Origin: Streptomyces flaveolus
Lineage (GTDB): Bacteria > Actinomycetota > Actinomycetes > Streptomycetales > Streptomycetaceae
Length of the DNA: 64,000 bases
Assembly: GCF_000716535.1 (NCBI RefSeq)
Contig: NZ_JNWV01000009.1
Coordinates: forward strand, 1-64,000
Direction: 5' to 3'
Below the pieces are notes generated by a model that made no database searches, had not been told where the DNA came from, and saw only the letters and a list, made by a program, of their open reading frames with translations. This document shows positions 1-64,000 of this stretch, in pieces; position 1 is the first letter of the stretch, and the number at the start of each line of letters is the position of its first letter. Made by a program: the position numbers and the translations under genes.

Positions 1-2270
<2,270 letters not shown>

Positions 2271-2332
2271 GGTCGCCGTCCGGGGGCTGCCGCCCCTGAG
2301 CCCCCGCTTCGGCCTTGCGGCCTCGCCCGCAC

Positions 2333-2377
2333 ACGCCGGACGGGCTGACAGAAGTCAGCCCGTCCGGCGTTCTTGTT
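2333..2377. terminator. Bidirectional terminator between serA and the convergent exporter
   Basis: A perfect 17-bp stem (2333-2349 pairs with 2354-2370) with loop AGAA is followed by TTCTTGTTT on the plus strand. It sits between the convergent ends of serA (2270) and the minus-strand transporter (2380), so it probably serves both. Confidence 0.9.
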
Positions 2378-2379
2378 TC

Positions 2380-3915
2380 CTACTTCTGCCTGGCCTCTGC
2401 CCTCCGGAGCGTCACCGCCGCCCCCACCGCCGCCAGCGCCAGGATCACCGCCCCGGCCAGCGCGGCGCCCCGCATGCCGCTGGTGAACGCCTCCCGCGCC
2501 GTGGCGAGGAGGGTCTGTCCGGTCCGGCCCGGGAGCCGGGCCGCGTCGGCCAGCGCACCGCCCAGGGTCTCGCGGGCCTCGGCCGGGGCGGTGGCCGGCA
2601 TCGCGTGGCGGTAGACCGCCGTGCCGATGGAGCCCAGGACCGCCATGCCGAGCGCGCCGCCGAACTCGGTGCCGGTCTCCAGGAGGGAGGAGGCGGTGCC
2701 CGCCCGCTCCTCCGGCGCGCCGCCCATCGCCAGGTCGGTGAGCTGGGACAGCACCATGACCGCCCCGCAGGCGAGGACGCCGGCCGCGGTCAGCACCAGC
2801 CACAGGGAGTCGGTGCCGACGAGGGCGAGCAGGGCGTACCCGGCCGCGCTGACCGCGAAGCCGCAGGCGACGACGTGTCCGCGGTCGACGCCGCGCTGGA
2901 CGAGCTGTGCGGTGACCGGTCCGGCGACCCCGATGAGCACCGACGGCAGCAGGCTCCACAGGGCCGCCTCCAGCGGGCTCTTGCCGAGGACCGACTGGAG
3001 GTACTGCGTGGTGAAGATGGCCGAGCCCATCATCCCGAACGCGCAGACGAGGGTCAGGACGAGCGATGGGGTGAAGCCGTGGCACCGGAAGAGGGCGGGC
3101 GGGACCAGCGGTGAGGCGCCGGTGCGCTGGCGCCGGACGAACAGGGCCGCGAAGAGCAGGCCGACGGTGATCGAGACGACGAATCCCGGGTTCCATCCCT
3201 CGGAGGGGATCTCCTTCAGGCCGTAGACGACGGGGAGCACGGCGGCCAGCGACAGCGGGACGCTCAGCCAGTCGAAGCGGCCGGGCGCGGGGTTCCTCGA
3301 CTCGGGCAGCAGCACCGGGCCGAGGAGGAGCAGCAGCGCCATCGCGGGCAGGTTGACCAGGAAGACCGAGCCCCACCAGAAGTGCTCGACGAGGATGCCG
3401 CTCATCACCGAGCCGAGGGCGATGCCGCCGGTCATCACGCCGGACCACATGCCGATCGCCTTCGCCCGCTGGGCCGGGTCGGTGAACATCGTGCGCAGCA
3501 GGCCCATCGTGGAGGGCATCAGGGTGGCGCCGCCGATGCCGAGGATCGCGCGGGCAGCGATCAGGGTCTCGGCGCTGCTCGCGTAGGCGGCGAGGAGCGA
3601 GGCGGCGCCGAAGGCCGCGGCGCCCATGAGGAGGAGCCTGCGGCGGCCGATGCGGTCGCCGAGCGAGCCCATCGTCATCAGCAGGCCGGCCAGGACGAAG
3701 CCGTAGACGTCGAAGATCCACAGCTGCTGGGTGCCGCTCGGGCGCAGGTCGGCGCTGATCGCGGGGGTCGCGAAGTACAGGACCGAGACGTCCATGGAGA
3801 CCAGGAGCAGCGGCAGCATCAGCACGCCGAGCGCGGTCCACTCGCGGCGACCGGCGCGGGCGGGTGCGCTGCCGGCGCCGGCGGGGTCGGTGGTGCTCGT
3901 CGGGTTCGTCGTCAT
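2380..3915 (-). CDS. MFS drug:H+ antiporter, DHA2 (14-TMS) type
   Basis: This is a 511-residue membrane transporter of the DHA2 branch (QacA/SmvA-like exporters). The MFS motif A variant GSLGDRIGRRRLLLMG lies after the second helix. SVLYFATPAI near the N-terminus and WGSVFLVNLP in the middle resemble antiporter motif C/D1 regions, and about 14 hydrophobic segments can be counted. The start ATG (3913-3915 on the complement) faces a divergent TetR gene 97 bp away, a classic repressor-exporter pair. The substrate cannot be read from sequence; efflux of a toxic or self-made compound is an inference. Confidence 0.88.
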   Translation of the reverse strand: MTTNPTSTTDPAGAGSAPARAGRREWTALGVLMLPLLLVSMDVSVLYFATPAISADLRPSGTQQLWIFDVYGFVLAGLLMTMGSLGDRIGRRRLLLMGAAAFGAASLLAAYASSAETLIAARAILGIGGATLMPSTMGLLRTMFTDPAQRAKAIGMWSGVMTGGIALGSVMSGILVEHFWWGSVFLVNLPAMALLLLLGPVLLPESRNPAPGRFDWLSVPLSLAAVLPVVYGLKEIPSEGWNPGFVVSITVGLLFAALFVRRQRTGASPLVPPALFRCHGFTPSLVLTLVCAFGMMGSAIFTTQYLQSVLGKSPLEAALWSLLPSVLIGVAGPVTAQLVQRGVDRGHVVACGFAVSAAGYALLALVGTDSLWLVLTAAGVLACGAVMVLSQLTDLAMGGAPEERAGTASSLLETGTEFGGALGMAVLGSIGTAVYRHAMPATAPAEARETLGGALADAARLPGRTGQTLLATAREAFTSGMRGAALAGAVILALAAVGAAVTLRRAEARQK

Positions 3916-3938
3916 GCCGAGGACTGTACGGGCGTCTT

Positions 3939-3989
3939 AAACGCTTGTCTAGAACGTTTGTATAAGTCGGCCGTCTAGGACGGTTGTAT
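3939..3989. promoter_or_regulatory. Candidate TetR operators in divergent promoter
   Basis: Two near-identical direct copies, GTCTAGAACGTTTGTAT (3947-3963) and GTCTAGGACGGTTGTAT (3973-3989), are offset by 26 bp between the divergent exporter and tetR starts. The first copy sits in an imperfect palindrome with arms AAACG and CGTTT (3939-3959). These are plausible binding sites for the adjacent repressor. Confidence 0.6.
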
Positions 3990-4012
3990 GGATCGCGCGG
4001 TAGGGTGACCGC

Positions 4013-4597
4013 ATGGGACACCGTGAGGATCTGCTCGAAGGCGCCAAGCGCTGCCTGCTGGAGAAGGGCTTCCTGCGCACCACCGCGCGCGACATCGTCA
4101 AGGAGTCGGGCACCAATCTCGCGTCCATCGGCTACCACTACGGCTCGAAGGACGCGCTGCTGGTACAGGCGTACATCTCGCTGATCGAGGGCGTGGGGGA
4201 GCGGTTCGACCCCGGCCTGGGCGGCGAGATGACCCAGCCCCCGGGCTCGCTGGAGCGCTTCCAGGAGGTGTGGGCCGGCATCATCCGCACCGTGCCCGAG
4301 TCACGGGCGATCTGGCTGCTCAGCTTCGAGCTGATGTTCCAGAACGAGCGGCTCGAAGAGGTGCGCAAGCTGCTGGCCGAGGCCCAGAAGGAAGGCCGTG
4401 CCGGACTCGTCCCGATGTTCAACGGCGTCCCGGAGCCCGACCTGGACGAGGAGACGATCGACACCGAGGGGCGCCTCTACCAGACCCTCCTCAACGGCCT
4501 CATGGTCCAGTGGCTCTTCGACCCCGCGTCGGCGACCACCGCGGAGCAGCTCACCGAGGGGCTGCGGCGGGTGATCGCCGGAGCGGGCAGGAGCTGA
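4013..4597 (+). CDS. TetR-family transcriptional regulator
   Basis: This 194-residue repressor has an N-terminal TetR helix-turn-helix: LLEKGFLRTTARDIVKESGTNLASIGYHYGS shows the recognition-helix pattern at about residues 18-48. A longer helical ligand domain follows. It is divergent from the DHA2 exporter and shares the repeat-containing control region, so it most likely represses the exporter and itself until a ligand binds. The ligand is unknown. Confidence 0.9.
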   Translation: MGHREDLLEGAKRCLLEKGFLRTTARDIVKESGTNLASIGYHYGSKDALLVQAYISLIEGVGERFDPGLGGEMTQPPGSLERFQEVWAGIIRTVPESRAIWLLSFELMFQNERLEEVRKLLAEAQKEGRAGLVPMFNGVPEPDLDEETIDTEGRLYQTLLNGLMVQWLFDPASATTAEQLTEGLRRVIAGAGRS

Positions 4598-4895
4598 CCG
4601 GCGCTCCGCGGTAGGCCCTCATCGGCGGCCCAGGGTGGGTCCCCACGGGTTCCGCAGGGCGCTGACCCTGCCGTGCGACGCGGCGGAGACACAGCGGCAC
4701 GGGCCGCCGGGCCACGGACCGCGCGCCCAGGCCGGCGACCGGGAAGAGCAGCGCCGGGGCCGCCCAGCCGACGGAGCCCGCGGCCACCACCTCGCCGGCG
4801 ATCAGGGACGGCCCGACCATCCCCTTTGCGGTCGGGCCCAGGCTGTACGCGGCGGCGTGGTCGCCGCGCGCGGCCTCGGGCGACGGCGTGTCCTT
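4551..4895 (-). pseudogene. Possible remnant of a small membrane-protein gene
   Basis: The minus frame from 4895 to the stop at 4551 has almost only G or C in third codon positions for its first 50 or so codons, unlike the other frames here. It contains a hydrophobic stretch (MVGPSLIAGEVVAAGSVGW, then APALLFPVAGLG). No convincing start codon precedes it: a GAAAGGA-like ribosome site at about 4890-4900 is followed by no ATG or GTG at usable spacing. The last part overlaps the tetR end and loses coding character. It may be a decayed or internally deleted gene, or chance. I do not recognise a family. Confidence 0.25.
4810..4838. terminator. Perfect 9-bp inverted repeat, possible U-less terminator
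   Basis: GGCCCGACC (4810-4818) is complementary to GGTCGGGCC (4830-4838) across an 11-nt loop. It lies between tetR and the convergent pucR gene. There is no T-tract, as is common for actinobacterial terminators, but it also falls in the possible gene remnant, so its role is uncertain. Confidence 0.4.
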
Positions 4896-4945
4896 TCGAG
4901 CCGTCCCCGGTCCGACCGCGCTGCGGACGGCTGAACCCGATCGGC

Positions 4946-6235
4946 TCACAGCCGTGCCCGCTTCAACGCCATGTGCAGCAGCAGCCGGTCCTCCCCGTCG
5001 TCCAGGTCGAGGCCGGTCAGATGTTCCACGCGGGACAGGCGGTAGTAGAGGGTCTGGCGGTGGATGCCCAGCTCGGCCGCCGTGCGGCCGGCCTGGCCCG
5101 CGCAGTCGAGGTAGACCTCGGCCGTGCGGGCCAGCTCCCGGTGGACGGGGGAGAGCAGCGGGCCGACCACCCGGTCGTACGCGGCCTCCGGCGGCAGCGC
5201 GGTCAGCAGCCGGTACGCCCCGATCCCCGCCCACTGCGCGACCGGCCCGAACCGTGGCTCGGCCAGCGCGGCCCGCGCGGCGGCCGAGGCCTCCTGCCAG
5301 ACCGTGCCCAGCTCGGTGAGGCCGGTGCGGGGCTCGCCGACCCCGGCCGCGCAGCCGGTGACGCCGGCGGACCGGGCCCCGGCGGTGAAACCCGCCGCGA
5401 CCGCAGCCGCCACCCGGGCCCCGGCCCCGCGCGCCGCGCCGCCCGACGCCCCCCGGGCCCCCTCGGCCTCCTTCAGCAGCCGCGCGGCCGCCGCCAGCGC
5501 GGGTGTGCTGGACTCCGTGGTCCGCAGGCGCACCAGCAGCGCGAGGCTCTGCCCCGAGGCGCCCCACGGCAACGTGCACAGCGCCGTGGCGTGCGGGATC
5601 GTACGGGCGGCCGGGGCGTCGTCCGGGTCGGCCGACGGCCAGGGCGCGACACAGACCAGGGTGTGCGGGCCGTCCGCGCGGGGCCCCAGCGCGGTGCGCA
5701 GCTCGGCCACCGCCATGTCCCGCTGCCAGCCGCGTTCCGAGGTGAGCACCGCCCGCAGCTCCCGGCTCAGCCCCGCCCCGGCCTCCGCCTCGTCCGCGAG
5801 CAGCGCGCCGATCCGGCCCGCGACCCGCATGGCGGCGGCAAGCTGGGCGTCGGTCGGCCCGGGATCGCCGTCCAGCAGCCAGACGTAGCCGAGGACGACG
5901 CCCCGATGGCGTACCGGCAGACAGATCCGGCCTCGGTAGACACCGGCCTCCGGGCTCGGCGGGATGCGGACCGGTTCGGTCGCGCGCGTGATGCCGAAGC
6001 CCTCGAACCAGGCGCGGACCGTGGCCGTGGAGCGCCGGGTCAGGATCGAGCGGGTGCGCACCGGGTCCAGAGCGGACGGATCCAGCTCGTCCTCGCTGTC
6101 GTAGGCACCGAAGGCGATCAGCTCGAAGTCGCGGTTCTCCAGGGTCGCGGGCACCCCCAGCAACTCGGAGATCTCGTCCACCAGCTCCTGGTAGTCCGCC
6201 TTGAATTCAGCCGCCACTCGGGCATTCTCCCCCAT
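4946..6235 (-). CDS. PucR/CdaR-family regulator, probable proline-catabolism control
   Basis: This regulator is about 429 residues. The C-terminal PucR helix-turn-helix is clear: [41 protein letters not shown] in the last 75 residues. The N-terminal half is a GAF-like or PucR ligand region ([24 protein letters not shown]). I use the ATG at 6235 ([11 protein letters not shown]); an upstream ATG at 6256 is in frame but less conserved-looking. It is divergent from the proline dehydrogenase/P5C dehydrogenase operon, and PucR-type activators commonly control adjacent catabolic genes. Control of that operon is an inference from position. Confidence 0.85.
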
Positions 6236-6400
6236 TTTCCGGCCGCCTTCATACATCTGTCTGAGATCCCGGGCACGGATGCGTGACAGCTGTCGATGGC
6301 CGACGATCGGAGAGATCCTTAGGTTTCACGGTGGTTCTCCGTGCCGTACCCGAATCGTCGGGTGATGGCCGTATTTGGTGCTTGTCTGTGGAGGTGCCCC

Positions 6401-7327
6401 GTGCTGGGTCCCGTGATTCTCGCCGCGTCGCGCAGCGACCGGATGCGACGCCTGATCTCGGCGGCCCCGGTGACCAAGCAGGTCGTCGACCGCTTCATCC
6501 CCGGCGAGACCGTGGCCGACATCGTCCCGATCATCGAGGACCTGACGGCCAAGGGCCTGGAGCTGACGATGGACGTCGTCGGCGAGGACATCACCACCCC
6601 CGAGCAGGCCGCCGCCGCCCGGGACGCCTACCTGGAGCTGATCGGCCACCTCGCGGACCTGGGGCTGGGTGAGCGCGTGGAGATGTCCGTCAAGCTGTCC
6701 ATGTTCGGGCAGGCGCTGGACGGCGGCCACGAGCTGGCGCTCGCGAACGTCCGGCCCGTTGTCGAGGCCGCCGCCGCCATCGGTACGACCGTGACGCTCG
6801 ACGCCGAGGACCACACCACCCTCGACTCGATGTTCGCCATCCACGAGGAGCTGCGGAAGGACTTCCCGCAGACTGGCTGCGTCATCCAGGCCTACCTCTT
6901 CCGCACCGAGGCCGACGCCCGCCGCCTCGCCGCGAACGGCAGCCGGGTCCGCCTGGTCAAGGGCGCCTACAAGGAGCCCGCCGAGGTCGCCTACCAGCAG
7001 AAGCACGAGATCGACAAGGCCTACGTGCGCATCCTGAAGACGCTGATGGAGGGCGAGGGCTACCCGATGATCGGGTCCCACGACCCGCGTCTGATCGCCA
7101 TCGCCCAGGAGCTGGCCCACAAGGCCGGCCGTAAGCTCGACGAGTACGAGTTCCAGATGCTGTACGGCATCCGCGGCGAGGAACACCTGCGGCTGGCCGC
7201 CGAGGGCCACCGCATGCGCGTCTACACCGCCTACGGCACCGACTGGTACGGCTACTTCATGCGGAGGCTCGCGGAGAAGCCGGCGAACCTGCGCTTCTTC
7301 CTCCGCTCGATGGTCAGCAAGGGCTGA
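6401..7327 (+). CDS. Proline dehydrogenase (FAD, monofunctional)
   Basis: The enzyme oxidises L-proline to pyrroline-5-carboxylate with FAD, passing electrons to the respiratory chain. The 308-residue protein has the barrel signatures of the family: MDVVGEDITTPEQA, MSVKLSMFGQALDGG, TLDAEDHTT, RLVKGAYKEP and the C-terminal MRVYTAYGTDWYGYFMRRLAEKP, in which the Arg pair binds the proline carboxylate. The GTG at 6401 is preferred over ATG 6341 because GGAGGTG at about 6390 is well spaced and MLGPVILAASRS is the expected N-terminus. P5C dehydrogenase follows after 39 bp, so the two form an operon. Confidence 0.94.
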   Translation: MLGPVILAASRSDRMRRLISAAPVTKQVVDRFIPGETVADIVPIIEDLTAKGLELTMDVVGEDITTPEQAAAARDAYLELIGHLADLGLGERVEMSVKLSMFGQALDGGHELALANVRPVVEAAAAIGTTVTLDAEDHTTLDSMFAIHEELRKDFPQTGCVIQAYLFRTEADARRLAANGSRVRLVKGAYKEPAEVAYQQKHEIDKAYVRILKTLMEGEGYPMIGSHDPRLIAIAQELAHKAGRKLDEYEFQMLYGIRGEEHLRLAAEGHRMRVYTAYGTDWYGYFMRRLAEKPANLRFFLRSMVSKG

Positions 7328-7366
7328 GCCCGAACACCCGCTCACGTACAAGGAGTTACGGATCTC

Positions 7367-8998
7367 ATGGACGCTGTGACCCAGGTCCCCACCCCCGTCA
7401 ACGAGCCGGTGCACGGCTACGCCCCCGGCTCGCCCGAGCGCGCCCGGCTGGAGGCCAAGCTCAAGGAGCTGGCCGAGAACCCGATCGAGCTGCCGATGAC
7501 GATCGGCGGGGAGAAGCGGCTGGGCGGCGGCGAGCCGTTCGAGGTCGTGCAGCCGCACAACCACAAGGCCGTCATCGGCACCGGCCGCCACGCCACCCAG
7601 CAGGACGCGAAGGACGCCATCGACGCGGCCCTGGCCGCCGCGCCGGCCTGGCGCGCGATGTCCTTCGACGACCGCGCCGCGATCATCCTGCGCGCCGCCG
7701 AGCTGCTGGCCGGCCCGTGGCGCGAGACGATCGCCGCCTCCACCATGCTGGGCCAGTCCAAGACCGCCCAGCAGGCCGAGATCGACACCCCCTGTGAGCT
7801 GGTCGACTTCTGGCGCTTCAACGTCCACTACGCCCGCCAGATCCTCGCCGAGCAGCCCCCGGCGAACTCCCCGGGCGTGTGGAACCGCCTCGACCACCGC
7901 CCGCTGGAGGGCTTCGTCTACGCGATCACGCCGTTCAACTTCTCGGCGATCGCGGGCAACCTGCCCACCGCCCCCGCGCTGATGGGCAACGTCGTCGTCT
8001 GGAAGCCGTCCCCGACGCAGACCCACGCCGCCGTGCTGCTCATGCGGCTGCTGGAGGAGGCGGGCCTGCCCAAGGGCGTCATCAACCTCGTCACCGGTGA
8101 CGGCATCGAGGTCTCCAAGGTCGCCCTGGAGCACCGCGACCTCGCGGGCATCCACTTCACCGGCTCGACCAAGACCTTCCAGTACCTGTGGAAGACGGTC
8201 GGCAACAACATCGAGAAGTACCGCTCCTACCCGCGTCTGGTCGGCGAGACCGGCGGCAAGGACTTCCTCGTCGCGCACCCGTCGGCCGACCGCGCGGTGC
8301 TGAAGACGGCCCTCACCCGGGGCGCCTTCGAGTACCAGGGCCAGAAGTGCAGCGCGACCTCCCGCGCCTACATCCCGGCCTCCATCTGGAACTCGGGCTT
8401 CAAGGAGGAGTTCGCGGCCGAGGTCGACTACCTGACCATGGGTGACGTGACCGACCTGTCGAACTTCATCGGCGCCGTGATCGACGAGCGTGCCTTCGCC
8501 AAGAACAAGGCCGCCATCGACCGCGCCAAGGCGGACCCGACCTGCACGATCGTCGCGGGCGGCAGCTACGACGACTCGGTCGGCTACTTCGTCCGACCGA
8601 CCGTCATCGAGTGCACCGACCCGGAGAACGAGGTCTTCACCACCGAGTACTTCGGCCCGATCCTCGCCGTGCACGTGTACGAGGACGACAAGTACGACGA
8701 GATGCTGACCCAGATGGAGTCGGTGTCGGACTACGCCCTCACGGGCTCGGTGATCGCGGGCGACCGCGCGGCGGCGGCGTACACGATGGAGAAGCTCCGC
8801 TTCGCCGCGGGCAACTTCTACATCAACGACAAGTCGACCGGTGCCGTCGTCGGCCAGCAGCCCTTCGGCGGCGGCCGCGCCTCCGGCACCAACGACAAGG
8901 CCGGTGCCCCCCAGAACCTCCTGCGCTGGACGCTGACCCGCGCCATCAAGGAGACCCTGGTCGCGCCGACCGACTACACCTACCCGCACATGGGCTGA
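7367..8998 (+). CDS. pruA: 1-pyrroline-5-carboxylate dehydrogenase
   Basis: This NAD-dependent aldehyde dehydrogenase turns P5C/glutamate semialdehyde into glutamate, completing proline degradation. It is 543 residues, the length of the actinobacterial/eukaryotic group. The Glu base lies in VGETGGKD, and the catalytic Cys is C328 in YQGQKCSATSR. The substrate/NAD loops TPFNFSAIAGN and HFTGSTKTF are present, with C-terminal PFGGGRASGTNDKAG. AAGGAG lies 10 bp before the ATG. It is the second gene of the proline operon and is followed by a strong terminator. Confidence 0.96.
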   Translation: MDAVTQVPTPVNEPVHGYAPGSPERARLEAKLKELAENPIELPMTIGGEKRLGGGEPFEVVQPHNHKAVIGTGRHATQQDAKDAIDAALAAAPAWRAMSFDDRAAIILRAAELLAGPWRETIAASTMLGQSKTAQQAEIDTPCELVDFWRFNVHYARQILAEQPPANSPGVWNRLDHRPLEGFVYAITPFNFSAIAGNLPTAPALMGNVVVWKPSPTQTHAAVLLMRLLEEAGLPKGVINLVTGDGIEVSKVALEHRDLAGIHFTGSTKTFQYLWKTVGNNIEKYRSYPRLVGETGGKDFLVAHPSADRAVLKTALTRGAFEYQGQKCSATSRAYIPASIWNSGFKEEFAAEVDYLTMGDVTDLSNFIGAVIDERAFAKNKAAIDRAKADPTCTIVAGGSYDDSVGYFVRPTVIECTDPENEVFTTEYFGPILAVHVYEDDKYDEMLTQMESVSDYALTGSVIAGDRAAAAYTMEKLRFAAGNFYINDKSTGAVVGQQPFGGGRASGTNDKAGAPQNLLRWTLTRAIKETLVAPTDYTYPHMG

Positions 8999-9014
8999 TC
9001 AGCCCCCCGAGCAC

Positions 9015-9051
9015 GGCCCGGGAAGCCCGACACGAGCGGGCTCCCCGGGCC
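9015..9051 (+). terminator. Terminator of the proline operon
   Basis: A 15-bp stem with one mismatch (9015-9029 with 9037-9051) around a 7-nt loop lies 16 bp after the P5C dehydrogenase stop. Confidence 0.85.
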
Positions 9052-9093
9052 GTTCCCATGCGCCCGGCGGCCGGCCCCCGGCACACTGGGCGC

Positions 9094-9987
9094 ATGACGA
9101 AGGCAGCCGACGGAGTACCCGCCGACGCCCGAGCGGCCGCCGGGGAGGCGGTCACGGCCGACGACGGGGTCCGGCTGTGGGCGGCGCGGCCGGACGGCGG
9201 GGGAGACCCGCTGGTGCTGTGCCACGGCGGGCCGGGGCTGTGGGACATGTTCGGCGACGTGGCCGCGCTCCTCGCCGACCGGACGCCGGTCGTCCGCTGG
9301 GACCAGCGCGGCTGCGGCCGCTCGGAGCGGTGCGCGGGACCGTGGACGACCGCCCGGTTCGTGGCCGACCTCGACGCCGTACGGCGGCACTTCGGGCTGG
9401 AACGGATGGCGCTGCTCGGCCACTCCTGGGGCGCACAGCTGGCGCTGAGCTACGCGCTGGTCCACCCGGAGCGGGTGAGCAGGCTCGTCTACGTGTCCGG
9501 CACGGGCATCGGCCCGGACGCCGACTGGCACCCCGTCTACACCGCAGGCTTCCTCGCCCGGCTCGGCGACCGTCCCGAACGGCTCGCCCGCTGGCGGGAG
9601 TTGGACGGCCTGCGGGAACGCGACGGGGCCGCGGAGCGGGAACGGGCCGTGCTGCGGTGGTCGGTGGAGTTCGAGGACCGGGAACGCGCGCTGGAGCACG
9701 CCCGGCGCATGGCGGAGCCCTGGTTCGGGGTCAACCAGGAGTGCAACAAGGCGCTGAACGAGGAACGGAAGCGGACCTGGGGCACCCCCGGGCTGCGCGC
9801 GGCCTGCGCCCGCCTCGACGTGCCCGTGCTGATCGTCGACGGCGCCCGGGACATCCGCCCCCGCACCGCCGTGGACTCCCTCGCCGCGGTGCTGCCCCGC
9901 GCTCGCCGGGTGGTCCTGCCCGCCGCCGGGCACCTGCCGTGGGTGGAGGACCCGGCGGGCTTCCGGCGGGCGATACTGGCGCCGTGA
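9094..9987 (+). CDS. Alpha/beta hydrolase of the proline iminopeptidase type
   Basis: This is a 297-residue cytoplasmic hydrolase. HGGPG (about residue 49) is the oxyanion-hole signature of proline iminopeptidase-like enzymes. The nucleophile elbow GHSWG has S111, and the likely triad is completed by D253 (GARDIRP) and H280 (AAGHLPW). DQRGCGRS is also typical of the family. No signal peptide is seen. Its stop overlaps the next start by 4 bp (GTGA), so the two products are translationally coupled. The substrate is unproven: N-terminal prolyl peptides are possible, but many HGGPG proteins have other substrates. Confidence 0.85.
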   Translation: MTKAADGVPADARAAAGEAVTADDGVRLWAARPDGGGDPLVLCHGGPGLWDMFGDVAALLADRTPVVRWDQRGCGRSERCAGPWTTARFVADLDAVRRHFGLERMALLGHSWGAQLALSYALVHPERVSRLVYVSGTGIGPDADWHPVYTAGFLARLGDRPERLARWRELDGLRERDGAAERERAVLRWSVEFEDRERALEHARRMAEPWFGVNQECNKALNEERKRTWGTPGLRAACARLDVPVLIVDGARDIRPRTAVDSLAAVLPRARRVVLPAAGHLPWVEDPAGFRRAILAP

Positions 9988-10505
9988 TCCTGCGTCTCGC
10001 CCACACCGCCGACCTGGAAGCGGCCGAACTCCGCGCCGTGCGCGCCCTGTTGGACGACGCCTTCGACGGGGATCTCTCCGACGCGGACTTCGAGCACGGG
10101 CTGGGCGGGATGCACGCGCTCGTCCGGGACGCGGCCGGGCTCGCCGCGCACGGGGCCGTCGTGATGCGACGGGTGCGGCACCGGGGGCGCTGGCTGCGCA
10201 CCGGGTACGTCGAGGCCGTCGCCGTGCGGGCCGACGTGCGGCGGAGGGGGCTCGGCGGGCGGGTGATGGCCGAGCTGGAGCGGGTGGTCGACCGGGCCTA
10301 CGACCTCGGCGCGCTCTCCGCGAGCGACGAGGGTGCCCCGCTGTACGCCGCCCGGGGCTGGCGGCGGTGGGCCGGGCAGGTGCACGCCCTCTCGCCGGAC
10401 GGGATCGTCCGGCTGCCCGGGGAGGAAGGCGGCCTGTACGTGCGGGGCGCGCTCGACCCGGACGGGGAGCTGGTCTTCGACTGGCGGGACGGCGACGTCC
10501 TCTGA
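9984..10505 (+). CDS. GNAT acetyltransferase resembling aminoglycoside 2'-N-acetyltransferase
   Basis: This is a 173-residue GNAT protein. Its features match the AAC(2')-I family as I know it from mycobacteria: an N-terminal RLAHTADL start, DxxFEHGLGGMHAL, RTGYVEAVAVRADVRRRGLGGRVM (the acetyl-CoA loop), ERVVDRAYDLGALSAS, LYAARGWRRW, a PDGIVRLP(x)EEGGLYV segment and the final DWRDGDVL. That collinear set is far more specific than a generic GNAT fold. The GTG start overlaps the hydrolase stop. The family acetylates the 2' amine of aminoglycosides, and in mycobacteria it is chromosomal and also acts on cell-envelope metabolism. Actual resistance is not shown by sequence. Confidence 0.82.
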   Translation: MILRLAHTADLEAAELRAVRALLDDAFDGDLSDADFEHGLGGMHALVRDAAGLAAHGAVVMRRVRHRGRWLRTGYVEAVAVRADVRRRGLGGRVMAELERVVDRAYDLGALSASDEGAPLYAARGWRRWAGQVHALSPDGIVRLPGEEGGLYVRGALDPDGELVFDWRDGDVL

Positions 10506-10818
10506 CGTCGGCGGCCGGACCGCGCCGACCGTCCCGCGCTCCCTTGGCCAAGGCTTCCCGAACGCACGAAGGAGCAGGTCAGAGCGGTGTGATCCGGTTC
10601 GCCGTCTCAGATAGTAGGAAGTCCGAGTAATTGTGCAGACAGAAGCGGGTCACTCCCTTAGTTTTGTAGGAGCCGAACGTCTCGCTCGATCCAGCGAATG
10701 GCGGTCGTGAGCCGGGCCTCGTGCAGGCAACCCCTGCGGCCGGTGCTCCCCGCCCCTTCCGGCGTCTCGTAACCCCCTTCATTGCCGCGCTCCACGTATG
10801 CCGAAGGAGTCGATCGCC
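10506..10818. promoter_or_regulatory. 313-bp intergenic leader with an AT-richer core
   Basis: No gene is seen. Bases about 10604-10680 are distinctly AT-richer than the surroundings (AGATAGTAGGAAGT, GAGTAATTGTGCAGACAG, TTAGTTTTGTAGG), suggesting a promoter and 5' leader for the small downstream gene. No clean -35/-10 pair with 17-bp spacing could be assigned. Confidence 0.4.
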
Positions 10819-10950
10819 ATGGCCGAGACGACCGTCCGCCGCCGAGTCCGCCACGTGTCCCGCACGAGCGAGTCCGACCGCAAGAACGCCGCCGCCGCCC
10901 TCCAGCGCGCCCTGGACCGCCGGGACAACGGCGGCGAGACCGGCCACTGA
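10819..10950 (+). CDS. Small basic protein, 43 residues, unknown function
   Basis: ATG at 10819 is preceded by GAAGGAG at 10803. The product starts MAETTVRRRVRHVSRTSESD and continues with KNAAAALQRALDRRDNGGETGH. It is hydrophilic, Arg-rich at the N-terminus, and has a short amphipathic helix (NAAAALQRALDRR). No family is recognised. Good codon usage, a proper ribosome site and a dedicated AT-rich leader argue that it is a real gene. Confidence 0.7.
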   Translation: MAETTVRRRVRHVSRTSESDRKNAAAALQRALDRRDNGGETGH

Positions 10951-10999
10951 GCCGGACCACCAGCCGGGAGCCGCACTCCCCTGGGGTGCGGCGCGGCCC

Positions 11000-12547
11000 T
11001 CACCCCCCGCGCCGCACCTCGAAGTGGTCGATCCGCCGCCCGTCCTGGGCCAGTGCCGACACCGCGAGCCGTGGCGCCGCACCCGCCCGCACCTCCACCG
11101 AGAGCAGCGAGAAGCCGGTGTAGCGCACCCGCGACCACTCCACCGTCTCCGGCACCCGGTCCCTGTCCTGCGTCCAGGCGAAGGTCTCCACCGCCCGGTG
11201 CCGGGTGACGTGTCCCTCGTAGCTGTCCTTCAGGCCCGATGGGAAGCCGTACAGGTCCCGGCCGCCGCCGCCCGCCGTGACGTACACGGTGCCGTCCCGG
11301 TCGGGGTCGGTGGAGCCGCCGACGGGCACCGCCCGGCCGGGCTTCCCGTCCCTGACCGGGTCCGTGCGCTCGTACACGTGGTTGTGACCGTTGATCACCA
11401 GGTCCACCCGGTGCTTCCCGAACAGCGGCAGCCACTCCCGCCGGACGCCCCCGTCCGAGGCGTGCCGCGAGGTCGAGTAGGCGCAGTGGTGGAAGAAGAC
11501 GACCACGAAGTCGATGCCGTCGGCCGCGCGCAGCCGGCGCAGCGTCCGGTCCAGCCACGCCGTCTGCCGGCCGCCGCTGTGCCCGAGGTTGGCGGGGATC
11601 TCGTACGAGACGTCGTTGGCGTCCAGCGCGACGAAGCCGGCGTTGCCGTAGGTGAAGGCGTAGGCGCCCGGCGTGCCGTACGGATCGAAGCCGGTCTCCG
11701 GCAGGGAGAAGCGGGCCAGCTGTCCGCCGTAGCCGTCCGGCGAGTACCACGCCTCCATGTCGTGGTTGCCCGTCGTCACCATCCACGGCACGGACCGCGC
11801 GACCGGCTCGTTCTGCCTCAGGAACAGGTCCCAGGAGGCGGGGTCGTAGGTGTCCGCCGTCCGGCCCGTTCCGCTGGTGTCCGCGTAGCAGATGTCACCG
11901 GCGTGCAGATGGAAGGCGGGCTTCTGGCGCAGCATCAGACCGTCGTTGGCGTGCGCCGCCCGGCCCACGCCCTGGTCGCCGAAGGCCGTGAACACGAAGC
12001 GTTCCGGACGCGCGGGTGCCGTGCGGAAGGAGGAGATGGCCGCGCGGCGGGCGGGCGCGGTGGGCTCCCAGCCGTCGTGGCCGACGCCGTAGTAGTACGT
12101 CGTGCCGGGTGCGAGGCCGTCCACGGACGCGTGCACGTAGTACTGCTCCAGCGCGGGCCGTACGCCCTCCACTCCGGGTGTGTGCAGCGGGCGGATCTCG
12201 GCCGGGACCCGGCGCCCGAGGTCGTCGGGGCGCAGGCCGACCCGCACGTACGGCCGCTTCACCGCCGACGGCACCTGCCAGGAGATCCGCATCCGCGTCC
12301 GTGGGTCGGCGCCGAAGGCGAGATGCCGGCCGAACGGGGCCAGCGCCGAGCCGGGCGCCCGCGAGGCGGCCGGACCCGGCATCGCGCCGGACGCGGTGCC
12401 GCAGCCGGTCAGCAGGCCGCCCGCCACCGCGCCCGCCGTCACCAGCGTGCGGCGGCGCACCCTGCGGCTGCGCAGGTACTCGTACTGCTCGGCCATGCCC
12501 AGCCGCTCGGCGAGCGGGCGGGGGATGCCGACGTCGGGAGTGTCCAT
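11000..12547 (-). CDS. Tat-exported metallophosphoesterase (purple acid phosphatase-like)
   Basis: The protein is about 515 residues. An N-terminal twin-arginine segment (RSRRVRRRTLVTAGAVAGG) runs into a lipobox-like LLTGC, suggesting a Tat-exported lipoprotein. A fibronectin-III-like domain follows (residues about 60-180, with TYYYGVGHDG). The calcineurin-like phosphoesterase domain has metal motifs GDQG, HAGDICYAD, TTGNHDMEAW, FFHHCAYS and INGHNHVYERTDP. I take ATG 12547 (MDTPDVGIPRPLAERLG); ATG 12577 is possible. It ends convergent with the small gene. A role in extracellular phosphate release is the family expectation. Confidence 0.88.
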   Translation of the reverse strand: MDTPDVGIPRPLAERLGMAEQYEYLRSRRVRRRTLVTAGAVAGGLLTGCGTASGAMPGPAASRAPGSALAPFGRHLAFGADPRTRMRISWQVPSAVKRPYVRVGLRPDDLGRRVPAEIRPLHTPGVEGVRPALEQYYVHASVDGLAPGTTYYYGVGHDGWEPTAPARRAAISSFRTAPARPERFVFTAFGDQGVGRAAHANDGLMLRQKPAFHLHAGDICYADTSGTGRTADTYDPASWDLFLRQNEPVARSVPWMVTTGNHDMEAWYSPDGYGGQLARFSLPETGFDPYGTPGAYAFTYGNAGFVALDANDVSYEIPANLGHSGGRQTAWLDRTLRRLRAADGIDFVVVFFHHCAYSTSRHASDGGVRREWLPLFGKHRVDLVINGHNHVYERTDPVRDGKPGRAVPVGGSTDPDRDGTVYVTAGGGGRDLYGFPSGLKDSYEGHVTRHRAVETFAWTQDRDRVPETVEWSRVRYTGFSLLSVEVRAGAAPRLAVSALAQDGRRIDHFEVRRGG

Positions 12548-12690
12548 GTCCGGGAACGTTCCACCGGGACCCGACATCCTTGCCGCGCACGGGTGAACGT
12601 CGACCGACGGGCGGACAGCGGCAACCCGTCCGGGTGTCCGTATCGCGGACGCCACGTGTCATCACCTGGGACGAGGAGTAGGGTGCCCGC

Positions 12691-13734
12691 ATGTCTCGCA
12701 GCATCAATCTCGCAGTGATCCCCGGTGACGGCATCGGCCAGGAGGTCGTGGCCGAGGGTCTCAAGGTCCTCTCCGCCGTCCTGCCGCAGGATGTGAAGCT
12801 GGAGACCAAGGAGTACGACTTCGGCGCCAAGCGCTACCACGCCACCGGTGAGACCCTCACCGACGCCGACCTCGACTCCCTCAAGCGGCACGACGCCATT
12901 CTGCTCGGCGCCATCGGCGACCCGTCGGTGCCGTCCGGCGTGCTGGAGCGGGGCTTCCTGCTCAAGCTCCGCTTCGCCTTCGACCACCACGTCAACCTGC
13001 GTCCGTCGAAGCTGCTCCCGGGTGTCGCCACCCCGCTCGCCGGCCAGCCGGAGATCGACTTCGTCGTCGTCCGCGAGGGCACCGAGGGCCCGTACACCGG
13101 CAACGGCGGCACCATCCGCAAGGGCACCGCGCACGAGGTCGCCACCGAGGTGTCCGTCAACACCGCCTTCGGTGTCGAGCGCGTCGTCCGTGACGCCTTC
13201 GCGCGCGCCCAGGCCCGCCCGCGCAAGAAGCTCACGCTGGTCCACAAGAACAACGTGCTGACCTTCGCCGGGCACCTGTGGACGAACATCTTCAACAAGG
13301 TGGCCGAGGAGTACCCCGAGGTCACCACCGACTACATCCACGTCGACGCCGCGACCATCTACCTGGTCACCGACCCCGGCCGGTTCGACGTCATCGTCAC
13401 CGACAACCTCTTCGGCGACATCATCACCGACCTCGCCGCGGCCGTCTCCGGCGGCATCGGCGTGGCCGCCTCCGGCAACATCAACCCCACCCGCGAGTTC
13501 CCGTCCATGTTCGAGCCGGTCCACGGCTCGGCCCCGGACATCGCCGGCCAGGGCAAGGCCGACCCCACCGCCACCGTCCTGTCCGTCGCCCTGCTGCTGC
13601 GCCACCTCGGTTACGACACCGAGGCCGACCGGATCGACGCGGCGGTCACCGCCGACCTCACGGAGCGTGCCGGGAAGCCGGCCCGCTCCACCTCCGAGAT
13701 CGGCGACGCGCTCGCCGTACGCGTAGCCGGCTGA
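12691..13734 (+). CDS. leuB: 3-isopropylmalate dehydrogenase
   Basis: LeuB oxidatively decarboxylates 3-isopropylmalate to 2-ketoisocaproate in leucine synthesis, with NAD+ and Mg2+/Mn2+. The 347-residue protein shows [11 protein letters not shown] at the N-terminus, substrate-site [40 protein letters not shown], and the metal/NAD region [29 protein letters not shown] with [25 protein letters not shown] precedes the ATG by 12 bp. The gene stands alone with its own terminator, while leuC and leuD lie 42 kb away. Confidence 0.97.
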
Positions 13735-13750
13735 CCCGCCGCGCTACACC

Positions 13751-13785
13751 GAGCCGCCGGGTCGCAACCGCACCCGGCGGCTTTT
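13751..13785 (+). terminator. Rho-independent terminator after leuB
   Basis: A 12-bp stem pairs 13751-13762 (GAGCCGCCGGGT) with the arm ending in GGCGGCTT, around a loop of about 9 nt, and runs into TTTTC at 13782. It lies 17 bp past the leuB stop. Confidence 0.9.
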
Positions 13786-13971
13786 CCTGTGCCTCGCCGG
13801 GTGTCACCATCAACCCTTGGGCCGCTTCACCCCGATTCCGTCCACTACCGCCGCCCGCGCGATAATCGAACGCGGAGCCGCGATATGAGGGAATGCTCGG
13901 ACGTCCTAGCACGACCGGGAGCACAGGCGTGAGCGCGGCCCGTCACTACAACCGGTGAAGGACAACCACTC

Positions 13972-15060
13972 ATGACGACGCCCACGATCGAGCTCAAGCC
14001 CTCCGCCAGCCCGCTCGCCGCCGCGGAACGCGAGGCGATCCTGGCCAACCCGGGGTTCGGCCGCCACTTCACCGACCACATGGTGACGATCAGGTGGACC
14101 GAGGGCCGCGGCTGGCACGACGCCCAGCTCGTTCCGTACGGGCCGATCTCCCTGGACCCGTCCACGCACGTCCTGCACTACGGCCAGGAGATCTTCGAGG
14201 GCCTGAAGGCCTACCGCCAGCCCGACGGCTCGGTCGCGCTGTTCCGTCCCGAGGCCAACGCCCGCCGCTTCCGCAACTCCGCCCGCCGCATGGCGATGGC
14301 CGAGCTGCCCGAGGAGCTGTTCATCGCCGCGCTGGACGCGCTGCTCACGCAGGACGCCGACTGGGTCCCGCCGCACGGCGGCGAGGCCTCCCTCTACCTG
14401 CGGCCGTTCATGTTCGCCACGGAGGCCGCGCTCGGCGTGCACCCGGCGAACGAGTACCTGTTCATGCTGATCGCCTCCCCGTCCGGCGCGTACTTCGCCG
14501 GCGGCGTGAAGCCGGTCACCATCTGGGTCTCCGAGGACCACGTCCGCGCCGTCCCGGGCGGCACCGGCGACGCCAAGACCGGCGGCAACTACGCCGCGTC
14601 CCTGCTGCCGCAGGCCGAGGCCGCCGCGCACGGCTGCGACCAGGTCGTCTACCTCGACGCGGTCACCCGCACCAAGGTCGAGGAGAGCGGCAGCATGAAC
14701 GTCGCGTTCGTCTACGGCGACCGGATCGTCACCCCGTCGCTCACCGGCTCCATCCTGGAGGGCATCACCCGCGACTCCCTCCTCCAGGTCGCCCGTGACC
14801 TGGGCTACACGGCCGAGGAGGGTGTGGTCACCCTCCAGCAGTGGCGCGAGGACGCGGCGTCCGGTGCGCTGACCGAGGTCTTCGCGTGCGGCACCGCCGC
14901 CGTGGTCACGCCGATCGGTCACGTCAAGACCAAGACCGACCAGTGGTCCCACGGCGACGGCACGCCCGGGCCGGTCACCGGGCGGCTGCGCGAGGCGCTG
15001 CTCGGTATCCAGCGGGGCCTGACCGAGGACAAGCACGGCTGGATGCACCGGGTCGGCTGA
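13972..15060 (+). CDS. ilvE: Branched-chain amino acid aminotransferase
   Basis: IlvE transaminates the 2-keto acids of Leu, Ile and Val with glutamate, using PLP. It is 362 residues, the class IV fold. The PLP lysine is probably K202 in [54 protein letters not shown] and [11 protein letters not shown] are the family's active-site segments. The 5' gap of 186 bp contains a possible 15-codon frame (13885-13932) but no run of branched-chain codons. An unusually long inverted repeat follows the gene. Confidence 0.96.
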
Positions 15061-15072
15061 GAGCGCGGCTCG

Positions 15073-15152
15073 AAGCGCCCCGGAGGGGTGTCGGGCGTCC
15101 GCGGGTCCAGTTCGGCTGGTCACGCGGTTCCCCGCACCCCTCCGGGGCGCTT
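15073..15152. terminator. 18-bp perfect inverted repeat after ilvE; dispersed Streptomyces hairpin
   Basis: Bases 15073-15090 and 15135-15152 are exact reverse complements (AAGCGCCCCGGAGGGGTG) around a 44-nt loop, followed by TTCTTG. The right arm with its upstream GGCTGGTCACGCGGTTCCCC matches the dispersed GC-rich hairpin found in many Streptomyces intergenic regions (known from memory). It can act as terminator for ilvE. Confidence 0.75.
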
Positions 15153-15181
15153 CTTGTTGGCCGCCCTGCCGCGCGTCACCG

Positions 15182-15266
15182 TTAGAGCATTGCTCAAAAT
15201 GAAAGGAGCTACCCATCCGGACAGTGCTTCTCTTTCACGGATTCCCTGTTTAGAGTGATGCTCTAA
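15182..15266. promoter_or_regulatory. Paired TTAGAG-N4-GCTC operators before the urease-like operon
   Basis: TTAGAGCATTGCTC at 15182-15195 and TTAGAGTGATGCTCTAA at 15250-15266 share TTAGAG-N4-GCTC, and the second has perfect 6-bp arms. They flank an AT-richer promoter stretch just upstream of ureAB. The operon's own TetR protein (18827-19432) is the natural candidate to bind them. Confidence 0.65.
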
Positions 15267-15294
15267 CCTGGGGAAGCCAAGGAGGTGCCGGGTC

Positions 15295-16017
15295 GTGAGA
15301 CTGACCCCCACGGAACGTGACCGGCTGCTGCTCTTCGGGGCCGCCGAGCTGGCCCGGGCCCGCCGTGCGCGCGGCCTGCGGCTGAACGTGCCCGAGGCCA
15401 CCGCGCTGATCGCGGACACCGTCTGCGAGGCCGCCCGCGACGGCAAACGACTCGGCGAGGCCGTCGAGGCGGCCCGGTCGGTGCTCGGCCCCGAGGACGT
15501 CCTGCCGGGTGTCGCCGACGTCGTCACCGAGGTGATGGTCGAGGCCGTCTTCGACGACGGCTCCCGGCTCGCGGTCGTCTCCGACCCCATCGGCTGGGGG
15601 TCCCCCCGCGAAGCAGGGGGAGGCCTGGGCGCGGACGCCCCGGGCGCGCTGCTCCCCGGCCCCGGGCACGCGGACCCCGAGCCCGTCGTCCGGCTCCGCG
15701 TCACCAACACCGCGAGCGTGCCGGTCTCCGTCACCTCCCACTTCCACTTCTTCGAGGCCAACCCCCGCCTCGACTTCGACCGCGGGGCGGCCTACGGCAT
15801 GCGACTGGCCGTACCCGCCGGATCCTCCGTCCGCTTCGGACCGGGGGAGAGCGCGGAGGTCGGGCTCGTGCCCATCGGCGGCGAGCGGATCGCGATCGGC
15901 TTCGCCGGACTGGTCGACGGTCCGCTGGACGCGCCCGGAGCGAAGGAGGAAGCCCTCCGCAGGGCCGCCGCCTGCGGCTACCTGGGAGCGGCACCGGAAG
16001 GAGGCGAGGAGCGATGA
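15295..16017 (+). CDS. ureAB: Fused urease gamma-beta subunit homologue
   Basis: This 240-residue protein joins urease gamma (about 1-100: LTPTERDRLLLFGAAELARARRARG, LNVPEATALI, GVADVVTEVMVEAVFDDGSRL) to beta (about 130-230: VVRLRVTNTASVPVSVTSHFHFFEANPRLDFDR, RLAVPAGSSVRFGPGES). Gamma-beta fusions are known in Helicobacter and some actinobacteria. The GTG start follows AAGGAGG at 15279. The linker contains a GC-rich hairpin repeat translated in frame. Its stop overlaps ureC by ATGA. No ureD/E/F/G accessory gene is in the window, and the alpha partner is divergent, so ordinary urease activity should not be assumed. Confidence 0.85.
   Translation: MRLTPTERDRLLLFGAAELARARRARGLRLNVPEATALIADTVCEAARDGKRLGEAVEAARSVLGPEDVLPGVADVVTEVMVEAVFDDGSRLAVVSDPIGWGSPREAGGGLGADAPGALLPGPGHADPEPVVRLRVTNTASVPVSVTSHFHFFEANPRLDFDRGAAYGMRLAVPAGSSVRFGPGESAEVGLVPIGGERIAIGFAGLVDGPLDAPGAKEEALRRAAACGYLGAAPEGGEER
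15595..15623. repeat. In-frame GGGGGT/CCCCC...GGGGGAGG hairpin repeat inside ureAB
   Basis: The 29-bp segment has C-run 15602-15607, loop GCGAAGCA and G-run 15616-15620, encoding about GWGSPREAGGG. It resembles the short form of a dispersed Streptomyces hairpin of the type GGGGGTCCCCCCG...GGGGGAGG (from memory) that occurs in intergenic and occasionally coding sequence. It sits precisely in the gamma-beta linker. Confidence 0.6.
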
Positions 16018-17756
16018 GCCGCTCGAAGGGACGCGAGGTGAGCCGGTCGATCCACGTCGACCCGCACGCCTACGCCGCCACCCACGGCCCCCGCGCCGGC
16101 GACCGCATCCGCCTCGGCGACTCCGGGCTCACCGTGCGCGTCGAGTCCGACTCCCAGAAGTACGGCGACGAGTTCCTGGCCGGCTTCGGCAAGACCGCCC
16201 GCGACGGGCTGCACCTGAAGGCCGCCGCCGTCCGGGACACCTGTGACGTCGTGATCAGCAACGTCGTCGTGATCGACGCGGTGCAGGGGATCAGGAAGGT
16301 GTCCATCGGCATCCGCGAGGGCCGCATCTGCGCCATCGGGCGGGCCGGCAACCCGGACACCCTGGACGGCGTGGACGTCGTCGTCGGCACCGGCACCTCG
16401 ATCGTCTCCGGCGAGGGGCTGATCGCCACCGCCGGCGCTGTCGACACGCATGTGCACCTGCTGTCGCCGCGCATCATGGAGGCGTCCCTCGCCTCGGGCG
16501 TCACCACGATCATCGGGCAGGAGTTCGGCCCGGTGTGGGGCGTCGGCGTCAACTCGCCGTGGGCGCTGCGGCACGCCTTCAACGCCTTCGACGCCTGGCC
16601 GGTCAACATCGGCTTCCTGGGCCGGGGTTCGTCGTCCCACGGCGCGCCGCTCGTCGAAGCCCTCGCCGAGGGCGGGGCGAGCGGCTTCAAGGTGCACGAG
16701 GACATGGGCGCCCACACCCGCGCCCTGGACACCGCCCTGCGCGTCGCCGAGGAGCACGACGTCCAAGTCGCCCTGCACAGCGACGGGTTGAACGAGTGCC
16801 TGTCGGTCGAGGACACCCTGCGGGTGCTGGAGGGCCGCACGATCCACGCCTTCCACATCGAGGGCTGCGGCGGCGGACACGTGCCCAACGTGCTGAAGAT
16901 GGCCGGCGTCCCGAACGTCATCGGCTCCTCCACCAACCCCACCCTGCCCTTCGGCCGGGACGCGGTAGCCGAGCACTACGGCATGATCGTCTCCGTCCAC
17001 GACCTGAAGACCGACCTGCCCGGCGACGCGGCCATGGCCCGTGACCGCATCCGGGCCGGCACGATGGGCGCCGAGGACGTGCTGCACGACCTGGGCGCGA
17101 TCGGCATCACCTCCTCCGACGCCCAGGGCATGGGCCGGGCCGGTGAGACGGTCCGCCGCACCTTCGCCATGGCCGGCAAGATGAAGGCCGAGCTGGGGCC
17201 CCTGCTTCCCCACGACGGGGAGGGCGGCGACCGCGAGGGCGACGACAACGCGCGCGTCCTGCGCTACATGGCCAAGCTGACCATCAACCCGGCCATCGCC
17301 CACGGGCTCGCCCACGAGGTCGGCTCGATCGAGGCCGGCAAGCTCGCCGACATCGTGCTGTGGCGCCCGGAGTACTTCGGGGCCAAGCCGCAGCTCGTCC
17401 TGAAGGCCGGCTTCCCGGCGTACGGCGTGGTCGGCGACCCGAACGCGGCCACCGACACCTGCGAACCCCTCGTCCTGGGCCCGCAGTTCGGGTCGTACGG
17501 CGCCACGGCCGCCGACCTCTCGGTGGCGTTCGTCGCCCGGGCCGCCGCCGACCAGGGCAACGACCGGATGCCGACCCGGCGCAGAAGGGTCGCCGTGCGC
17601 GGCACCCGGGGCATCGGACCCGCCGACCTGCGCCTGAACTCCCGTACCGGAGCGGTGGACGTCGACCGGCACACCGGCCTGGTCACCCTCGACGGCGAGC
17701 CGCTGCGCTCCGAACCGGCCGACTCCGTCTCCCTCAACCGCCTCTACTTCCTCTAA
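16014..17756 (+). CDS. ureC: Divergent urease alpha subunit (dinickel amidohydrolase)
   Basis: This is a 580-residue urease alpha homologue. All dinickel ligands are present: H146/H148 (DTHVH), K226 for carbamylation (GFKVHEDMG), H255 (ALHSDGLNE), H281 (FHIEG) and D369 (TSSDAQGMGR). The mobile-flap catalytic Cys (C319 in Klebsiella, MVCHH) is Val328 here (VSVHDL), although the adjacent His is kept. The loop after the first metal motif is about four residues shorter than in Klebsiella (GQEFGPVWGVGVNSPWAL). Translation is coupled to ureAB. With agmatine deiminase and an MHS transporter downstream, a ureido substrate other than urea is conceivable. GTG 16038 is an alternative start. Confidence 0.85.
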   Translation: MSRSKGREVSRSIHVDPHAYAATHGPRAGDRIRLGDSGLTVRVESDSQKYGDEFLAGFGKTARDGLHLKAAAVRDTCDVVISNVVVIDAVQGIRKVSIGIREGRICAIGRAGNPDTLDGVDVVVGTGTSIVSGEGLIATAGAVDTHVHLLSPRIMEASLASGVTTIIGQEFGPVWGVGVNSPWALRHAFNAFDAWPVNIGFLGRGSSSHGAPLVEALAEGGASGFKVHEDMGAHTRALDTALRVAEEHDVQVALHSDGLNECLSVEDTLRVLEGRTIHAFHIEGCGGGHVPNVLKMAGVPNVIGSSTNPTLPFGRDAVAEHYGMIVSVHDLKTDLPGDAAMARDRIRAGTMGAEDVLHDLGAIGITSSDAQGMGRAGETVRRTFAMAGKMKAELGPLLPHDGEGGDREGDDNARVLRYMAKLTINPAIAHGLAHEVGSIEAGKLADIVLWRPEYFGAKPQLVLKAGFPAYGVVGDPNAATDTCEPLVLGPQFGSYGATAADLSVAFVARAAADQGNDRMPTRRRRVAVRGTRGIGPADLRLNSRTGAVDVDRHTGLVTLDGEPLRSEPADSVSLNRLYFL

Positions 17757-17767
17757 GGACCCGCGCC

Positions 17768-18808
17768 ATGAGCACCCCCGCCGCCGACGGCTTCCACATG
17801 CCCGCCGAGTGGGCACCCCACGAGCGCACCTGGATGGCCTGGCCCAGCCCCAACCCCACCTTCGAGGACCCGGACGACCTGGCCGCCGCCCGGACCGCCT
17901 GGGCGGCGGTGGCCCGCGCCGTCCGCCGCTTCGAGCCGGTGACGGTCGTGTGCGGCCCCGGCCAGTCGGCGGACGCCCGGGCGCTGCTCGGCCCGGACGT
18001 CGACACCGTCGAGCGGGACCTGGACGACGCCTGGATGCGGGACATCGGCCCCACCTTCCTCACCGACGGCCGGGGCCGACTGGCCGCCGTGGACTGGACG
18101 TTCAACGGCTGGGGCGCCCAGGACTGGGCCCGCTGGGAGCACGACTCCAAGATCGGCGCGTACGTGTCCGACCTCGCGGGCGCCAGGACGTACGCCTCCG
18201 AGCTGGTCAACGAGGGCGGCGCGATCCACGTCGACGGCGAGGGGACCGTGCTGCTCACCGAGACCGTGCAGCTCGGGCCCGAGCGCAACCCGCACCGGAC
18301 CAAGGAGGAGGTCGAGGCGGAGATCCACGCCCACCTCGGCACCAGCAAGGCGATATGGCTGCCGCGCGGCCTGACCGGCGACTACCCTCCCCACGGCTTC
18401 GGGACCCTCGGCCACGTCGACATCGTCGCCGCGTTCGCCCGGCCGGGTGTCGTGGTCGCCCACCACCAGCCGGACCCGGCGCACCCCGACCACGAGGTCA
18501 CCAAGGAGGTCATCGGCCTGCTGAAGTCGGCGACCGACGCCCGGGGCCGCCGCCTGGAGGTCGTGGAGGTGCCCGCGCCGACCGCACTGGAGGCCGACGG
18601 CCACTGGGCCGACTACTCCTACATCAACCACTACCTCTGCAACGGCGGCGTGGTGCTGTGCGGCTTCGACGACCCGCGCGACGAGATCGCCGCCGGGATC
18701 TTCCGGCGCCTGTTCCCGGAGCGGACGGTGACGCTGGTGGACGCGCGTACGATCTTCGCGGGCGGGGGCGGAATCCACTGCATCACGCAACAGCAGCCGA
18801 AGGTCTGA
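17768..18808 (+). CDS. aguA: Agmatine deiminase (peptidyl-arginine deiminase fold)
   Basis: The enzyme converts agmatine to N-carbamoylputrescine plus ammonia. It is 346 residues. The family signatures are RTWMAWP, the substrate-site DDAWMRDIGPTFL, NEGGAIHVDGEGT, FGTLGHVDIVAAF and the catalytic Cys C338 in GGGGIHCITQQQP. It begins 11 bp after ureC in the same operon. The usual next enzyme, N-carbamoylputrescine amidase (AguB), is not in the window, which makes the neighbouring urease-like pair interesting. A related enzyme acting on another guanidino compound cannot be excluded. Confidence 0.92.
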   Translation: MSTPAADGFHMPAEWAPHERTWMAWPSPNPTFEDPDDLAAARTAWAAVARAVRRFEPVTVVCGPGQSADARALLGPDVDTVERDLDDAWMRDIGPTFLTDGRGRLAAVDWTFNGWGAQDWARWEHDSKIGAYVSDLAGARTYASELVNEGGAIHVDGEGTVLLTETVQLGPERNPHRTKEEVEAEIHAHLGTSKAIWLPRGLTGDYPPHGFGTLGHVDIVAAFARPGVVVAHHQPDPAHPDHEVTKEVIGLLKSATDARGRRLEVVEVPAPTALEADGHWADYSYINHYLCNGGVVLCGFDDPRDEIAAGIFRRLFPERTVTLVDARTIFAGGGGIHCITQQQPKV

Positions 18809-18826
18809 CACACACGGGAGCAGCAG

Positions 18827-19432
18827 ATGACCGGTGCGGGCCGGGCGCGCAGGAACGCGCCGCCGCGCGAGGAGGTCCTCGCCGCCGCCATGGACATGAT
18901 CGCCGAGCGCGGTCTGGAGAAGCTCACCATGGCGGCGCTGGGCCGCGAGGTCGGCATGAGCAGCGGCCACCTGCTGTACTACTTCCGCTCCAAGGACGAG
19001 CTGCTGCTCCAGGCTCTGGAGTGGAGCGAGGGCCGGCTGGGCGCGGAACGGGGCCGCCTGCTGGCCGGTCCGGGCACCGCGCGGGAACGTCTGTCCGCAT
19101 ACGTCGACCTGTACGTGCCCGACGGCCACCGCGACCCGCACTGGACGCTGTGGCTGGAGGTGTGGAACCGGTCGCAGAACGCCGACGACGACGCGCGCGC
19201 CCGGCAGGCGGCGATCGAGGGCGCGTGGCACAGGGACCTGGTCGCCCTGGTCGCCGAGGGGATCTCCAGGGGGGAGTTCCGTCCGGTGGACGCGGACCGC
19301 TTCGCGACGAGGCTGCGTGCGCTGTTGGACGGGTTCTCGATCCACGTCGCCATCGGACTGCGCGGCACCGATCGTGACCAAGTGCTGGCGCACGTGCGGG
19401 AGTTCGTCGAGGAAGCGCTGCCGGTCGCCTAG
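18827..19432 (+). CDS. TetR-family regulator of the urease-like/agmatine operon
   Basis: This is a 201-residue protein with a TetR DNA-binding domain at the N-terminus: REEVLAAAMDMIAERGLEKLTMAALGREVGMSSGHLLYYFRSKDELL (about 10-57). The C-terminal part is BetI-like (PHWTLWLEVWNRSQ, FRPVDADRFATRLRALLDGFSIH). It lies 18 bp after agmatine deiminase and before the transporter. It probably autoregulates the operon through the TTAGAG sites at 15182-15266. The ligand may be a polyamine-related compound, by context only. Confidence 0.88.
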   Translation: MTGAGRARRNAPPREEVLAAAMDMIAERGLEKLTMAALGREVGMSSGHLLYYFRSKDELLLQALEWSEGRLGAERGRLLAGPGTARERLSAYVDLYVPDGHRDPHWTLWLEVWNRSQNADDDARARQAAIEGAWHRDLVALVAEGISRGEFRPVDADRFATRLRALLDGFSIHVAIGLRGTDRDQVLAHVREFVEEALPVA

Positions 19433-19499
19433 CCGCGGCGCCGTCGTGGCCGGTCGCGCGGAGGAATCCTTCAGTCCGCCACCGGGCAGGTAACGGCCC

Positions 19500-20801
19500 A
19501 TGGGACGACAACACTGGAAGAAGATCTGGGTCGGCTCGGCGGGCAACATGGTCGAGTGGTTCGACTGGTTCGTGTACGCGAGCTTCGCCACCTACTTCGC
19601 CGGCGCGTTCTTCCCGAGCGGCAACCCCACCGCCCAGTTGATGAACACCGCCGGCATCTTCGCCGTCGGCTTCTTCATGCGCCCCGTCGGCGGCTGGCTG
19701 CTGGGCAGGGTCGGTGACCGCAAGGGCCGCAAGGCGGCGCTGACCCTGACCGTCACGCTCATGTCGGCCTCGGCGATCCTCATCGCCGTCGCCCCCACCT
19801 ACGGGGTCGCCGGCTACGGCGGAGCCCTCGTGCTGCTCGTCGCCCGCCTGCTCCAGGGCCTGTCGGTGGGCGGCGAGTACGCGGCCAGCGCCACCTACCT
19901 GACCGAGGCATCGGACCCGAGGCGGCGCGGCTTCGCGTCCAGCTTCCAGTACGTGTCCATGACCGCCGGCCAGATCGTCGGCCTCGGCCTGCAGATCGTC
20001 CTCCAGCGCACCATGTCCGACGACGCCCTGCACAGCTACGGCTGGCGCATCCCGTTCGTCGTCGGCGCGCTCGGCGCGGCCGTCGTCTTCTATCTGCGCC
20101 GGAACATGCTGGAGACCGAGGTCTACGAGGAGGACACCTCACACGGCGAGGAGCGCGGCACCCTGCGCGCGCTGTGGCAGCACAGGCGGGAGGCGTTCCT
20201 GGTGATCGCCCTCACCATGGGCGGCACGGTGGCGTACTACACGTACACCACCTATCTGACCAAGTACCTGTCGAACTCGGCGGGGCTGTCCAAGGAGACC
20301 GCCACGCTCGTCTCGTTCACCGCGCTGATCGTCTTCGCCTGTCTCCAGCCGCTCGCGGGCGCCCTCTCCGACCGCATCGGACGCCGCCCGCTGCTGATCA
20401 CCTTCGCCGTCGGATCCACCTTCCTCACGGTCCCGATCATGACGCTGCTGCGGCACGCGGACGGCTACTGGTCCGCCCTCGGCCTCGCCCTGCTCGCCCT
20501 GGTCGTGGTCACCGGCTACACCTCCATCAACGCCTGCGTGAAGGCCGAGCTGTTCCCGACCGGCATCCGCGCGCTCGGTGTCGCCCTGCCGTACGCCATC
20601 GCCAACGCCCTCTTCGGCGGCACCGCCGAGTACGTCGCCCTGTGGTTCAAGAAGGGCGGCGTCGAGTCCGGCTTCTACTGGTACGTGGCCGGCTGTGCCG
20701 CCGTGTCCCTCGTGGTGTACGTCACCATGCGGGAGACCAAGGACCTCGATCTGGCCCGGGTGAAGGCAGGCGAGGATTCCACGCTGACGCCCGCATCCTG
20801 A
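19500..20801 (+). CDS. MFS transporter, metabolite:H+ symporter (MHS) type
   Basis: This 433-residue membrane protein is of the MHS branch (proline/betaine, shikimate and alpha-ketoglutarate permeases). Motifs are GNMVEWFDWFVYA in helix 1, GRVGDRKGRKAAL (motif A), LLQGLSVGGEYAAS, a second GALSDRIGRRPLL, and AELFPTGIRALGVALPYAIAN near the C-terminus. About 12 helices are apparent. It closes the urease-like/agmatine operon 67 bp after tetR, so import of the operon's substrate (agmatine or another guanidino/ureido compound) is likely but unproven. Confidence 0.88.
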   Translation: MGRQHWKKIWVGSAGNMVEWFDWFVYASFATYFAGAFFPSGNPTAQLMNTAGIFAVGFFMRPVGGWLLGRVGDRKGRKAALTLTVTLMSASAILIAVAPTYGVAGYGGALVLLVARLLQGLSVGGEYAASATYLTEASDPRRRGFASSFQYVSMTAGQIVGLGLQIVLQRTMSDDALHSYGWRIPFVVGALGAAVVFYLRRNMLETEVYEEDTSHGEERGTLRALWQHRREAFLVIALTMGGTVAYYTYTTYLTKYLSNSAGLSKETATLVSFTALIVFACLQPLAGALSDRIGRRPLLITFAVGSTFLTVPIMTLLRHADGYWSALGLALLALVVVTGYTSINACVKAELFPTGIRALGVALPYAIANALFGGTAEYVALWFKKGGVESGFYWYVAGCAAVSLVVYVTMRETKDLDLARVKAGEDSTLTPAS

Positions 20802-20859
20802 GACGGGCGGTGAGCCGGGGGCGGGGCTGTGCCAGACTGCCCCCGTGCTCTCGTTCGCC

Positions 20860-20976
20860 ATGATTATTGGCAGCAGGCGCGCCGGTCCGCAGTGACCACC
20901 TCGTACGACCAGGTGCGGGTGGCCACCGTCGTCCTCGACCCGCGCGCAGACCTCTCGCACCCGCGAGGGGTTTTTT
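20860..20976 (+). promoter_or_regulatory. Candidate transcription attenuator of cimA
   Basis: The 284-bp gap before cimA holds a short frame at 20860-20895 (MIIGSRRAGPQ, with two rare ATT Ile codons). It overlaps a GTG frame at 20892 whose codons 8-16 read VRVATVVLD, then a strong terminator at 20951-20976. GCGGGTG in the second leader (in the CGG-GTG codons) is complementary to CACCCGC in the terminator loop and 3' arm, giving a possible antiterminator. A leader peptide rich in branched-chain residues before a terminator fits ribosome-mediated attenuation. Confidence 0.6.
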
Positions 20977-21053
20977 CGTTTTCCGGCCCACCTTCAGCCG
21001 GTGACGGAGCGCGAGGGAGCATGGAGGAACGGTGGAGCCGGTCATTCCGGTAA
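20892..21053 (+). CDS. Possible Val-rich leader peptide for cimA
   Basis: GTG at 20892 overlaps the stop of the preceding 11-codon frame and opens a 53-codon frame beginning MTTSYDQVRVATVVLDPRA. The branched-chain run (V-R-V-A-T-V-V-L) lies about 25 bases before the terminator stem, a suitable distance for ribosome stalling. The frame continues through the terminator to 21053, so only its first part would matter for regulation. It has no known function as a protein. Confidence 0.4.
   Translation: MTTSYDQVRVATVVLDPRADLSHPRGVFSFSGPPSAGDGARGSMEERWSRSFR
20951..20980 (+). terminator. Terminator inside the cimA leader
   Basis: The 8-bp stem 20951-20958 (CCTCTCGC) pairs with 20963-20970 (GCGAGGGG, one G-U) around loop ACCC. 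It is followed by TTTTTT, CG and TTTT. The long T-run is exceptional for this genome. It lies 105 bp upstream of the cimA start and 150 bp after the transporter stop. Confidence 0.88.
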
Positions 21054-21085
21054 AGACCGAAGATTTCCCACAGGAGCCTTGAGAC

Positions 21086-22696
21086 ATGACCGAGACGGCA
21101 ACCAGCGAGCTCGACGACTCGTTCCACGTCTTCGACACCACGCTGCGCGACGGCGCGCAGCGCGAGGGCATCAACCTCACCGTCGCGGACAAGCTCGCCA
21201 TCGCCCGGCACCTGGACGACTTCGGCGTGGGCTTCATCGAGGGCGGCTGGCCCGGCGCGAACCCCCGCGACACGGAGTTCTTCGCCCGCGCGCAAGCGGA
21301 GATCGACTTCCGGCACGCCCAGCTCGTCGCCTTCGGCGCCACCCGCCGCGCCGGCACCACAGCCGCCGAGGACCCCCAGGTCAAGGCCCTGCTGAGCTCC
21401 GGCGCCCCGGTGATCACGCTGGTCGCCAAGTCGCACGACCGGCACGTGGAGCTGGCGCTGCGCACCACGCTGGACGAGAACCTGGAGATGGTCCGCGACA
21501 CCGTGTCGTACCTGCGCGAGCAGGGCCGCCGGGTCTTCGTGGACTGCGAGCACTTCTTCGACGGCTACCGCGCCAACCCCGAGTACGCCAAGGCGGTCGT
21601 CCGCACCGCCTCGGAAGCCGGCGCCGACGTCGTCATCCTCTGCGACACCAACGGCGGCATGCTCCCCGCCCAGGTCCACGCGGTCGTCGCCACCGTCCTC
21701 GCCGACACCGGCGCCCGGCTCGGCATCCACGCCCAGGACGACACCGGCTGCGCGGTCGCCAACACCCTGGCCGCCGTCGACGCGGGCGCCACCCACGTGC
21801 AGTGCACGGCCAACGGCTACGGCGAGCGCGTCGGCAACGCCAACCTGTTCCCGGTCGTCGCCGCCCTGGAACTGAAGTACGGCAAGAAGGTGCTGCCCGA
21901 GGGCCGGCTGCGCGAGATGACCCGCATCTCCCACGCCATTGCCGAGGTCGTCAACCTGACGCCGTCGACCCACCAGCCGTACGTGGGAGTTTCGGCCTTC
22001 GCGCACAAGGCCGGCCTGCACGCCTCCGCCATCAAGGTCGACCCGGACCTGTACCAGCACATCGACCCAGAGCTGGTCGGCAACACCATGCGCATGCTCG
22101 TCTCCGACATGGCGGGCCGCGCCTCGGTCGAGCTGAAGGGCAAGGAGCTGGGCATCGACCTGAGCGGCGACCGCGAGCTGGTCGGCCGGGTGGTCGAGCG
22201 GGTGAAGGAGCGGGAGCTCGAGGGCTACACGTACGAGGCGGCGGACGCCTCGTTCGAGCTGCTGCTGCGCGCCGAGGCCGAGGGCAGGCCGCTGAAGTAC
22301 TTCGAGGTCGAGTCCTGGCGGGCCATCGTGGAGGACCGGCCCGACGGCACCCACGCCAACGAGGCCACGGTCAAGCTGTGGGCCAAGAGCGAGCGGATCG
22401 TCGCCACCGCCGAGGGCAACGGCCCGGTGAACGCCCTGGACCGCGCCCTGCGCGTGGCGCTGGAGAAGATCTACCCGCAGCTCGCCAAGCTGGACCTGGT
22501 CGACTACAAGGTCCGCATCCTGGAGGGCAAGCACGGCACCCAGTCCACCACCCGCGTGCTGATCTCCACCTCGGACGGCTCCGGCGAGTGGGCCACGGTC
22601 GGCGTGGCCGAGAACGTCATCGCCGCCTCCTGGCAGGCCCTGGAGGACGCGTACACGTACGGCCTCCTCCGCGCGGGCGTTGAGCCGGCGGAGTAG
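21086..22696 (+). CDS. cimA: (R)-citramalate synthase
   Basis: CimA condenses pyruvate and acetyl-CoA to citramalate, a threonine-independent route to 2-ketobutyrate and isoleucine. It is 536 residues. The DRE-TIM barrel has VFDTTLRDGAQREGINLTVADKL with metal Asp in TTLRDG, FIEGGWPGANPRDTEFF, CDTNGGMLP, GIHAQDDTGCAVANTLAAVDAGATHVQCTANGYGERVGNAN and a C-terminal LeuA-dimer-type regulatory domain (about 400-536). The GGWPGxNPxD signature separates this branch from LeuA. It is preceded by the attenuator-like leader; branched-chain control would fit. Confidence 0.92.
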   Translation: MTETATSELDDSFHVFDTTLRDGAQREGINLTVADKLAIARHLDDFGVGFIEGGWPGANPRDTEFFARAQAEIDFRHAQLVAFGATRRAGTTAAEDPQVKALLSSGAPVITLVAKSHDRHVELALRTTLDENLEMVRDTVSYLREQGRRVFVDCEHFFDGYRANPEYAKAVVRTASEAGADVVILCDTNGGMLPAQVHAVVATVLADTGARLGIHAQDDTGCAVANTLAAVDAGATHVQCTANGYGERVGNANLFPVVAALELKYGKKVLPEGRLREMTRISHAIAEVVNLTPSTHQPYVGVSAFAHKAGLHASAIKVDPDLYQHIDPELVGNTMRMLVSDMAGRASVELKGKELGIDLSGDRELVGRVVERVKERELEGYTYEAADASFELLLRAEAEGRPLKYFEVESWRAIVEDRPDGTHANEATVKLWAKSERIVATAEGNGPVNALDRALRVALEKIYPQLAKLDLVDYKVRILEGKHGTQSTTRVLISTSDGSGEWATVGVAENVIAASWQALEDAYTYGLLRAGVEPAE

Positions 22697-22709
22697 CCAC
22701 AGTGGAGGC

Positions 22710-23135
22710 ATGACCTCAGAAACCCATGACGTGCTGTCCCGGGCCCGCGTCGCGACCCGGCTGCCCGCCCGGGACCTGGACCGGGCCCGCCGTTTCTACG
22801 CCGAGAAGCTCGGCCTGTACCCGGTGGACGAACGGCCCGGCGGGCTGCTGTACCGCTGCGCGGGCGTGGACTTCGTCGTGTTCCGCTCGACGGGGGCCTC
22901 GCCCGGCACCTTCACCCAGATGGCCTTCGAGGTGGACGACATCGAGGCGGCCGTCACCGAGCTGCGCCACCGGGGCGTCGAGTTCGAGGAGGTCGACGTT
23001 CCCGGCTTCGCCACCCGGGACGGCATCGCGGAGATCGAGGGCAACTATCCGAGCAAGGGCGCGCGGGCGGAGCGGGGCGCGTGGTTCCGCGACAGCGAGG
23101 GCAATCTGCTGGGCATCGGCCAGCTGATCCTGTGA
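22710..23135 (+). CDS. VOC-family (glyoxalase-fold) protein
   Basis: This 141-residue protein has one vicinal-oxygen-chelate module pair: ATRLPARDLDRARRFYAEKLGLYP, GGLLYRCAGVDFVVF, MAFEVDDIEAAVTELRHRGVEFEEVD and GAWFRDSEGNLLGIGQ. The last D-x-x-G-N segment carries the usual metal/ligand-side Glu position, but the catalytic activity cannot be assigned. It starts 13 bp after cimA and converges with the GPP34 gene. I chose ATG 22710 over 22680, which lies within the cimA end. Confidence 0.82.
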   Translation: MTSETHDVLSRARVATRLPARDLDRARRFYAEKLGLYPVDERPGGLLYRCAGVDFVVFRSTGASPGTFTQMAFEVDDIEAAVTELRHRGVEFEEVDVPGFATRDGIAEIEGNYPSKGARAERGAWFRDSEGNLLGIGQLIL

Positions 23136-23160
23136 GGCTCGCCGGCCGGTCCCGCAGCGC

Positions 23161-23763
23161 TCAGGGCGCCCGCCAGATGTTGTCGAAGGCGATGTTCTCG
23201 ATGCGGCGCCGTTCGCGCACCGCCTCCAGCTCGGTGACCGCGTCGCCGACGGCCGCGAGGACGGTGATCACCGCCTCGTCGTCGAATTCGCCGGAGGCCG
23301 TCCGGCCGGGATCGATGCCCAGGGTGCCCGCGAGGCCGGTCAGCACCGGGTCGTGGGAGTCCCAGCGGTCGGTCGCGTGCCGCCGGGCGGCGGTGTCGGC
23401 GGGGGTGCCGGCCTCGCCCCGGCCCGGCCACCAGTGCCGGCGCTTCCCGGTGAGCTGCCCGTCGGCCTCCAGCACGTCACGGTAGGCCACGGCCAGCCCC
23501 TCCCCGCGCCGCCACAGCCAGTCCTCGACCGTCTCGTACGGCTCCTGCCGGACCAGCGCGGCCCCCGCCTCGTCCAGCAGCCGGTCACCCGTGGTCAGCA
23601 CCGGCCCGGGCACGATGCGCTCGCCGTCCAGGGTGAGCGCCCGGACGCCGAGCAGGTCGATCAGCTCGGCCCCGGCGAGCGCCAGCGACAGATCGCCCTG
23701 CTCGACGGGGCGCTCGCCGGGGACGTCCAGGCTGACGAGGAAGAGGTCCTGCGGTGTCGTCAT
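23161..23763 (-). CDS. GPP34 (GOLPH3/Vps74-like) protein
   Basis: This 200-residue protein has the prokaryotic GPP34 pattern: a start TTPQDLFLVSLDV, DLSLALAGAELIDLLGVRALTLDGERIVPG, DEAGAALV, then a helical C-terminal half with an RRRIENIAFDNIW end. In eukaryotes GOLPH3/Vps74 binds phosphatidylinositol-4-phosphate at the Golgi. The bacterial proteins, common and multi-copy in Streptomyces, have no settled role, and membrane association is presumed. It is followed in the same direction only by the gene end; the muconolactone-isomerase-like gene is 22 bp upstream, so co-transcription is likely. Confidence 0.85.
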   Translation of the reverse strand: MTTPQDLFLVSLDVPGERPVEQGDLSLALAGAELIDLLGVRALTLDGERIVPGPVLTTGDRLLDEAGAALVRQEPYETVEDWLWRRGEGLAVAYRDVLEADGQLTGKRRHWWPGRGEAGTPADTAARRHATDRWDSHDPVLTGLAGTLGIDPGRTASGEFDDEAVITVLAAVGDAVTELEAVRERRRIENIAFDNIWRAP

Positions 23764-23785
23764 GGGGGCTCCAGGTCACCGGCCG

Positions 23786-24076
23786 TCAGCTACGGCCGGG
23801 GTCGTTCGGATGGGACTCCAGCGGGGTGACGGTGAGCTGCATCCAGGGGCGCAACGGCAGCGTGCCGAGCACCCGCTCGTGGAGCTGCGCCTCGTCGTCG
23901 GCCCGCCAGACGCCGATGCTGCGCAGCTCCCCGACCGGCCGCCACAGCCGCAGCAGGTGCCCCGTGGCAGCCAGTTCCCGGGCCCGGACGGCCTCGGCGG
24001 CCCGGCGCTCCGCGACCTCTTCCTCGGGGGTGCCGTCGGGCACCGAGGTGGTGATCTCGACCAGGAACTCGCGCAT
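23786..24076 (-). CDS. Muconolactone delta-isomerase family protein
   Basis: This 96-residue protein has the ferredoxin-like fold of CatC: MREFLVEITTSVPDGTPEEEVAERRAAEAVRARELAATGHLLRLWRPVGE, then SIGVWRADDEAQLHERVLGTLPLRPWM. CatC acts in catechol degradation, but no other cat/pca gene lies near. An orphan role such as a YciI-like small-molecule enzyme is equally possible. It appears co-transcribed with the downstream GPP34 gene. Confidence 0.75.
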   Translation of the reverse strand: MREFLVEITTSVPDGTPEEEVAERRAAEAVRARELAATGHLLRLWRPVGELRSIGVWRADDEAQLHERVLGTLPLRPWMQLTVTPLESHPNDPGRS

Positions 24077-24151
24077 GATCCCGCTCCCTAGGTGGGTGGC
24101 CGGCCGGGGCCGGCCTCCTTCATCGTCCCCCAGCCACCGGGCGAGCGCCGC

Positions 24152-24652
24152 TCAGCACGAGCCGGCGGCGAGCCGCTCGAACGCGGCGAGGCTCATCGCC
24201 CGGTCGTCCGCCCAGACCTGGCCGGGCCTCAGCCGGGCGATCTGCTCGCCGGTGAACTCCACGACCCCGTTGTAGGAGTCGCCGCCGCCGTAGTGCCCGA
24301 ACCGGAGGACGTACCCGTGCCGGGGCAGGAGGCGCTGGGTGCCCCGATGGCGGGCGTGCCATGCGGCGGGCGGGTCGAAGAGGGGGAAGTCGGCGTCACC
24401 GCGCAGGCCCTCCTCCTTCGCGTCCCACCCGGTGCTGACGGGCCCCTTCCCCGCGCCCCGGGCACGCCCGTCCAGGTGCGGACCGCGATAGCTGTCGTCA
24501 CGGCACGGCCGGAACACCGCGTACGGCGTCCCGTCCGGCGCGGCCCGCACCCCCGCGAGCGGCAGGTCGACGGCGCCACAGCCGCTGAGCAGCAGCGTCC
24601 CGCCGACGATCCACGCCGCCACGGCCCCCGTTCGTCGCACGGTCCGTCTCAC
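24152..24652 (-). CDS. Secreted lipoprotein, unknown function
   Basis: The 166-residue product starts MRRTVRRTGAVAAWIVGG and continues to a lipobox LLLSGCGAV, with the lipidated Cys at about residue 25. The mature part contains two or three Cys (FRPCRDDSY, final AAGSC) and aromatic segments (GYVLRFGHYGGGDSYNG). No family is recognised. It starts 4 bp after the end of the GH30 gene on the same strand, so the two are probably co-transcribed. Confidence 0.75.
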   Translation of the reverse strand: MRRTVRRTGAVAAWIVGGTLLLSGCGAVDLPLAGVRAAPDGTPYAVFRPCRDDSYRGPHLDGRARGAGKGPVSTGWDAKEEGLRGDADFPLFDPPAAWHARHRGTQRLLPRHGYVLRFGHYGGGDSYNGVVEFTGEQIARLRPGQVWADDRAMSLAAFERLAAGSC

Positions 24653-24656
24653 CGCC

Positions 24657-26522
24657 TCATCGCAGGGTCCACTTCTGGTTGGCGGCGCCGGTGCACGACC
24701 AGATCTGGACCCGGGCCCCGTTCGCCGACGAGTTGTCGGTGACGTCGAGGCACTTGTTCGCCGCCGTGTTCACCACATCACTCGTGGCGGCGTTGTACGA
24801 CCACCGTTGGGCACCGGTTCCGTTGCAGTCGTACAACTGCACCTTGGCCCCGTCCGCCGTCGAACCGCCCGTCACGTCCAGGCACTTGCCGAGCGCCTGG
24901 ATCGAGCCGTCGGCCTGGACGGTCCACTGCTGGGCCGCGCTGCCGTTGCAGTCGTAGAGCTGCACCGCCGTACCGTTGGCGCTCGAACCGCCCGTCACGT
25001 CCAGGCACTTGCCGGCGAGGCCGACGAAGGCTCCGGTCCTGGCGCCACCGCCGGACTGGGTGCCGGACCAGGTGAAGGTGGCCGAGGTCTTGCCGGGCAG
25101 CGAGTAAGTGGCGTGCTGGGAGCCCCAGTTGATGGTCACGGTCCTGGCCGACGACGAGTCGTTGTACGCGATCAGCGCCTTGCTGCCGTCCGGGTTGCGC
25201 CAGGCGACGTTCGGCACTGCGGTGGAGGTGGTGGACGCTATGCGCTGGGCGCCGGGACGGACGAACTTGGTCAGGTGGCCCATGTCGTAGTACTCGACGG
25301 TGTAGTCCACGGTCCCGCTCGCGCCGTCGCCGTTGTGCACGGTGATCAGGCCGGTGCAGGTGCCGCAGCCGCCGTTGTGCGGGCCCATGTTCTGGTCGAC
25401 GGCCAGAGACCACTTGGTCACCGACTTCGCCCAGTTGCGGGTGTAGTCGATGATGTTGGACATGTCCTCGCGCTGCTGGTTGGCGATCCAGGTGCCACCG
25501 GAGTGCTCGGTGCCGAAGGCGTCCAACGCGGGGTACTGGTTGTGCACGGTGGTCTGCTTGGTGACGTCACCGCCGTAGCCGTGCCAGGCGATGCCGCCGA
25601 AGTTGGGGTGGCTGCGGACGGCCGGGTCGTCCACGGTCTGGGCCGCGTAGGAGTCGTAGACGTCCCAGTTCCAGTCGTGCGCCAGCACCTTGGTGGCGAG
25701 GCCCGCCGACTGGAGCCTCGGCAGCAGCTCGTTCTTGGTGAAGTAGGCGAGGCCGCTCGCGTTCCAGCTCATCGACGGGTAGCCGGAACAGCAGGTCGGC
25801 TCGTTCTGCGCGGTGACGTACGAGACGTCGATCCCCTGGTCCTTGTACGCCTGGAGGTACTTCACGAAGTAGGAGGCGTACGCCCCGTAGTCCTCGGCCT
25901 TCAGCCAGCCGCCGTTGAGCGAGCCGCTGTCCTTCATCCAGGCCGGCGCCGTCCACGGCGAGGCCATCACGGTCAGGGACGGGTTGAGCTGGAGCGCCTG
26001 CCGGGTCAGCGGGACGACGTCGGCCAGGTCGTGCGCGATGGAGAACTTCGCCAGGGACGGGTCGGTCTGGCCGGCCGGCACGTCGTCGTAGGTGTAGCCG
26101 TAGCGGGCGAGGTCCGAGGCGCCCATCGGGTTGCGCAGGAACGACAGGCCGATGCCGTCCGTCGGCGAGAACAGCTTGCGCATGGTCGCGTCCCGGGTCG
26201 ACTGGGACAGCGCCCCGCTGCTGTTCATCAGCCAGGCGGCGGTGTCCGTGAAGGACGCGCCTCCGCCGGTGAACGTCTGGTAGCGGGTGTTCTCGTCCAC
26301 GGTGATGTTCTCGCCGCTCCCGCCCGTCCCGGACTGGAACGCGAACGGCGTCTGCGGCTGGAGGCCGCGCACGACGTGCCGGCCGGCGGAGTCGTCGGTG
26401 GTGGTGAGCCAGGCGGTGACCTGCTCACCGGCCGCGTGCGCGGGGGGTACGGCCACACTGAGACCGGCTGCGGAGAGCAGTCCGGCGAGCAACAACCGGA
26501 CTGTGCGGGGGGATCTCCTCAT
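24657..26522 (-). CDS. Secreted GH30 glycoside hydrolase with CBM13 lectin domain
   Basis: This is a 621-residue exoenzyme. The signal peptide MRRSPRTVRLLLAGLLSAAG ends at ..PPAHAAG. The GH30 barrel shows TGGGASFTDTAAW, MASPWTAPAWMKDSG and the acid/base Glu in TAQNEPTCC (about residue 239). The nucleophile Glu is in FGTEHSGG (about residue 338). The C-terminal ricin-type beta-trefoil (about 496-621) has three GKCLDVT/NKCLDVT repeats and three QxW motifs (QQW, QRW, QKW). GH30 members act on beta-1,6-glucan, glucosylceramide or xylan, and the exact specificity is not readable. ATG 26522 is chosen for the signal peptide. The gene is divergent from a GH3 with a shared operator. Confidence 0.92.
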   Translation of the reverse strand: MRRSPRTVRLLLAGLLSAAGLSVAVPPAHAAGEQVTAWLTTTDDSAGRHVVRGLQPQTPFAFQSGTGGSGENITVDENTRYQTFTGGGASFTDTAAWLMNSSGALSQSTRDATMRKLFSPTDGIGLSFLRNPMGASDLARYGYTYDDVPAGQTDPSLAKFSIAHDLADVVPLTRQALQLNPSLTVMASPWTAPAWMKDSGSLNGGWLKAEDYGAYASYFVKYLQAYKDQGIDVSYVTAQNEPTCCSGYPSMSWNASGLAYFTKNELLPRLQSAGLATKVLAHDWNWDVYDSYAAQTVDDPAVRSHPNFGGIAWHGYGGDVTKQTTVHNQYPALDAFGTEHSGGTWIANQQREDMSNIIDYTRNWAKSVTKWSLAVDQNMGPHNGGCGTCTGLITVHNGDGASGTVDYTVEYYDMGHLTKFVRPGAQRIASTTSTAVPNVAWRNPDGSKALIAYNDSSSARTVTINWGSQHATYSLPGKTSATFTWSGTQSGGGARTGAFVGLAGKCLDVTGGSSANGTAVQLYDCNGSAAQQWTVQADGSIQALGKCLDVTGGSTADGAKVQLYDCNGTGAQRWSYNAATSDVVNTAANKCLDVTDNSSANGARVQIWSCTGAANQKWTLR

Positions 26523-26567
26523 GGTGCGTCGCCCTTCCTCTCGGATCGGCAGAGCTGACGGGTCGTC

Positions 26568-26611
26568 TTGACGGGGGTGTGTGCCCCTAGTTAACTCACG
26601 GCGTGAGCTAA
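26568..26611. promoter_or_regulatory. Promoter and palindromic operator between GH30 and GH3 genes
   Basis: A 21-bp near-perfect palindrome at 26591-26611 has arms TTAACTCACG and CGTGAGCTAA (one mismatch pair plus centre). It overlaps the -10 zone of a TTGACG (26568-26573) promoter reading into GH3. The palindrome shape resembles LacI- or GntR-type sugar repressor sites. One site could control both divergent glycosidase genes. Confidence 0.7.
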
Positions 26612-26646
26612 GCCCTGAGTGAACCACGAGAGCCGAGGGAAGGTCC

Positions 26647-29600
26647 ATGCGAAGAACCGCCCTGCTCGCCTCCGCCGCACTCCTCGCCGGTCTGCTGCCC
26701 TGGGCGGCGACCGCGCGAGCCGCCGACGAGCCCGCCCCCGTACCCGTCGACCGTTTCGAGGGCGAGGTGCCCTTCGCCTCCCAGCCCGCCGAGGGCATCT
26801 TCACCTGGGGCGGTGACTCCGACGACCCGCCCACGCTCCGTCTCGCCGACCGCGCCGACGCACCCGAGGGCGGCAAGGTCCTCGCCGGCAGCTACGACAT
26901 CAGCGGCTACGGCGGCTTCACCCACGACTTCGCCGCCACCGCGCCCGCCCACGACTGGTCCGCCCACCAGGGCATCCGGTTCTGGTGGGAGGGGCGGAAC
27001 AACGGCAAGAAGATCCCCTTCGAGATCAAGGACGGCGGGGCGAACGGCGAGGCGTCCGAACTCTGGACCACCTCCTTCACCGACGACTTCACCGGCTGGA
27101 AGCAGATCCAGCTCCCCTTCACCGACTTCACCTACCGCACCGACTACCAGCCCGTCGGCGGCATCGACCACGTGCTCGGTCTGAAGGAGATGTGGGGGTA
27201 CGCCCTCACCCTCCCGGCCGGCGCCAAGGGCGACTTCGCCATGGACGACGTCGAGCTGTACGGCAGGGCCGACCAGGCGCTGCACGCCTCCGTCACCACC
27301 GACGCGCCCGTCCACCCGGTCGAGGAGGGCGGGACGGCCGAGGTGAAGGTCACCGTGGCGACCACCGGCGAGCAGCCCCTCACCGACCCAGTGACCGTCA
27401 CCTACGCCACCGGGGACGGCACCGCCACCGCCGGCCAGGACTACACCCCCGTCTCCGGCACCCTCACCTTCCCGGCCGGCACCGCCTCCGGCACCGCGCG
27501 GACCATCGCCGTGCCCACCCGCCGGGACCGGGCGGCCGAACCCGCCGAGACCGTCCCCCTGAAGCTCACGGTCACCGGCGCGAAGGCCCCCGCAGAGACC
27601 CCGCAGGTCGTGATCGACGCGCACGGACTGCCGTACCTGAACGCCAAGCTGCCGGTGAAGAAGCGGGTCGCCGACCTGCTGAGCCGGATGTCCCTGGCGG
27701 AGAAGGCCGGCCAGATGACGCAGGCCGAACGCGGCGCGATGACCCAGCCGAACGACATCGCCGCCTACGCCCTCGGCTCCCTGCTCTCCGGCGGCGGCTC
27801 GACGCCCACGCCCAACACGCCCGAGGCATGGGCGAAGATGATCGACGCGTTCCAGCTGCGGACCCAGGCGACGCGCTTCCAGATCCCGCTGATCTACGGC
27901 GTCGACGCGGTCCACGGCCACAACAACCTCTCCGGCGCCACGGTCATGCCCCACAACGTCGGCATCGGCGCCACCCGCGATCCCCGACTGGCGTACGAGA
28001 CGGGCGCGGTGACGGCCGCCGAGGTCCGCGCGACCGGCGTCCCCTGGGACTTCGCGCCGTGCCTGTGCGTGAGCCGCGACGAACGCTGGGGCCGCTCCTA
28101 CGAGTCCTTCGGCGAGGACCCGGCACTCGTTCAGTCCATGGAGACCGTGATCCAGGGCCTCCAGGGCCGTGCGAACGGCAGGGACCTGAAGCGTGACGAC
28201 AAGGTGCTCGCCACGGCCAAGCACTTCGTCGGCGACGGCGGCACCGCGTACGGCTCCTCCACCACCGGGAAGTACACCATCGACCAGGGCGTCACCAAGG
28301 TCACCCGCGAGGAGCTGGAGGACATCCACCTGGCGCCGTTCCGCACGGCCGTCGAGCGGGGCGTCGGCACGGTCATGCCGTCGTACTCCTCCCTCGACAT
28401 CGCAGGCGACGGCAAGGGCGCGGTGAAGATGCACGCCCGCGGCGACATGATCAACGGCGTCCTCAAGGGCCGCATGGGCTTCGACGGCTTCGTCATCAGC
28501 GACTGGAACGCCATCGACCAGCTGCCCGGCGACTACGCGTCCCACGTCCGCACCTCGGTCAACGCGGGCGTCGACATGATGATGGTGCCGTACACCTACA
28601 AGGAGTTCAGCACCGCGCTCGTCGACGAGGTGAAGGCGGGCCGGGTCGGTGAGAAGCGGATCGACGACGCCGTCTCCCGCATCCTGACCGAGAAGTTCGA
28701 GCTGGGCCTCTTCGAGCACCCGTACGCCGACACGAGCGGGGCCGCCGCCATCGGCTCCCCGGCGCACCGGGAGGTCGCCCGCCGGGCCGCCGCCGAGTCG
28801 CAGGTGCTGCTGAAGAACGCGGGCGGGCTGCTGCCGCTGAAGAAGAGCGAGAAGGTGTACGTCGCCGGGTCCAACGCCGACGACATCGGCAACCAGACCG
28901 GCGGCTGGACCCTCACCTGGCAGGGCGCCTCGGGGAACACCGTTCCCGGTACGACCATCCTCCAGGGCCTGCGGAAGGCGGGCGGGGACGTCACCTACTC
29001 CAAGGACGCCTCCGCCCCGACCGGCGGTTACGACGTCGGGGTGGTCGTGGTCGGCGAGACCCCGTACGCCGAGGGCGTCGGTGACGTCGGCAACGGTCAC
29101 GACCTCAAGCTGTCCGCCGCCGACCAGGCCGCGGTCGACAAGGTGTGCGCGGCCATGAAGTGCGCGGTGCTGATCGTCTCCGGCCGCCCGCAGCTCGTCG
29201 GCGACCGGCTGGACGAGATCGACGCCCTGGTCGCCTCCTGGCTGCCCGGCACCGAGGGCGAGGGCGTCGCGGACGTCCTCTACGGAGCGCGCCCCTTCAC
29301 CGGACAGCTCCCGGTCACCTGGCCCAAGTCGGAGGAGCAACTGCCGATCAACGTGGGCGACACGGCGTACGACCCGCAGTTCCCGTACGGCTGGGGCCTG
29401 ACCACCCGCACCGACGTCCCGAAGGGCGGTACGGCCACCCTGCGCGACCTCGCCGTCCGGGCGGCGAAGGCCGAGCGGCACGGCGACGACCGCGCCGGGC
29501 GCGCGCTGGTGACCCAGGCCCGGCTGCTCGTCCAGCAGAAGGCGGACGGCCACCTCACGGCGGCCGTGGCGAAGCCTTTCGCCGACGCCGACCACCTGCT

Positions 29601-29661
29601 GCTGACCGGCAGGTACGGGAAGGCGGTGGAGAAGCTGGCGGAGGCGTACCGGGCGGCCTGA
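26647..29661 (+). CDS. Secreted multidomain GH3 beta-glucosidase
   Basis: The protein is 1004 residues with signal peptide MRRTALLASAALLAGLLPWA. An N-terminal beta-sandwich, galactose-binding/CIA30-like, spans about 35-205 (SYDISGYGGFTHDF, IRFWWEGRNNGK). A Calx-beta domain (about 220-310, VTVTYATGDGTATAGQDYTPVSGTLTF) follows, then GH3 N (about 335-700) with the nucleophile D619 in GFVISDWNAID and the KHFVGDGGT loop, GH3 C (LLKNAGGLLPL, FPYGWGL), and a helical tail. It probably releases glucose from beta-glucan oligomers, complementing the divergent GH30. Confidence 0.93.
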   Translation: MRRTALLASAALLAGLLPWAATARAADEPAPVPVDRFEGEVPFASQPAEGIFTWGGDSDDPPTLRLADRADAPEGGKVLAGSYDISGYGGFTHDFAATAPAHDWSAHQGIRFWWEGRNNGKKIPFEIKDGGANGEASELWTTSFTDDFTGWKQIQLPFTDFTYRTDYQPVGGIDHVLGLKEMWGYALTLPAGAKGDFAMDDVELYGRADQALHASVTTDAPVHPVEEGGTAEVKVTVATTGEQPLTDPVTVTYATGDGTATAGQDYTPVSGTLTFPAGTASGTARTIAVPTRRDRAAEPAETVPLKLTVTGAKAPAETPQVVIDAHGLPYLNAKLPVKKRVADLLSRMSLAEKAGQMTQAERGAMTQPNDIAAYALGSLLSGGGSTPTPNTPEAWAKMIDAFQLRTQATRFQIPLIYGVDAVHGHNNLSGATVMPHNVGIGATRDPRLAYETGAVTAAEVRATGVPWDFAPCLCVSRDERWGRSYESFGEDPALVQSMETVIQGLQGRANGRDLKRDDKVLATAKHFVGDGGTAYGSSTTGKYTIDQGVTKVTREELEDIHLAPFRTAVERGVGTVMPSYSSLDIAGDGKGAVKMHARGDMINGVLKGRMGFDGFVISDWNAIDQLPGDYASHVRTSVNAGVDMMMVPYTYKEFSTALVDEVKAGRVGEKRIDDAVSRILTEKFELGLFEHPYADTSGAAAIGSPAHREVARRAAAESQVLLKNAGGLLPLKKSEKVYVAGSNADDIGNQTGGWTLTWQGASGNTVPGTTILQGLRKAGGDVTYSKDASAPTGGYDVGVVVVGETPYAEGVGDVGNGHDLKLSAADQAAVDKVCAAMKCAVLIVSGRPQLVGDRLDEIDALVASWLPGTEGEGVADVLYGARPFTGQLPVTWPKSEEQLPINVGDTAYDPQFPYGWGLTTRTDVPKGGTATLRDLAVRAAKAERHGDDRAGRALVTQARLLVQQKADGHLTAAVAKPFADADHLLLTGRYGKAVEKLAEAYRAA

Positions 29662-29714
29662 TCCCGACGCCACATGAGTGACCGGTTTGGGGAGGCTTCG
29701 GGTAGTTTCAAGGT

Positions 29715-31082
29715 ATGAAGGCCGTTCCGCGGACCCGAAGCCTCCCCGCCCTGCTGCTGGCCGTACTCGCCCTGGCGCTGACGACCCTGTTCGCGCCCGG
29801 GGCGAGCGCGGACACCAGCGTCTCCACGATCGCCCAGGCCCTGCGCAAGAGCCCGGTCTACGTCGACCCGGCGGCCAGGGACCAACTGTCCGCAGCGGAC
29901 GCCGCCACACTCGCCGACCGGATCAAGGACGCGAACAAACCCCTGTTCATCGCGGTCCTCCCGGCCGGCTACCCCACCGCACACCTCTTCTCCGACCTCC
30001 GCTCCGCCACCGGCGTCACCGGTCTCTACGGCGTCCGCCTGGGCGACCGCTTCGACGCCCGCGCCGACTCCTCCGTCATGCCGACCACGGCCCGGCAGAA
30101 CCTCGTCCGCAGCGTCCAGGGCGAGGACACCAAGACCCAGCTCGCCGACTTCACCGACCGCGCCCTGGCCAACATGGGCGGCCACGCCCCCCGGAGCTGG
30201 GGCGGCTCGGCCGGCGGCGGCGGTGCGTCGGCCACGGCACTGGTCACGACGGCCGTCGTCCTGGTGGCCGCGGGCGTGGGCGCGTACGCCCTGGTCCGCC
30301 GCGGCCGCCGGCGCCGGGAGGGGGAGCAGCGGGCCGCCCTGGACCGGCTGCGGGTGGTCGTGGACGAGGACATCACCGCGTTCGGCGAGGAACTCGACCG
30401 GCTGGACTTCCACCCCTCGGAAGCGGGCGCCGACGACGCGATGCGCGCCGACTACGAGCGCGCGCTGGACGCCTACGAGACCGCCAAGCAGCGCATGGCC
30501 GCGGCACGCAGACCGGAGGACGTCCGGTCGGTCACCGAGGCGCTGGAGGACGGCCGCTTCTCCCTCGCCCAGCTGTCCGCCCGCCGCGAGGGCCGCCCGC
30601 TCCCGGAGCGCCGCCCGCCCTGCTTCTTCGACCCCCGGCACGGTCCCTCGGTCTCCGACGCCACCTGGACCCCGCCCGGCGGCGCCGCCCGCCAGGTCCC
30701 GGTCTGCGCCGCCGACGCCACCCGTCTGGCCGACGGCCGCGACCCCGTGGTCCGCGAGGTCGACACCGACTACGGCCGCCGCCCCTACTGGGACGCGGGC
30801 CCCGCCTACGGCCCCTGGGCCGGCGGCTACTTCGGCGGCGGCCTCCTGCCCGGCCTCCTCGTCGGCACCCTGCTGGGAAGCGTGATGGCCACGCCCACGT
30901 ACGCCGCCGACTACGGCACCGGGTACGGCGACTTCGGCGGGGGCGGCTACGAGGGCGGCGACGTCTCCGGCACCGACTTCGACCCCGGCGACTTCAGCGG
31001 CGGCTTCGGCGACGGGGGTGGCTTCGACGGCGGCGGTGGCTCCGACGGCGGCGGGGGAGGGGACTTCGGCGGAAGCTTCTGA
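29715..31082 (+). CDS. TPM-type membrane-anchored secreted protein with Gly-rich tail
   Basis: The protein is 455 residues. A signal peptide (MKAVPRTRSLPALLLAVLAL ... PGASA) precedes a TPM-like extracytoplasmic domain (about 33-160, KSPVYVDPAARDQLSAADAATLADRI, PLFIAVLP). One transmembrane helix at about 176-194 (TALVTTAVVLVAAGVGAYAL) follows. A charged, probably coiled-coil cytoplasmic segment (about 195-290), a Pro/Arg region, a second hydrophobic stretch (GGLLPGLLVGTLLGSVMA) and an Asp/Gly/Phe-rich tail complete it. The function is unknown; such proteins are common in Streptomyces. Confidence 0.82.
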   Translation: MKAVPRTRSLPALLLAVLALALTTLFAPGASADTSVSTIAQALRKSPVYVDPAARDQLSAADAATLADRIKDANKPLFIAVLPAGYPTAHLFSDLRSATGVTGLYGVRLGDRFDARADSSVMPTTARQNLVRSVQGEDTKTQLADFTDRALANMGGHAPRSWGGSAGGGGASATALVTTAVVLVAAGVGAYALVRRGRRRREGEQRAALDRLRVVVDEDITAFGEELDRLDFHPSEAGADDAMRADYERALDAYETAKQRMAAARRPEDVRSVTEALEDGRFSLAQLSARREGRPLPERRPPCFFDPRHGPSVSDATWTPPGGAARQVPVCAADATRLADGRDPVVREVDTDYGRRPYWDAGPAYGPWAGGYFGGGLLPGLLVGTLLGSVMATPTYAADYGTGYGDFGGGGYEGGDVSGTDFDPGDFSGGFGDGGGFDGGGGSDGGGGGDFGGSF

Positions 31083-31289
31083 GGCACGCGGCCTGATCGG
31101 GACGCGTGACCGCGGCGAGATCGAGGCCGACCGCGGTGAGCCTTGGGGTTTCGTGGCCGTTGGGCTGCCCGCTTCCCGGCCAGTGTCGTGCTTCCGCGGG
31201 CTCCAGCACGGGGGATTGAGTCGCCCCGCCGGCGGCCGGACGCGACCGTATGGGTTGGTGTCCCATGCGCCCCTGCGGTCACACGGAAC

Positions 31290-31384
31290 CGGTGATTGGC
31301 GGATTTGGGCCACTCGCGCCATCCGCCCAGCCGCTTGACCTGCTCATTTGCGCGGGATCCTTGGTACGAATCCGCCAATCACCG
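31290..31384. repeat. Perfect 16-bp inverted repeat spanning 95 bp
   Basis: CGGTGATTGGCGGATT (31290-31305) is the exact reverse complement of 31369-31384, with 63 bp between. It lies in the 463-bp gene-free stretch 31083-31545. No target-site duplication or coding sequence is seen. It could be a MITE-like remnant, a structured RNA, or a transcription stop for the TPM gene. Confidence 0.6.
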
Positions 31385-31448
31385 TGCGAGGGACCCAGTG
31401 CTCCCGATCCAAGGGCCCGTTGCGGCCCGGTCACCGTCTCTCCGGGCC

Positions 31449-31491
31449 GTCCGCTCGCTCCAGGCCGGCACCGGCCGGGAAGCGAGCGGAC
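31449..31491. repeat. Compound hairpin in the TPM-yceI gap
   Basis: GTCCGCTCGCT (31449-31459) pairs with AGCGAGCGGAC (31481-31491). An inner GGCCGG (31463-31468) pairs with CCGGCC (31471-31476). Together they form a 43-nt hairpin with an internal loop, between convergent genes. Confidence 0.6.
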
Positions 31492-31518
31492 CTACGGTCA
31501 CCTGACGACGGACACCGT

Positions 31519-31535
31519 GCCGACCCCCGGTCGGC
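31519..31535 (-). terminator. Short hairpin after yceI
   Basis: GCCGACC (31519-31525), loop CCC, and GGTCGGC (31529-31535) form a hairpin 10 bp beyond the minus-strand yceI stop, a probable U-less terminator. Confidence 0.55.
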
Positions 31536-31545
31536 TGCCGGGCGC

Positions 31546-32151
31546 TCACGCGCTCTTGATCGCCGAGATGTCGAAGACGAGCTTGATCTTGTCGGAGACC
31601 AGGACGCCGCCCGTCTCCAGCGCCGCGTTCCAGGTCAGGCCCCACTCCGAGCGCAGGATCTCGGCCTTGCCCTCGAAGCCGACGCGCTCGTTGCCGAACG
31701 GGTCCTTCGCGACGCCGTTGAACTCCAGGTCGATGGTGAGCGGCTTGGTGACGCCGAGGAGGGAGAGGTCGCCGGTGATGCGGTAGTCGTCGCCGCCCAG
31801 GGACTCCGCCTTGGTGGAGCGGAACGTCATGACCGGGAACTCGTCGATCTTGAAGAAGTCGGAGGACTTCAGGTGGCCGTCGCGGTCGGGGTTGCCGGTC
31901 TCGATGCTGGCCATCTGGACGTCGAGCGTGGCGGTGGACCTGGTGGGGTCGGCGCCGTCGAGGTGGAGGGTGCCGGTGAAGTCCTTGAAGCCACCCTTGA
32001 CGTTGGTGACCATGGCGTGCCGGGCGACGAAGCCGATCGTGCTGTGGGCCGGGTCGATCGTGTAGTCGCCGGTCAGCGCGGTCAGGTCGGGGCCGGCGGT
32101 GGCCTGCGCGACGGGGGCGGGGGTGGTGTCCTTGCGGCTGAAGATTCCCAT
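31546..32151 (-). CDS. YceI-family lipocalin-like protein
   Basis: This 201-residue YceI-domain protein has a beta-barrel that binds polyprenoid or lipid-like molecules. Typical segments are LTGDYTIDPAHSTIGFVARHAMVTNVKGGFKDFTGTL, SIETGNPDRDGHLKSSDFFKIDEFPVMTFRS, and DLSLLGVTKPLTIDLEFNGVAKDPFGNERVGFEGKAEILRSEWGLTWN. No signal peptide is seen, so it is probably cytoplasmic. The ATG at 32151 follows GGAGG. The upstream operator-like inverted repeat suggests control by a MarR-type repressor, not encoded here. Confidence 0.9.
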   Translation of the reverse strand: MGIFSRKDTTPAPVAQATAGPDLTALTGDYTIDPAHSTIGFVARHAMVTNVKGGFKDFTGTLHLDGADPTRSTATLDVQMASIETGNPDRDGHLKSSDFFKIDEFPVMTFRSTKAESLGGDDYRITGDLSLLGVTKPLTIDLEFNGVAKDPFGNERVGFEGKAEILRSEWGLTWNAALETGGVLVSDKIKLVFDISAIKSA

Positions 32152-32163
32152 GACGTCCTCCTA

Positions 32164-32223
32164 GTTGAAAGTTAAACGAACCCTGTGACTCAGACAGTAG
32201 ACCCATTCGGTTCGGTTTTCAAC
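32164..32223. promoter_or_regulatory. Operator-like inverted repeat upstream of yceI
   Basis: GTTGAAA-N6-CGAACC (32164-32182) is matched by GGTTCG-GT-TTTCAAC (32209-32223) on the other strand, so both arms carry TTGAAA and CGAACC blocks. The AT-rich block GTTGAAAGTTAAAC just before the ATG resembles MarR-type sites, but no regulator gene is adjacent. Confidence 0.5.
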
Positions 32224-32366
32224 ATCATCCGCAACGTGTTTGCATGATTCCGTGGAGTAACCGCTTCTGCCCTCTGGCGCACCGGCCGATCGCTCGGGCA
32301 CCATCTGCCTGCACCACCTGCACAGCCGACCCACAGGACGCACGGCCCACCGCAGGAAAGGTCCCC

Positions 32367-32873
32367 ATGAAGCCGCTCAAGCCCCGCGCGCTGCTGACCG
32401 CGCTCGCCCTCGTCGTCGCCCCCGGCGTCGCCGTCCTCGGCACCGCCACCGACGCCTTCGCCGTCACCAAGATCAGCCACGCGACCGCCACCCAGATGTT
32501 CCGCGACGTCGGCATCACCTGGTCGTCCTCGGGCAACTGCTCCGACCGCTACAACTCCACCTGCACGTCCTTCGAGCAGCTCAACCTCGCCACCGCCCAG
32601 GGCGCCCAGACCCTCAAGCGGGCCAGCGGCTGCGCGCTCAACATCACCGGCGGCACCGAGACCGGCCACGCCTCCGGCACCTACTCCCACTGGAACGGCT
32701 ACAAGCTCGACTACTCCAAGAGCACCTGCGTGACGTCGTACATCAAGAACAACTTCAGCTACATCGGCCTGCGCGGCGACGGCGCCCCGCAGTACCAGTC
32801 CGGTTCCGGCAACATCTATGCCGACGAGGGCAACCACTGGGACGTCCTCTACTACAACTGTGGCGGCTGCTGA
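32367..32873 (+). CDS. Small secreted M15-like peptidase domain protein
   Basis: The protein is 168 residues with a signal peptide (MKPLKPRALLTALALVVAPG ... DAFAV). The mature part has six or more Cys. A possible Zn site is seen as SHWNGYKLDYS (H...D pattern of peptidase M15) and NHWDVLYYN (third His). ATG 32367 follows GGAAAGG. M15 enzymes cleave D-Ala or other peptidoglycan cross-links; here the assignment rests on the spacing of the H/D/H residues and is tentative. It lies just upstream of a PL8 lyase on the same strand. Confidence 0.65.
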   Translation: MKPLKPRALLTALALVVAPGVAVLGTATDAFAVTKISHATATQMFRDVGITWSSSGNCSDRYNSTCTSFEQLNLATAQGAQTLKRASGCALNITGGTETGHASGTYSHWNGYKLDYSKSTCVTSYIKNNFSYIGLRGDGAPQYQSGSGNIYADEGNHWDVLYYNCGGC

Positions 32874-32898
32874 GCCGGCAGTCGAGGGGGAGAGGGCG

Positions 32899-35214
32899 GT
32901 GACCGGGCCCATGCGCATGACCCGACGCGCGCTGCTGCTGGCCGCCGCCCTCGCCGCCGCGCCGGCGCCGGGCGCCCGGGCGGCCGAGGACCCGTACGAC
33001 GTGCTGCGCCGCCGCTGGCTCGGCATCGCCCTCGGCGCGGGATACGACCCGGCCGCCGAGCCGTACGCCTCCCGGCTCGCCCTGCTCGGGCAGCAGGCGC
33101 GGGAGTTCCGGGAGGGCATGGAGCCCGGCCCCGCCTTCCTCTGGCCCGGGCATCCCTTCGACCCGCCCTCCGGCATCACCTTCAGCTACGGCCGCCTGTG
33201 GACCATGACCCAGGCGTACGTCCAGGCCGGCACCGGTTCCACCGGCGACCCCGGCCTGCTCGCCGACGTGCTGCGCGGGCTCGACCACCTCTCCGCCACC
33301 GTCTACAACCCCGCCACCACCCGCTACGGCAACTGGTGGGAGTGGCAGATCGGCAGCCCCCGGCTGCTGACGGACATCACGGCCGCCCTGTACGAGCGGC
33401 TCGGCCCCGCCCGGGTCGCGGCGGGCTGCGCGGCCGTCGACCACTTCGTCCCGGACGCCATGCTCACCGACTACTCCGGCACCTCCACCGGCGCCAACCG
33501 CGTCGACCTGTGCCGCTCGGTCGCCCTGCGCGGCATCCTCGGCCGGAGTCCGGAGAAAATCTCCCTGGCCCGTGACGCCCTCTCGCCCGTCTTCCCGTAC
33601 GTGACGCAGGGCGACGGCCTCTACGCCGACGGCTCCTTCGTCCAGCACACCTGGGTCGCCTACTCCGGCACGTACGGCCAGGTCATGCTCGACGGACTCG
33701 GGCGGCTGTTCACGCTCCTCGCGGGGTCCGACTGGGAGGTCACCGACCCCGCCCGGCGACACGTCCTGGACAGCGTCGAGCACGCCTACGCGCCCCTGAT
33801 CCACGACGGGCTGGTGATGGACTGCGTCAACGGCCGTGCCATCAGCCGGGGTTACCTGCGCGGCGACGACCAGCACGTGCTGCGCGGCGACCACTACCAC
33901 GGGCAGGCCCTGATCGCCGCCATCGCCCTCCTCGCGGGCGGCACGAGCGCGGCCGAGCGGGAGCGGTGGTACGGCCGGATCAAGGGCTGGATCGAACGGG
34001 ACACCGTCGTACCGATGCTGACGTCACGTCAGTTCGCAGTCGCCGATCTCGCGCGGCTGCACGCCGTCGCCGCCTCGCCCGGACCCGCCGCCCCGGAACC
34101 CCTCGGCCACCGCCTCTTCCCGGCGATGGACCGCGCCGTCCACCGCACGCCCCGCTTCACCGCCGCCCTCGCCATGGCCAGTGACCGCATCGCCCACTAC
34201 GAGTGCGGCAACGGCGAGAACCCGCGCGGCTGGCACACCGGGTCCGGCATGCTCTCCTGGTGGCCCCGGGGCCGGAGCGACCAGTACACCGACTGGTACT
34301 GGCCCACCGTCGACTGGTACCGGCTGCCCGGCACCACCGTCTCCACCCGGCGGCTCCCCGACCGGGCCGGCGGCGAGTGGGGCGCCCCCAAGCCGGACGT
34401 CCGCTGGGTCGGCGGGACCACCGACGGCACGTACGCGGCGGTCGGCCAGCACCTCAAGGGCCTCGGCTCCACCCTCCAGGCCCACAAGTCCTGGTTCTTC
34501 CTCGACGACGCCGTGGTCTGCCTCGGCGCCGGGATCTCCTGCGCCGACGGCGTCCCGGTGGAGACGGTCGTGGACAGCCGCAACCTGGGCGCGAACGGCA
34601 CCCAGAGCTTCGTGCGCGGGCGGAACTGGGCCCACCTGGAAGAGCACGGCGGCTGGATCCTGCCGTACGGCGGCGAGCTGCACACCCTCCGCGAGGACCG
34701 CGCCGGCGCCTGGTCCGACATCAACACCACCAGCACGGACGAGCGGCGCACCCGGCACTGGCAGACCCTCTGGCTCGACCACGGCACCGACCCCGAGGCC
34801 GCCCGCTACGCCTACGTCCTGCTGCCCGGCGCGTCCCGCGCGCAGACCGCCGCCCGGGCCGCCGACCGGCATTGGCTCTCCGTCCTCGCCAACGACGCCG
34901 ACCGCCAGGCCGTCGCCGTCCCCCGGCTGGGCCTGACGGCGTGGAACTTCTGGCGGGCCGGTACGGTGGGGGACCTGACCGTCTCGGCCGGCGCGAGCGT
35001 GCTCGTCGTACGCCGGGGACGGACGGCCACCCTCTGCGTGAGCGAGCCGCCCCGCACCGGTGTCCCGCTGGAGCTGGTCTGGAACCGTCCGGTGCGCGCG
35101 GTGACCCGGGCCGACGACAGCGTCGAGGTCCTTTCGGCTGACCGCCGTCTGAGGGTCCGTGTCACTCCGGGGATGGCATGTGCCACCCACGAATGTGAGC
35201 TGACTCTCGGCTGA
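32899..35214 (+). CDS. Secreted polysaccharide lyase family 8 enzyme
   Basis: The protein is about 771 residues. A signal peptide with twin-Arg-like MTRRALLLAAALAAAPAPG is present. The N-terminal alpha/alpha toroid carries the PL8 catalytic residues: NWWEWQIGSPR (Asn, about 144), HTWVAYSGTYGQ (His and Tyr, about 250) and NGRAISR (Arg, about 310). Beta-sandwich domains follow (FFLDDAVVCLGAGISC, VETVVDSRNLGANG). PL8 includes hyaluronate, chondroitin, xanthan and alginate lyases, and the substrate is not determined. GTG 32899 is favoured by GGGGGAGAGG just upstream; ATG 32911 is an alternative. The gap after the M15-like gene is 25 bp. Confidence 0.88.
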   Translation: MTGPMRMTRRALLLAAALAAAPAPGARAAEDPYDVLRRRWLGIALGAGYDPAAEPYASRLALLGQQAREFREGMEPGPAFLWPGHPFDPPSGITFSYGRLWTMTQAYVQAGTGSTGDPGLLADVLRGLDHLSATVYNPATTRYGNWWEWQIGSPRLLTDITAALYERLGPARVAAGCAAVDHFVPDAMLTDYSGTSTGANRVDLCRSVALRGILGRSPEKISLARDALSPVFPYVTQGDGLYADGSFVQHTWVAYSGTYGQVMLDGLGRLFTLLAGSDWEVTDPARRHVLDSVEHAYAPLIHDGLVMDCVNGRAISRGYLRGDDQHVLRGDHYHGQALIAAIALLAGGTSAAERERWYGRIKGWIERDTVVPMLTSRQFAVADLARLHAVAASPGPAAPEPLGHRLFPAMDRAVHRTPRFTAALAMASDRIAHYECGNGENPRGWHTGSGMLSWWPRGRSDQYTDWYWPTVDWYRLPGTTVSTRRLPDRAGGEWGAPKPDVRWVGGTTDGTYAAVGQHLKGLGSTLQAHKSWFFLDDAVVCLGAGISCADGVPVETVVDSRNLGANGTQSFVRGRNWAHLEEHGGWILPYGGELHTLREDRAGAWSDINTTSTDERRTRHWQTLWLDHGTDPEAARYAYVLLPGASRAQTAARAADRHWLSVLANDADRQAVAVPRLGLTAWNFWRAGTVGDLTVSAGASVLVVRRGRTATLCVSEPPRTGVPLELVWNRPVRAVTRADDSVEVLSADRRLRVRVTPGMACATHECELTLG

Positions 35215-35368
35215 CGGCTTTGTGGTCTCCCTACAACGGGACGCCCTCCTGAGCAGTCGGAATGCCTGCATGCCGCCATGGTTCTGTTCACTGGTACCAG
35301 GAAAACAGGCCGGAGACTGTACGGAGTCGACGGCTCGCTTTTCTTCGGGTCCTTCGTAAGGTCGCTAC

Positions 35369-36964
35369 ATGACCGTTTTGGAAGAGACGACGGGTGAGCC
35401 GACCGGCGAGCCGACGGACGCACGCGGACGGGTCGCCGAACTGCACGAGATTCGTGCCCGGGCCCTGGCGGGCCCCAGCGAGAAGGCGACCGAGGCGCAG
35501 CACGCCAAGGGCAAGCTGACGGCACGGGAGCGGATCGAGCTCCTCCTCGACCCCGGGTCCTTCCAGGAGGTCGAGCAGCTTCGCCGGCACCGGGCGACCG
35601 GCTTCGGCCTGGAGGCGAAGAAGCCGTACACCGACGGTGTCATCACCGGCTGGGGCACGGTGGAGGGCCGCACGGTCTTCGTCTACGCCCACGACTTCCG
35701 GATCTTCGGCGGCGCCCTCGGCGAGGCCCACGCCACCAAGATCCACAAGATCATGGACATGGCCATCGCGGCCGGCGCTCCGCTGGTCTCCCTGAACGAC
35801 GGCGCCGGCGCCCGCATCCAGGAGGGCGTCTCCGCCCTCGCCGGCTACGGCGGCATCTTCCAGCGCAACACCAGGGCGAGCGGTGTCATCCCGCAGATCT
35901 CCGTGATGCTCGGCCCGTGCGCGGGCGGCGCCGCGTACTCCCCGGCGCTGACGGACTTCGTCTTCATGGTCCGCGACACCTCCCAGATGTTCATCACGGG
36001 CCCCGACGTGGTCAAGGCCGTCACGGGCGAGGAGATCACCCAGAACGGCCTGGGCGGCGCGGACGTCCACGCCGAGACGAGCGGCGTCTGCCACTTCGCG
36101 TACGACGATGAGGAGACGTGCATCGCCGAGGTGCGCTACCTCCTGTCGCTCCTCCCGCAGAACAACCGGGAGAACCCGCCCCGGGTCGACTCCGCCGACC
36201 CGGCGGACCGCCGCGGCGACGTGCTGCTGGACCTGGTCCCGGCCGACGGCAACCGGCCCTACGACATGGCGAAGGTCATCGAGGAGATCGTCGACGACGG
36301 CGAGTACCTGGAGGTCCACGAGCGCTGGGCGCGCAACATCATCTGCGCCCTCGCCCGCCTGGACGGCCAGGTGGTCGGCATCATCGCGAACCAGCCGCAG
36401 GTGCTGGCGGGCGTGCTGGACATCGAGGCGAGTGAAAAAGCTGCGCGCTTTGTCCAGATGTGTGACGCTTTCAATATCCCGATCGTCACCTTCCTGGACG
36501 TCCCCGGGTTCCTCCCCGGTGTCGACCAGGAGCACGGCGGGATCATCCGCCACGGCGCGAAGCTGCTGTACGCCTACTGCAACGCGACCGTGCCGAGGAT
36601 CTCGCTCATCCTGCGCAAGGCGTACGGAGGTGCCTACATCGTCATGGACTCCCAGTCGATCGGCGCCGACCTCACCTACGCCTGGCCGACCAACGAGATC
36701 GCCGTGATGGGCGCGGAGGGCGCGGCCAACGTCATCTTCCGCCGGCAGATCGCCGAGGCCGAGGACCCCGAGGCCATGCGGGCGCGGATGGTCAAGGAGT
36801 ACAAGTCCGAGCTGATGCACCCCTACTACGCGGCCGAGCGGGGCCTGGTCGACGACGTCATCGACCCCGCCGAGACGCGCGAGGTGCTGATCAAGTCCCT
36901 GGCGATGCTGCACACCAAGCACGCCGACCTGCCTTCTCGCAAGCACGGCAACCCGCCGCAGTAA
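35369..36964 (+). CDS. accB: Acetyl/acyl-CoA carboxylase carboxyltransferase (beta) subunit
   Basis: This is a 531-residue carboxyltransferase of the actinomycete acyl-CoA carboxylase type. It transfers CO2 from the biotin carrier to acetyl- or propionyl-CoA, supplying malonyl-CoA for fatty acids and polyketides. ARERIELLLDPGSFQEVE, FGGALGEAHATKIHKIMD, the oxyanion-hole GPCAGGAAYSPALTDF and FLDVPGFLPGVDQEHGGIIRHGAKLLYAY are visible. The residue after EITQNGLGGADVHAETSGVCHFAYD matches the AccB-type specificity region, which I cannot resolve further. The biotin-carrying alpha subunit is elsewhere; accE follows. Confidence 0.95.
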   Translation: MTVLEETTGEPTGEPTDARGRVAELHEIRARALAGPSEKATEAQHAKGKLTARERIELLLDPGSFQEVEQLRRHRATGFGLEAKKPYTDGVITGWGTVEGRTVFVYAHDFRIFGGALGEAHATKIHKIMDMAIAAGAPLVSLNDGAGARIQEGVSALAGYGGIFQRNTRASGVIPQISVMLGPCAGGAAYSPALTDFVFMVRDTSQMFITGPDVVKAVTGEEITQNGLGGADVHAETSGVCHFAYDDEETCIAEVRYLLSLLPQNNRENPPRVDSADPADRRGDVLLDLVPADGNRPYDMAKVIEEIVDDGEYLEVHERWARNIICALARLDGQVVGIIANQPQVLAGVLDIEASEKAARFVQMCDAFNIPIVTFLDVPGFLPGVDQEHGGIIRHGAKLLYAYCNATVPRISLILRKAYGGAYIVMDSQSIGADLTYAWPTNEIAVMGAEGAANVIFRRQIAEAEDPEAMRARMVKEYKSELMHPYYAAERGLVDDVIDPAETREVLIKSLAMLHTKHADLPSRKHGNPPQ

Positions 36965-36999
36965 CCCGGCGGAAACCTCTCTCACGGAGACTGACACCC

Positions 37000-37191
37000 A
37001 TGAGCACTCCTGACATCCGCGTCGAGAAGGGCCATGCCGAGCCCGAGGAAGTCGCCGCCATCACGGCGATCCTCCTGGCCCGCGCCGCCGCCCGCCCCGA
37101 GCCTTCGGCGACCCACCGAGTCCGCGCCAAGGCAGGCTGGCGCCGCCTGGAGCGCGAGCCGGGATTCCGCGCGCCGCACAGCTGGCACTGA
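37000..37191 (+). CDS. accE: Acyl-CoA carboxylase epsilon subunit
   Basis: This 63-residue protein begins MSTPDIRVEKGHAEPEEVAA and has the short helical epsilon core (AAITAILLARAAARPE) and the conserved aromatic tail (AGWRRLEREPGFRAPHSW). In Streptomyces the epsilon polypeptide binds the carboxylase complex and strongly raises its activity. It lies 35 bp after accB in a two-gene operon and is followed by a perfect terminator. Confidence 0.92.
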   Translation: MSTPDIRVEKGHAEPEEVAAITAILLARAAARPEPSATHRVRAKAGWRRLEREPGFRAPHSWH

Positions 37192-37203
37192 CGTCCTGCG
37201 CGA

Positions 37204-37242
37204 CCACAGCCCCGCCGCCCCTTGAGGGAGGCGGGGCTGTGG
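37204..37242 (+). terminator. Terminator of accB-accE
   Basis: A perfect 13-bp stem (37204-37216 with 37230-37242) with a 13-nt loop lies 12 bp after the accE stop. Confidence 0.88.
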
Positions 37243-37339
37243 CGTGTTCCTGCCCCGACACGCCCCCAGTGCCTCGGCACCACCGAACACCGCTCCGGCG
37301 AAAGCCCACCCATCACCCGATCGGCCCAAGGTACGGCAA

Positions 37340-37369
37340 AGGGGCCCTCTCCGGGTGGAAAGGGCCCCT
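37340..37369 (-). terminator. Terminator of the second conservon
   Basis: AGGGGCCCT (37340-37348) and AGGGCCCCT (37361-37369) form a 9-bp stem. On the minus strand it is followed by TTTGCC, 12 bp beyond the cvnD stop. Confidence 0.8.
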
Positions 37370-37381
37370 CGTGGAGAAGCG

Positions 37382-37869
37382 CTAGCGCAGGCGGGCCATC
37401 AGGGCGTGTTCCACCAGTGTGATCAGTGCCGACTTGGCGTCCGCGCGGTGGCGGGCGTCCGTCGTGATGATCGGGGTGTCCGGGCCGATCTGCAGCGCCT
37501 CGCGGACCTCGTCGGGCGAGTACGGCTGCTGGCCGTCGAAGCCGTTGAGGGCGATGACGAAGGGCAGGCCCGAGTTCTCGAAGTAGTCGACCGCGGGGAA
37601 GCAGTCGGCGAGACGCCGGGTGTCGACGAGGACGATCGCGCCGATGGCGCCGCGGACCAGGTCGTCCCACATGAACCAGAAGCGGTCCTGGCCGGGGGTG
37701 CCGAACAGGTACAGGATCAGGTCCTGGTCCAGGGTGATACGGCCGAAGTCCATGGCGACGGTGGTCGTCGTCTTGTCTCCGGTGTGGGTGAGGTCGTCGA
37801 TGCCGGCCGAAGCGGACGTCATGACGGCCTCTGTGCGCAGCGGGTTGATCTCCGAGACGGCGCCGACGG
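37382..37869 (-). pseudogene. cvnD2: Truncated CvnD Ras-like GTPase, P-loop missing (second conservon)
   Basis: The frame carries most of a conservon GTPase: VGAVSEINPLRTEAVMTSASAGIDDLTH, DQDLILYLFGTPGQDRFWFMWDDLVRGA (G3-like), VIALNGFDG (NxxD-type G4 variant), and a C-terminal DARHRADAKSALITLVEHAL. Intact CvnD proteins begin with about 40 residues including a GxxxxGKT P-loop. Here the sequence 5' of VGAVSEI is that of cvnC in another frame, so the P-loop and start codon are absent. The first in-frame ATG is at 37822. As drawn it cannot bind nucleotide normally. Confidence 0.8.
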
Positions 37870-38226
37870 ATGCTCGGGCAGTTGACCCTGCATCTGGTGC
37901 GGAGCGGCGGTGGTGTGCACCAGCGCCTCGATGGCGAGCTGGTACCGCGGGCGGGTCCGGCCGCCGGTCATGGCGTACGGACGCACCAAGGGGTTGTTCG
38001 ACGCCGAGGCCGGTGCCGGCTCGGGGCGGCGCTGCGGCTGGACCGGCTGGATGCGCGGTGCCGGGGGCTGGTCGTACGGCGACGGGCCGGGGCCCTGCGG
38101 GGCGTACGGCTGCCGGTGGCTGGGAGCGGAGGGGAAGTTGTACGGGTTCGCCGAGCCGTCGTTCTGGCCCTGGGCAGGGCCGTACGACCAGTTGCCCGAA
38201 GACGAACCGCCTGGGGGTGTTGCCAC
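37819..38226 (-). pseudogene. cvnC2: Truncated CvnC, DUF742 (second conservon)
   Basis: GTG at 38226 follows GGAGGAG. The 135-codon frame has a Pro/Gln/Tyr-rich N-terminus (SYGPAQGQNDGSANPYNFPS) then the DUF742 core NNPLVRPYAMTGGRTRPRYQLAIEALVHTT...QGQLPEH. Right after LPEH the family sequence (usually QRICxLC..., to ...LLERVLSGLRKL, about 65 residues) is replaced by out-of-frame cvnD sequence until a stop at 37819. The likely winged-helix part and the end are lost. Confidence 0.78.
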
Positions 38227-38320
38227 TTTCTCCTCCTCCGACTGCGCCGGGCACCCATCCCTGGGGAACCGCGTCCCGAAACCTTACGGCCCCGGGACGC
38301 GAATACGCACCGTCCGATTA

Positions 38321-38743
38321 TTAGTTGAGAAGGCTTCCCTGGAGTTCCGCGCGGAGATCCGGGGTGAGGACCGTGCCCGCGCGGTCCACCAGAAGGGCCA
38401 TCTCGTACCCGATGAGGCCGATGTCCGCCTCCGGGTGGGCCAGGACCGCGAGCGAGGAACCGTCGGAGATGGACATGATGAAGAGGAATCCCCGCTCCAT
38501 CTCCACAACCGTCTGATTCACGCTGCCTCCCTCGAAGATCCGGGAGGCGCCTGCCGTCAGAGACGTCAGACCGGAGGCGACGGCCGCGAGCTGGTCGGCG
38601 CGGTCGCGGGGAAAGCCTTCGGACATCGCCAGAAGGAGTCCGTCGGCGGAGACCACCACCGTGTGGGACACCCCCGGGGTGTTGTCCACGAAGTTGGTGA
38701 TCAACCAGTTCAGGTTCTGTGCCGCCTGGCTCATCGGGCTCAC
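38321..38743 (-). CDS. cvnB2: CvnB, roadblock/LC7 protein (second conservon)
   Basis: This is about 140 residues of Roadblock/LC7 fold, an MglB-like partner thought to act on the conservon GTPase. MSQAAQNLNWLITNFVDNTPGVSHTVVVSADGLLLAMSEGFPRDRADQLAAVASGLTSL is characteristic. GTG 38743 lies 7 nt from GGAG (inside the cvnA end) and gives MSPMSQAAQ; ATG 38734 is the alternative. It is nearly identical to the other cvnB in the window (43272-43694), differing mostly near FEGGSVNQ/FEGGTVAQ and the last residue. Confidence 0.92.
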   Translation of the reverse strand: MSPMSQAAQNLNWLITNFVDNTPGVSHTVVVSADGLLLAMSEGFPRDRADQLAAVASGLTSLTAGASRIFEGGSVNQTVVEMERGFLFIMSISDGSSLAVLAHPEADIGLIGYEMALLVDRAGTVLTPDLRAELQGSLLN

Positions 38744-38744
38744 A

Positions 38745-41700
38745 CTAACGCTCCTGGTTGTAGGTGCTGTCAGGACCGAAGCCCTGGCCGTTCGTTTCAC
38801 TGCCTGCGCTGCGTCCGCGCTGGACGCCCCGGCGCAGGTTGCTCAGCCTGCCCCGGACGTCCTCCGGGGCGCGGGAGACCTGTGGGCCTCCCTGGGGGGT
38901 GGTTTCGGCGGAACCCTCGACCAGATTGGCCTTGGGCACCCGCCGCGGCAGACCCGAGGCGGTGACCCCGCCTGCCTTGGGCTTCCGGAGCTGTGCGGCC
39001 TGCTGCCACCGCTCGTCGTTCGCCGAACGCCAGTCGCTCTGGCCGCCCGTCCCCGGAGCGTTCCCCGGTGCGGGAGCCGGCGCTTCCTGCTGCACGCGGG
39101 CCGTGCCGTTCGCGGAGCCGGCGGAGTCGCTCGCGGGGGACCCGCGGCGGGGCAGCCCGGCGTCGGTCAGCGCGTGTGCGGCGGGAGATGCCGTTCCCGG
39201 ACGGTCGAAGCCTACGCGGTTCCGCTCACTCGCGTCAGCGGCCTGCGAGGATTCCGCTTCCGGAGCGTACTGGGCCGGATAGCCGTTCTGGTAGCCGTCC
39301 TGCTGGGGCCAGTCGTCCTGGTAGGACGGCGTCTGGGCAGGCTCCGCATACGCGGACGCGGACTCCTGGTAGCCGCCGTTCGCGGAGAAGCCGTCGTGCC
39401 GCGGCACTTCGCCGTTCGGCGCGTAGTACTGCTCGTCGTAGCGCTGCTCGTACTGCTGCTCGTACGACGCGTGCTGCGGCTGCTCCTCGTACGACTGCCG
39501 CTGCTCCTCGTACGCCGGCGCCTCGTAGGACTGCTGCGGCTGCTCGTCGTAGGACCGCTGCTGCTCCTGGTACGCCTGCTGCTGCCCGGTGAACGGGTCC
39601 GTGTACCCGGCGGGGGCCTCGGCGGCCCCCTGCCGCGGCTCGGCGGGCTGCTGGCCCTGGCCCTCCAGGGCGGCGCGGCGCTCCTCGCGCATCAGCGAGC
39701 GGCCCACGGGGTCCAGGTCGCGGATGTCGTCGGGGACCGCCGGGTACTGGCTGTCGTCGAAGCCGAGTTCGGCCGCGGTGCGCATGGGCTGCTGCTGGCC
39801 GAAGCTCTCACCCTGGAACTGCTGCTCCGGGATGATCTGCGAGACGGTGAACTCGTCGCGGTCCAGCGGGGCCTCGCCGCCACCGCCGTGCGTGATCGCG
39901 TCCGGCAGCATGACCAGGGACGTCGTGCCGGCCTGCTCGCCCGAGGGGCGGAGCTGGACCCGGATGCCGTGCCGGTCGGACAGCCGGCCGACCACGAACA
40001 GGCCCATGCGCTGCGAGATCGCGGCGTCCACGGTCGGCGGGTTCGCCAGCTTGTGGTTGATGTCCGCGAAGTCCTCGGCGGTCAGACCGATGCCCTTGTC
40101 GTGGATCTCGATCATCACGCGGCCGTCGGGGAGACGGGTCGCGGTGACGCGGACCTTGGTCTGCGGGGAGGAGAACGTGGTGGCGTTCTCCAGCAGCTCG
40201 GCCAGCAGGTGCACGAGGTCGGTGACCGCGCGGCCGTGGATCTCGGCCTCCGGCACACCCGACAGCTCGATGCGCTCGTACTGCTCCACCTCGGAGGAGG
40301 CGGCGCGCAGCACGTCGACGAGCGGCACGGGCTGGTCCCAGCGGCGGCCGGGCTCCTCGCCGGCGAGGACCAGGAGGTTCTCGCCGTTGCGGCGCATACG
40401 GGTGGCCAGGTGGTCCAGCTTGAAGAGGTTCTCCAGCTGGTCGGGGTCGGCCTCGTTGTTCTCCAGGTCGGTGATCAGGGTGAGCTGGCCCTCGATCAGC
40501 GACTGGTTGCGGCGCGAGAGGTTGGTGAAGATCGCGTTGATGTTGCCCCGCAGCAGGGCCTGCTCGGAGGCGAGCCGGACCGCCTCGCGGTGGACCTGGT
40601 CGAAGGCGCGGGCGACCTCGCCGATCTCGTCCTTGGTGGTGATCGGGATCGGCGCGACCCGGGTGTCGACCCGGCCGGGGTCGGTGCGGGAAAGCTGGTC
40701 GACGAGCATCGGCAGCCGCTGCTCGGCGATGCCGAAGGCGGCGTTGCGCAGCCGGCGCATCGAGCGGCTCATCTGGCGGGCCACCAGACCGGCCAGGATG
40801 AACGCGGCCAGCAGGGCGACGACGACCACGGCACCGGTGATGAACGCCGAGGTCTTGGCGTCGTCGGCGATGGCCGAGGCCTCGTTCACCGCCTTGTCGG
40901 CCATGTCCGACTCGATCTGGCGGTAGGCCTTGTACTTCAGCGTGTTGACCGCCCACCAGTTGTCGGCGGTGATGCCGCCCGCGGCGAGCTGGTCACGGGT
41001 GAGCGTGCTGGTGTCCTTCATGGTGGCGATCAAGGCCACCATCTTGGTCGGGTCGGAGGGCGGGGCGACGTAGTTCGGGTTGCTCGCCTTGGCCTTCTGG
41101 ACCATGCCGGCGGCGTCCGTCTTGATCTTCTGTTCCGCGTCGCTCAGCTTCTGCGCGTCGGCCTCGGTGCCACCGCCGAGGTACTCCTCACGGGCGATGC
41201 GCTCCAGGTAGGCGTACGAGGACAGGGAGACCCGCTGGGTCGCGAGGTTCGGCGCGTCCGGACCGGGCTTGACCAGCAGGTGGGTGCCGATCGACCGCTC
41301 CAGCGACAGCGCCGCCTTGGTCAGCGAGATGGCGTAGACGGTACGGCCGTAGGAGGTGATGTTTCCGGTGCCCAGACCGAGTTCGTTGGCGAACTCCATC
41401 AGGGGGTGACTGACCTCGACGTAGCCCTCTTCGGTCTGTACGCCGGTCGCCTTGGAGGTGTACGCGATCTGCCGCAGCTGCGCCAGCTTGGGCTCCGCCT
41501 CGCGGAACAGCTTCAGCCGGCGCTGCAGGCCCGAGGTGGCGGGCATGCTCTTCGTCGCCTCGTCGAAGACGTCGGCGGCCTGGTCCGTGGCCTTGCGGGC
41601 GTTGTCGACGACCGCCTTGCTGTCGGTGTCCTTCTTGTTCAGCAGCAGTGGTGCCGCGGTGACGTCGCGCTCGCTCTCCAGCGCGTCGGCGTAGGTGAGG

Positions 41701-41990
41701 GCGGCGCGCACGAGACGGGCGGTGTTCTCGGCGTCGCGGGCCTGCTGCCAGGTGTCGATCGAGCTCTTCACCTGGAAGCCGCCCATGACGAGACCGACGG
41801 CCACGGGTATGAGCAGGATCGCGTTCAGCCGGGTCGGCACCCGCCAGTTCCGCGGGGAGAGACGGCCGCCGCTGGGCGCGGGAGTGGCCTCCGGTTCCGC
41901 ACCGGGAACGGGGGTGGGCGCCGCAGCGCGCGGCGGCGGGGTGAAGTTGCCCCGCGCCGACGGCTCGGGACCGTTCTTGCTTCGCCTCAC
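38745..41990 (-). CDS. cvnA2: CvnA, membrane sensor histidine-kinase-like protein (second conservon)
   Basis: The protein is about 1081 residues. Transmembrane helix 1 lies near 50-70 (AILLIPVAVGLVMGGFQV). A nitrate/nitrite-sensor-like extracellular domain (about 75-375) ends at helix 2 (about 377-400, ITGAVVVVALLAAFILAGLVA). HAMP and a GHKL ATPase domain follow, with the N-box ELLENATTFSSP (about 603) and DKGIGLTAED (about 633). A long Gln/Tyr/Glu-rich C-terminus (about 790-880, YEEQRQSYEEQPQ) is low complexity. No phosphoacceptor DHp His motif is obvious, as in other CvnA proteins. I prefer GTG 41990 (MRRSKNGPEPSARGNF) over 42086 because GAGAGG lies 11 nt upstream. Confidence 0.88.
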   Translation of the reverse strand: MRRSKNGPEPSARGNFTPPPRAAAPTPVPGAEPEATPAPSGGRLSPRNWRVPTRLNAILLIPVAVGLVMGGFQVKSSIDTWQQARDAENTARLVRAALTYADALESERDVTAAPLLLNKKDTDSKAVVDNARKATDQAADVFDEATKSMPATSGLQRRLKLFREAEPKLAQLRQIAYTSKATGVQTEEGYVEVSHPLMEFANELGLGTGNITSYGRTVYAISLTKAALSLERSIGTHLLVKPGPDAPNLATQRVSLSSYAYLERIAREEYLGGGTEADAQKLSDAEQKIKTDAAGMVQKAKASNPNYVAPPSDPTKMVALIATMKDTSTLTRDQLAAGGITADNWWAVNTLKYKAYRQIESDMADKAVNEASAIADDAKTSAFITGAVVVVALLAAFILAGLVARQMSRSMRRLRNAAFGIAEQRLPMLVDQLSRTDPGRVDTRVAPIPITTKDEIGEVARAFDQVHREAVRLASEQALLRGNINAIFTNLSRRNQSLIEGQLTLITDLENNEADPDQLENLFKLDHLATRMRRNGENLLVLAGEEPGRRWDQPVPLVDVLRAASSEVEQYERIELSGVPEAEIHGRAVTDLVHLLAELLENATTFSSPQTKVRVTATRLPDGRVMIEIHDKGIGLTAEDFADINHKLANPPTVDAAISQRMGLFVVGRLSDRHGIRVQLRPSGEQAGTTSLVMLPDAITHGGGGEAPLDRDEFTVSQIIPEQQFQGESFGQQQPMRTAAELGFDDSQYPAVPDDIRDLDPVGRSLMREERRAALEGQGQQPAEPRQGAAEAPAGYTDPFTGQQQAYQEQQRSYDEQPQQSYEAPAYEEQRQSYEEQPQHASYEQQYEQRYDEQYYAPNGEVPRHDGFSANGGYQESASAYAEPAQTPSYQDDWPQQDGYQNGYPAQYAPEAESSQAADASERNRVGFDRPGTASPAAHALTDAGLPRRGSPASDSAGSANGTARVQQEAPAPAPGNAPGTGGQSDWRSANDERWQQAAQLRKPKAGGVTASGLPRRVPKANLVEGSAETTPQGGPQVSRAPEDVRGRLSNLRRGVQRGRSAGSETNGQGFGPDSTYNQER

Positions 41991-42069
41991 TCGACCAACA
42001 ACCTCTCGGCGGTCGGCACCTACGTCGTGCCGCAGTCTCTCAGAGCCCGGTTCGCCATCGACCACCAGT

Positions 42070-42095
42070 ACGTACTCGGTACGCACTCAGTACGT
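42070..42095. promoter_or_regulatory. Inverted/direct repeat upstream of cvnA2
   Basis: ACGTACT (42070-42076) and AGTACGT (42089-42095) are inverted arms 12 bp apart, and CAGTACGT also occurs as a direct repeat. The site is 80-105 bp before the chosen cvnA2 start and could be an operator. Confidence 0.4.
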
Positions 42096-42210
42096 CTTCG
42101 ACCATTGGGCAGTTCAGGCATTCCAGCACGTGGACCAGTGCACTTCCAAACAGTGGAAACCCGGTGATGGAGCGGTTGTAAGCGCGAGATAAAACGGTCA
42201 TAAAGAGCGA

Positions 42211-42230
42211 GCCCCGCCAAAAGGCGGGGC
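42211..42230 (-). terminator. Terminator of the first conservon
   Basis: GCCCCGCC-AAAA-GGCGGGGC forms a perfect 8-bp stem. On the minus strand it is followed by TCGCTCTTT. It lies 159 bp after cvnD1, within the 302-bp-plus gap to cvnA2 that holds no gene. Confidence 0.8.
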
Positions 42231-42388
42231 GTTTGTGCGCACAGCGGCACCACACGACCGCGTCGCGTGGTGATACCGGGTGATTCCTCTGCCGAACTGT
42301 TATGAACACCGGAGCCGACCGTGTCAAAGGCCACAGTCGGCTCCGAACCCCTTACGACAACTGCCGTACGGCCCGTCGTACTTGAGTG

Positions 42389-42874
42389 CTACTTGAGCCG
42401 TGCCATCAGGGCGTGTTCCACGAGCGTGATCAGTGCCGACTTGGCGTCCGCGCGGTGGCGGGCGTCCGTCGTGATGATCGGGGCGTCCGGACCGATCTGC
42501 AGGGCTTCCCGCACCTCGTCCGGGGTGTAGGGCTGCTGCCCGTCGAAGCCGTTGAGGGCGATGACGAAGGGCAGGCCCGAGTTCTCGAAGTAGTCGACCG
42601 CGGGGAAGCAGTCGGCCAGGCGCCGGGTGTCGACGAGGACGACGGCACCGATGGCGCCGCGGACCAGGTCGTCCCACATGAACCAGAAGCGGTCCTGGCC
42701 GGGGGTGCCGAACAGGTACAGGATCAGGTCCTGGTCCAGGGTGATGCGGCCGAAGTCCATGGCCACCGTGGTGGTGGTCTTGTCTCCGGTGTGGGTGAGG
42801 TCGTCGATGCCGGCCGAAGCGGACGTCATGACGGCCTCTGTGCGCAGCGGGTTGATCTCCGAGACGGCGCCGAC
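42389..42874 (-). pseudogene. cvnD1: Truncated CvnD Ras-like GTPase, P-loop missing (first conservon)
   Basis: From VGAVSEINPLRTEAV to the end (VEHALMARLK) this is almost identical to the other cvnD. It keeps FGTPGQDRFWFMWDD and ALNGFDGQQPY. The first 40 or so residues with the GxxxxGKT P-loop are missing: upstream of base 42874 the sequence is cvnC in a different frame. The first in-frame ATG is 42829. The loss starts at the same cvnD codon as in the second conservon, which is suspicious. Confidence 0.8.
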
Positions 42875-43160
42875 GGTCGGCCACCAGGATCCGGGCCACA
42901 CCGAGCGGCATGGCCAGCAGCGCGGAGACCTCCGCGACCGACTTGACCTCGCGGCACAGGTGGCAGATGCGCTGGTGCTCCGGGAGCAGCCCCATGAGCG
43001 CTGCCGGGTCGGCCGTGGTGCTGATCAGCGCCTCGATGGCGAGCTGGTAGCGAGGCCTGGTCCGGCCGCCGGTCATGGCGTAGGGCCTCACCAGCGGCTG
43101 GTCGCCCTCGTCCCCGTACGGCTCCGCGTACGGATCATGATGGGCGGTGGGCGGGGTCAT
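42875..43160 (-). pseudogene. cvnC1: 3'-truncated CvnC, DUF742 (first conservon)
   Basis: ATG 43160 follows GGAGGATTC. The DUF742 core is clear: QPLVRPYAMTGGRTRPRYQLAIEALISTTADPAALMGLLPEHQRICHLCREVKSVAEVSALLAMPLGVARILVAD. After ILVAD the expected ending (about 40 residues, ...LLERVLSGLRKL type) is missing. The frame then runs through cvnD sequence out of phase to a stop at 42324. More of the gene survives than in the other copy, so the left breakpoints differ. Confidence 0.8.
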
Positions 43161-43271
43161 GAATCCTCCGGGCGGGACAGCAAGTCGGTCAGTCAAGCCG
43201 TCTGACGGGGCCGGTGGGGGGATTGTGGCGGCCGGACGGTGTTTTCGTGAGGTGGGTGGTGCCGGGGGCGG

Positions 43272-43694
43272 TCAGTGAAGCAGACTTCCCTGGAGTTCGG
43301 CGCGCAGGTCCGGGGTGAGCACCGCCCCTGCGCGGTCGACGAGCAGTGCCATCTCGTAGCCGACGAGACCGATGTCCGCCTCGGGATGGGCCAGGACCGC
43401 GAGGGACGACCCGTCCGAGATGGACATCAGGAAGAGGAACCCGCGTTCCATCTCGACGACCGTCTGTGCCACGGTGCCGCCCTCGAAGATCCGGGACGCC
43501 CCGGCCGTCAGCGAGGTCAGACCGGAGGCGACGGCCGCCAGCTGGTCGGCGCGGTCCCGCGGGAAACCTTCGGACATCGCCAGCAGAAGGCCGTCGGCGG
43601 AGACCACCACGGTGTGGGACACCCCAGGGGTGTTGTCCACGAAGTTGGTGATCAACCAGTTCAGGTTCTGTGCCGCCTGGCTCATCGGACTCAA
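43272..43694 (-). CDS. cvnB1: CvnB, roadblock/LC7 protein (first conservon)
   Basis: This is a 140-residue Roadblock/LC7 protein expected to bind the CvnD GTPase and CvnA. A TTG at 43694 immediately follows the cvnA1 stop and is 6 nt from GGAG, giving MSPMSQAAQNLN; ATG 43685 is the more conventional start but has poor spacing. SRIFEGGTVAQTVVEMERGFLFLMSISDGSSLAVLAHPEADIGLVGYEMALL marks the domain's second half. Tight packing with cvnA1 indicates translational coupling. Confidence 0.92.
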   Translation of the reverse strand: MSPMSQAAQNLNWLITNFVDNTPGVSHTVVVSADGLLLAMSEGFPRDRADQLAAVASGLTSLTAGASRIFEGGTVAQTVVEMERGFLFLMSISDGSSLAVLAHPEADIGLVGYEMALLVDRAGAVLTPDLRAELQGSLLH

Positions 43695-47567
<3,873 letters not shown>

Positions 47568-48134
47568 TAGCGTCGCAACCTCTGGACCAGGCACCCCTCC
47601 GCGCGAACGGAGGGACACGGTGTCGGCGTTGTGGAGAGCGCCCTGAAAACGCCCCCCGGTGGTCTTGAGTGACCGGCGCTGGTTCCCCCCTGTCTCGCCG
47701 CCGCTCGGCGCTGTGCGCGCCCCCTGCGCCGGTTCGATCCCGCGGCGGTCCGTGGAATTCCAGCACAGTGGAGGATCTCCAACAAGGGCAGTGGGCCGAG
47801 CTGTGACCTCCGTGACGGGCAGTGAGTGCCGGGTTACCAGCCGTGGAACCTGATCCCGGGCATAACGGACGTAATCCTGCGAGTCGCCGGTCCGCGCCCT
47901 GTGTCCCAGTCGCCATGATCAGGAGCGGAATGGTGGCTTCAGTGGGTCAATGTCCGTTTCGCTGGGGCGGGTTGTCAGCCGGAATTGACCGGTTTGCCCG
48001 CGCCTTCGTGAGCAAACTCACACGCGACTCGTAGGGAGTTGGCGCCTTCGTCGGGGAATCGGATGTTTAGCCTGACGCTTTACAAGACGGACGACTCTGC
48101 CAACCACTCGACCAGAGGGCACAGGACGACAACG
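47568..48134. promoter_or_regulatory. 567-bp divergent control region, no gene seen
   Basis: The region separates cvnA1 from the small gene at 48135. No frame with convincing coding bias is present. GTGAG-CAAA-CTCAC (48008-48021) is a small palindrome, and TTGACC at about 47985 with AT-richer sequence up to 48090 (TTTAGCCTGACGCTTTACAA) suggests the promoter of the downstream small gene. Regulatory details cannot be fixed. Confidence 0.45.
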
Positions 48135-48329
48135 GTGAAGACGACGATGATGTTCCGCAAGATAGCCAACCCGCGACGCACGACCCTGGCGCACCTCAAG
48201 GACGCCGGCGAACTGCAGACGCCCGAGCTGCCGGAGCACCCCGTCGACCTCCCCGCCCAGACCGCCAACCCCCGGCGCACCGTCCTGGTGGACGTCCCGG
48301 CCGGCGTGGGCGCCCCGGCAGGCGAGTGA
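48135..48329 (+). CDS. Small protein with two ANPRRT motifs, unknown function
   Basis: This is a 64-residue product. GTG 48135 (MKTTMMFRKIANPRRTTLAH) has AGGACG upstream; ATG 48144 or 48147 are alternatives. ANPRRTTLAHLKDAGEL and later TANPRRTVLVDVP form an internal repeat, separated by a Pro-rich PELPEHPVDLP segment. No known domain. A strong hairpin follows, supporting an independent transcription unit. Confidence 0.65.
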   Translation: MKTTMMFRKIANPRRTTLAHLKDAGELQTPELPEHPVDLPAQTANPRRTVLVDVPAGVGAPAGE

Positions 48330-48345
48330 CCCAAGGCTCCGCGAG

Positions 48346-48385
48346 GCGCGGCCGGGAGGACCACGACGGTCCCTTCCGGCCGCGC
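48346..48385 (+). terminator. Terminator after the small ANPRRT gene
   Basis: GCGCGGCCGG (48346-48355) pairs with CCGGCCGCGC (48376-48385) around a 20-nt loop, followed by TCGCTTTGT. Confidence 0.75.
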
Positions 48386-48550
48386 TCGCTTTGTGGGGCC
48401 TCCCGGCGGACGCCTCACCGCCGTGGCTGAGCGCACCCCGGTGACCCGCCTCTGACCTGCGCCGATGCCCCCGGAAGCGAACAACTTCGCATAGCTCCGA
48501 TAACCTGAGGCGTCAGTACGCCGGTTCTCAGTGAGGGGCGCAAGGATCCC

Positions 48551-49336
48551 GTGCGCATCGCCAGGTTCTCCATCGACGGGAACGTAGCCTTCGGCGCGGT
48601 CGAGGGCGACAAGCAGGACGAACTCGTCCTCGACATCATCAAGGGCATCCCGTTCGCGGACTTCGAGCTGTCCGGGACGAAGGTGCCGCTGAGCAAGGTC
48701 AGGCTGCTCCCGCCGGTGCTCCCCAACAAGGTCGTGGCGTTCGGCCGCAACTACGCCGAGCACGCCCGCGAACTGGGCAACGAGGTGCCCGAGGCGCCGT
48801 TCGCCTTCTTCAAGCCGTCCACCTCCGTGATCGGCCCCGGCGACGACATCCAGTACCCCTCCTTCTCCCAGGAACTGCACCACGAGGCCGAGCTGGCCGT
48901 CGTCATCGGCCGCCTGTGCCGCGAGGTGCCGCGCGAACGCGTCAAGGACGTGATCTTCGGCTACACCTGCGCCAACGACGTCACCGCCCGCGACGTGCAG
49001 AAGCGCGAGAAGCAGTGGGCCCGGGCCAAGGGCTTCGACACCTCGTGCCCGCTCGGCCCCTGGGTGGAGACCGACCTCTCGGTGGACGCCGCGAACGACC
49101 TCACCATCCAGCTCACGGTCAACGGCGAACAACGCCAGCTCGGCCGCACGAGCGAGATGATCCACCCCATCGAGGACCTGATCGTCAACATCTCCGAGGC
49201 CATGACGCTGCTCCCCGGCGACGTGATCCTCACCGGCACCCCCGCGGGGGTCGGCCCCCTCGGCGTCGGCGACGAGGTCGCCGTCACCATCGAAGGCATC
49301 GGCACTCTCACCAACAAGGTTGTCAAGCGTGGCTAG
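48551..49336 (+). CDS. Fumarylacetoacetate hydrolase-family protein
   Basis: This is a 261-residue FAH-fold enzyme. [34 protein letters not shown], the metal-binding [11 protein letters not shown] with a later [23 protein letters not shown], and [22 protein letters not shown] are signatures of the group that includes 2-hydroxyhepta-2,4-diene-1,7-dioate isomerases and acylpyruvases. The substrate is not assignable. It starts with GTG at 48551 and overlaps gltX by 8 bases, so the pair is co-expressed. Confidence 0.9.
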
Positions 49337-50810
49337 CGCACCCGGCTCCGTACGCGTCCGTTTCTGCCCCTCGCCCACCGGTAACCCCCACGTGGGCCTG
49401 GTCCGCACCGCCCTGTTCAACTGGGCGTTCGCCCGGCACCACCAGGGCACCCTGGTCTTCCGCATCGAGGACACCGACGCGGCCCGCGACTCGGAGGAGT
49501 CGTACAACCAGCTGCTCGACGCGATGCGCTGGCTCGGCTTCGACTGGGACGAGGGCCCCGAGGTCGGCGGCCCGCACGCGCCGTACCGCCAGTCGCAGCG
49601 CATGGACATCTACGCCGACGTCGCCCAGAAGCTCCTCGACGGCGGCCACGCCTACCACTGCTACTGCTCCCAGGAGGAGCTGGACAGCCGCCGCGAGGCC
49701 GCCCGCGCCGCCGGCAAGCCCTCCGGCTACGACGGCCACTGCCGCGACCTGACCGCCGAGCAGGTCGAGGAGTTCCAGGCGCAGGGCCGCACCCCGATCG
49801 TCCGCTTCCGCATGCCGGACGAGACCATCACCTTCACCGACCTGGTCCGCGGCGAGCTGACCTTCACGCCGGAGAACGTGCCCGACTACGGCATCGTCCG
49901 CGCGAACGGCGCCCCGCTGTACACGCTGGTGAACCCGGTGGACGACGCCCTGATGGAGATCACCCACGTCCTGCGCGGCGAGGACCTGCTCTCCTCCACC
50001 CCGCGCCAGATCGCGCTGTACAAGGCGCTGATCGAGCTGGGCATCGCGCAGCAGATCCCGCAGTTCGGCCATCTGCCGTACGTCATGGGCGAGGGCAACA
50101 AGAAGCTCTCCAAGCGCGACCCGCAGTCGTCGCTCAACCTCTACCGCGAGCGGGGCTTCCTGCCCGAGGGCCTGCTCAACTACCTGTCCCTGCTGGGCTG
50201 GTCGCTCTCCGCGGACCAGGACATCTTCACGATCGAGGAGATGGTCCAGGCCTTCGACATCGCCGACGTGAACCCCAACCCGGCGCGCTTCGACCTGAAG
50301 AAGTGCGAGGCGATCAACGCCGACCACATCCGCATGCTGGAGGTGAAGGAGTTCACCGAGCGGTGCCGCCCCTGGCTGAAGGCCCCGTTCGCGCCCTGGG
50401 CGCCGGAGGACTTCGACGAGGCCAAGTGGCAGGCCATCGCCCCGCACGCGCAGACCCGCCTGAAGGTCCTGTCCGAGATCACCGACAACGTCGACTTCCT
50501 GTTCCTGGCGGAGCCGGTCTCCGACGAGGCCTCGTGGACCAAGGCGATGAAGGAGGGCTCCGACGCCCTGCTGCGCACCGCCCGGGAGAAGCTCGAGGCG
50601 GCGGACTGGACCTCGGCCGAGTCGCTCAAGGAGGCCGTCCTGGCCGCCGGCGAGGCGCACGGCCTCAAGCTCGGCAAGGCCCAGGCCCCGGTCCGCGTGG
50701 CCGTCACCGGCCGCACCGTCGGCCTGCCGCTCTTCGAGTCCCTGGAGATCCTGGGCAAGGAGAAGACGCTGGCCCGCATCGACGCGGCGCTGGCCAGGCT
50801 GACGGCGTAG
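49329..50810 (+). CDS. gltX: Glutamyl-tRNA synthetase
   Basis: This is a 493-residue class I synthetase charging tRNA-Glu. In bacteria lacking GlnRS it also mischarges tRNA-Gln for GatCAB to amidate. The HIGH-like motif is in [26 protein letters not shown], the KMSKS-like motif in [14 protein letters not shown], and [18 protein letters not shown] is the family core. The GTG start lies within the FAH gene end. A cluster of tRNA-Gln and tRNA-Glu genes follows 1.7 kb downstream. Confidence 0.96.
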
Positions 50811-50824
50811 GCGAGCGGGTTCCC

Positions 50825-50857
50825 GAGGGGCGGTGGCCGTACCGGCCGCCGCCCCTC
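50825..50857 (+). terminator. Terminator after gltX
   Basis: GAGGGGCGG (50825-50833) pairs with CCGCCCCTC (50849-50857), and an inner GGCC/GGCC extension closes most of the loop. It lies 14 bp past the gltX stop. Confidence 0.8.
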
Positions 50858-50928
50858 CGGCATGCCTGTCAGTGGGTCGCACTAGTGTTTCGGCTCACAC
50901 AGCGAGCGAGATCGAGAAGGGCGCCGTC

Positions 50929-51600
50929 ATGCCGATGAGTCCGCGGGTCTACACCTGGCTGTTCACCCTGGGCAGCACGTTCAGCTACGAGTCCGGGACC
51001 ACGGGCGTGATCCATGTGGCCGACGGCGGCGAACTGGACCTCCCCACCGGCCGGGTCGTCGCCAGCGACCCGTTCGTCTACCTCGGCAGCGGCGACATCG
51101 AGCCCTTCACGGCCACCGTCGAGCCCGGCCGCTACCGCGTCGAAGCGGCGGTCGCGACCCTCACCCGGCCCGGCGAGCCCCCCTCCGAGCGCCCCCACCT
51201 GCGCGTGGCCGCCGCCCGGCTCGTCATCCGCGACGAGCCCGCCGTCACCTGGGAGCTGGCGCTGCTCCCCGGCCAGGACCTCGCCGAACTGAAGGACGAC
51301 GAGTTCTTCGGGTACGGCGTCGACGCCGGCACGGGCTGCTTCTACGACGCCTCGGCCGAGGAGGCGTTCCCGGAGACCCAGGAGGAGGAAGGGCCGCTGT
51401 GGGAGGCGTTCGAGAGCAACGACTGGTCGCCGGGGCCGTACCTGGTCACGTCCACGGACGGCGGCCACACCCTGGCCGCGTTCACCTCGGGCTGGGGCGA
51501 CGGCAGCTACCCCACCTGGACGGGCCGCTCGGCGTCGGGTGAGGTCACCTGCTTCCTGACGGACTTCTTCGTGGCCCCGGACCCCTCTGACCAGGCCTGA
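50929..51600 (+). CDS. DUF4241 protein
   Basis: The 223-residue protein is beta-rich: GVIHVADGGELDLPTGRVVASDPFVYLG, TVEPGRYRVEAAVATL, then GYGVDAGTGCFYDASAEEAF and GWGDGSYPTWTGRSASGEVTCFLTDFFV. This pattern is that of DUF4241 proteins, which lack a known biochemical role and are sometimes associated with contact-dependent immunity-type loci; no toxin is nearby here. ATG 50929 is selected over a longer frame beginning before the promoter. Confidence 0.75.
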   Translation: MPMSPRVYTWLFTLGSTFSYESGTTGVIHVADGGELDLPTGRVVASDPFVYLGSGDIEPFTATVEPGRYRVEAAVATLTRPGEPPSERPHLRVAAARLVIRDEPAVTWELALLPGQDLAELKDDEFFGYGVDAGTGCFYDASAEEAFPETQEEEGPLWEAFESNDWSPGPYLVTSTDGGHTLAAFTSGWGDGSYPTWTGRSASGEVTCFLTDFFVAPDPSDQA

Positions 51601-51678
51601 CGAACGCCCGACGAGCGCCCGCCGGGCAATGATCCCAATCCCCGGCGCCCCCGGCCGGTCCGGCGTACCGTCGGTCGT

Positions 51679-52410
51679 ATGACGATCCGAGCCGTGGTCT
51701 GGGACGTGGACGACACCCTCTTCGACTACACGACCGCCGACCGGGAGGGCATGCGTGCCCATCTCGCGGTGGAGGGGCTGCTCGCCGGCCACGGCAGTGC
51801 CGAGGCCGCGCTGACCCGGTGGCGGGAGATCACCGAGCAGCACTGGGCGCGCTACTCGGCCGGCGAGACCACCTTCCAGGGCCAGCGGCGCGACCGGGTC
51901 CGCGTCTTCCTGGACAGGGACCTGACCGACGCGGAGGCCGACGACTGGTTCGGGCGGTACATCGGGCACTACGAGGCCGCCTGGAGCGTCTTCCCGGACG
52001 TCCTGCCCGCCCTGGAGGCCCTCGCGGCCAGCCACCGGCACGCGGTGCTGTCCAACTCCAGCATCGTGGTCCAGGAGCACAAGCTGCGCACCCTCGGCCT
52101 GCTCCACCGCTTCGAGTCCGTGCTGTGCGCCGCCGAGCTGGGCGTCTCCAAGCCGGAGCCGGGCGCCTTCCTGGCGTCCTGCGAGGCGCTGGGACTGCCT
52201 GCGCACGAGGTGGCGTACGTCGGCGACCATCCCGAGATCGACGGGCGGGGTGCCGCCGAGGCCGGGTTGCTGTCCGTGTGGATCGACCGCGGGGCGGCCT
52301 GCGCGCGGGCCGTCGGGGAGGTCGTGGCGCACCGGATCTCGACCCTCGCCGAACTCCCGGCGCTCGTCCGCGCGGATACCCGTTTTGGAGCCCCGTCCAC
52401 CTTCAGGTAA
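51679..52410 (+). CDS. HAD-superfamily hydrolase
   Basis: This is a 243-residue phosphatase-like protein. The nucleophile motif is VVWDVDDTLFDYT (Asp 9 and 11), motif II lies in HAVLSNSS, the motif III Lys region in LGVSKPEPGAF, and motif IV in VAYVGDHPEIDGRGAAEAGL. The helical cap lies between motifs I and II. Substrates of such YjjG/Gph-like enzymes are phosphorylated small metabolites, not predictable here. It ends about 90 bp before the tRNA array. Confidence 0.9.
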   Translation: MTIRAVVWDVDDTLFDYTTADREGMRAHLAVEGLLAGHGSAEAALTRWREITEQHWARYSAGETTFQGQRRDRVRVFLDRDLTDAEADDWFGRYIGHYEAAWSVFPDVLPALEALAASHRHAVLSNSSIVVQEHKLRTLGLLHRFESVLCAAELGVSKPEPGAFLASCEALGLPAHEVAYVGDHPEIDGRGAAEAGLLSVWIDRGAACARAVGEVVAHRISTLAELPALVRADTRFGAPSTFR

Positions 52411-52500
52411 TGTTCTTCCTGCGCCGAGGGGAGCGGGCCGGAAGGCCGGAGCCCCGAGGAGCAAGCTAGAACGAGACCCCCGTAGGGGCTTGAGTTCCAG

Positions 52501-52572
52501 TGGCCTATGGTGTAATTGGCAGCACGACTGATTCTGGTTCAGTTAGTCTTGGTTCGAGTCCAGGTAGGCCAG
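52501..52572 (+). tRNA. tRNA-Gln (CUG)
   Basis: Cloverleaf of 72 nt: acceptor TGGCCTA pairs with TAGGCCA. Anticodon stem-loop is ACTGA-TTCTGGT-TCAGT with anticodon CTG. T-arm is CTTGG-TTCGAGT-CCAGG, discriminator G. CCA is not encoded. Confidence 0.96.
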
Positions 52573-52593
52573 CTCGCAGAGCTTATCTGCAAA

Positions 52594-52666
52594 GCCCCCG
52601 TTGTGTAGCGGCCTAGCACGCTGCCCTCTCAAGGCAGTAGCGCCGGTTCGAATCCGGTCGGGGGTA
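52594..52666 (+). tRNA. tRNA-Glu (CUC)
   Basis: Cloverleaf of 73 nt: acceptor GCCCCCG pairs with CGGGGGT (first pair G-U). Anticodon loop CTCTCAA with stem CTGCC/GGCAG; T-arm GCCGG-TTCGAAT-CCGGT; discriminator A. Its anticodon stem differs by a compensatory T-A pair from the two other tRNA-Glu genes here. Confidence 0.96.
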
Positions 52667-52695
52667 CTGATCTCGATCTCGTCGGGATCGCTAGG

Positions 52696-52768
52696 GCCCC
52701 CGTTGTGTAGCGGCCTAGCACGCCGCCCTCTCAAGGCGGTAGCGCCGGTTCGAATCCGGTCGGGGGTA
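52696..52768 (+). tRNA. tRNA-Glu (CUC)
   Basis: Same 73-nt fold as the preceding tRNA-Glu, with anticodon stem CCGCC/GGCGG and anticodon CTC. Confidence 0.96.
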
Positions 52769-52789
52769 CTGACTGGTCTAAACCATCAT

Positions 52790-52861
52790 TGGTCTATGGT
52801 GTAATTGGCAGCACGACTGATTCTGGTTCAGTTAGTCTTGGTTCGAGTCCAGGTAGACCAG
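52790..52861 (+). tRNA. tRNA-Gln (CUG)
   Basis: A 72-nt cloverleaf identical to the first tRNA-Gln except for one acceptor pair: TGGTCTA with TAGACCA (T-A in place of C-G). Anticodon CTG. Confidence 0.96.
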
Positions 52862-52889
52862 CTCGGACCTGCGGAAACGCAGAGTCCAC

Positions 52890-52962
52890 GCCCCCGTTGT
52901 GTAGCGGCCTAGCACGCCGCCCTCTCAAGGCGGTAGCGCCGGTTCGAATCCGGTCGGGGGTA
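52890..52962 (+). tRNA. tRNA-Glu (CUC)
   Basis: A 73-nt copy matching the second tRNA-Glu (CCGCC/GGCGG anticodon stem, CTC). It is the last gene of the Gln-Glu-Glu-Gln-Glu array and is followed by a terminator. Confidence 0.96.
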
Positions 52963-52970
52963 CGCACAGG

Positions 52971-53000
52971 GAAGGCCCTCCACCTCGGTGGAGGGCCTTC
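52971..53000 (+). terminator. Terminator of the tRNA array
   Basis: A perfect inverted repeat, GAAGGCCCTCCACC and its complement, is separated by TC and lies 8 bp after the last tRNA. Confidence 0.9.
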
Positions 53001-53031
53001 GTCGTGCCTGCCCGCACCCCGGCCCGCGCGC

Positions 53032-53676
53032 TCACTCGAAGCCGTAGCGCCGCGCCGACTCCTCCTCCTGGGCCAGCCGGTGCAGGGCCTGGAGCATCGG
53101 CTCCACCAGGACCGCGCCGAGCACCGCCGTCTCCACCTTCTCCGCCTCCGACGGGTGCGTCTCCACGAAGTCCAGGTCGAGCTTGGCGGCCTCGTGCATC
53201 AACTTCGCGTACGACACGAGCAGTTCGGCGTCCCAGTCGTAGCCGAGCCGGCGGAACGCGGCCACCGCCACCACCAGTGAGCGGTACGCGGGGGAGACGG
53301 TGGTCAGCAGCCGTGCGTTCGACCAGCCGAGCCGGTCCAGCAGCTCGCCCGCCTCCCGGTGCGCCGCCCGCACGAACTCGTCGTCCTCGTCCGGCTCCGG
53401 GACCTGGGGCAGCGCCCACAGGGCCGCGCCCAGCCGGATCGTACGGCCCAGCGAGTCGTCGTCGACGTGCCCGAGCACCTCGCGGACCGTCGCCACCGGG
53501 AGCCCGCCGACCTGGATCATCGCGCGGACCAGCCGCAGCCGGCGCAGGTGCGTCTCGTCGTAGTCGGCCGTCGTCGCGTTCACCTGGCGGCCCGGCGGCA
53601 ACAGCCCTTCGCGCAGGTAGTACTTGATCGTCGCGGTGGCCACACCGCTGCGTCGGCTCAGCTCGGCAAGCCGCAT
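53032..53676 (-). CDS. MerR-family transcriptional regulator
   Basis: This 214-residue protein has an N-terminal MerR winged helix: MRLAELSRRSGVATATIKYYLREGLLPPGRQVNATTADYDETHLRRLRLVRAMIQVGGLPVATVREVLG (1-70). The C-terminal ligand domain is helical and lacks the Cys of metal sensors. The ATG at 53676 follows AAGGAG. A perfect 11-bp inverted repeat lies between it and the divergent DUF4188 gene, so it probably controls both. Confidence 0.9.
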   Translation of the reverse strand: MRLAELSRRSGVATATIKYYLREGLLPPGRQVNATTADYDETHLRRLRLVRAMIQVGGLPVATVREVLGHVDDDSLGRTIRLGAALWALPQVPEPDEDDEFVRAAHREAGELLDRLGWSNARLLTTVSPAYRSLVVAVAAFRRLGYDWDAELLVSYAKLMHEAAKLDLDFVETHPSEAEKVETAVLGAVLVEPMLQALHRLAQEEESARRYGFE

Positions 53677-53701
53677 GTCTTGCGCTCCTTCTTGGACAAC
53701 G

Positions 53702-53734
53702 GCACTATCCAAGCATCGGGCGATTGGATAGTGC
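53702..53734. promoter_or_regulatory. MerR operator, perfect 11-bp palindrome
   Basis: GCACTATCCAA (53702-53712) and TTGGATAGTGC (53724-53734) are exact inverted arms separated by 11 bp, centred between the divergent merR and DUF4188 genes. Confidence 0.8.
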
Positions 53735-53758
53735 TGCTCACCGATGAGGGGGAGAGCC

Positions 53759-54256
53759 ATGGTGTCCCGTACGACCGCCGACGCGAAGGGCGAGGTCGTC
53801 GTCCTGCTGATCGGCATGCGCGTGAACCGCTTCCGGGCGGTGCGCCTCTGGCTGCCGGTGATGCTGGCGATGCTCCGCATGCTGCGGGAGCTGGAGAAGG
53901 ACCCGGGGCGGGGGCTGCTGGCCAAGGTGCTGCTGACCGCGTCACCGCGGACGTACTACGTCGTGCAGTACTGGGAGTCCAAGGAGAAGCTCTACGCCTA
54001 CGCGACCGCGCCGGACGCCTTCCACCACAAGGCGTGGGCCGCGGTCAACCGCAAGGAGCGGAGCGGCAGGCTGCGGGGGCAGGTCGGGATCTGGCACGAG
54101 ACGTACGTCGTGCCGGAGGGGTCGTACGAGGCGATCTACGGGGACATGCCGGCGTTCGGGCTGGCCGCCGCGCACGGACAGGTGCCGCTCGCCGCGCGCG
54201 GGCGGTACGCGAAGGACCGGTTCGCCCACCGGTCGGGCGGTGAGGTGCGCGCCTAG
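53759..54256 (+). CDS. DUF4188 protein
   Basis: This is a 165-residue protein. EVVVLLIGMRVNRFRAVRLWLPVMLAMLRMLRELEKDPGRGLL, YYVVQYWESKEKLYAYATAPDAFHHKAWAAVNRK and GIWHETYVVPEGSYEAIYGDMPAFGLAAAHG match DUF4188, a ferredoxin-like/monooxygenase-type (ABM-like) fold. Its activity is unknown. It is divergent from merR under the shared palindrome, so it is probably the regulator's main target. Confidence 0.85.
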   Translation: MVSRTTADAKGEVVVLLIGMRVNRFRAVRLWLPVMLAMLRMLRELEKDPGRGLLAKVLLTASPRTYYVVQYWESKEKLYAYATAPDAFHHKAWAAVNRKERSGRLRGQVGIWHETYVVPEGSYEAIYGDMPAFGLAAAHGQVPLAARGRYAKDRFAHRSGGEVRA

Positions 54257-54298
54257 TCGTCACGGGGGCGGCGGAAGGGGGCGCGTGCGGGCCGTCCA

Positions 54299-54340
54299 CG
54301 GCCGGTCGCGGCCACGTGGCGGAGCCACGAACCGCGCCCC
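54299..54340. repeat. Dispersed GC-rich intergenic repeat
   Basis: The order GGTCGCG, CCACGTGGCGGAGCCACGA, then CCGCGCCCCT resembles the element at 59022-59077 and the common Streptomyces intergenic repeat. It lies between the convergent DUF4188 and ndgR ends. Confidence 0.5.
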
Positions 54341-54422
54341 TGAGGCCGGCTGCCCCGCGCTCGGGAAGGATCTGCCGCGGCGTTGAGGCAGGCCCTTCTC
54401 CGGGCGGGGCTTTCCCGCGTGC

Positions 54423-55139
54423 TCAGCCCGAGCGGCGCAGGGCCTCCGAGAGGCGTGTGGCGGCGTCGATGACCGCCTGGGCGTGCATGCGGCCAGGATG
54501 GCGGGTCAGACGCTCGATGGGGCCCGAGACGGAGACGGCGGCCACCACGCGGTTGGAGGGGCCGCGTACGGGCGCGGAGACGGACGCGACGCCCGGCTCG
54601 CGCTCGCCGATGGACTGGGCCCAGCCGCGCCGCCGTACGCCCGACAGGGCCGTCGCCGTGAAGCGGGCGCCCTGCAGGCCCCGGTGCAGGCGCTCGGGCT
54701 CCTCCCAGGCGAGCAGGATCTGCGCCGAGGAGCCCGCCTTCATGGTGAGCGTGGAGCCGACCGGGACCGTGTCCCGCAGGCCGGACAGGCGTTCCGCCGC
54801 GGCCACACAGATCCGCATGTCACCCTGGCGCCGGTAGAGCTGCGCACTCTCGCCGGTGACATCACGGAGGTGGGTGAGCACGGGGCCCGCCGTCGCGAGC
54901 AGGCGGTCCTCGCCCGCCGCGGCCGCGAGCTCCGCGAGGCGCGGGCCGAGGATGAAACGGCCCTGCATGTCGCGTGCCACCATGCGGTGGTGTTCCAAGG
55001 CCACGGCCAGGCGGTGGGCCGTGGGTCGTGCCAGTCCGGTCGCGCCGACCAGACCCGCGAGGGTGGCCGGACCGGACTCCAGAGCGCTCAGGACGAGGGC
55101 CGCCTTGTCCAGAACGCCGACGCCGCTACTGTTGTCCAT
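54423..55139 (-). CDS. ndgR: IclR-family regulator of leucine/amino-acid genes
   Basis: This is a 238-residue IclR protein. The N-terminal winged helix is [44 protein letters not shown]. The C-terminal effector domain includes [39 protein letters not shown] and [29 protein letters not shown]. Position next to and divergent from leuC-leuD is that of NdgR, known in Streptomyces to regulate leuCD and other amino-acid and antibiotic genes. ATG 55139 ([15 protein letters not shown]) is the usual start. Confidence 0.93.
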
Positions 55140-55345
55140 GCAACGATACTCACGTCTCACTCTGTGAAACGCAAGTTCAATTTTCCGTGGAACGCGCCAC
55201 CCTGGAATCACACAGCGGCCCGCAGACCAACGGGCCTGGCGGTGGACGCCCGGAATCACGACGTTCAGGGGCCCGAGAAGGGCAGCCACCGCTCCTCAAG
55301 ATCTCTAGTTGGGTCGGTGGACGCTTGCCGGCCGGAGGGAAAGCG
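55140..55345. promoter_or_regulatory. ndgR-leuC divergent control region
   Basis: This 206-bp gap has its AT-rich core at about 55150-55190 (GTGAAACGCAAGTTCAATTTTC). GAAACGC and GGAACGC blocks recur 23 bp apart. No leader peptide rich in Leu codons and no T-box was found. It is the expected NdgR binding region. Confidence 0.6.
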
Positions 55346-56776
55346 ATGGGTAGGACACTCGCGGAGAAGGTCTGGGACGACCACGTCGTCCGGCGCGCCG
55401 AGGGCGAGCCCGACCTCCTCTACATCGATCTGCACCTGCTGCACGAGGTGACCAGCCCGCAGGCCTTCGACGGGCTCCGCAAGAGCGGCCGCGCGGTCCG
55501 CCGCCTCGACCTCACCATCGCGACCGAGGACCACAACACCCCGACCCTCGACATCGACAAGCCCATCGCCGACCCGGTCTCGCGGGCCCAGCTGGAGACC
55601 CTGCGCAAGAACTGCGCCGAGTTCGGGGTGCGGCTGCACCCGCTGGGCGACGTCGAGCAGGGCGTCGTCCACGTCGTCGGCCCCCAGCTCGGTCTGACCC
55701 AGCCGGGCACCACCGTCGTCTGCGGTGACTCGCACACCTCCACGCACGGTGCGTTCGGTGCGCTGGCGTTCGGCATCGGCACTTCGCAGGTCGAGCACGT
55801 GCTGGCCACCCAGACGCTGCCCATGGCCCGTCCGAAGACCATGGCGATCACGGTCGACGGCGAGCTGCCCGAGGGCGTCACGGCCAAGGACCTGATCCTG
55901 GCGATCATCGCGAGGATCGGCACCGGCGGCGGCCAGGGCTACATCCTGGAGTACCGCGGCTCCGCCATCGAGAAGCTCTCGATGGAGGCCCGGATGACCA
56001 TCTGCAACATGTCGATCGAGGCCGGCGCCCGCGCGGGCATGATCGCCCCCGACGAGACCACCTTCGAATACCTCAAGGGCCGTCCGCACGCCCCCGAGGG
56101 CGCCGACTGGGACGCGGCCGTCGCGTACTGGAAGACGCTGAGGACCGACGAGGACGCCGTCTTCGACGCCGAGGTCGTCATCAACGCCGCCGAGCTGTCG
56201 CCGTTCGTCACCTGGGGCACCAACCCCGGCCAGGGCGCGCCGCTTTCGGCAGACGTCCCCGACCCGGCTTCGTACGAAGACGCTTCGGAGCGCCTGGCCG
56301 CCGAAAAGGCCCTGGAGTACATGGGGTTGGCGGCCGGACAGCCGCTGCGGTCCATCGACGTGGACACCGTCTTCGTAGGCTCCTGCACCAATGGCCGCAT
56401 CGAGGACCTGCGCGCCGCCGCCGACATCCTGCGGGGCCGCAAAGTCGCCGACGGCGTACGGATGCTGGTCGTCCCGGGCTCCGCGCGCGTGGGTCTCCAG
56501 GCGGTCTCCGAGGGCCTGGACGTGGTCTTCAAGGAGGCCGGCGCCGAATGGCGGCACGCGGGCTGCTCGATGTGCCTCGGCATGAACCCCGACCAGCTCG
56601 CTCCCGGCGAGCGCTCCGCCTCCACCTCCAACCGCAACTTCGAGGGCCGGCAGGGCAAGGGCGGTCGTACCCACCTGGTGTCGCCGCAGGTCGCGGCGGC
56701 CACCGCCGTCCTGGGCCACCTGGCCTCCCCGGCCGACCTGACCGACGCCGAGACCCGTACGCCCGCTGGAGTCTGA
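55346..56776 (+). CDS. leuC: 3-isopropylmalate dehydratase large subunit
   Basis: LeuC with LeuD isomerises 2- to 3-isopropylmalate via a [4Fe-4S] cluster. It is 476 residues. The cluster ligands are C347 (GSCTNGR) and C407 and C410 (CSMCLGMN). [19 protein letters not shown] and [35 protein letters not shown] are family segments. The ATG at 55346 follows GGAGGG. LeuD starts 5 bp after the stop. Divergent ndgR points to its regulator. Confidence 0.97.
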
Positions 56777-56781
56777 GAATC

Positions 56782-57375
56782 ATGGAAGCCTTCACCACCC
56801 ACACTGGCCGGGCCGTCCCGCTGCGCCGCAGCAACGTCGACACCGACCAGATCATCCCTGCTCACTGGCTCAAGAAGGTCACCCGGGACGGCTTCGAGGA
56901 CGGGCTGTTCGAGGCCTGGCGCAAGGACCCCGAGTTCATCCTCAACCGCCCCGAGCGGCAGGGCGCCACGGTCCTGGTCGCCGGCCCCGACTTCGGCACC
57001 GGCTCCTCCCGCGAGCACGCCGTCTGGGCGCTGCAGAACTACGGCTTCAAGGCCGTGATCTCCTCCCGCTTCGCCGACATCTTCCGGGGCAACTCGCTGA
57101 AGAACGGCCTGCTCACGGTGGTCCTGGACCAGAAGATCGTGGACGCGCTGTGGGAGCTCACGGAAGCGGACCCCACTACTGAGGTCACTGTGGACCTTGA
57201 GGCGCGTGAGGTGCGGGCCGAGGGCATCACCGCCTCCTTCGAGCTGGACGAGAACTCCCGCTGGCGGCTGCTGAACGGCCTGGACGACATCTCCATCACC
57301 CTCCGCAACGAGGACGAGATCGCCGCCTACGAGGCCGGACGGCCCGCCTACAAGCCCCGGACGCTCCCGGTCTGA
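56782..57375 (+). CDS. leuD: 3-isopropylmalate dehydratase small subunit
   Basis: LeuD is the 197-residue swivel domain completing the isomerase: [79 protein letters not shown]. It is translated from an ATG 5 bp after leuC, so the subunits are made together. A hairpin follows at 57431. Confidence 0.97.
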
Positions 57376-57430
57376 TCCGGCGCCGACCGGACCCCGGCGC
57401 AGGTCAGGTTTCGGCCACCCCAACCCCCGC

Positions 57431-57463
57431 CTGTACCCCCGATCGCCACGATTGGGGGTACAG
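57431..57463 (+). terminator. Terminator after leuCD
   Basis: CTGTACCCCCGATC pairs with GATTGGGGGTACAG (14 bp, one mismatch or G-U) around a 5-nt loop, 55 bp past the leuD stop. Confidence 0.75.
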
Positions 57464-57648
57464 CCATGTCTGCACCCGAACGGCCCTGCGGCTCCGCCCC
57501 GGCCCGGTCAACTCCCCACGTTACGAAGGCTGTTGTCCGGGTAGGTGAGTGCTGTGTTCGCGTCTCCCGCAAGTGCCTGGAAGGCCATTTGAGGCGGTAG
57601 TTGCACCCTGCGCAGGCGACAACTCGCCCCAGATGGCACAATCTGTGC

Positions 57649-57879
57649 ATGGAACACGACGGCCAACTCCAGCTCTATACGGCGGTCGCGAACCAGCTCA
57701 AGGAAGCGCACGCAAGGGTGCGCGCACTGCAAGTCCCGGAGGGCGTACGGATGGCGCTGACCCGGAAGCTGCTGGTCATTACGGCCGCGGCCAAGCACGA
57801 TCTCGCCGACGCGGCAAGGCGGCTCGATCGGTTCACGGCGGATCTTGACGCGGGTCGGATCCCCGAAGAGGACCGCTGA
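57649..57879 (+). CDS. Conserved small helical protein upstream of hupS
   Basis: The product is 76 residues: MEHDGQLQLYTAVANQLKEA, followed by HARVRALQVPEGVRMALTRKLLVITAAAKHDLADAARRLDRFTADLDAGRIPEEDR. It is predicted almost wholly alpha-helical, with heptad-like Leu/Ala spacing. No named family is recalled. Its position just before hupS and its clean codon bias support a real gene. It has its own ATG 57649 after an AT-rich leader. Confidence 0.75.
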   Translation: MEHDGQLQLYTAVANQLKEAHARVRALQVPEGVRMALTRKLLVITAAAKHDLADAARRLDRFTADLDAGRIPEEDR

Positions 57880-57935
57880 ACCGTCCGAGACAGCCGAGTC
57901 CGTTGCGGCACAAGGGTGATAAGCCCGTTTCGTGT

Positions 57936-57964
57936 TTGATTTGCGGTATATATCTGCCTAACGT
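57936..57964 (+). promoter_or_regulatory. Promoter of hupS
   Basis: TTGATT (57936-57941), a 17-bp spacer containing TATATAT, and TAACGT (57959-57964) form a vegetative-type promoter. It is followed by an AT-rich leader with inverted CGAAA/TTTCG arms up to the GTG start. Confidence 0.6.
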
Positions 57965-58015
57965 GCGAAAAAGCTTGAACACTTTCGTTCTGGCGATGTC
58001 TCCGAAGGGGAAGAC

Positions 58016-58678
58016 GTGAACAAGGCGCAGCTCGTAGAAGCGATTGCCGACAAGTTGGGTGGCCGCCAGCAGGCCGCCGACGCTGTCGATCATGTTCTGG
58101 ACGCCATCGTCCGCGCGGTCGTCGCGGGCGAGCGGGTCTCGGTCACCGGCTTCGGGTCCTTCGAGAAGGTGGACCGCCCCGCCCGCTACGCCCGTAACCC
58201 CCAGACGGGCGAGCGGGTTCGGGTCAAGAAGACCTCCGTGCCGCGCTTCCGCGCCGGTCAGGGCTTCAAGGACCTGGTGAGCGGCTCGAAGAAGCTCCCG
58301 CGCGGGGGCGAGGTCGCGGTCAAGAAGGCGCCGAAGGGCAGCCTGTCCGGCCCGCCGCCCACCATCGCCAAGGCCGCCGGCAAGAAGGCCGCCGCCAAGA
58401 AGACGGCGGGTGCGGCGAAGAAGACCACGGGTGCCGCGGCGAAGAAGGCCGCGGCGAAGAAGACCACGGCCGCCGCGAAGAAGACCACGGCGAAGAAGGC
58501 TCCCGCCAAGAAGGCCACGGCGACCGCCAAGACCACCGCGACGAAGACCGCCGCCAAGAAGACGACGGCCAAGAAGGCTCCGGCGAAGAAGGTCACCGCC
58601 AAGAAGGCCCCGGCGAAGAAGTCGACGGCCCGCAAGACCACCGCCAAGAAGACCACCGCCCGCAAGGCGACGTCGTAA
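58016..58678 (+). CDS. hupS: HU-type nucleoid protein with histone H1-like Lys/Ala tail
   Basis: The 220-residue protein has an N-terminal HU domain (1-90: MNKAQLVEAIADKLGGRQQA, SVTGFGSFEKVDRPARYARNPQTGERV, VPRFRAGQGFKDLV). The tail from about 115 is a string of KKA, PAKK and TAKK repeats. This two-domain form is the spore-associated HupS type of actinobacteria, which compacts DNA through the basic tail. The repetitive tail is coded by varied codons. GTG 58016 follows GGGGAAG. A strong terminator follows. Confidence 0.95.
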   Translation: MNKAQLVEAIADKLGGRQQAADAVDHVLDAIVRAVVAGERVSVTGFGSFEKVDRPARYARNPQTGERVRVKKTSVPRFRAGQGFKDLVSGSKKLPRGGEVAVKKAPKGSLSGPPPTIAKAAGKKAAAKKTAGAAKKTTGAAAKKAAAKKTTAAAKKTTAKKAPAKKATATAKTTATKTAAKKTTAKKAPAKKVTAKKAPAKKSTARKTTAKKTTARKATS

Positions 58679-58700
58679 GGCCGCCGGGGCATTCACGCGA

Positions 58701-58731
58701 CGGGCCGGACTCCCCTGGGGAGCCCGGCCCG
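58701..58731 (+). terminator. Terminator after hupS
   Basis: A long stem, CGGGCCGG and CTCCCC paired with GGGGAG and CCGGCCCG (small bulges), lies 23 bp past the hupS stop, near the end of the convergent gene at 58749. Confidence 0.85.
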
Positions 58732-58748
58732 CGGCGTGTGTAAGGGGG

Positions 58749-58952
58749 TCAGAGGGTTTGGAGGGTTACGAGCGTGATCCGGAGGGCGCCGCCCTCGGAC
58801 TCCGTCTCGATCCGCACCCGCTGTCCCGGACGCAGCAGCCGCAGTCCCCCCCGGTCGAACGCCGCCGCGTCGAAGGGGATCGGGGTGCCGTCGTCGAGTA
58901 GCACCTGGCCGCTGCGGGTTTCGGGGTCGTAGGTGTACGCGGTCGCTTGCAT
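58749..58952 (-). CDS. Small OB-fold/cold-shock-like protein
   Basis: The product is 67 residues: MQATAYTYDPETRSGQVLLD, then DGTPIPFDAAAFDRGGLRLLRPGQRVRIETESEGGALRITLVTLQ. The pattern G-x-V-L-L-D-D-G...F...GLR-LRPGQRV resembles a cold-shock/OB beta-barrel, but the RNP motifs of true CspA proteins are not clear. ATG 58952 is used, and the longer frame overlaps a dispersed repeat. Confidence 0.72.
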   Translation of the reverse strand: MQATAYTYDPETRSGQVLLDDGTPIPFDAAAFDRGGLRLLRPGQRVRIETESEGGALRITLVTLQTL

Positions 58953-59021
58953 GGCGGCCAGCGTAGTGCGTCCCGCGGGGCGCCGTTGGGGGAGCCGCAC
59001 GGCTGTCGCGTGCGGGGATGG

Positions 59022-59077
59022 CGTGGCTGGTCGCGCCCACGCCGCGGAGCCGCACATCGATACGACCCGCGCCCCTT
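59022..59077. repeat. Dispersed GC-rich intergenic repeat
   Basis: The segment runs GTGGCTGGTCGCGCCCACG, CGGAGCCGCACATCGATAC, then CCGCGCCCCTT. It resembles a repeat I know from many Streptomyces intergenic regions, and a diverged copy occurs at 54299-54340. It lies just after the cofC stop. Confidence 0.6.
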
Positions 59078-59087
59078 CCAGGAGGCT

Positions 59088-59726
59088 TCAGGGACCCGGG
59101 ATCAGCAAGCCCGCCGAAGCCGCCGCTGTGTGCCGGCCCACTCCCAGAGTCAGTGCCGCGCGCAGGTCCGCGGCCGTGTCGACGTCCTGGCGGACCGAAT
59201 CCACCCCGGTGAGCGCGAGTTCCACCGCGCCGGAGGCCCGGTGGCGGGAACGGGAATCGACGCCGAATGCCGGTCGCAATTCACGATCCCCGGCCGCCGT
59301 CAGCAAAGTCGTGCCCAGCGCCGCCGCGTCCGCGAGAAAGGCGCGCGGGAATTGCGAAGCGGCCGCCAGTACCCGGGACAGTTCCGCCGGCCGCAGGGCC
59401 GGCAGATCGGCGTTCAGGGCCGCCACCGCGGCGCCGGGACGGATCGCGCGCACGACGGCCGCGCCGTGCGCCAGCGCGGCGTTCAGACCGCTGCCGGGCG
59501 CGTCCGGCACGATCCGCGCGCCCAGCGCGGCCAGCTCCCGGCCGGCCAGCTCGTCGTCCGTGACGACCGCCACATCCGACACCGCCGGACACGCCACCGC
59601 CGCGGCCACCGTGTCCTGCGCGAACGCCAGTGCCAGGCCCGGCCGCACCCCGTCGTCGGCGGTGTCCGCGAGCCTGCTCTTGGCCCGCGTCAGGGGCTTC
59701 AGGGGGATGACCAAGGTCCACTGCAC
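59088..59726 (-). CDS. cofC: 2-phospho-L-lactate/phosphoenolpyruvate guanylyltransferase
   Basis: This is a 212-residue nucleotidyltransferase of coenzyme F420 synthesis (CofC/FbiD). It activates a 3-carbon phospho acid with GTP. WTLVIPLKPLTRAKSRLA at the N-terminus is the nucleotide-binding start, with VAVVTDDELAGRELAALGARIVPD, GSGLNAALAHGA and AALNADLPALRPAELSRVL (metal Asp) following. The gene is divergent from the acyltransferase. The other F420 genes (fbiA/B/C) are not in the window. Confidence 0.9.
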   Translation of the reverse strand: MQWTLVIPLKPLTRAKSRLADTADDGVRPGLALAFAQDTVAAAVACPAVSDVAVVTDDELAGRELAALGARIVPDAPGSGLNAALAHGAAVVRAIRPGAAVAALNADLPALRPAELSRVLAAASQFPRAFLADAAALGTTLLTAAGDRELRPAFGVDSRSRHRASGAVELALTGVDSVRQDVDTAADLRAALTLGVGRHTAAASAGLLIPGP

Positions 59727-59879
59727 CGGCGTACCGTCCCTCTCTCGTCGCGCTCATTGTCCCCCGGGCCATCCGGCGCCGCGGAAGGCGGGGCGTACGG
59801 TGTTCTCGACAGACCGGCGGCTCGGGGCCACACTTGTGCGGCCCCCGCCGGGGTGGCAGTCCTAGAGGAAGGTGTCCTT

Positions 59880-60650
59880 GTGTCCCGCCGCAGAATCGGC
59901 TTCTGGTACCGCTTCGCCGCGGTGATCTGCAAACCGCCGCTGGTGGTTCTGATCAAGCGGGACTGGCGTGGAATGGAGCACATTCCGGCCGAGGGCGGAT
60001 TTATCACCGCGGTGAACCACAATTCCCACCTGGACCCCTTCGCGTACGCGCACTATCAGTACAACACCGGACGGGTGCCGCGATTCCTGGCGAAGAGCGG
60101 GCTTTTCAAGAAGGGATTCGTGGGCGCCGCCATGCGCGGCACCGGACAGATCCCCGTGTACCGCGAGTCCACGGACGCCCTCAGCGCCTTCCGGGCCGCC
60201 ATCGACGCCGTGGAGCGCGGCGAGTGCGTCGCGTTCTACCCCGAGGGCACCCTCACCCGCGACCCGAACGGCTGGCCCATGACCGGCAAGACCGGCGCCG
60301 CCCGGGTCGCCCTGCAGACCAAGTGCCCGGTCATCCCGGTCGCGCAGTGGGGCGCCAACGAACTTCTGCCGCCGTACGCCAAGAAGCCGAACCTCTTCCC
60401 GCGCAAGACGCACCACGTGCTCGCGGGACCACCCGTGGACCTCTCCCGGTTCTACGGCCAGGAGATGACCCCGGAGGTGCTGAAAGAGGCCACCGAGGTC
60501 ATCATGGCGGCCGTCACCCGCCAGCTCGAGGAGATCCGCGGCGAGAAGGCCCCCGAGACGCCCTACGACCCGCGCCGCGAGCGGATCGAGCAGCGCCGCC
60601 GCACCCAGGCGCAGACGGAGGGCCGGCAAGTGGAAGGGCAGACCAAGTGA
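59880..60650 (+). CDS. 1-acyl-sn-glycerol-3-phosphate acyltransferase
   Basis: This is a 256-residue PlsC-type enzyme making phosphatidic acid. The catalytic motif I is NHNSHLDP, motif III is FYPEGTLTRD, and motif IV lies around CPVIPVAQWG. A hydrophobic N-terminal segment (FAAVICKPPLVVLI) suggests membrane contact. The basic C-terminus is RRERIEQRRRTQ. GTG 59880 follows AGAGGAAGG. Its stop overlaps the gpsA start (GTGA), coupling acyl transfer with glycerol-3-phosphate supply. Confidence 0.92.
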   Translation: MSRRRIGFWYRFAAVICKPPLVVLIKRDWRGMEHIPAEGGFITAVNHNSHLDPFAYAHYQYNTGRVPRFLAKSGLFKKGFVGAAMRGTGQIPVYRESTDALSAFRAAIDAVERGECVAFYPEGTLTRDPNGWPMTGKTGAARVALQTKCPVIPVAQWGANELLPPYAKKPNLFPRKTHHVLAGPPVDLSRFYGQEMTPEVLKEATEVIMAAVTRQLEEIRGEKAPETPYDPRRERIEQRRRTQAQTEGRQVEGQTK

Positions 60651-61657
60651 GCGCACCGGTAAAGGCGGCGGTCTTCAGCGCCGGTTCGTGGGGCACCGCC
60701 TTCGGGATGGTGCTCGCCGACGCCGGCTGCGAGGTCACCCTGTGGGCCCGCCGGCCGGAGGTCGCGGAAGCGATCAACACGACCCGGATCAACCCCGACT
60801 ACCTGCCGGGCGTCGAACTCCCCGAGAACGTCCGGGCCACCACCGATCCCGCCGAGGCCGCGGCCGGCGCCGACTTCACGGTCCTGTCCATCCCCTCCCA
60901 GACCCTGCGCGCCAACCTCGCCGAGTGGGCCCCGCTGCTCGCCCCGGACACCGTCCTCGTCTCCCTGATGAAGGGCGTCGAACTCGGCTCCACCATGCGG
61001 ATGACCGAGGTCATCGAGGACGTCGCCAAGGTCGGCGCCGACCGGATCGCCGTCGTCACCGGGCCCAACCTGGCCCGCGAGATCGCCGCCCGCATGCCCG
61101 CCCTGGCCGTCGTGGCCTGCACCGACGAGCAGGTCGCCCAGCGGCTCCAGGTCGCCTGCCACACGCCGTACTTCCGGCCGTACACCAACACCGACGTGGT
61201 CGGCTGCGAACTCGCCGGCGCGGTCAAGAACGTCATCGGGCTCGCGGTCGGCATCGCCGACGGCATGGGGCTCGGCGACAACGCCAAGGGCTCGCTCATC
61301 ACGCGCGGCCTCGCCGAGACCACCCGGCTCGGCCTCGCGATGGGCGCCGACGCGCTGACCTTCTCCGGACTCGCGGGCCTGGGCGACCTGGTGGCCACCT
61401 GCTCCTCGCCGCTGTCCCGCAACCACACCTTCGGCACCAACCTCGGCAAGGGCATGACCCTGGAGGAGACCATCGCGGTCACCAAGCAGACCGCCGAGGG
61501 CGTCAAGTCCTGCGAGTCCGTGCTGGATCTGGCCCGCCGGCACGGTGTCGACATGCCCATCACCGAGACGGTCGTCAGCATCGTGCACGAGGGCAAGTCA
61601 CCGGTCGTCGCCCTCAAGGAGCTGATGGCGCGCAGCGCCAAGCCCGAGCGCCACTGA
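60647..61657 (+). CDS. gpsA: Glycerol-3-phosphate dehydrogenase [NAD(P)+]
   Basis: GpsA reduces dihydroxyacetone phosphate to sn-glycerol-3-phosphate for phospholipids. It is 336 residues. The N-terminal nucleotide motif is FSAGSWGTAFG (first Gly of the usual GAGSWG is Ser). KGVE, GPNLAREIA, CELAGAVKNVIGLAVGIADGMGLGDNAKGSLITRG and FSGLAGLGDLVATCSSPLSRNH are the substrate and domain signatures, with catalytic Lys in VKNV. It overlaps the acyltransferase gene by 4 bp. Its last 20 bases recur three times in the downstream minisatellite. Confidence 0.95.
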   Translation: MSAPVKAAVFSAGSWGTAFGMVLADAGCEVTLWARRPEVAEAINTTRINPDYLPGVELPENVRATTDPAEAAAGADFTVLSIPSQTLRANLAEWAPLLAPDTVLVSLMKGVELGSTMRMTEVIEDVAKVGADRIAVVTGPNLAREIAARMPALAVVACTDEQVAQRLQVACHTPYFRPYTNTDVVGCELAGAVKNVIGLAVGIADGMGLGDNAKGSLITRGLAETTRLGLAMGADALTFSGLAGLGDLVATCSSPLSRNHTFGTNLGKGMTLEETIAVTKQTAEGVKSCESVLDLARRHGVDMPITETVVSIVHEGKSPVVALKELMARSAKPERH

Positions 61658-62760
61658 GCCCGGGGGACGCCGGGGCCGGGAAGGCGTCCGCCTGTCCGGG
61701 AGGCGTGCGCCAAGCCCGAGCGGCACTGAACCCCGGGGATGCCGAGGCTGGGAGACGTTGGGCCCGGGGAGCGGAGCTCGGGGGAGGCGCCCGGGTTGGG
61801 GTGGAGTCGAGGGCGGCACCGGGGACGCCGAGGCTGGGAGACGTTGGGCCTGGGAAGGCGTCAAGGCCGGGAGGTGCGAGGGCTGGGAGGTGCCGAGCCC
61901 GGAAGCCGTTGCCTGGGGAGGTTCTGAGCCCGGGAGGCGTTGGGCCCGGGAAGGTGCCGAGACCGGGAGGGGCGAAGGCCGGGAGGCGTTGAGCCTGGGA
62001 GGCGCCGAGGCCGGGAAGGCGTCCGCCCCGTCCGGGAGGCGTGCGCCAGGCCTGAGCGGCACTGAACCCCGGGGATGCCGAGGCTGGGAGACGTTGGGCC
62101 TGGGAAGGCGTCAAGGCCGGGAGGGGCGAGGGCTGGGAGGTGCCGAGTCCGGAAGCCGTTGCCTGGGGAGGTTCTGAGCCCGGGAGGCGTTGGGCCCGGG
62201 AAGGCGTCAAGGCCGGGAGGGGCGAAGGCCGGGAGATGCCGAGCCCGGAAACCGTTGCCCGGCGAGGTTCTGAGCCCGGGAGACGTAGGGCCCGGGAAGG
62301 TGCCGAAACCGGGAGGGGCGAGGGCTGGGAGGCGTTGAGCCCGGGAGACGCCGAGCCCGGGAAGGCGTCCGCCCCGTTCGGGAGGCGTGCGTCAAGGCCG
62401 GGAGGGGCGAGGGCTGGGAGGCATTGAGCCCGGGAGACGCCGAGGCCGGGAAGGCGTCCGCCTGGTCCGGGAGGCGTGCGCCAGGCCTGAGCGGCACTGA
62501 ATCCCGGGGACGCCGAGGCCGGGAGACGTTGGGCCCGGGGAGGCGCCAGGGTTGGGGAGGCGTCAAGGCCGGGAGGGGCGAAGGCCGGGAGATGCCGGGC
62601 CCCGGGAGACACCGAGGACGCGAGACGTCAAAGCCAGCAGATGCCGGGCCCGGAAGCCGTTGCCCGCGAGGTTCTGAGCCTGGAGACGCCGAGGCCGGGA
62701 ACGCGTTCGTCCCGTCCGGGGGGCGTTGGGCACGACGCTGAGCGACCGTCCGTGCGACGC
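61658..62760. repeat. 1.1-kb G-rich minisatellite between gpsA and ddl
   Basis: The stretch is a tandem array of degenerate 15-18-bp units of the form GAGSCCGGGAGGCGYY, arranged in longer blocks. A segment copied from the gpsA 3' end (AAGCCCGAGCGSCACTGA) recurs at 61707, 62043 and 62478. The plus strand is strongly purine/G-rich. Several open frames cross it on both strands, with low-complexity PGG/ASPG or GPGK products, but none has a ribosome site or start consistent with a gene. It is not a CRISPR: unit and spacer are not distinct. Confidence 0.9.
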
Positions 62761-62822
62761 TGAGCGACGGCCCGGGAGCGCGCGCTGACTTGGGCGCTAC
62801 CTACGGGTACTCTCAACGCGAT

Positions 62823-63980
62823 ATGAGCACCGAGAACCTTCCCCAGAGCCCTGAGCAGCCGTCGCGCAAGCCGCGCGTGGCCGTCGTGTTCGGCGGGCGC
62901 AGCTCCGAACACGGGATCTCCGTGGTCACCGCCGGCGCCGTCCTCAAGGCCATCGACCGGACGAAGTACGACGTCCTGCCGATCGGCATCACCACGGACG
63001 GCCGCTGGGCGCTGACGGCCGACGAGCCGGAGCGGATGGCCATCACCGACCGCCGCACCCCCAGCGTGGCGGAGCTGGCGGAGTCGAACGAGGGCGGCGT
63101 GGTGCTCCCCGTCGACCCGGCGAACCGCGAGGTCGTCTACAGCGAGCCCGGCTCCGTGCCCAAGGCGCTCGGCGAGGTCGACGTGGTCTTCCCGGTGCTC
63201 CACGGCCCATACGGCGAGGACGGCACGCTCCAGGGCCTGCTGGAGCTGTCCGGAGTGCCGTACGTCGGCTCGGGCGTGCTCGCCTCGGCCGTCGGCCAGG
63301 ACAAGGAGTACATGAAGCGGATCTTCACCTCCTACGGGCTCAAGGTCGGCCCGTACCTGGTGATCCGCCCCCGTGAGTGGGCGCAGGACGAGTCCGCCGC
63401 CCGCAAGAAGATCGTCGACTTCGCCGGCGAGCACGGCTGGCCGCTGTTCGTGAAGCCCGCCCGCGCGGGCTCGTCCATCGGCATCACCAAGGTCGACGAC
63501 CTGTCCGGTCTGGACGAGGCGATCGCCGAGGCGCAGGCCCACGACCCGAAGATCCTGGTCGAGGCGGCCGTACGCGGCCGCGAGATCGAGTGCGGCGTCC
63601 TGGAGTTCGAGGACGGCCCGCGCGCCTCCGTCCCGGCCGAGATCCCGCCGCCGGACGCGCACGCGTACTACGACTTCGAGGCCAAGTACATCGACTCCAC
63701 GCCCGGCATCGTCCCGGCCCCGCTCACCGAGGAGCAGACCGCCGAGGTGCGCAGGCTCGCCGTCGAGGCGTTCGAGGCGACCTCCTGCGAGGGCCTGGTC
63801 CGCGCGGACTTCTTCCTCACCGAGGACGGCGAGTTCGTGATCAACGAGATCAACACCATGCCCGGCTTCACGCCGATCTCGATGTACCCGCAGATGTGGC
63901 AGGCGAGCGGGATCAGCTACCCCGAGCTGGTGGACCGCCTGGTGCAGGCGGCACTGCGCCGCTCGACGGGACTGCGCTGA
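62823..63980 (+). CDS. ddl: D-alanine--D-alanine ligase
   Basis: The enzyme makes the D-Ala-D-Ala terminus of peptidoglycan precursors with ATP. It is 385 residues. The ATP-grasp signatures are VAVVFGGRSSEHGISV, FPVLHGPYGEDGTLQGLLEL, PLFVKPARAGSSIGITKV, EIECGVLEF and the metal-binding FVINEINTMPGFTPISMYP. The omega-loop DFEAKYID keeps the Lys-Tyr pair linked with D-Ala rather than D-lactate preference. ATG 62823 is chosen. It follows the minisatellite directly, and its promoter lies in or just after the array. Confidence 0.95.
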   Translation: MSTENLPQSPEQPSRKPRVAVVFGGRSSEHGISVVTAGAVLKAIDRTKYDVLPIGITTDGRWALTADEPERMAITDRRTPSVAELAESNEGGVVLPVDPANREVVYSEPGSVPKALGEVDVVFPVLHGPYGEDGTLQGLLELSGVPYVGSGVLASAVGQDKEYMKRIFTSYGLKVGPYLVIRPREWAQDESAARKKIVDFAGEHGWPLFVKPARAGSSIGITKVDDLSGLDEAIAEAQAHDPKILVEAAVRGREIECGVLEFEDGPRASVPAEIPPPDAHAYYDFEAKYIDSTPGIVPAPLTEEQTAEVRRLAVEAFEATSCEGLVRADFFLTEDGEFVINEINTMPGFTPISMYPQMWQASGISYPELVDRLVQAALRRSTGLR

Positions 63981-64000
63981 CCCCGGCCGGTCTCATCCCC

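Follow-up and report, generated by a model that had tools for sequence, protein, structure and literature searches.

A divergent urease paired with an agmatine-deiminase-family protein in a Streptomyces operon seems independent of the nickel-insertion machinery

The window that we analyzed, a 64-kb stretch of Streptomyces flaveolus DNA, contains five genes that lie on one strand between positions 15295 and 20801 (Table 1). Their names are backed by Pfam and NCBIfam models, and their arrangement bears out the preliminary description of this DNA, which had read them as one operon. The ureAB and ureC2 genes overlap by 4 bp, while the following genes are separated by 11 bp (ureC2-aguL), 18 bp (aguL-tetR), and 67 bp (tetR-MHS). 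Of 80 Streptomyces loci, 79 contain the tetR gene (the remaining one, L058, stops at a contig edge), and the MHS gene, present in 24 of the 80, shows the lowest conservation among the five genes. A divergently oriented gene for an NCS1-like permease adjoins ureAB in 59/80 loci. Members of the NCS1 family are mostly nucleobase, hydantoin, and allantoin carriers.

Table 1. Features of the ureAB-ureC2-aguL operon and its conserved flanks in the S. flaveolus window.
Feature	Position	Strand	Evidence
leuB-like isopropylmalate dehydrogenase, conserved flank outside the module	12691..13734	+	PF00180; 71/80 loci
ilvE-like class IV aminotransferase, conserved flank	13972..15060	+	PF01063; 75/80 loci
Distal operator-like palindrome TTAGAGCATTGCTCAAA	15182..15198	.	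Pattern search of the window
Proximal operator-like palindrome TTAGAGTGATGCTCTAA, 28 bp before ureAB	15250..15266	.	Pattern search of the window
ureAB, fused urease gamma/beta subunit, 240 aa, GTG start	15295..16017	+	PF00547 + PF00699 (Urease_gamma + Urease_beta); NF009671 317.4 bits, cut-off 243
ureC2, divergent urease alpha-like metal-dependent amidohydrolase (predicted), 580 aa	16014..17756	+	PF00449/PF01979 (Urease_alpha + Amidohydro_1); below TIGR01792 cut-off
aguL, agmatine-deiminase-family guanidino hydrolase (predicted), 346 aa	17768..18808	+	PF04371 (PAD_porph) 366 bits; below TIGR03380 cut-off
tetR, TetR-family regulator, BetI-type C-terminal domain, presumed operon repressor	18827..19432	+	PF13977, PF00440
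MHS-family (metabolite:H+ symporter) transporter, 433 aa, variable member	19500..20801	+	TIGR00883 395 bits, cut-off 443
cimA (name used here), citramalate/isopropylmalate synthase-like, conserved flank	21086..22696	+	PF00682, PF08502; 73/80 loci

The shared candidate operator that had been proposed for these genes consists of two palindromic boxes. Allowing at most one mismatch, their near-palindrome pattern has two sites in the 64 kb, both upstream of ureAB, where 0.01 would be expected by chance. By pattern search, the proximal box recurs in 71 of the 78 Streptomyces loci whose upstream sequence is long enough. It is visible by eye in six of the remaining seven (with a variant end in L107), and in the last, L040, the upstream sequence is cut at a mis-called start. 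A box similar to the distal one was found, with a strict pattern, upstream in 52 of the same 78 loci.

As for UreC2, the preliminary reading of a divergent urease is upheld by two results. The protein scores 634.5 bits against TIGR01792, the canonical urease equivalog model, which is below the cut-off of 680, and in an unrooted tree of 44 rows (can_L033 left out) it falls into a separate group with a support of 100/100. Identity between this UreC2 and canonical UreC is 46 to 50% among the matches listed. The UreC3 proteins of L163-L165 were considered as members of the group and excluded by the tree, although long branches meet there and their placement is unsure. Among the at least 120 UreC2 matches listed in the protein database, all those that carry an organism name are from Streptomyces, and a phylum-wide search at the strict threshold of E≤1e-170, in a sample with few small-genome families, returned Streptomyces only. 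A TGA codon was flagged inside seven UreC2 matches; it precedes the start codon in L122, L123, L126, and L154, the other three (G111, G165, and G171) being outside the start-codon check.

Residues were counted in 119 UreC2 sequences, leaving out L107 and the short loci L007-L029, at positions that presumably correspond to K. aerogenes urease numbering. The ureC2 of L121 was added to this set as a tblastn range, and the sequences of L161 and L162 are likewise tblastn ranges. All 119 proteins keep the six metal ligands (H134, H136, K217, H246, H272, and D360) together with H219, H320, and R336, as does the canonical nickel urease UreABC (K. aerogenes; L003), with which UreAB/UreC2 has its subunits and fold family in common. 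However, in contrast to the canonical enzyme, the gamma and beta subunits are fused, and the usual residues at 222 (Trp), 321 (His), and 363 (Ala) are absent from all 119 sequences, position 363 being Gly in every one of them. Moreover, the flap Cys319 of the Cys-His-His motif is missing from 116/119 (it is kept in L131, L137, and L154), and alignment with canonical UreC reveals a four-residue deletion after the WGVGVNS stretch.

The classic example of a metal enzyme whose production depends on dedicated chaperones is urease. The ureDEFG genes had been reported as absent, which is correct for the operon locus but not for the genome, since this strain carries a canonical ureABC-F-G-D cluster (L003) on another contig, with both UreD and UreG present there. 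We therefore dropped the local lack of ureDEFG as evidence by itself and used a genome-wide test instead, covering UreG and UreD (UreF was sought within the fetched loci, with poor sensitivity). What had been seen as a local absence proved more important once whole genomes were searched. The loci of the UreC2 clade contain no UreG, in which they differ from the canonical urease, and their genomes often have none either: in a class-wide sample, UreG was not found in 23/57 UreC2 genomes, and UreD was above cut-off in none of the 22 such UreG-less genomes searched for it. Both proteins were sought in 41 UreC2 genomes: 23 are without a convincing UreG, none of these 23 has a UreD above cut-off, and 21 of them have no match to UreG or UreD at E≤0.001.

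Purifying selection acts on UreC2 in genomes that yielded neither UreG nor UreD. The dN/dS values for ureC2 are 0.02 to 0.14 in six pairwise comparisons between UreG-less genomes from outside Streptomyces (L133/L135, L124/L126, L124/L125, L136/L161, L128/L129, and L132/L134); the value for G064/G177 is 0.145, and L138/L139 is saturated. In G064, the canonical urease cluster is broken and ureAB-ureC2-aguL-tetR is full-length. Since UreC2 is maintained by selection in genomes without detected UreG/UreD, it seems able to dispense with the nickel-insertion machinery, even though the S. flaveolus strain has a canonical ureABCFGD elsewhere. It thus probably matures, and perhaps also acts, differently from a textbook urease. 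We consider it unlikely that UreC2 is simply another nickel urease of the ordinary kind, served by the UreDFG of the canonical cluster and with AguL as an incidental neighbor. The full set of metal ligands and catalytic His/Arg residues would suit such an enzyme, as would the finding that, in the order sample, 92 of the 96 UreC2 genomes (that of this strain among them) carry UreG, so that help in trans may operate where UreG is available. However, the flap and pocket residues changed across the group, the score below TIGR01792, and the class-sample genomes in which UreG was not found all argue against it.

To our knowledge, the Helicobacter iron urease UreA2B2 needs no accessory proteins, and UreC2, kept in genomes without detected UreD/UreG, resembles it in this respect. 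PDB entry 3qga ("Urease subunit beta 2"), which we take to be UreA2B2, matches this UreC2 with 500.9 bits, inside the range of 473 to 534 of the other full-length ureases among the matches listed; by this score, the Helicobacter enzyme, from a different phylum, does not appear especially close to UreC2 in sequence. UreA2B2, a second urease beside a canonical nickel one, is described as iron-cofactored (PMC11541087).

AguL belongs to the same family (PF04371) as agmatine deiminase/iminohydrolase (AguA and plant AIH; PDB 1vkp and 6nib), with which it shares both Trp residues and the catalytic Cys/His/Asp. Each of the catalytic residues (Cys366, His224, Asp226, and Asp94 in MtAIH numbering) is kept in 97/97 AguL proteins adjacent to UreAB/UreC2. 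In contrast to AguA/AIH, AguL has a shorter gate loop, no AguB beside it, and a score of 317.1 bits, below the TIGR03380 cut-off of 381.8. The plant agmatine iminohydrolase uses Asp220 to hydrogen-bond the terminal amine of its substrate (PMC6447857). In our alignment, not a structure, this position is a Gly before a conserved T-x-G-H in 95/97 of the adjacent AguL proteins. The AguA-like proteins of L127-L129 have a Glu there.

Another acid could come from a longer loop, the loss of Asp220 resting on an alignment. Candidate AguL genes of the PAD_porph family in L127-L130 (close to UreC2) and in L152/L153 were excluded because they are AguA-like or of another type (motif; 35 to 44% identity). 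In L130 (f40), a more divergent gene of the PAD_porph family lies on one strand with a TetR gene, ureAB, and ureC2, overlapping or nearly so, in an operon-like arrangement.

The preliminary description had AguL turning agmatine into N-carbamoylputrescine and UreC2 replacing AguB in its hydrolysis. AguB is indeed missing from the operon, and no gene of the S. flaveolus genome exceeds the TIGR03381 cut-off (410 bits); its absence is qualified by two nitrilases that reach 255 to 260 bits and adjoin dihydropyrimidinase/hydantoinase-like, aminotransferase-like, and NCS1-like genes (named by eye). This lack of an AguB above cut-off and the family membership of AguL agree with the scheme, as do the polyamine-type ABC genes near UreC2 in L124 (f26), L131 (f36), and L133 (f41), and the inclusion of S. 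coelicolor SCO5527 and SCO6414 in a published list of homologues of genes for the arginine decarboxylase pathway (PMC3293853). However, an AguL without the amine-binding acid of plant AIH (PMC6447857), with a shortened gate loop and a score below TIGR03380, speaks against agmatine, as does the usual Streptomyces partner permease, which is NCS1-like. The substrate route first proposed is therefore not borne out: we regard the scheme as quite unlikely, and N-carbamoylputrescine specifically as a doubtful substrate of UreC2. We give a similarly low probability to a guanidine-nitrogen module, in which AguL would turn guanidine or a very small alkylguanidine into urea or an alkylurea for UreC2 to hydrolyze. 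This chemistry follows from the families, and the lost tail-binding acid and shorter gate loop suit a substrate with no aminobutyl tail, but urea would explain neither the changed urea pocket and flap of UreC2 nor its retention in strains with a canonical urease.

The pairing of AguL with UreC2 is conserved. In an order sample of 147 genomes, with AguL called at 65% identity or more, 95 genomes have both AguL and UreC2, one has UreC2 only (at a contig edge), six have AguL only, and 45 have neither; AguL is thus found in 95/96 UreC2 genomes, in an association whose statistic ignores shared ancestry. The two genes are adjacent in four families (f1, f3, f19, and f36) and in both gene orders, aguL being downstream of ureC2 in f1, f3, and f19 (f3 and f19 keep the same order) and upstream in L138, L139, and L151 (two f36 loci and G002). 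However, the module is not self-contained as had been supposed, for UreC2 has no AguL beside it in f26, f29, f40, f41, f42, and 7/9 f36 loci, a situation often met beyond Streptomyces; at some of those loci, the neighbors are Amidohydro_3 or polyamine-type ABC genes. Conversely, the six AguL-only genomes have tetR behind aguL wherever the contig extends far enough (five of the six), which suggests that AguL can be useful alone. That each occurs without the other would fit AguL and UreC2 acting on different substrates and sharing only a regulator, an improbable arrangement given their adjacency in four families with both gene orders and their near-complete co-occurrence. This conserved pairing makes a deiminase followed by a ureide-hydrolyzing amidohydrolase a reasonable pathway, and we find it plausible that AguL and UreC2 are a ureide-degrading pair.

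From gene names and numbering, S. coelicolor SCO5525-SCO5527 is probably the orthologous locus. In the excerpts of two earlier papers, SCO5525-5526 are called ureABC and the ure genes are unaffected by either arginine or ArgR (PMC3293853), and the urease cluster of this species is already noted to consist only of ure(AB)C (PMC2492869); these excerpts present SCO5525-5526 neither as an accessory-independent enzyme nor in connection with SCO5527. The use of SCO5526-SCO5524 for nrdABS in an excerpt of a third paper (PMC4991794) looks like a misprint. The open-licence PMC literature on accessory-free or actinobacterial ureases yielded nothing on the UreC2 group beyond the papers cited.

Together, these findings lead us to favor, at a little under even confidence, a TetR-controlled nitrogen-scavenging module in which AguL makes a ureide and an accessory-independent UreAB/UreC2 hydrolyzes it. 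TetR would bind the two palindromes and hold the operon off until a compound enters by a permease, NCS1-type and divergent from ureAB in most Streptomyces loci, MHS here. AguL would then deiminate the guanidino group of this small compound, probably something other than agmatine, to give ammonia and a ureide. The latter would in turn be hydrolyzed to ammonia, CO2, and an amine by UreAB/UreC2, a dinuclear metal amidohydrolase of the urease fold that would mature without UreD and UreG; we infer the identity of the metal, the substrate, and the order of the two reactions. More tentatively, UreAB/UreC2 may be a widespread actinobacterial enzyme with a chaperone-free metal centre, probably holding a metal other than nickel, that acts on substituted ureas, not urea, in a guanidino-to-ureide-to-ammonia pathway with AguL. 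If so, the need for UreDEFG would have been overcome twice independently, once in the Helicobacter iron urease and once in UreC2.

An important implication concerns annotation. The UreC2 group is large and annotated as "urease subunit alpha," and ureC in Actinobacteria, small-genome lineages included, should be taken as a sign of ureolysis only once its type has been checked. Since UreC2 keeps every metal ligand and is under purifying selection without detected UreG/UreD, the question of what the chaperones are for would become directly testable, and two natural urease homologues in one strain would allow a direct comparison of chaperone need. For Streptomyces, the operon points to an uncharacterized guanidino/ureide nitrogen pathway.

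As proposed in the preliminary description, the urease-like genes of the window lie in an operon, and this observation stands. On the forward strand, ureAB (encoding fused γ and β subunits), ureC2 (a divergent urease α-like protein), aguL (an agmatine-deiminase-family, or PAD_porph, protein), tetR and an MHS-family transporter gene follow one another in that order, with a 4-bp overlap and then gaps of 11, 18, and 67 bp. A leuB-ilvE pair flanks the operon on one side and a citramalate-synthase-like gene on the other. Two near-palindromic boxes upstream of ureAB are the sole occurrences of their pattern in the 64 kb, where 0.01 would be expected. The window derives from a Streptomyces chromosome; the closest named UreC sequences, among the matches listed, are from Streptomyces (96–98% identity). 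The γ-β linker of UreAB carries an in-frame insertion, encoded by a G/C-rich inverted-repeat-like stretch, which is shared with one other locus (L036) and absent from the other 26 aligned UreAB proteins.

Coordinates of features in the window and in the comparison loci
Feature	Locus	Position	Context
Near-palindromic box	window	15182-15198	upstream of ureAB; pattern scan of window
Near-palindromic box	window	15250-15266	upstream of ureAB; pattern scan of window
G/C-rich inverted-repeat-like stretch	window	15598-15623	γ-β linker of ureAB
Polyamine-type ABC transporter genes	L124	10679-14883	convergent with UreC2
PAD_porph, TetR, ureAB, ureC2 genes	L130 (family f40)	8633-12721, minus strand	consecutive
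Amidohydro_3 gene	L131 (other actinobacterial family)	6475-8094	directly upstream of ureAB
Amidohydro_3 gene	L133 (other actinobacterial family)	11597-13189	directly upstream of ureAB
Amidohydro_3 gene	L134 (other actinobacterial family)	6906-8516	directly upstream of ureAB
Two AguB-like nitrilases with neighboring genes	L156 (own genome, C20)	3599-12493	cluster
UreC3	L163 (genome G084)	8042-9730	
Canonical UreC in two pieces, UreD remnant	L167 (genome G064, Streptomyces)	5051-9593	pieces ~1.8 kb apart

Conservation was assessed in the best 80 UreC2 loci from one scan of named genomes, all of them Streptomyces and biased to near relatives. By tblastn, ureAB and ureC2 were found in 80/80 loci and aguL and tetR in 79/80, the exception (L058) stopping at a contig edge. 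By gene calling, the MHS gene is present in 24 of the 80 loci, a 165-aa protein with no Pfam match in 19, and a divergent NCS1-like permease gene adjoining ureAB in 59 (called via Pfam in L038 and via similarity to the L038 gene in the remaining loci); this NCS1 gene is missing from the window. The pattern of the proximal box matched in 71/78 loci, and that of the distal box, under a stricter pattern, in 52/78. In most of these strains, the two boxes fall in the interval shared by ureAB and the divergently oriented NCS1 gene; from this we infer that TetR controls both the NCS1 gene and the ureAB operon there.

AguL and UreC2 tend to occur together. Among 147 genomes of the order, with AguL scored at 65% identity or more, both were found in 95 and neither in 45; UreC2 occurred alone in 1 (G121, where the contig ends) and AguL alone in 6 (Fisher p ~5e-30, a figure that is generous given shared ancestry). 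The aguL gene lies downstream of ureC2 in families f1, f3 (4/4), and f19 (6/7), and upstream in f36 (L138 and L139, 2/9 f36 loci) and in genome G002. A consecutive arrangement in L130 (see table), with a more distant PAD_porph protein (39% identity) and a TetR of 38% identity, widens this association. A strict pair is argued against by the AguL-only genomes and by UreC2 genes with no adjoining aguL, as in f26, f29, f40, f41, f42 (whose locus is near a contig end), and 7/9 f36 loci. In four AguL-only genomes (G105, G119, G158, and G091), aguL comes immediately after ilvE, and both ureAB-ureC2 and the NCS1 gene are missing from the interval; in G137 one small opposite-strand frame alone separates the two, and in G061 the contig stops short of ilvE. 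tetR follows aguL in all five AguL-only genomes whose contig reaches that far. Several of the loci with aguL and no ureAB-ureC2 or NCS1 gene (L168–L173) have genes of ~324, 542, 357, and 326 aa after cimA.

The closest solved structure to AguL by sequence is a plant agmatine iminohydrolase, and AguL scores under the agmatine deiminase equivalog cut-off. Its catalytic residues are kept in 97/97 copies adjoining UreAB/UreC2. According to a published report, Asp220 of MtAIH binds the terminal amine of agmatine (PMC6447857). The equivalent position is Gly in 95/97 AguL copies, the other two being more distant paralogues in L152 and L153, and falls within a DETDGH motif in the AguA-like proteins of L127–L129. 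Because of this Gly and of a shorter gate loop, agmatine is a doubtful substrate for AguL; a longer neighboring loop could supply a replacement acid. A search of the strain's own genome with one PAD_porph query found a single such gene. L152 and L153 (genomes G004 and G012) hold second UreC2 copies next to a number of further PAD_porph paralogues, of which some carry long N-terminal extensions resembling export signals; L152 also has an oligopeptide-type ABC transporter.

No gene in the strain's own genome exceeds the cut-off for AguB. The best two nitrilases score 255–260 bits against the AguB model and lie in the L156 cluster with genes named by eye as dihydropyrimidinase/hydantoinase-like, aminotransferase-like, PucR-like regulator, and NCS1-like permease. 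Because of these neighbors, we take them for ureidopropionase-type enzymes. For S. coelicolor, one published study counts SCO5527 and SCO6414 as homologues of arginine decarboxylase pathway genes and names SCO5525-5526 ureABC (PMC3293853), and a 2008 urease paper gives only ure(AB)C in this Streptomyces cluster (PMC2492869). Among the open-licence PMC papers listed, we found no study of the UreC2 enzyme.

In the families where UreC2 has no adjoining aguL, its neighbors include an Amidohydro_3-like protein encoded immediately before ureAB (L131 and L133–L137; Pfam-confirmed in L131, L133, and L134). Polyamine-type ABC transporter genes occur near UreC2 in L124, L131, and L133, the substrate-binding protein of L124 being PotD-like and far under the equivalog cut-off. 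Downstream of ureC2, L133 has C45 acyltransferase, D-amino-acid-dehydrogenase-like, and PotA-like genes. Streptomyces also has a third UreC type, UreC3 (L163, L164, and L165), accompanied by a UreAB fusion and by Amidohydro_3-like and MFS/MHS-like genes; of the UreC3 genomes, G131 has a UreG, and none was found in G084 or G178.

UreC2 itself is an enzyme type of its own, apart from canonical UreC. Inside the order, the UreC2 group shows 79–100% identity vs. 46–50% for canonical UreC, among the matches listed; in the class sample, the group extends down to 53% (families f26, f29, f36, f40, f41, and f42). An unrooted maximum likelihood tree separates all 44 UreC2 sequences from the others by a branch supported at 100/100. 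In K. aerogenes urease numbering, 119/119 UreC2 read retain the six metal ligands along with His219, His320, and Arg336. Trp222 and His321 are found in none of the 119, and the flap Cys319 is substituted in 116. Position 363 is Gly in all 119 and Ala in most canonical sequences, three of which, in family f6, also have Gly. A four-residue deletion follows the altered loop QEFGPVWGVGVNS. That a urease-like enzyme has been taken over for a ureide, the general idea of the preliminary description, is plausible and has firmer grounds than before; N-carbamoylputrescine, the specific substrate that it named, is not supported.

UreG was not matched in any UreC2-group locus examined, and it was in 7/7 canonical control loci (L140–L146). 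A local UreF query matched canonical loci only, yet it was insensitive, missing canonical L141, L142, L144, and L146, and so is little informative. Whole-genome searches for UreD (PF01774) and UreG (TIGR00101) covered 44 genomes: three canonical controls, all positive, and 41 with UreC2, picked partly for apparent absence of canonical urease. UreG was convincing in 18/41 (16 over cut-off, plus a full-length protein below cut-off in G040 and a partial match at a contig end in G441). In the other 23, none has UreD over cut-off, and 21 have no UreD or UreG match at E≤0.001; G064 has sub-cut-off matches and G205 one 46-bit match. In evenly drawn samples, UreG was not found in 4/96 UreC2 genomes of the order (G064, G090, G177, and G178) and 23/57 of the class, or 21/29 outside Streptomyces; these runs scored part of the first-look candidates, G090 and G178 rest on one run, and the UreD search covered 22 of the 23 UreG-less class-sample genomes, leaving out G090. 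As order-sample controls, UreG was present in 38/41 genomes with other UreC and no UreC2 (the exceptions being G128, G175, and G084, which carries yet another UreC type) and in 0/10 with no UreC. Several of the genomes with no UreG found have almost closed assemblies (G064, 5 contigs; G177, 6; G517, about 10). In G064, which has no UreG over cut-off, the canonical cluster is broken (L167 in the table) and ureAB-ureC2-aguL-tetR is full-length.

For six pairs of genomes from outside Streptomyces in which UreG was not found, UreC2 dN/dS is 0.02–0.14; it is saturated in one further pair and 0.145 for G064/G177, in both of which UreG loss may be recent. Thus, UreC2 is retained in genomes where searches did not find the nickel-insertion machinery. 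It is possible that UreC2 loads nickel unassisted; that its metal is other than nickel is a guess. This persistence of UreC2 in genomes where neither UreG nor UreD was found is the most surprising result of the analysis.
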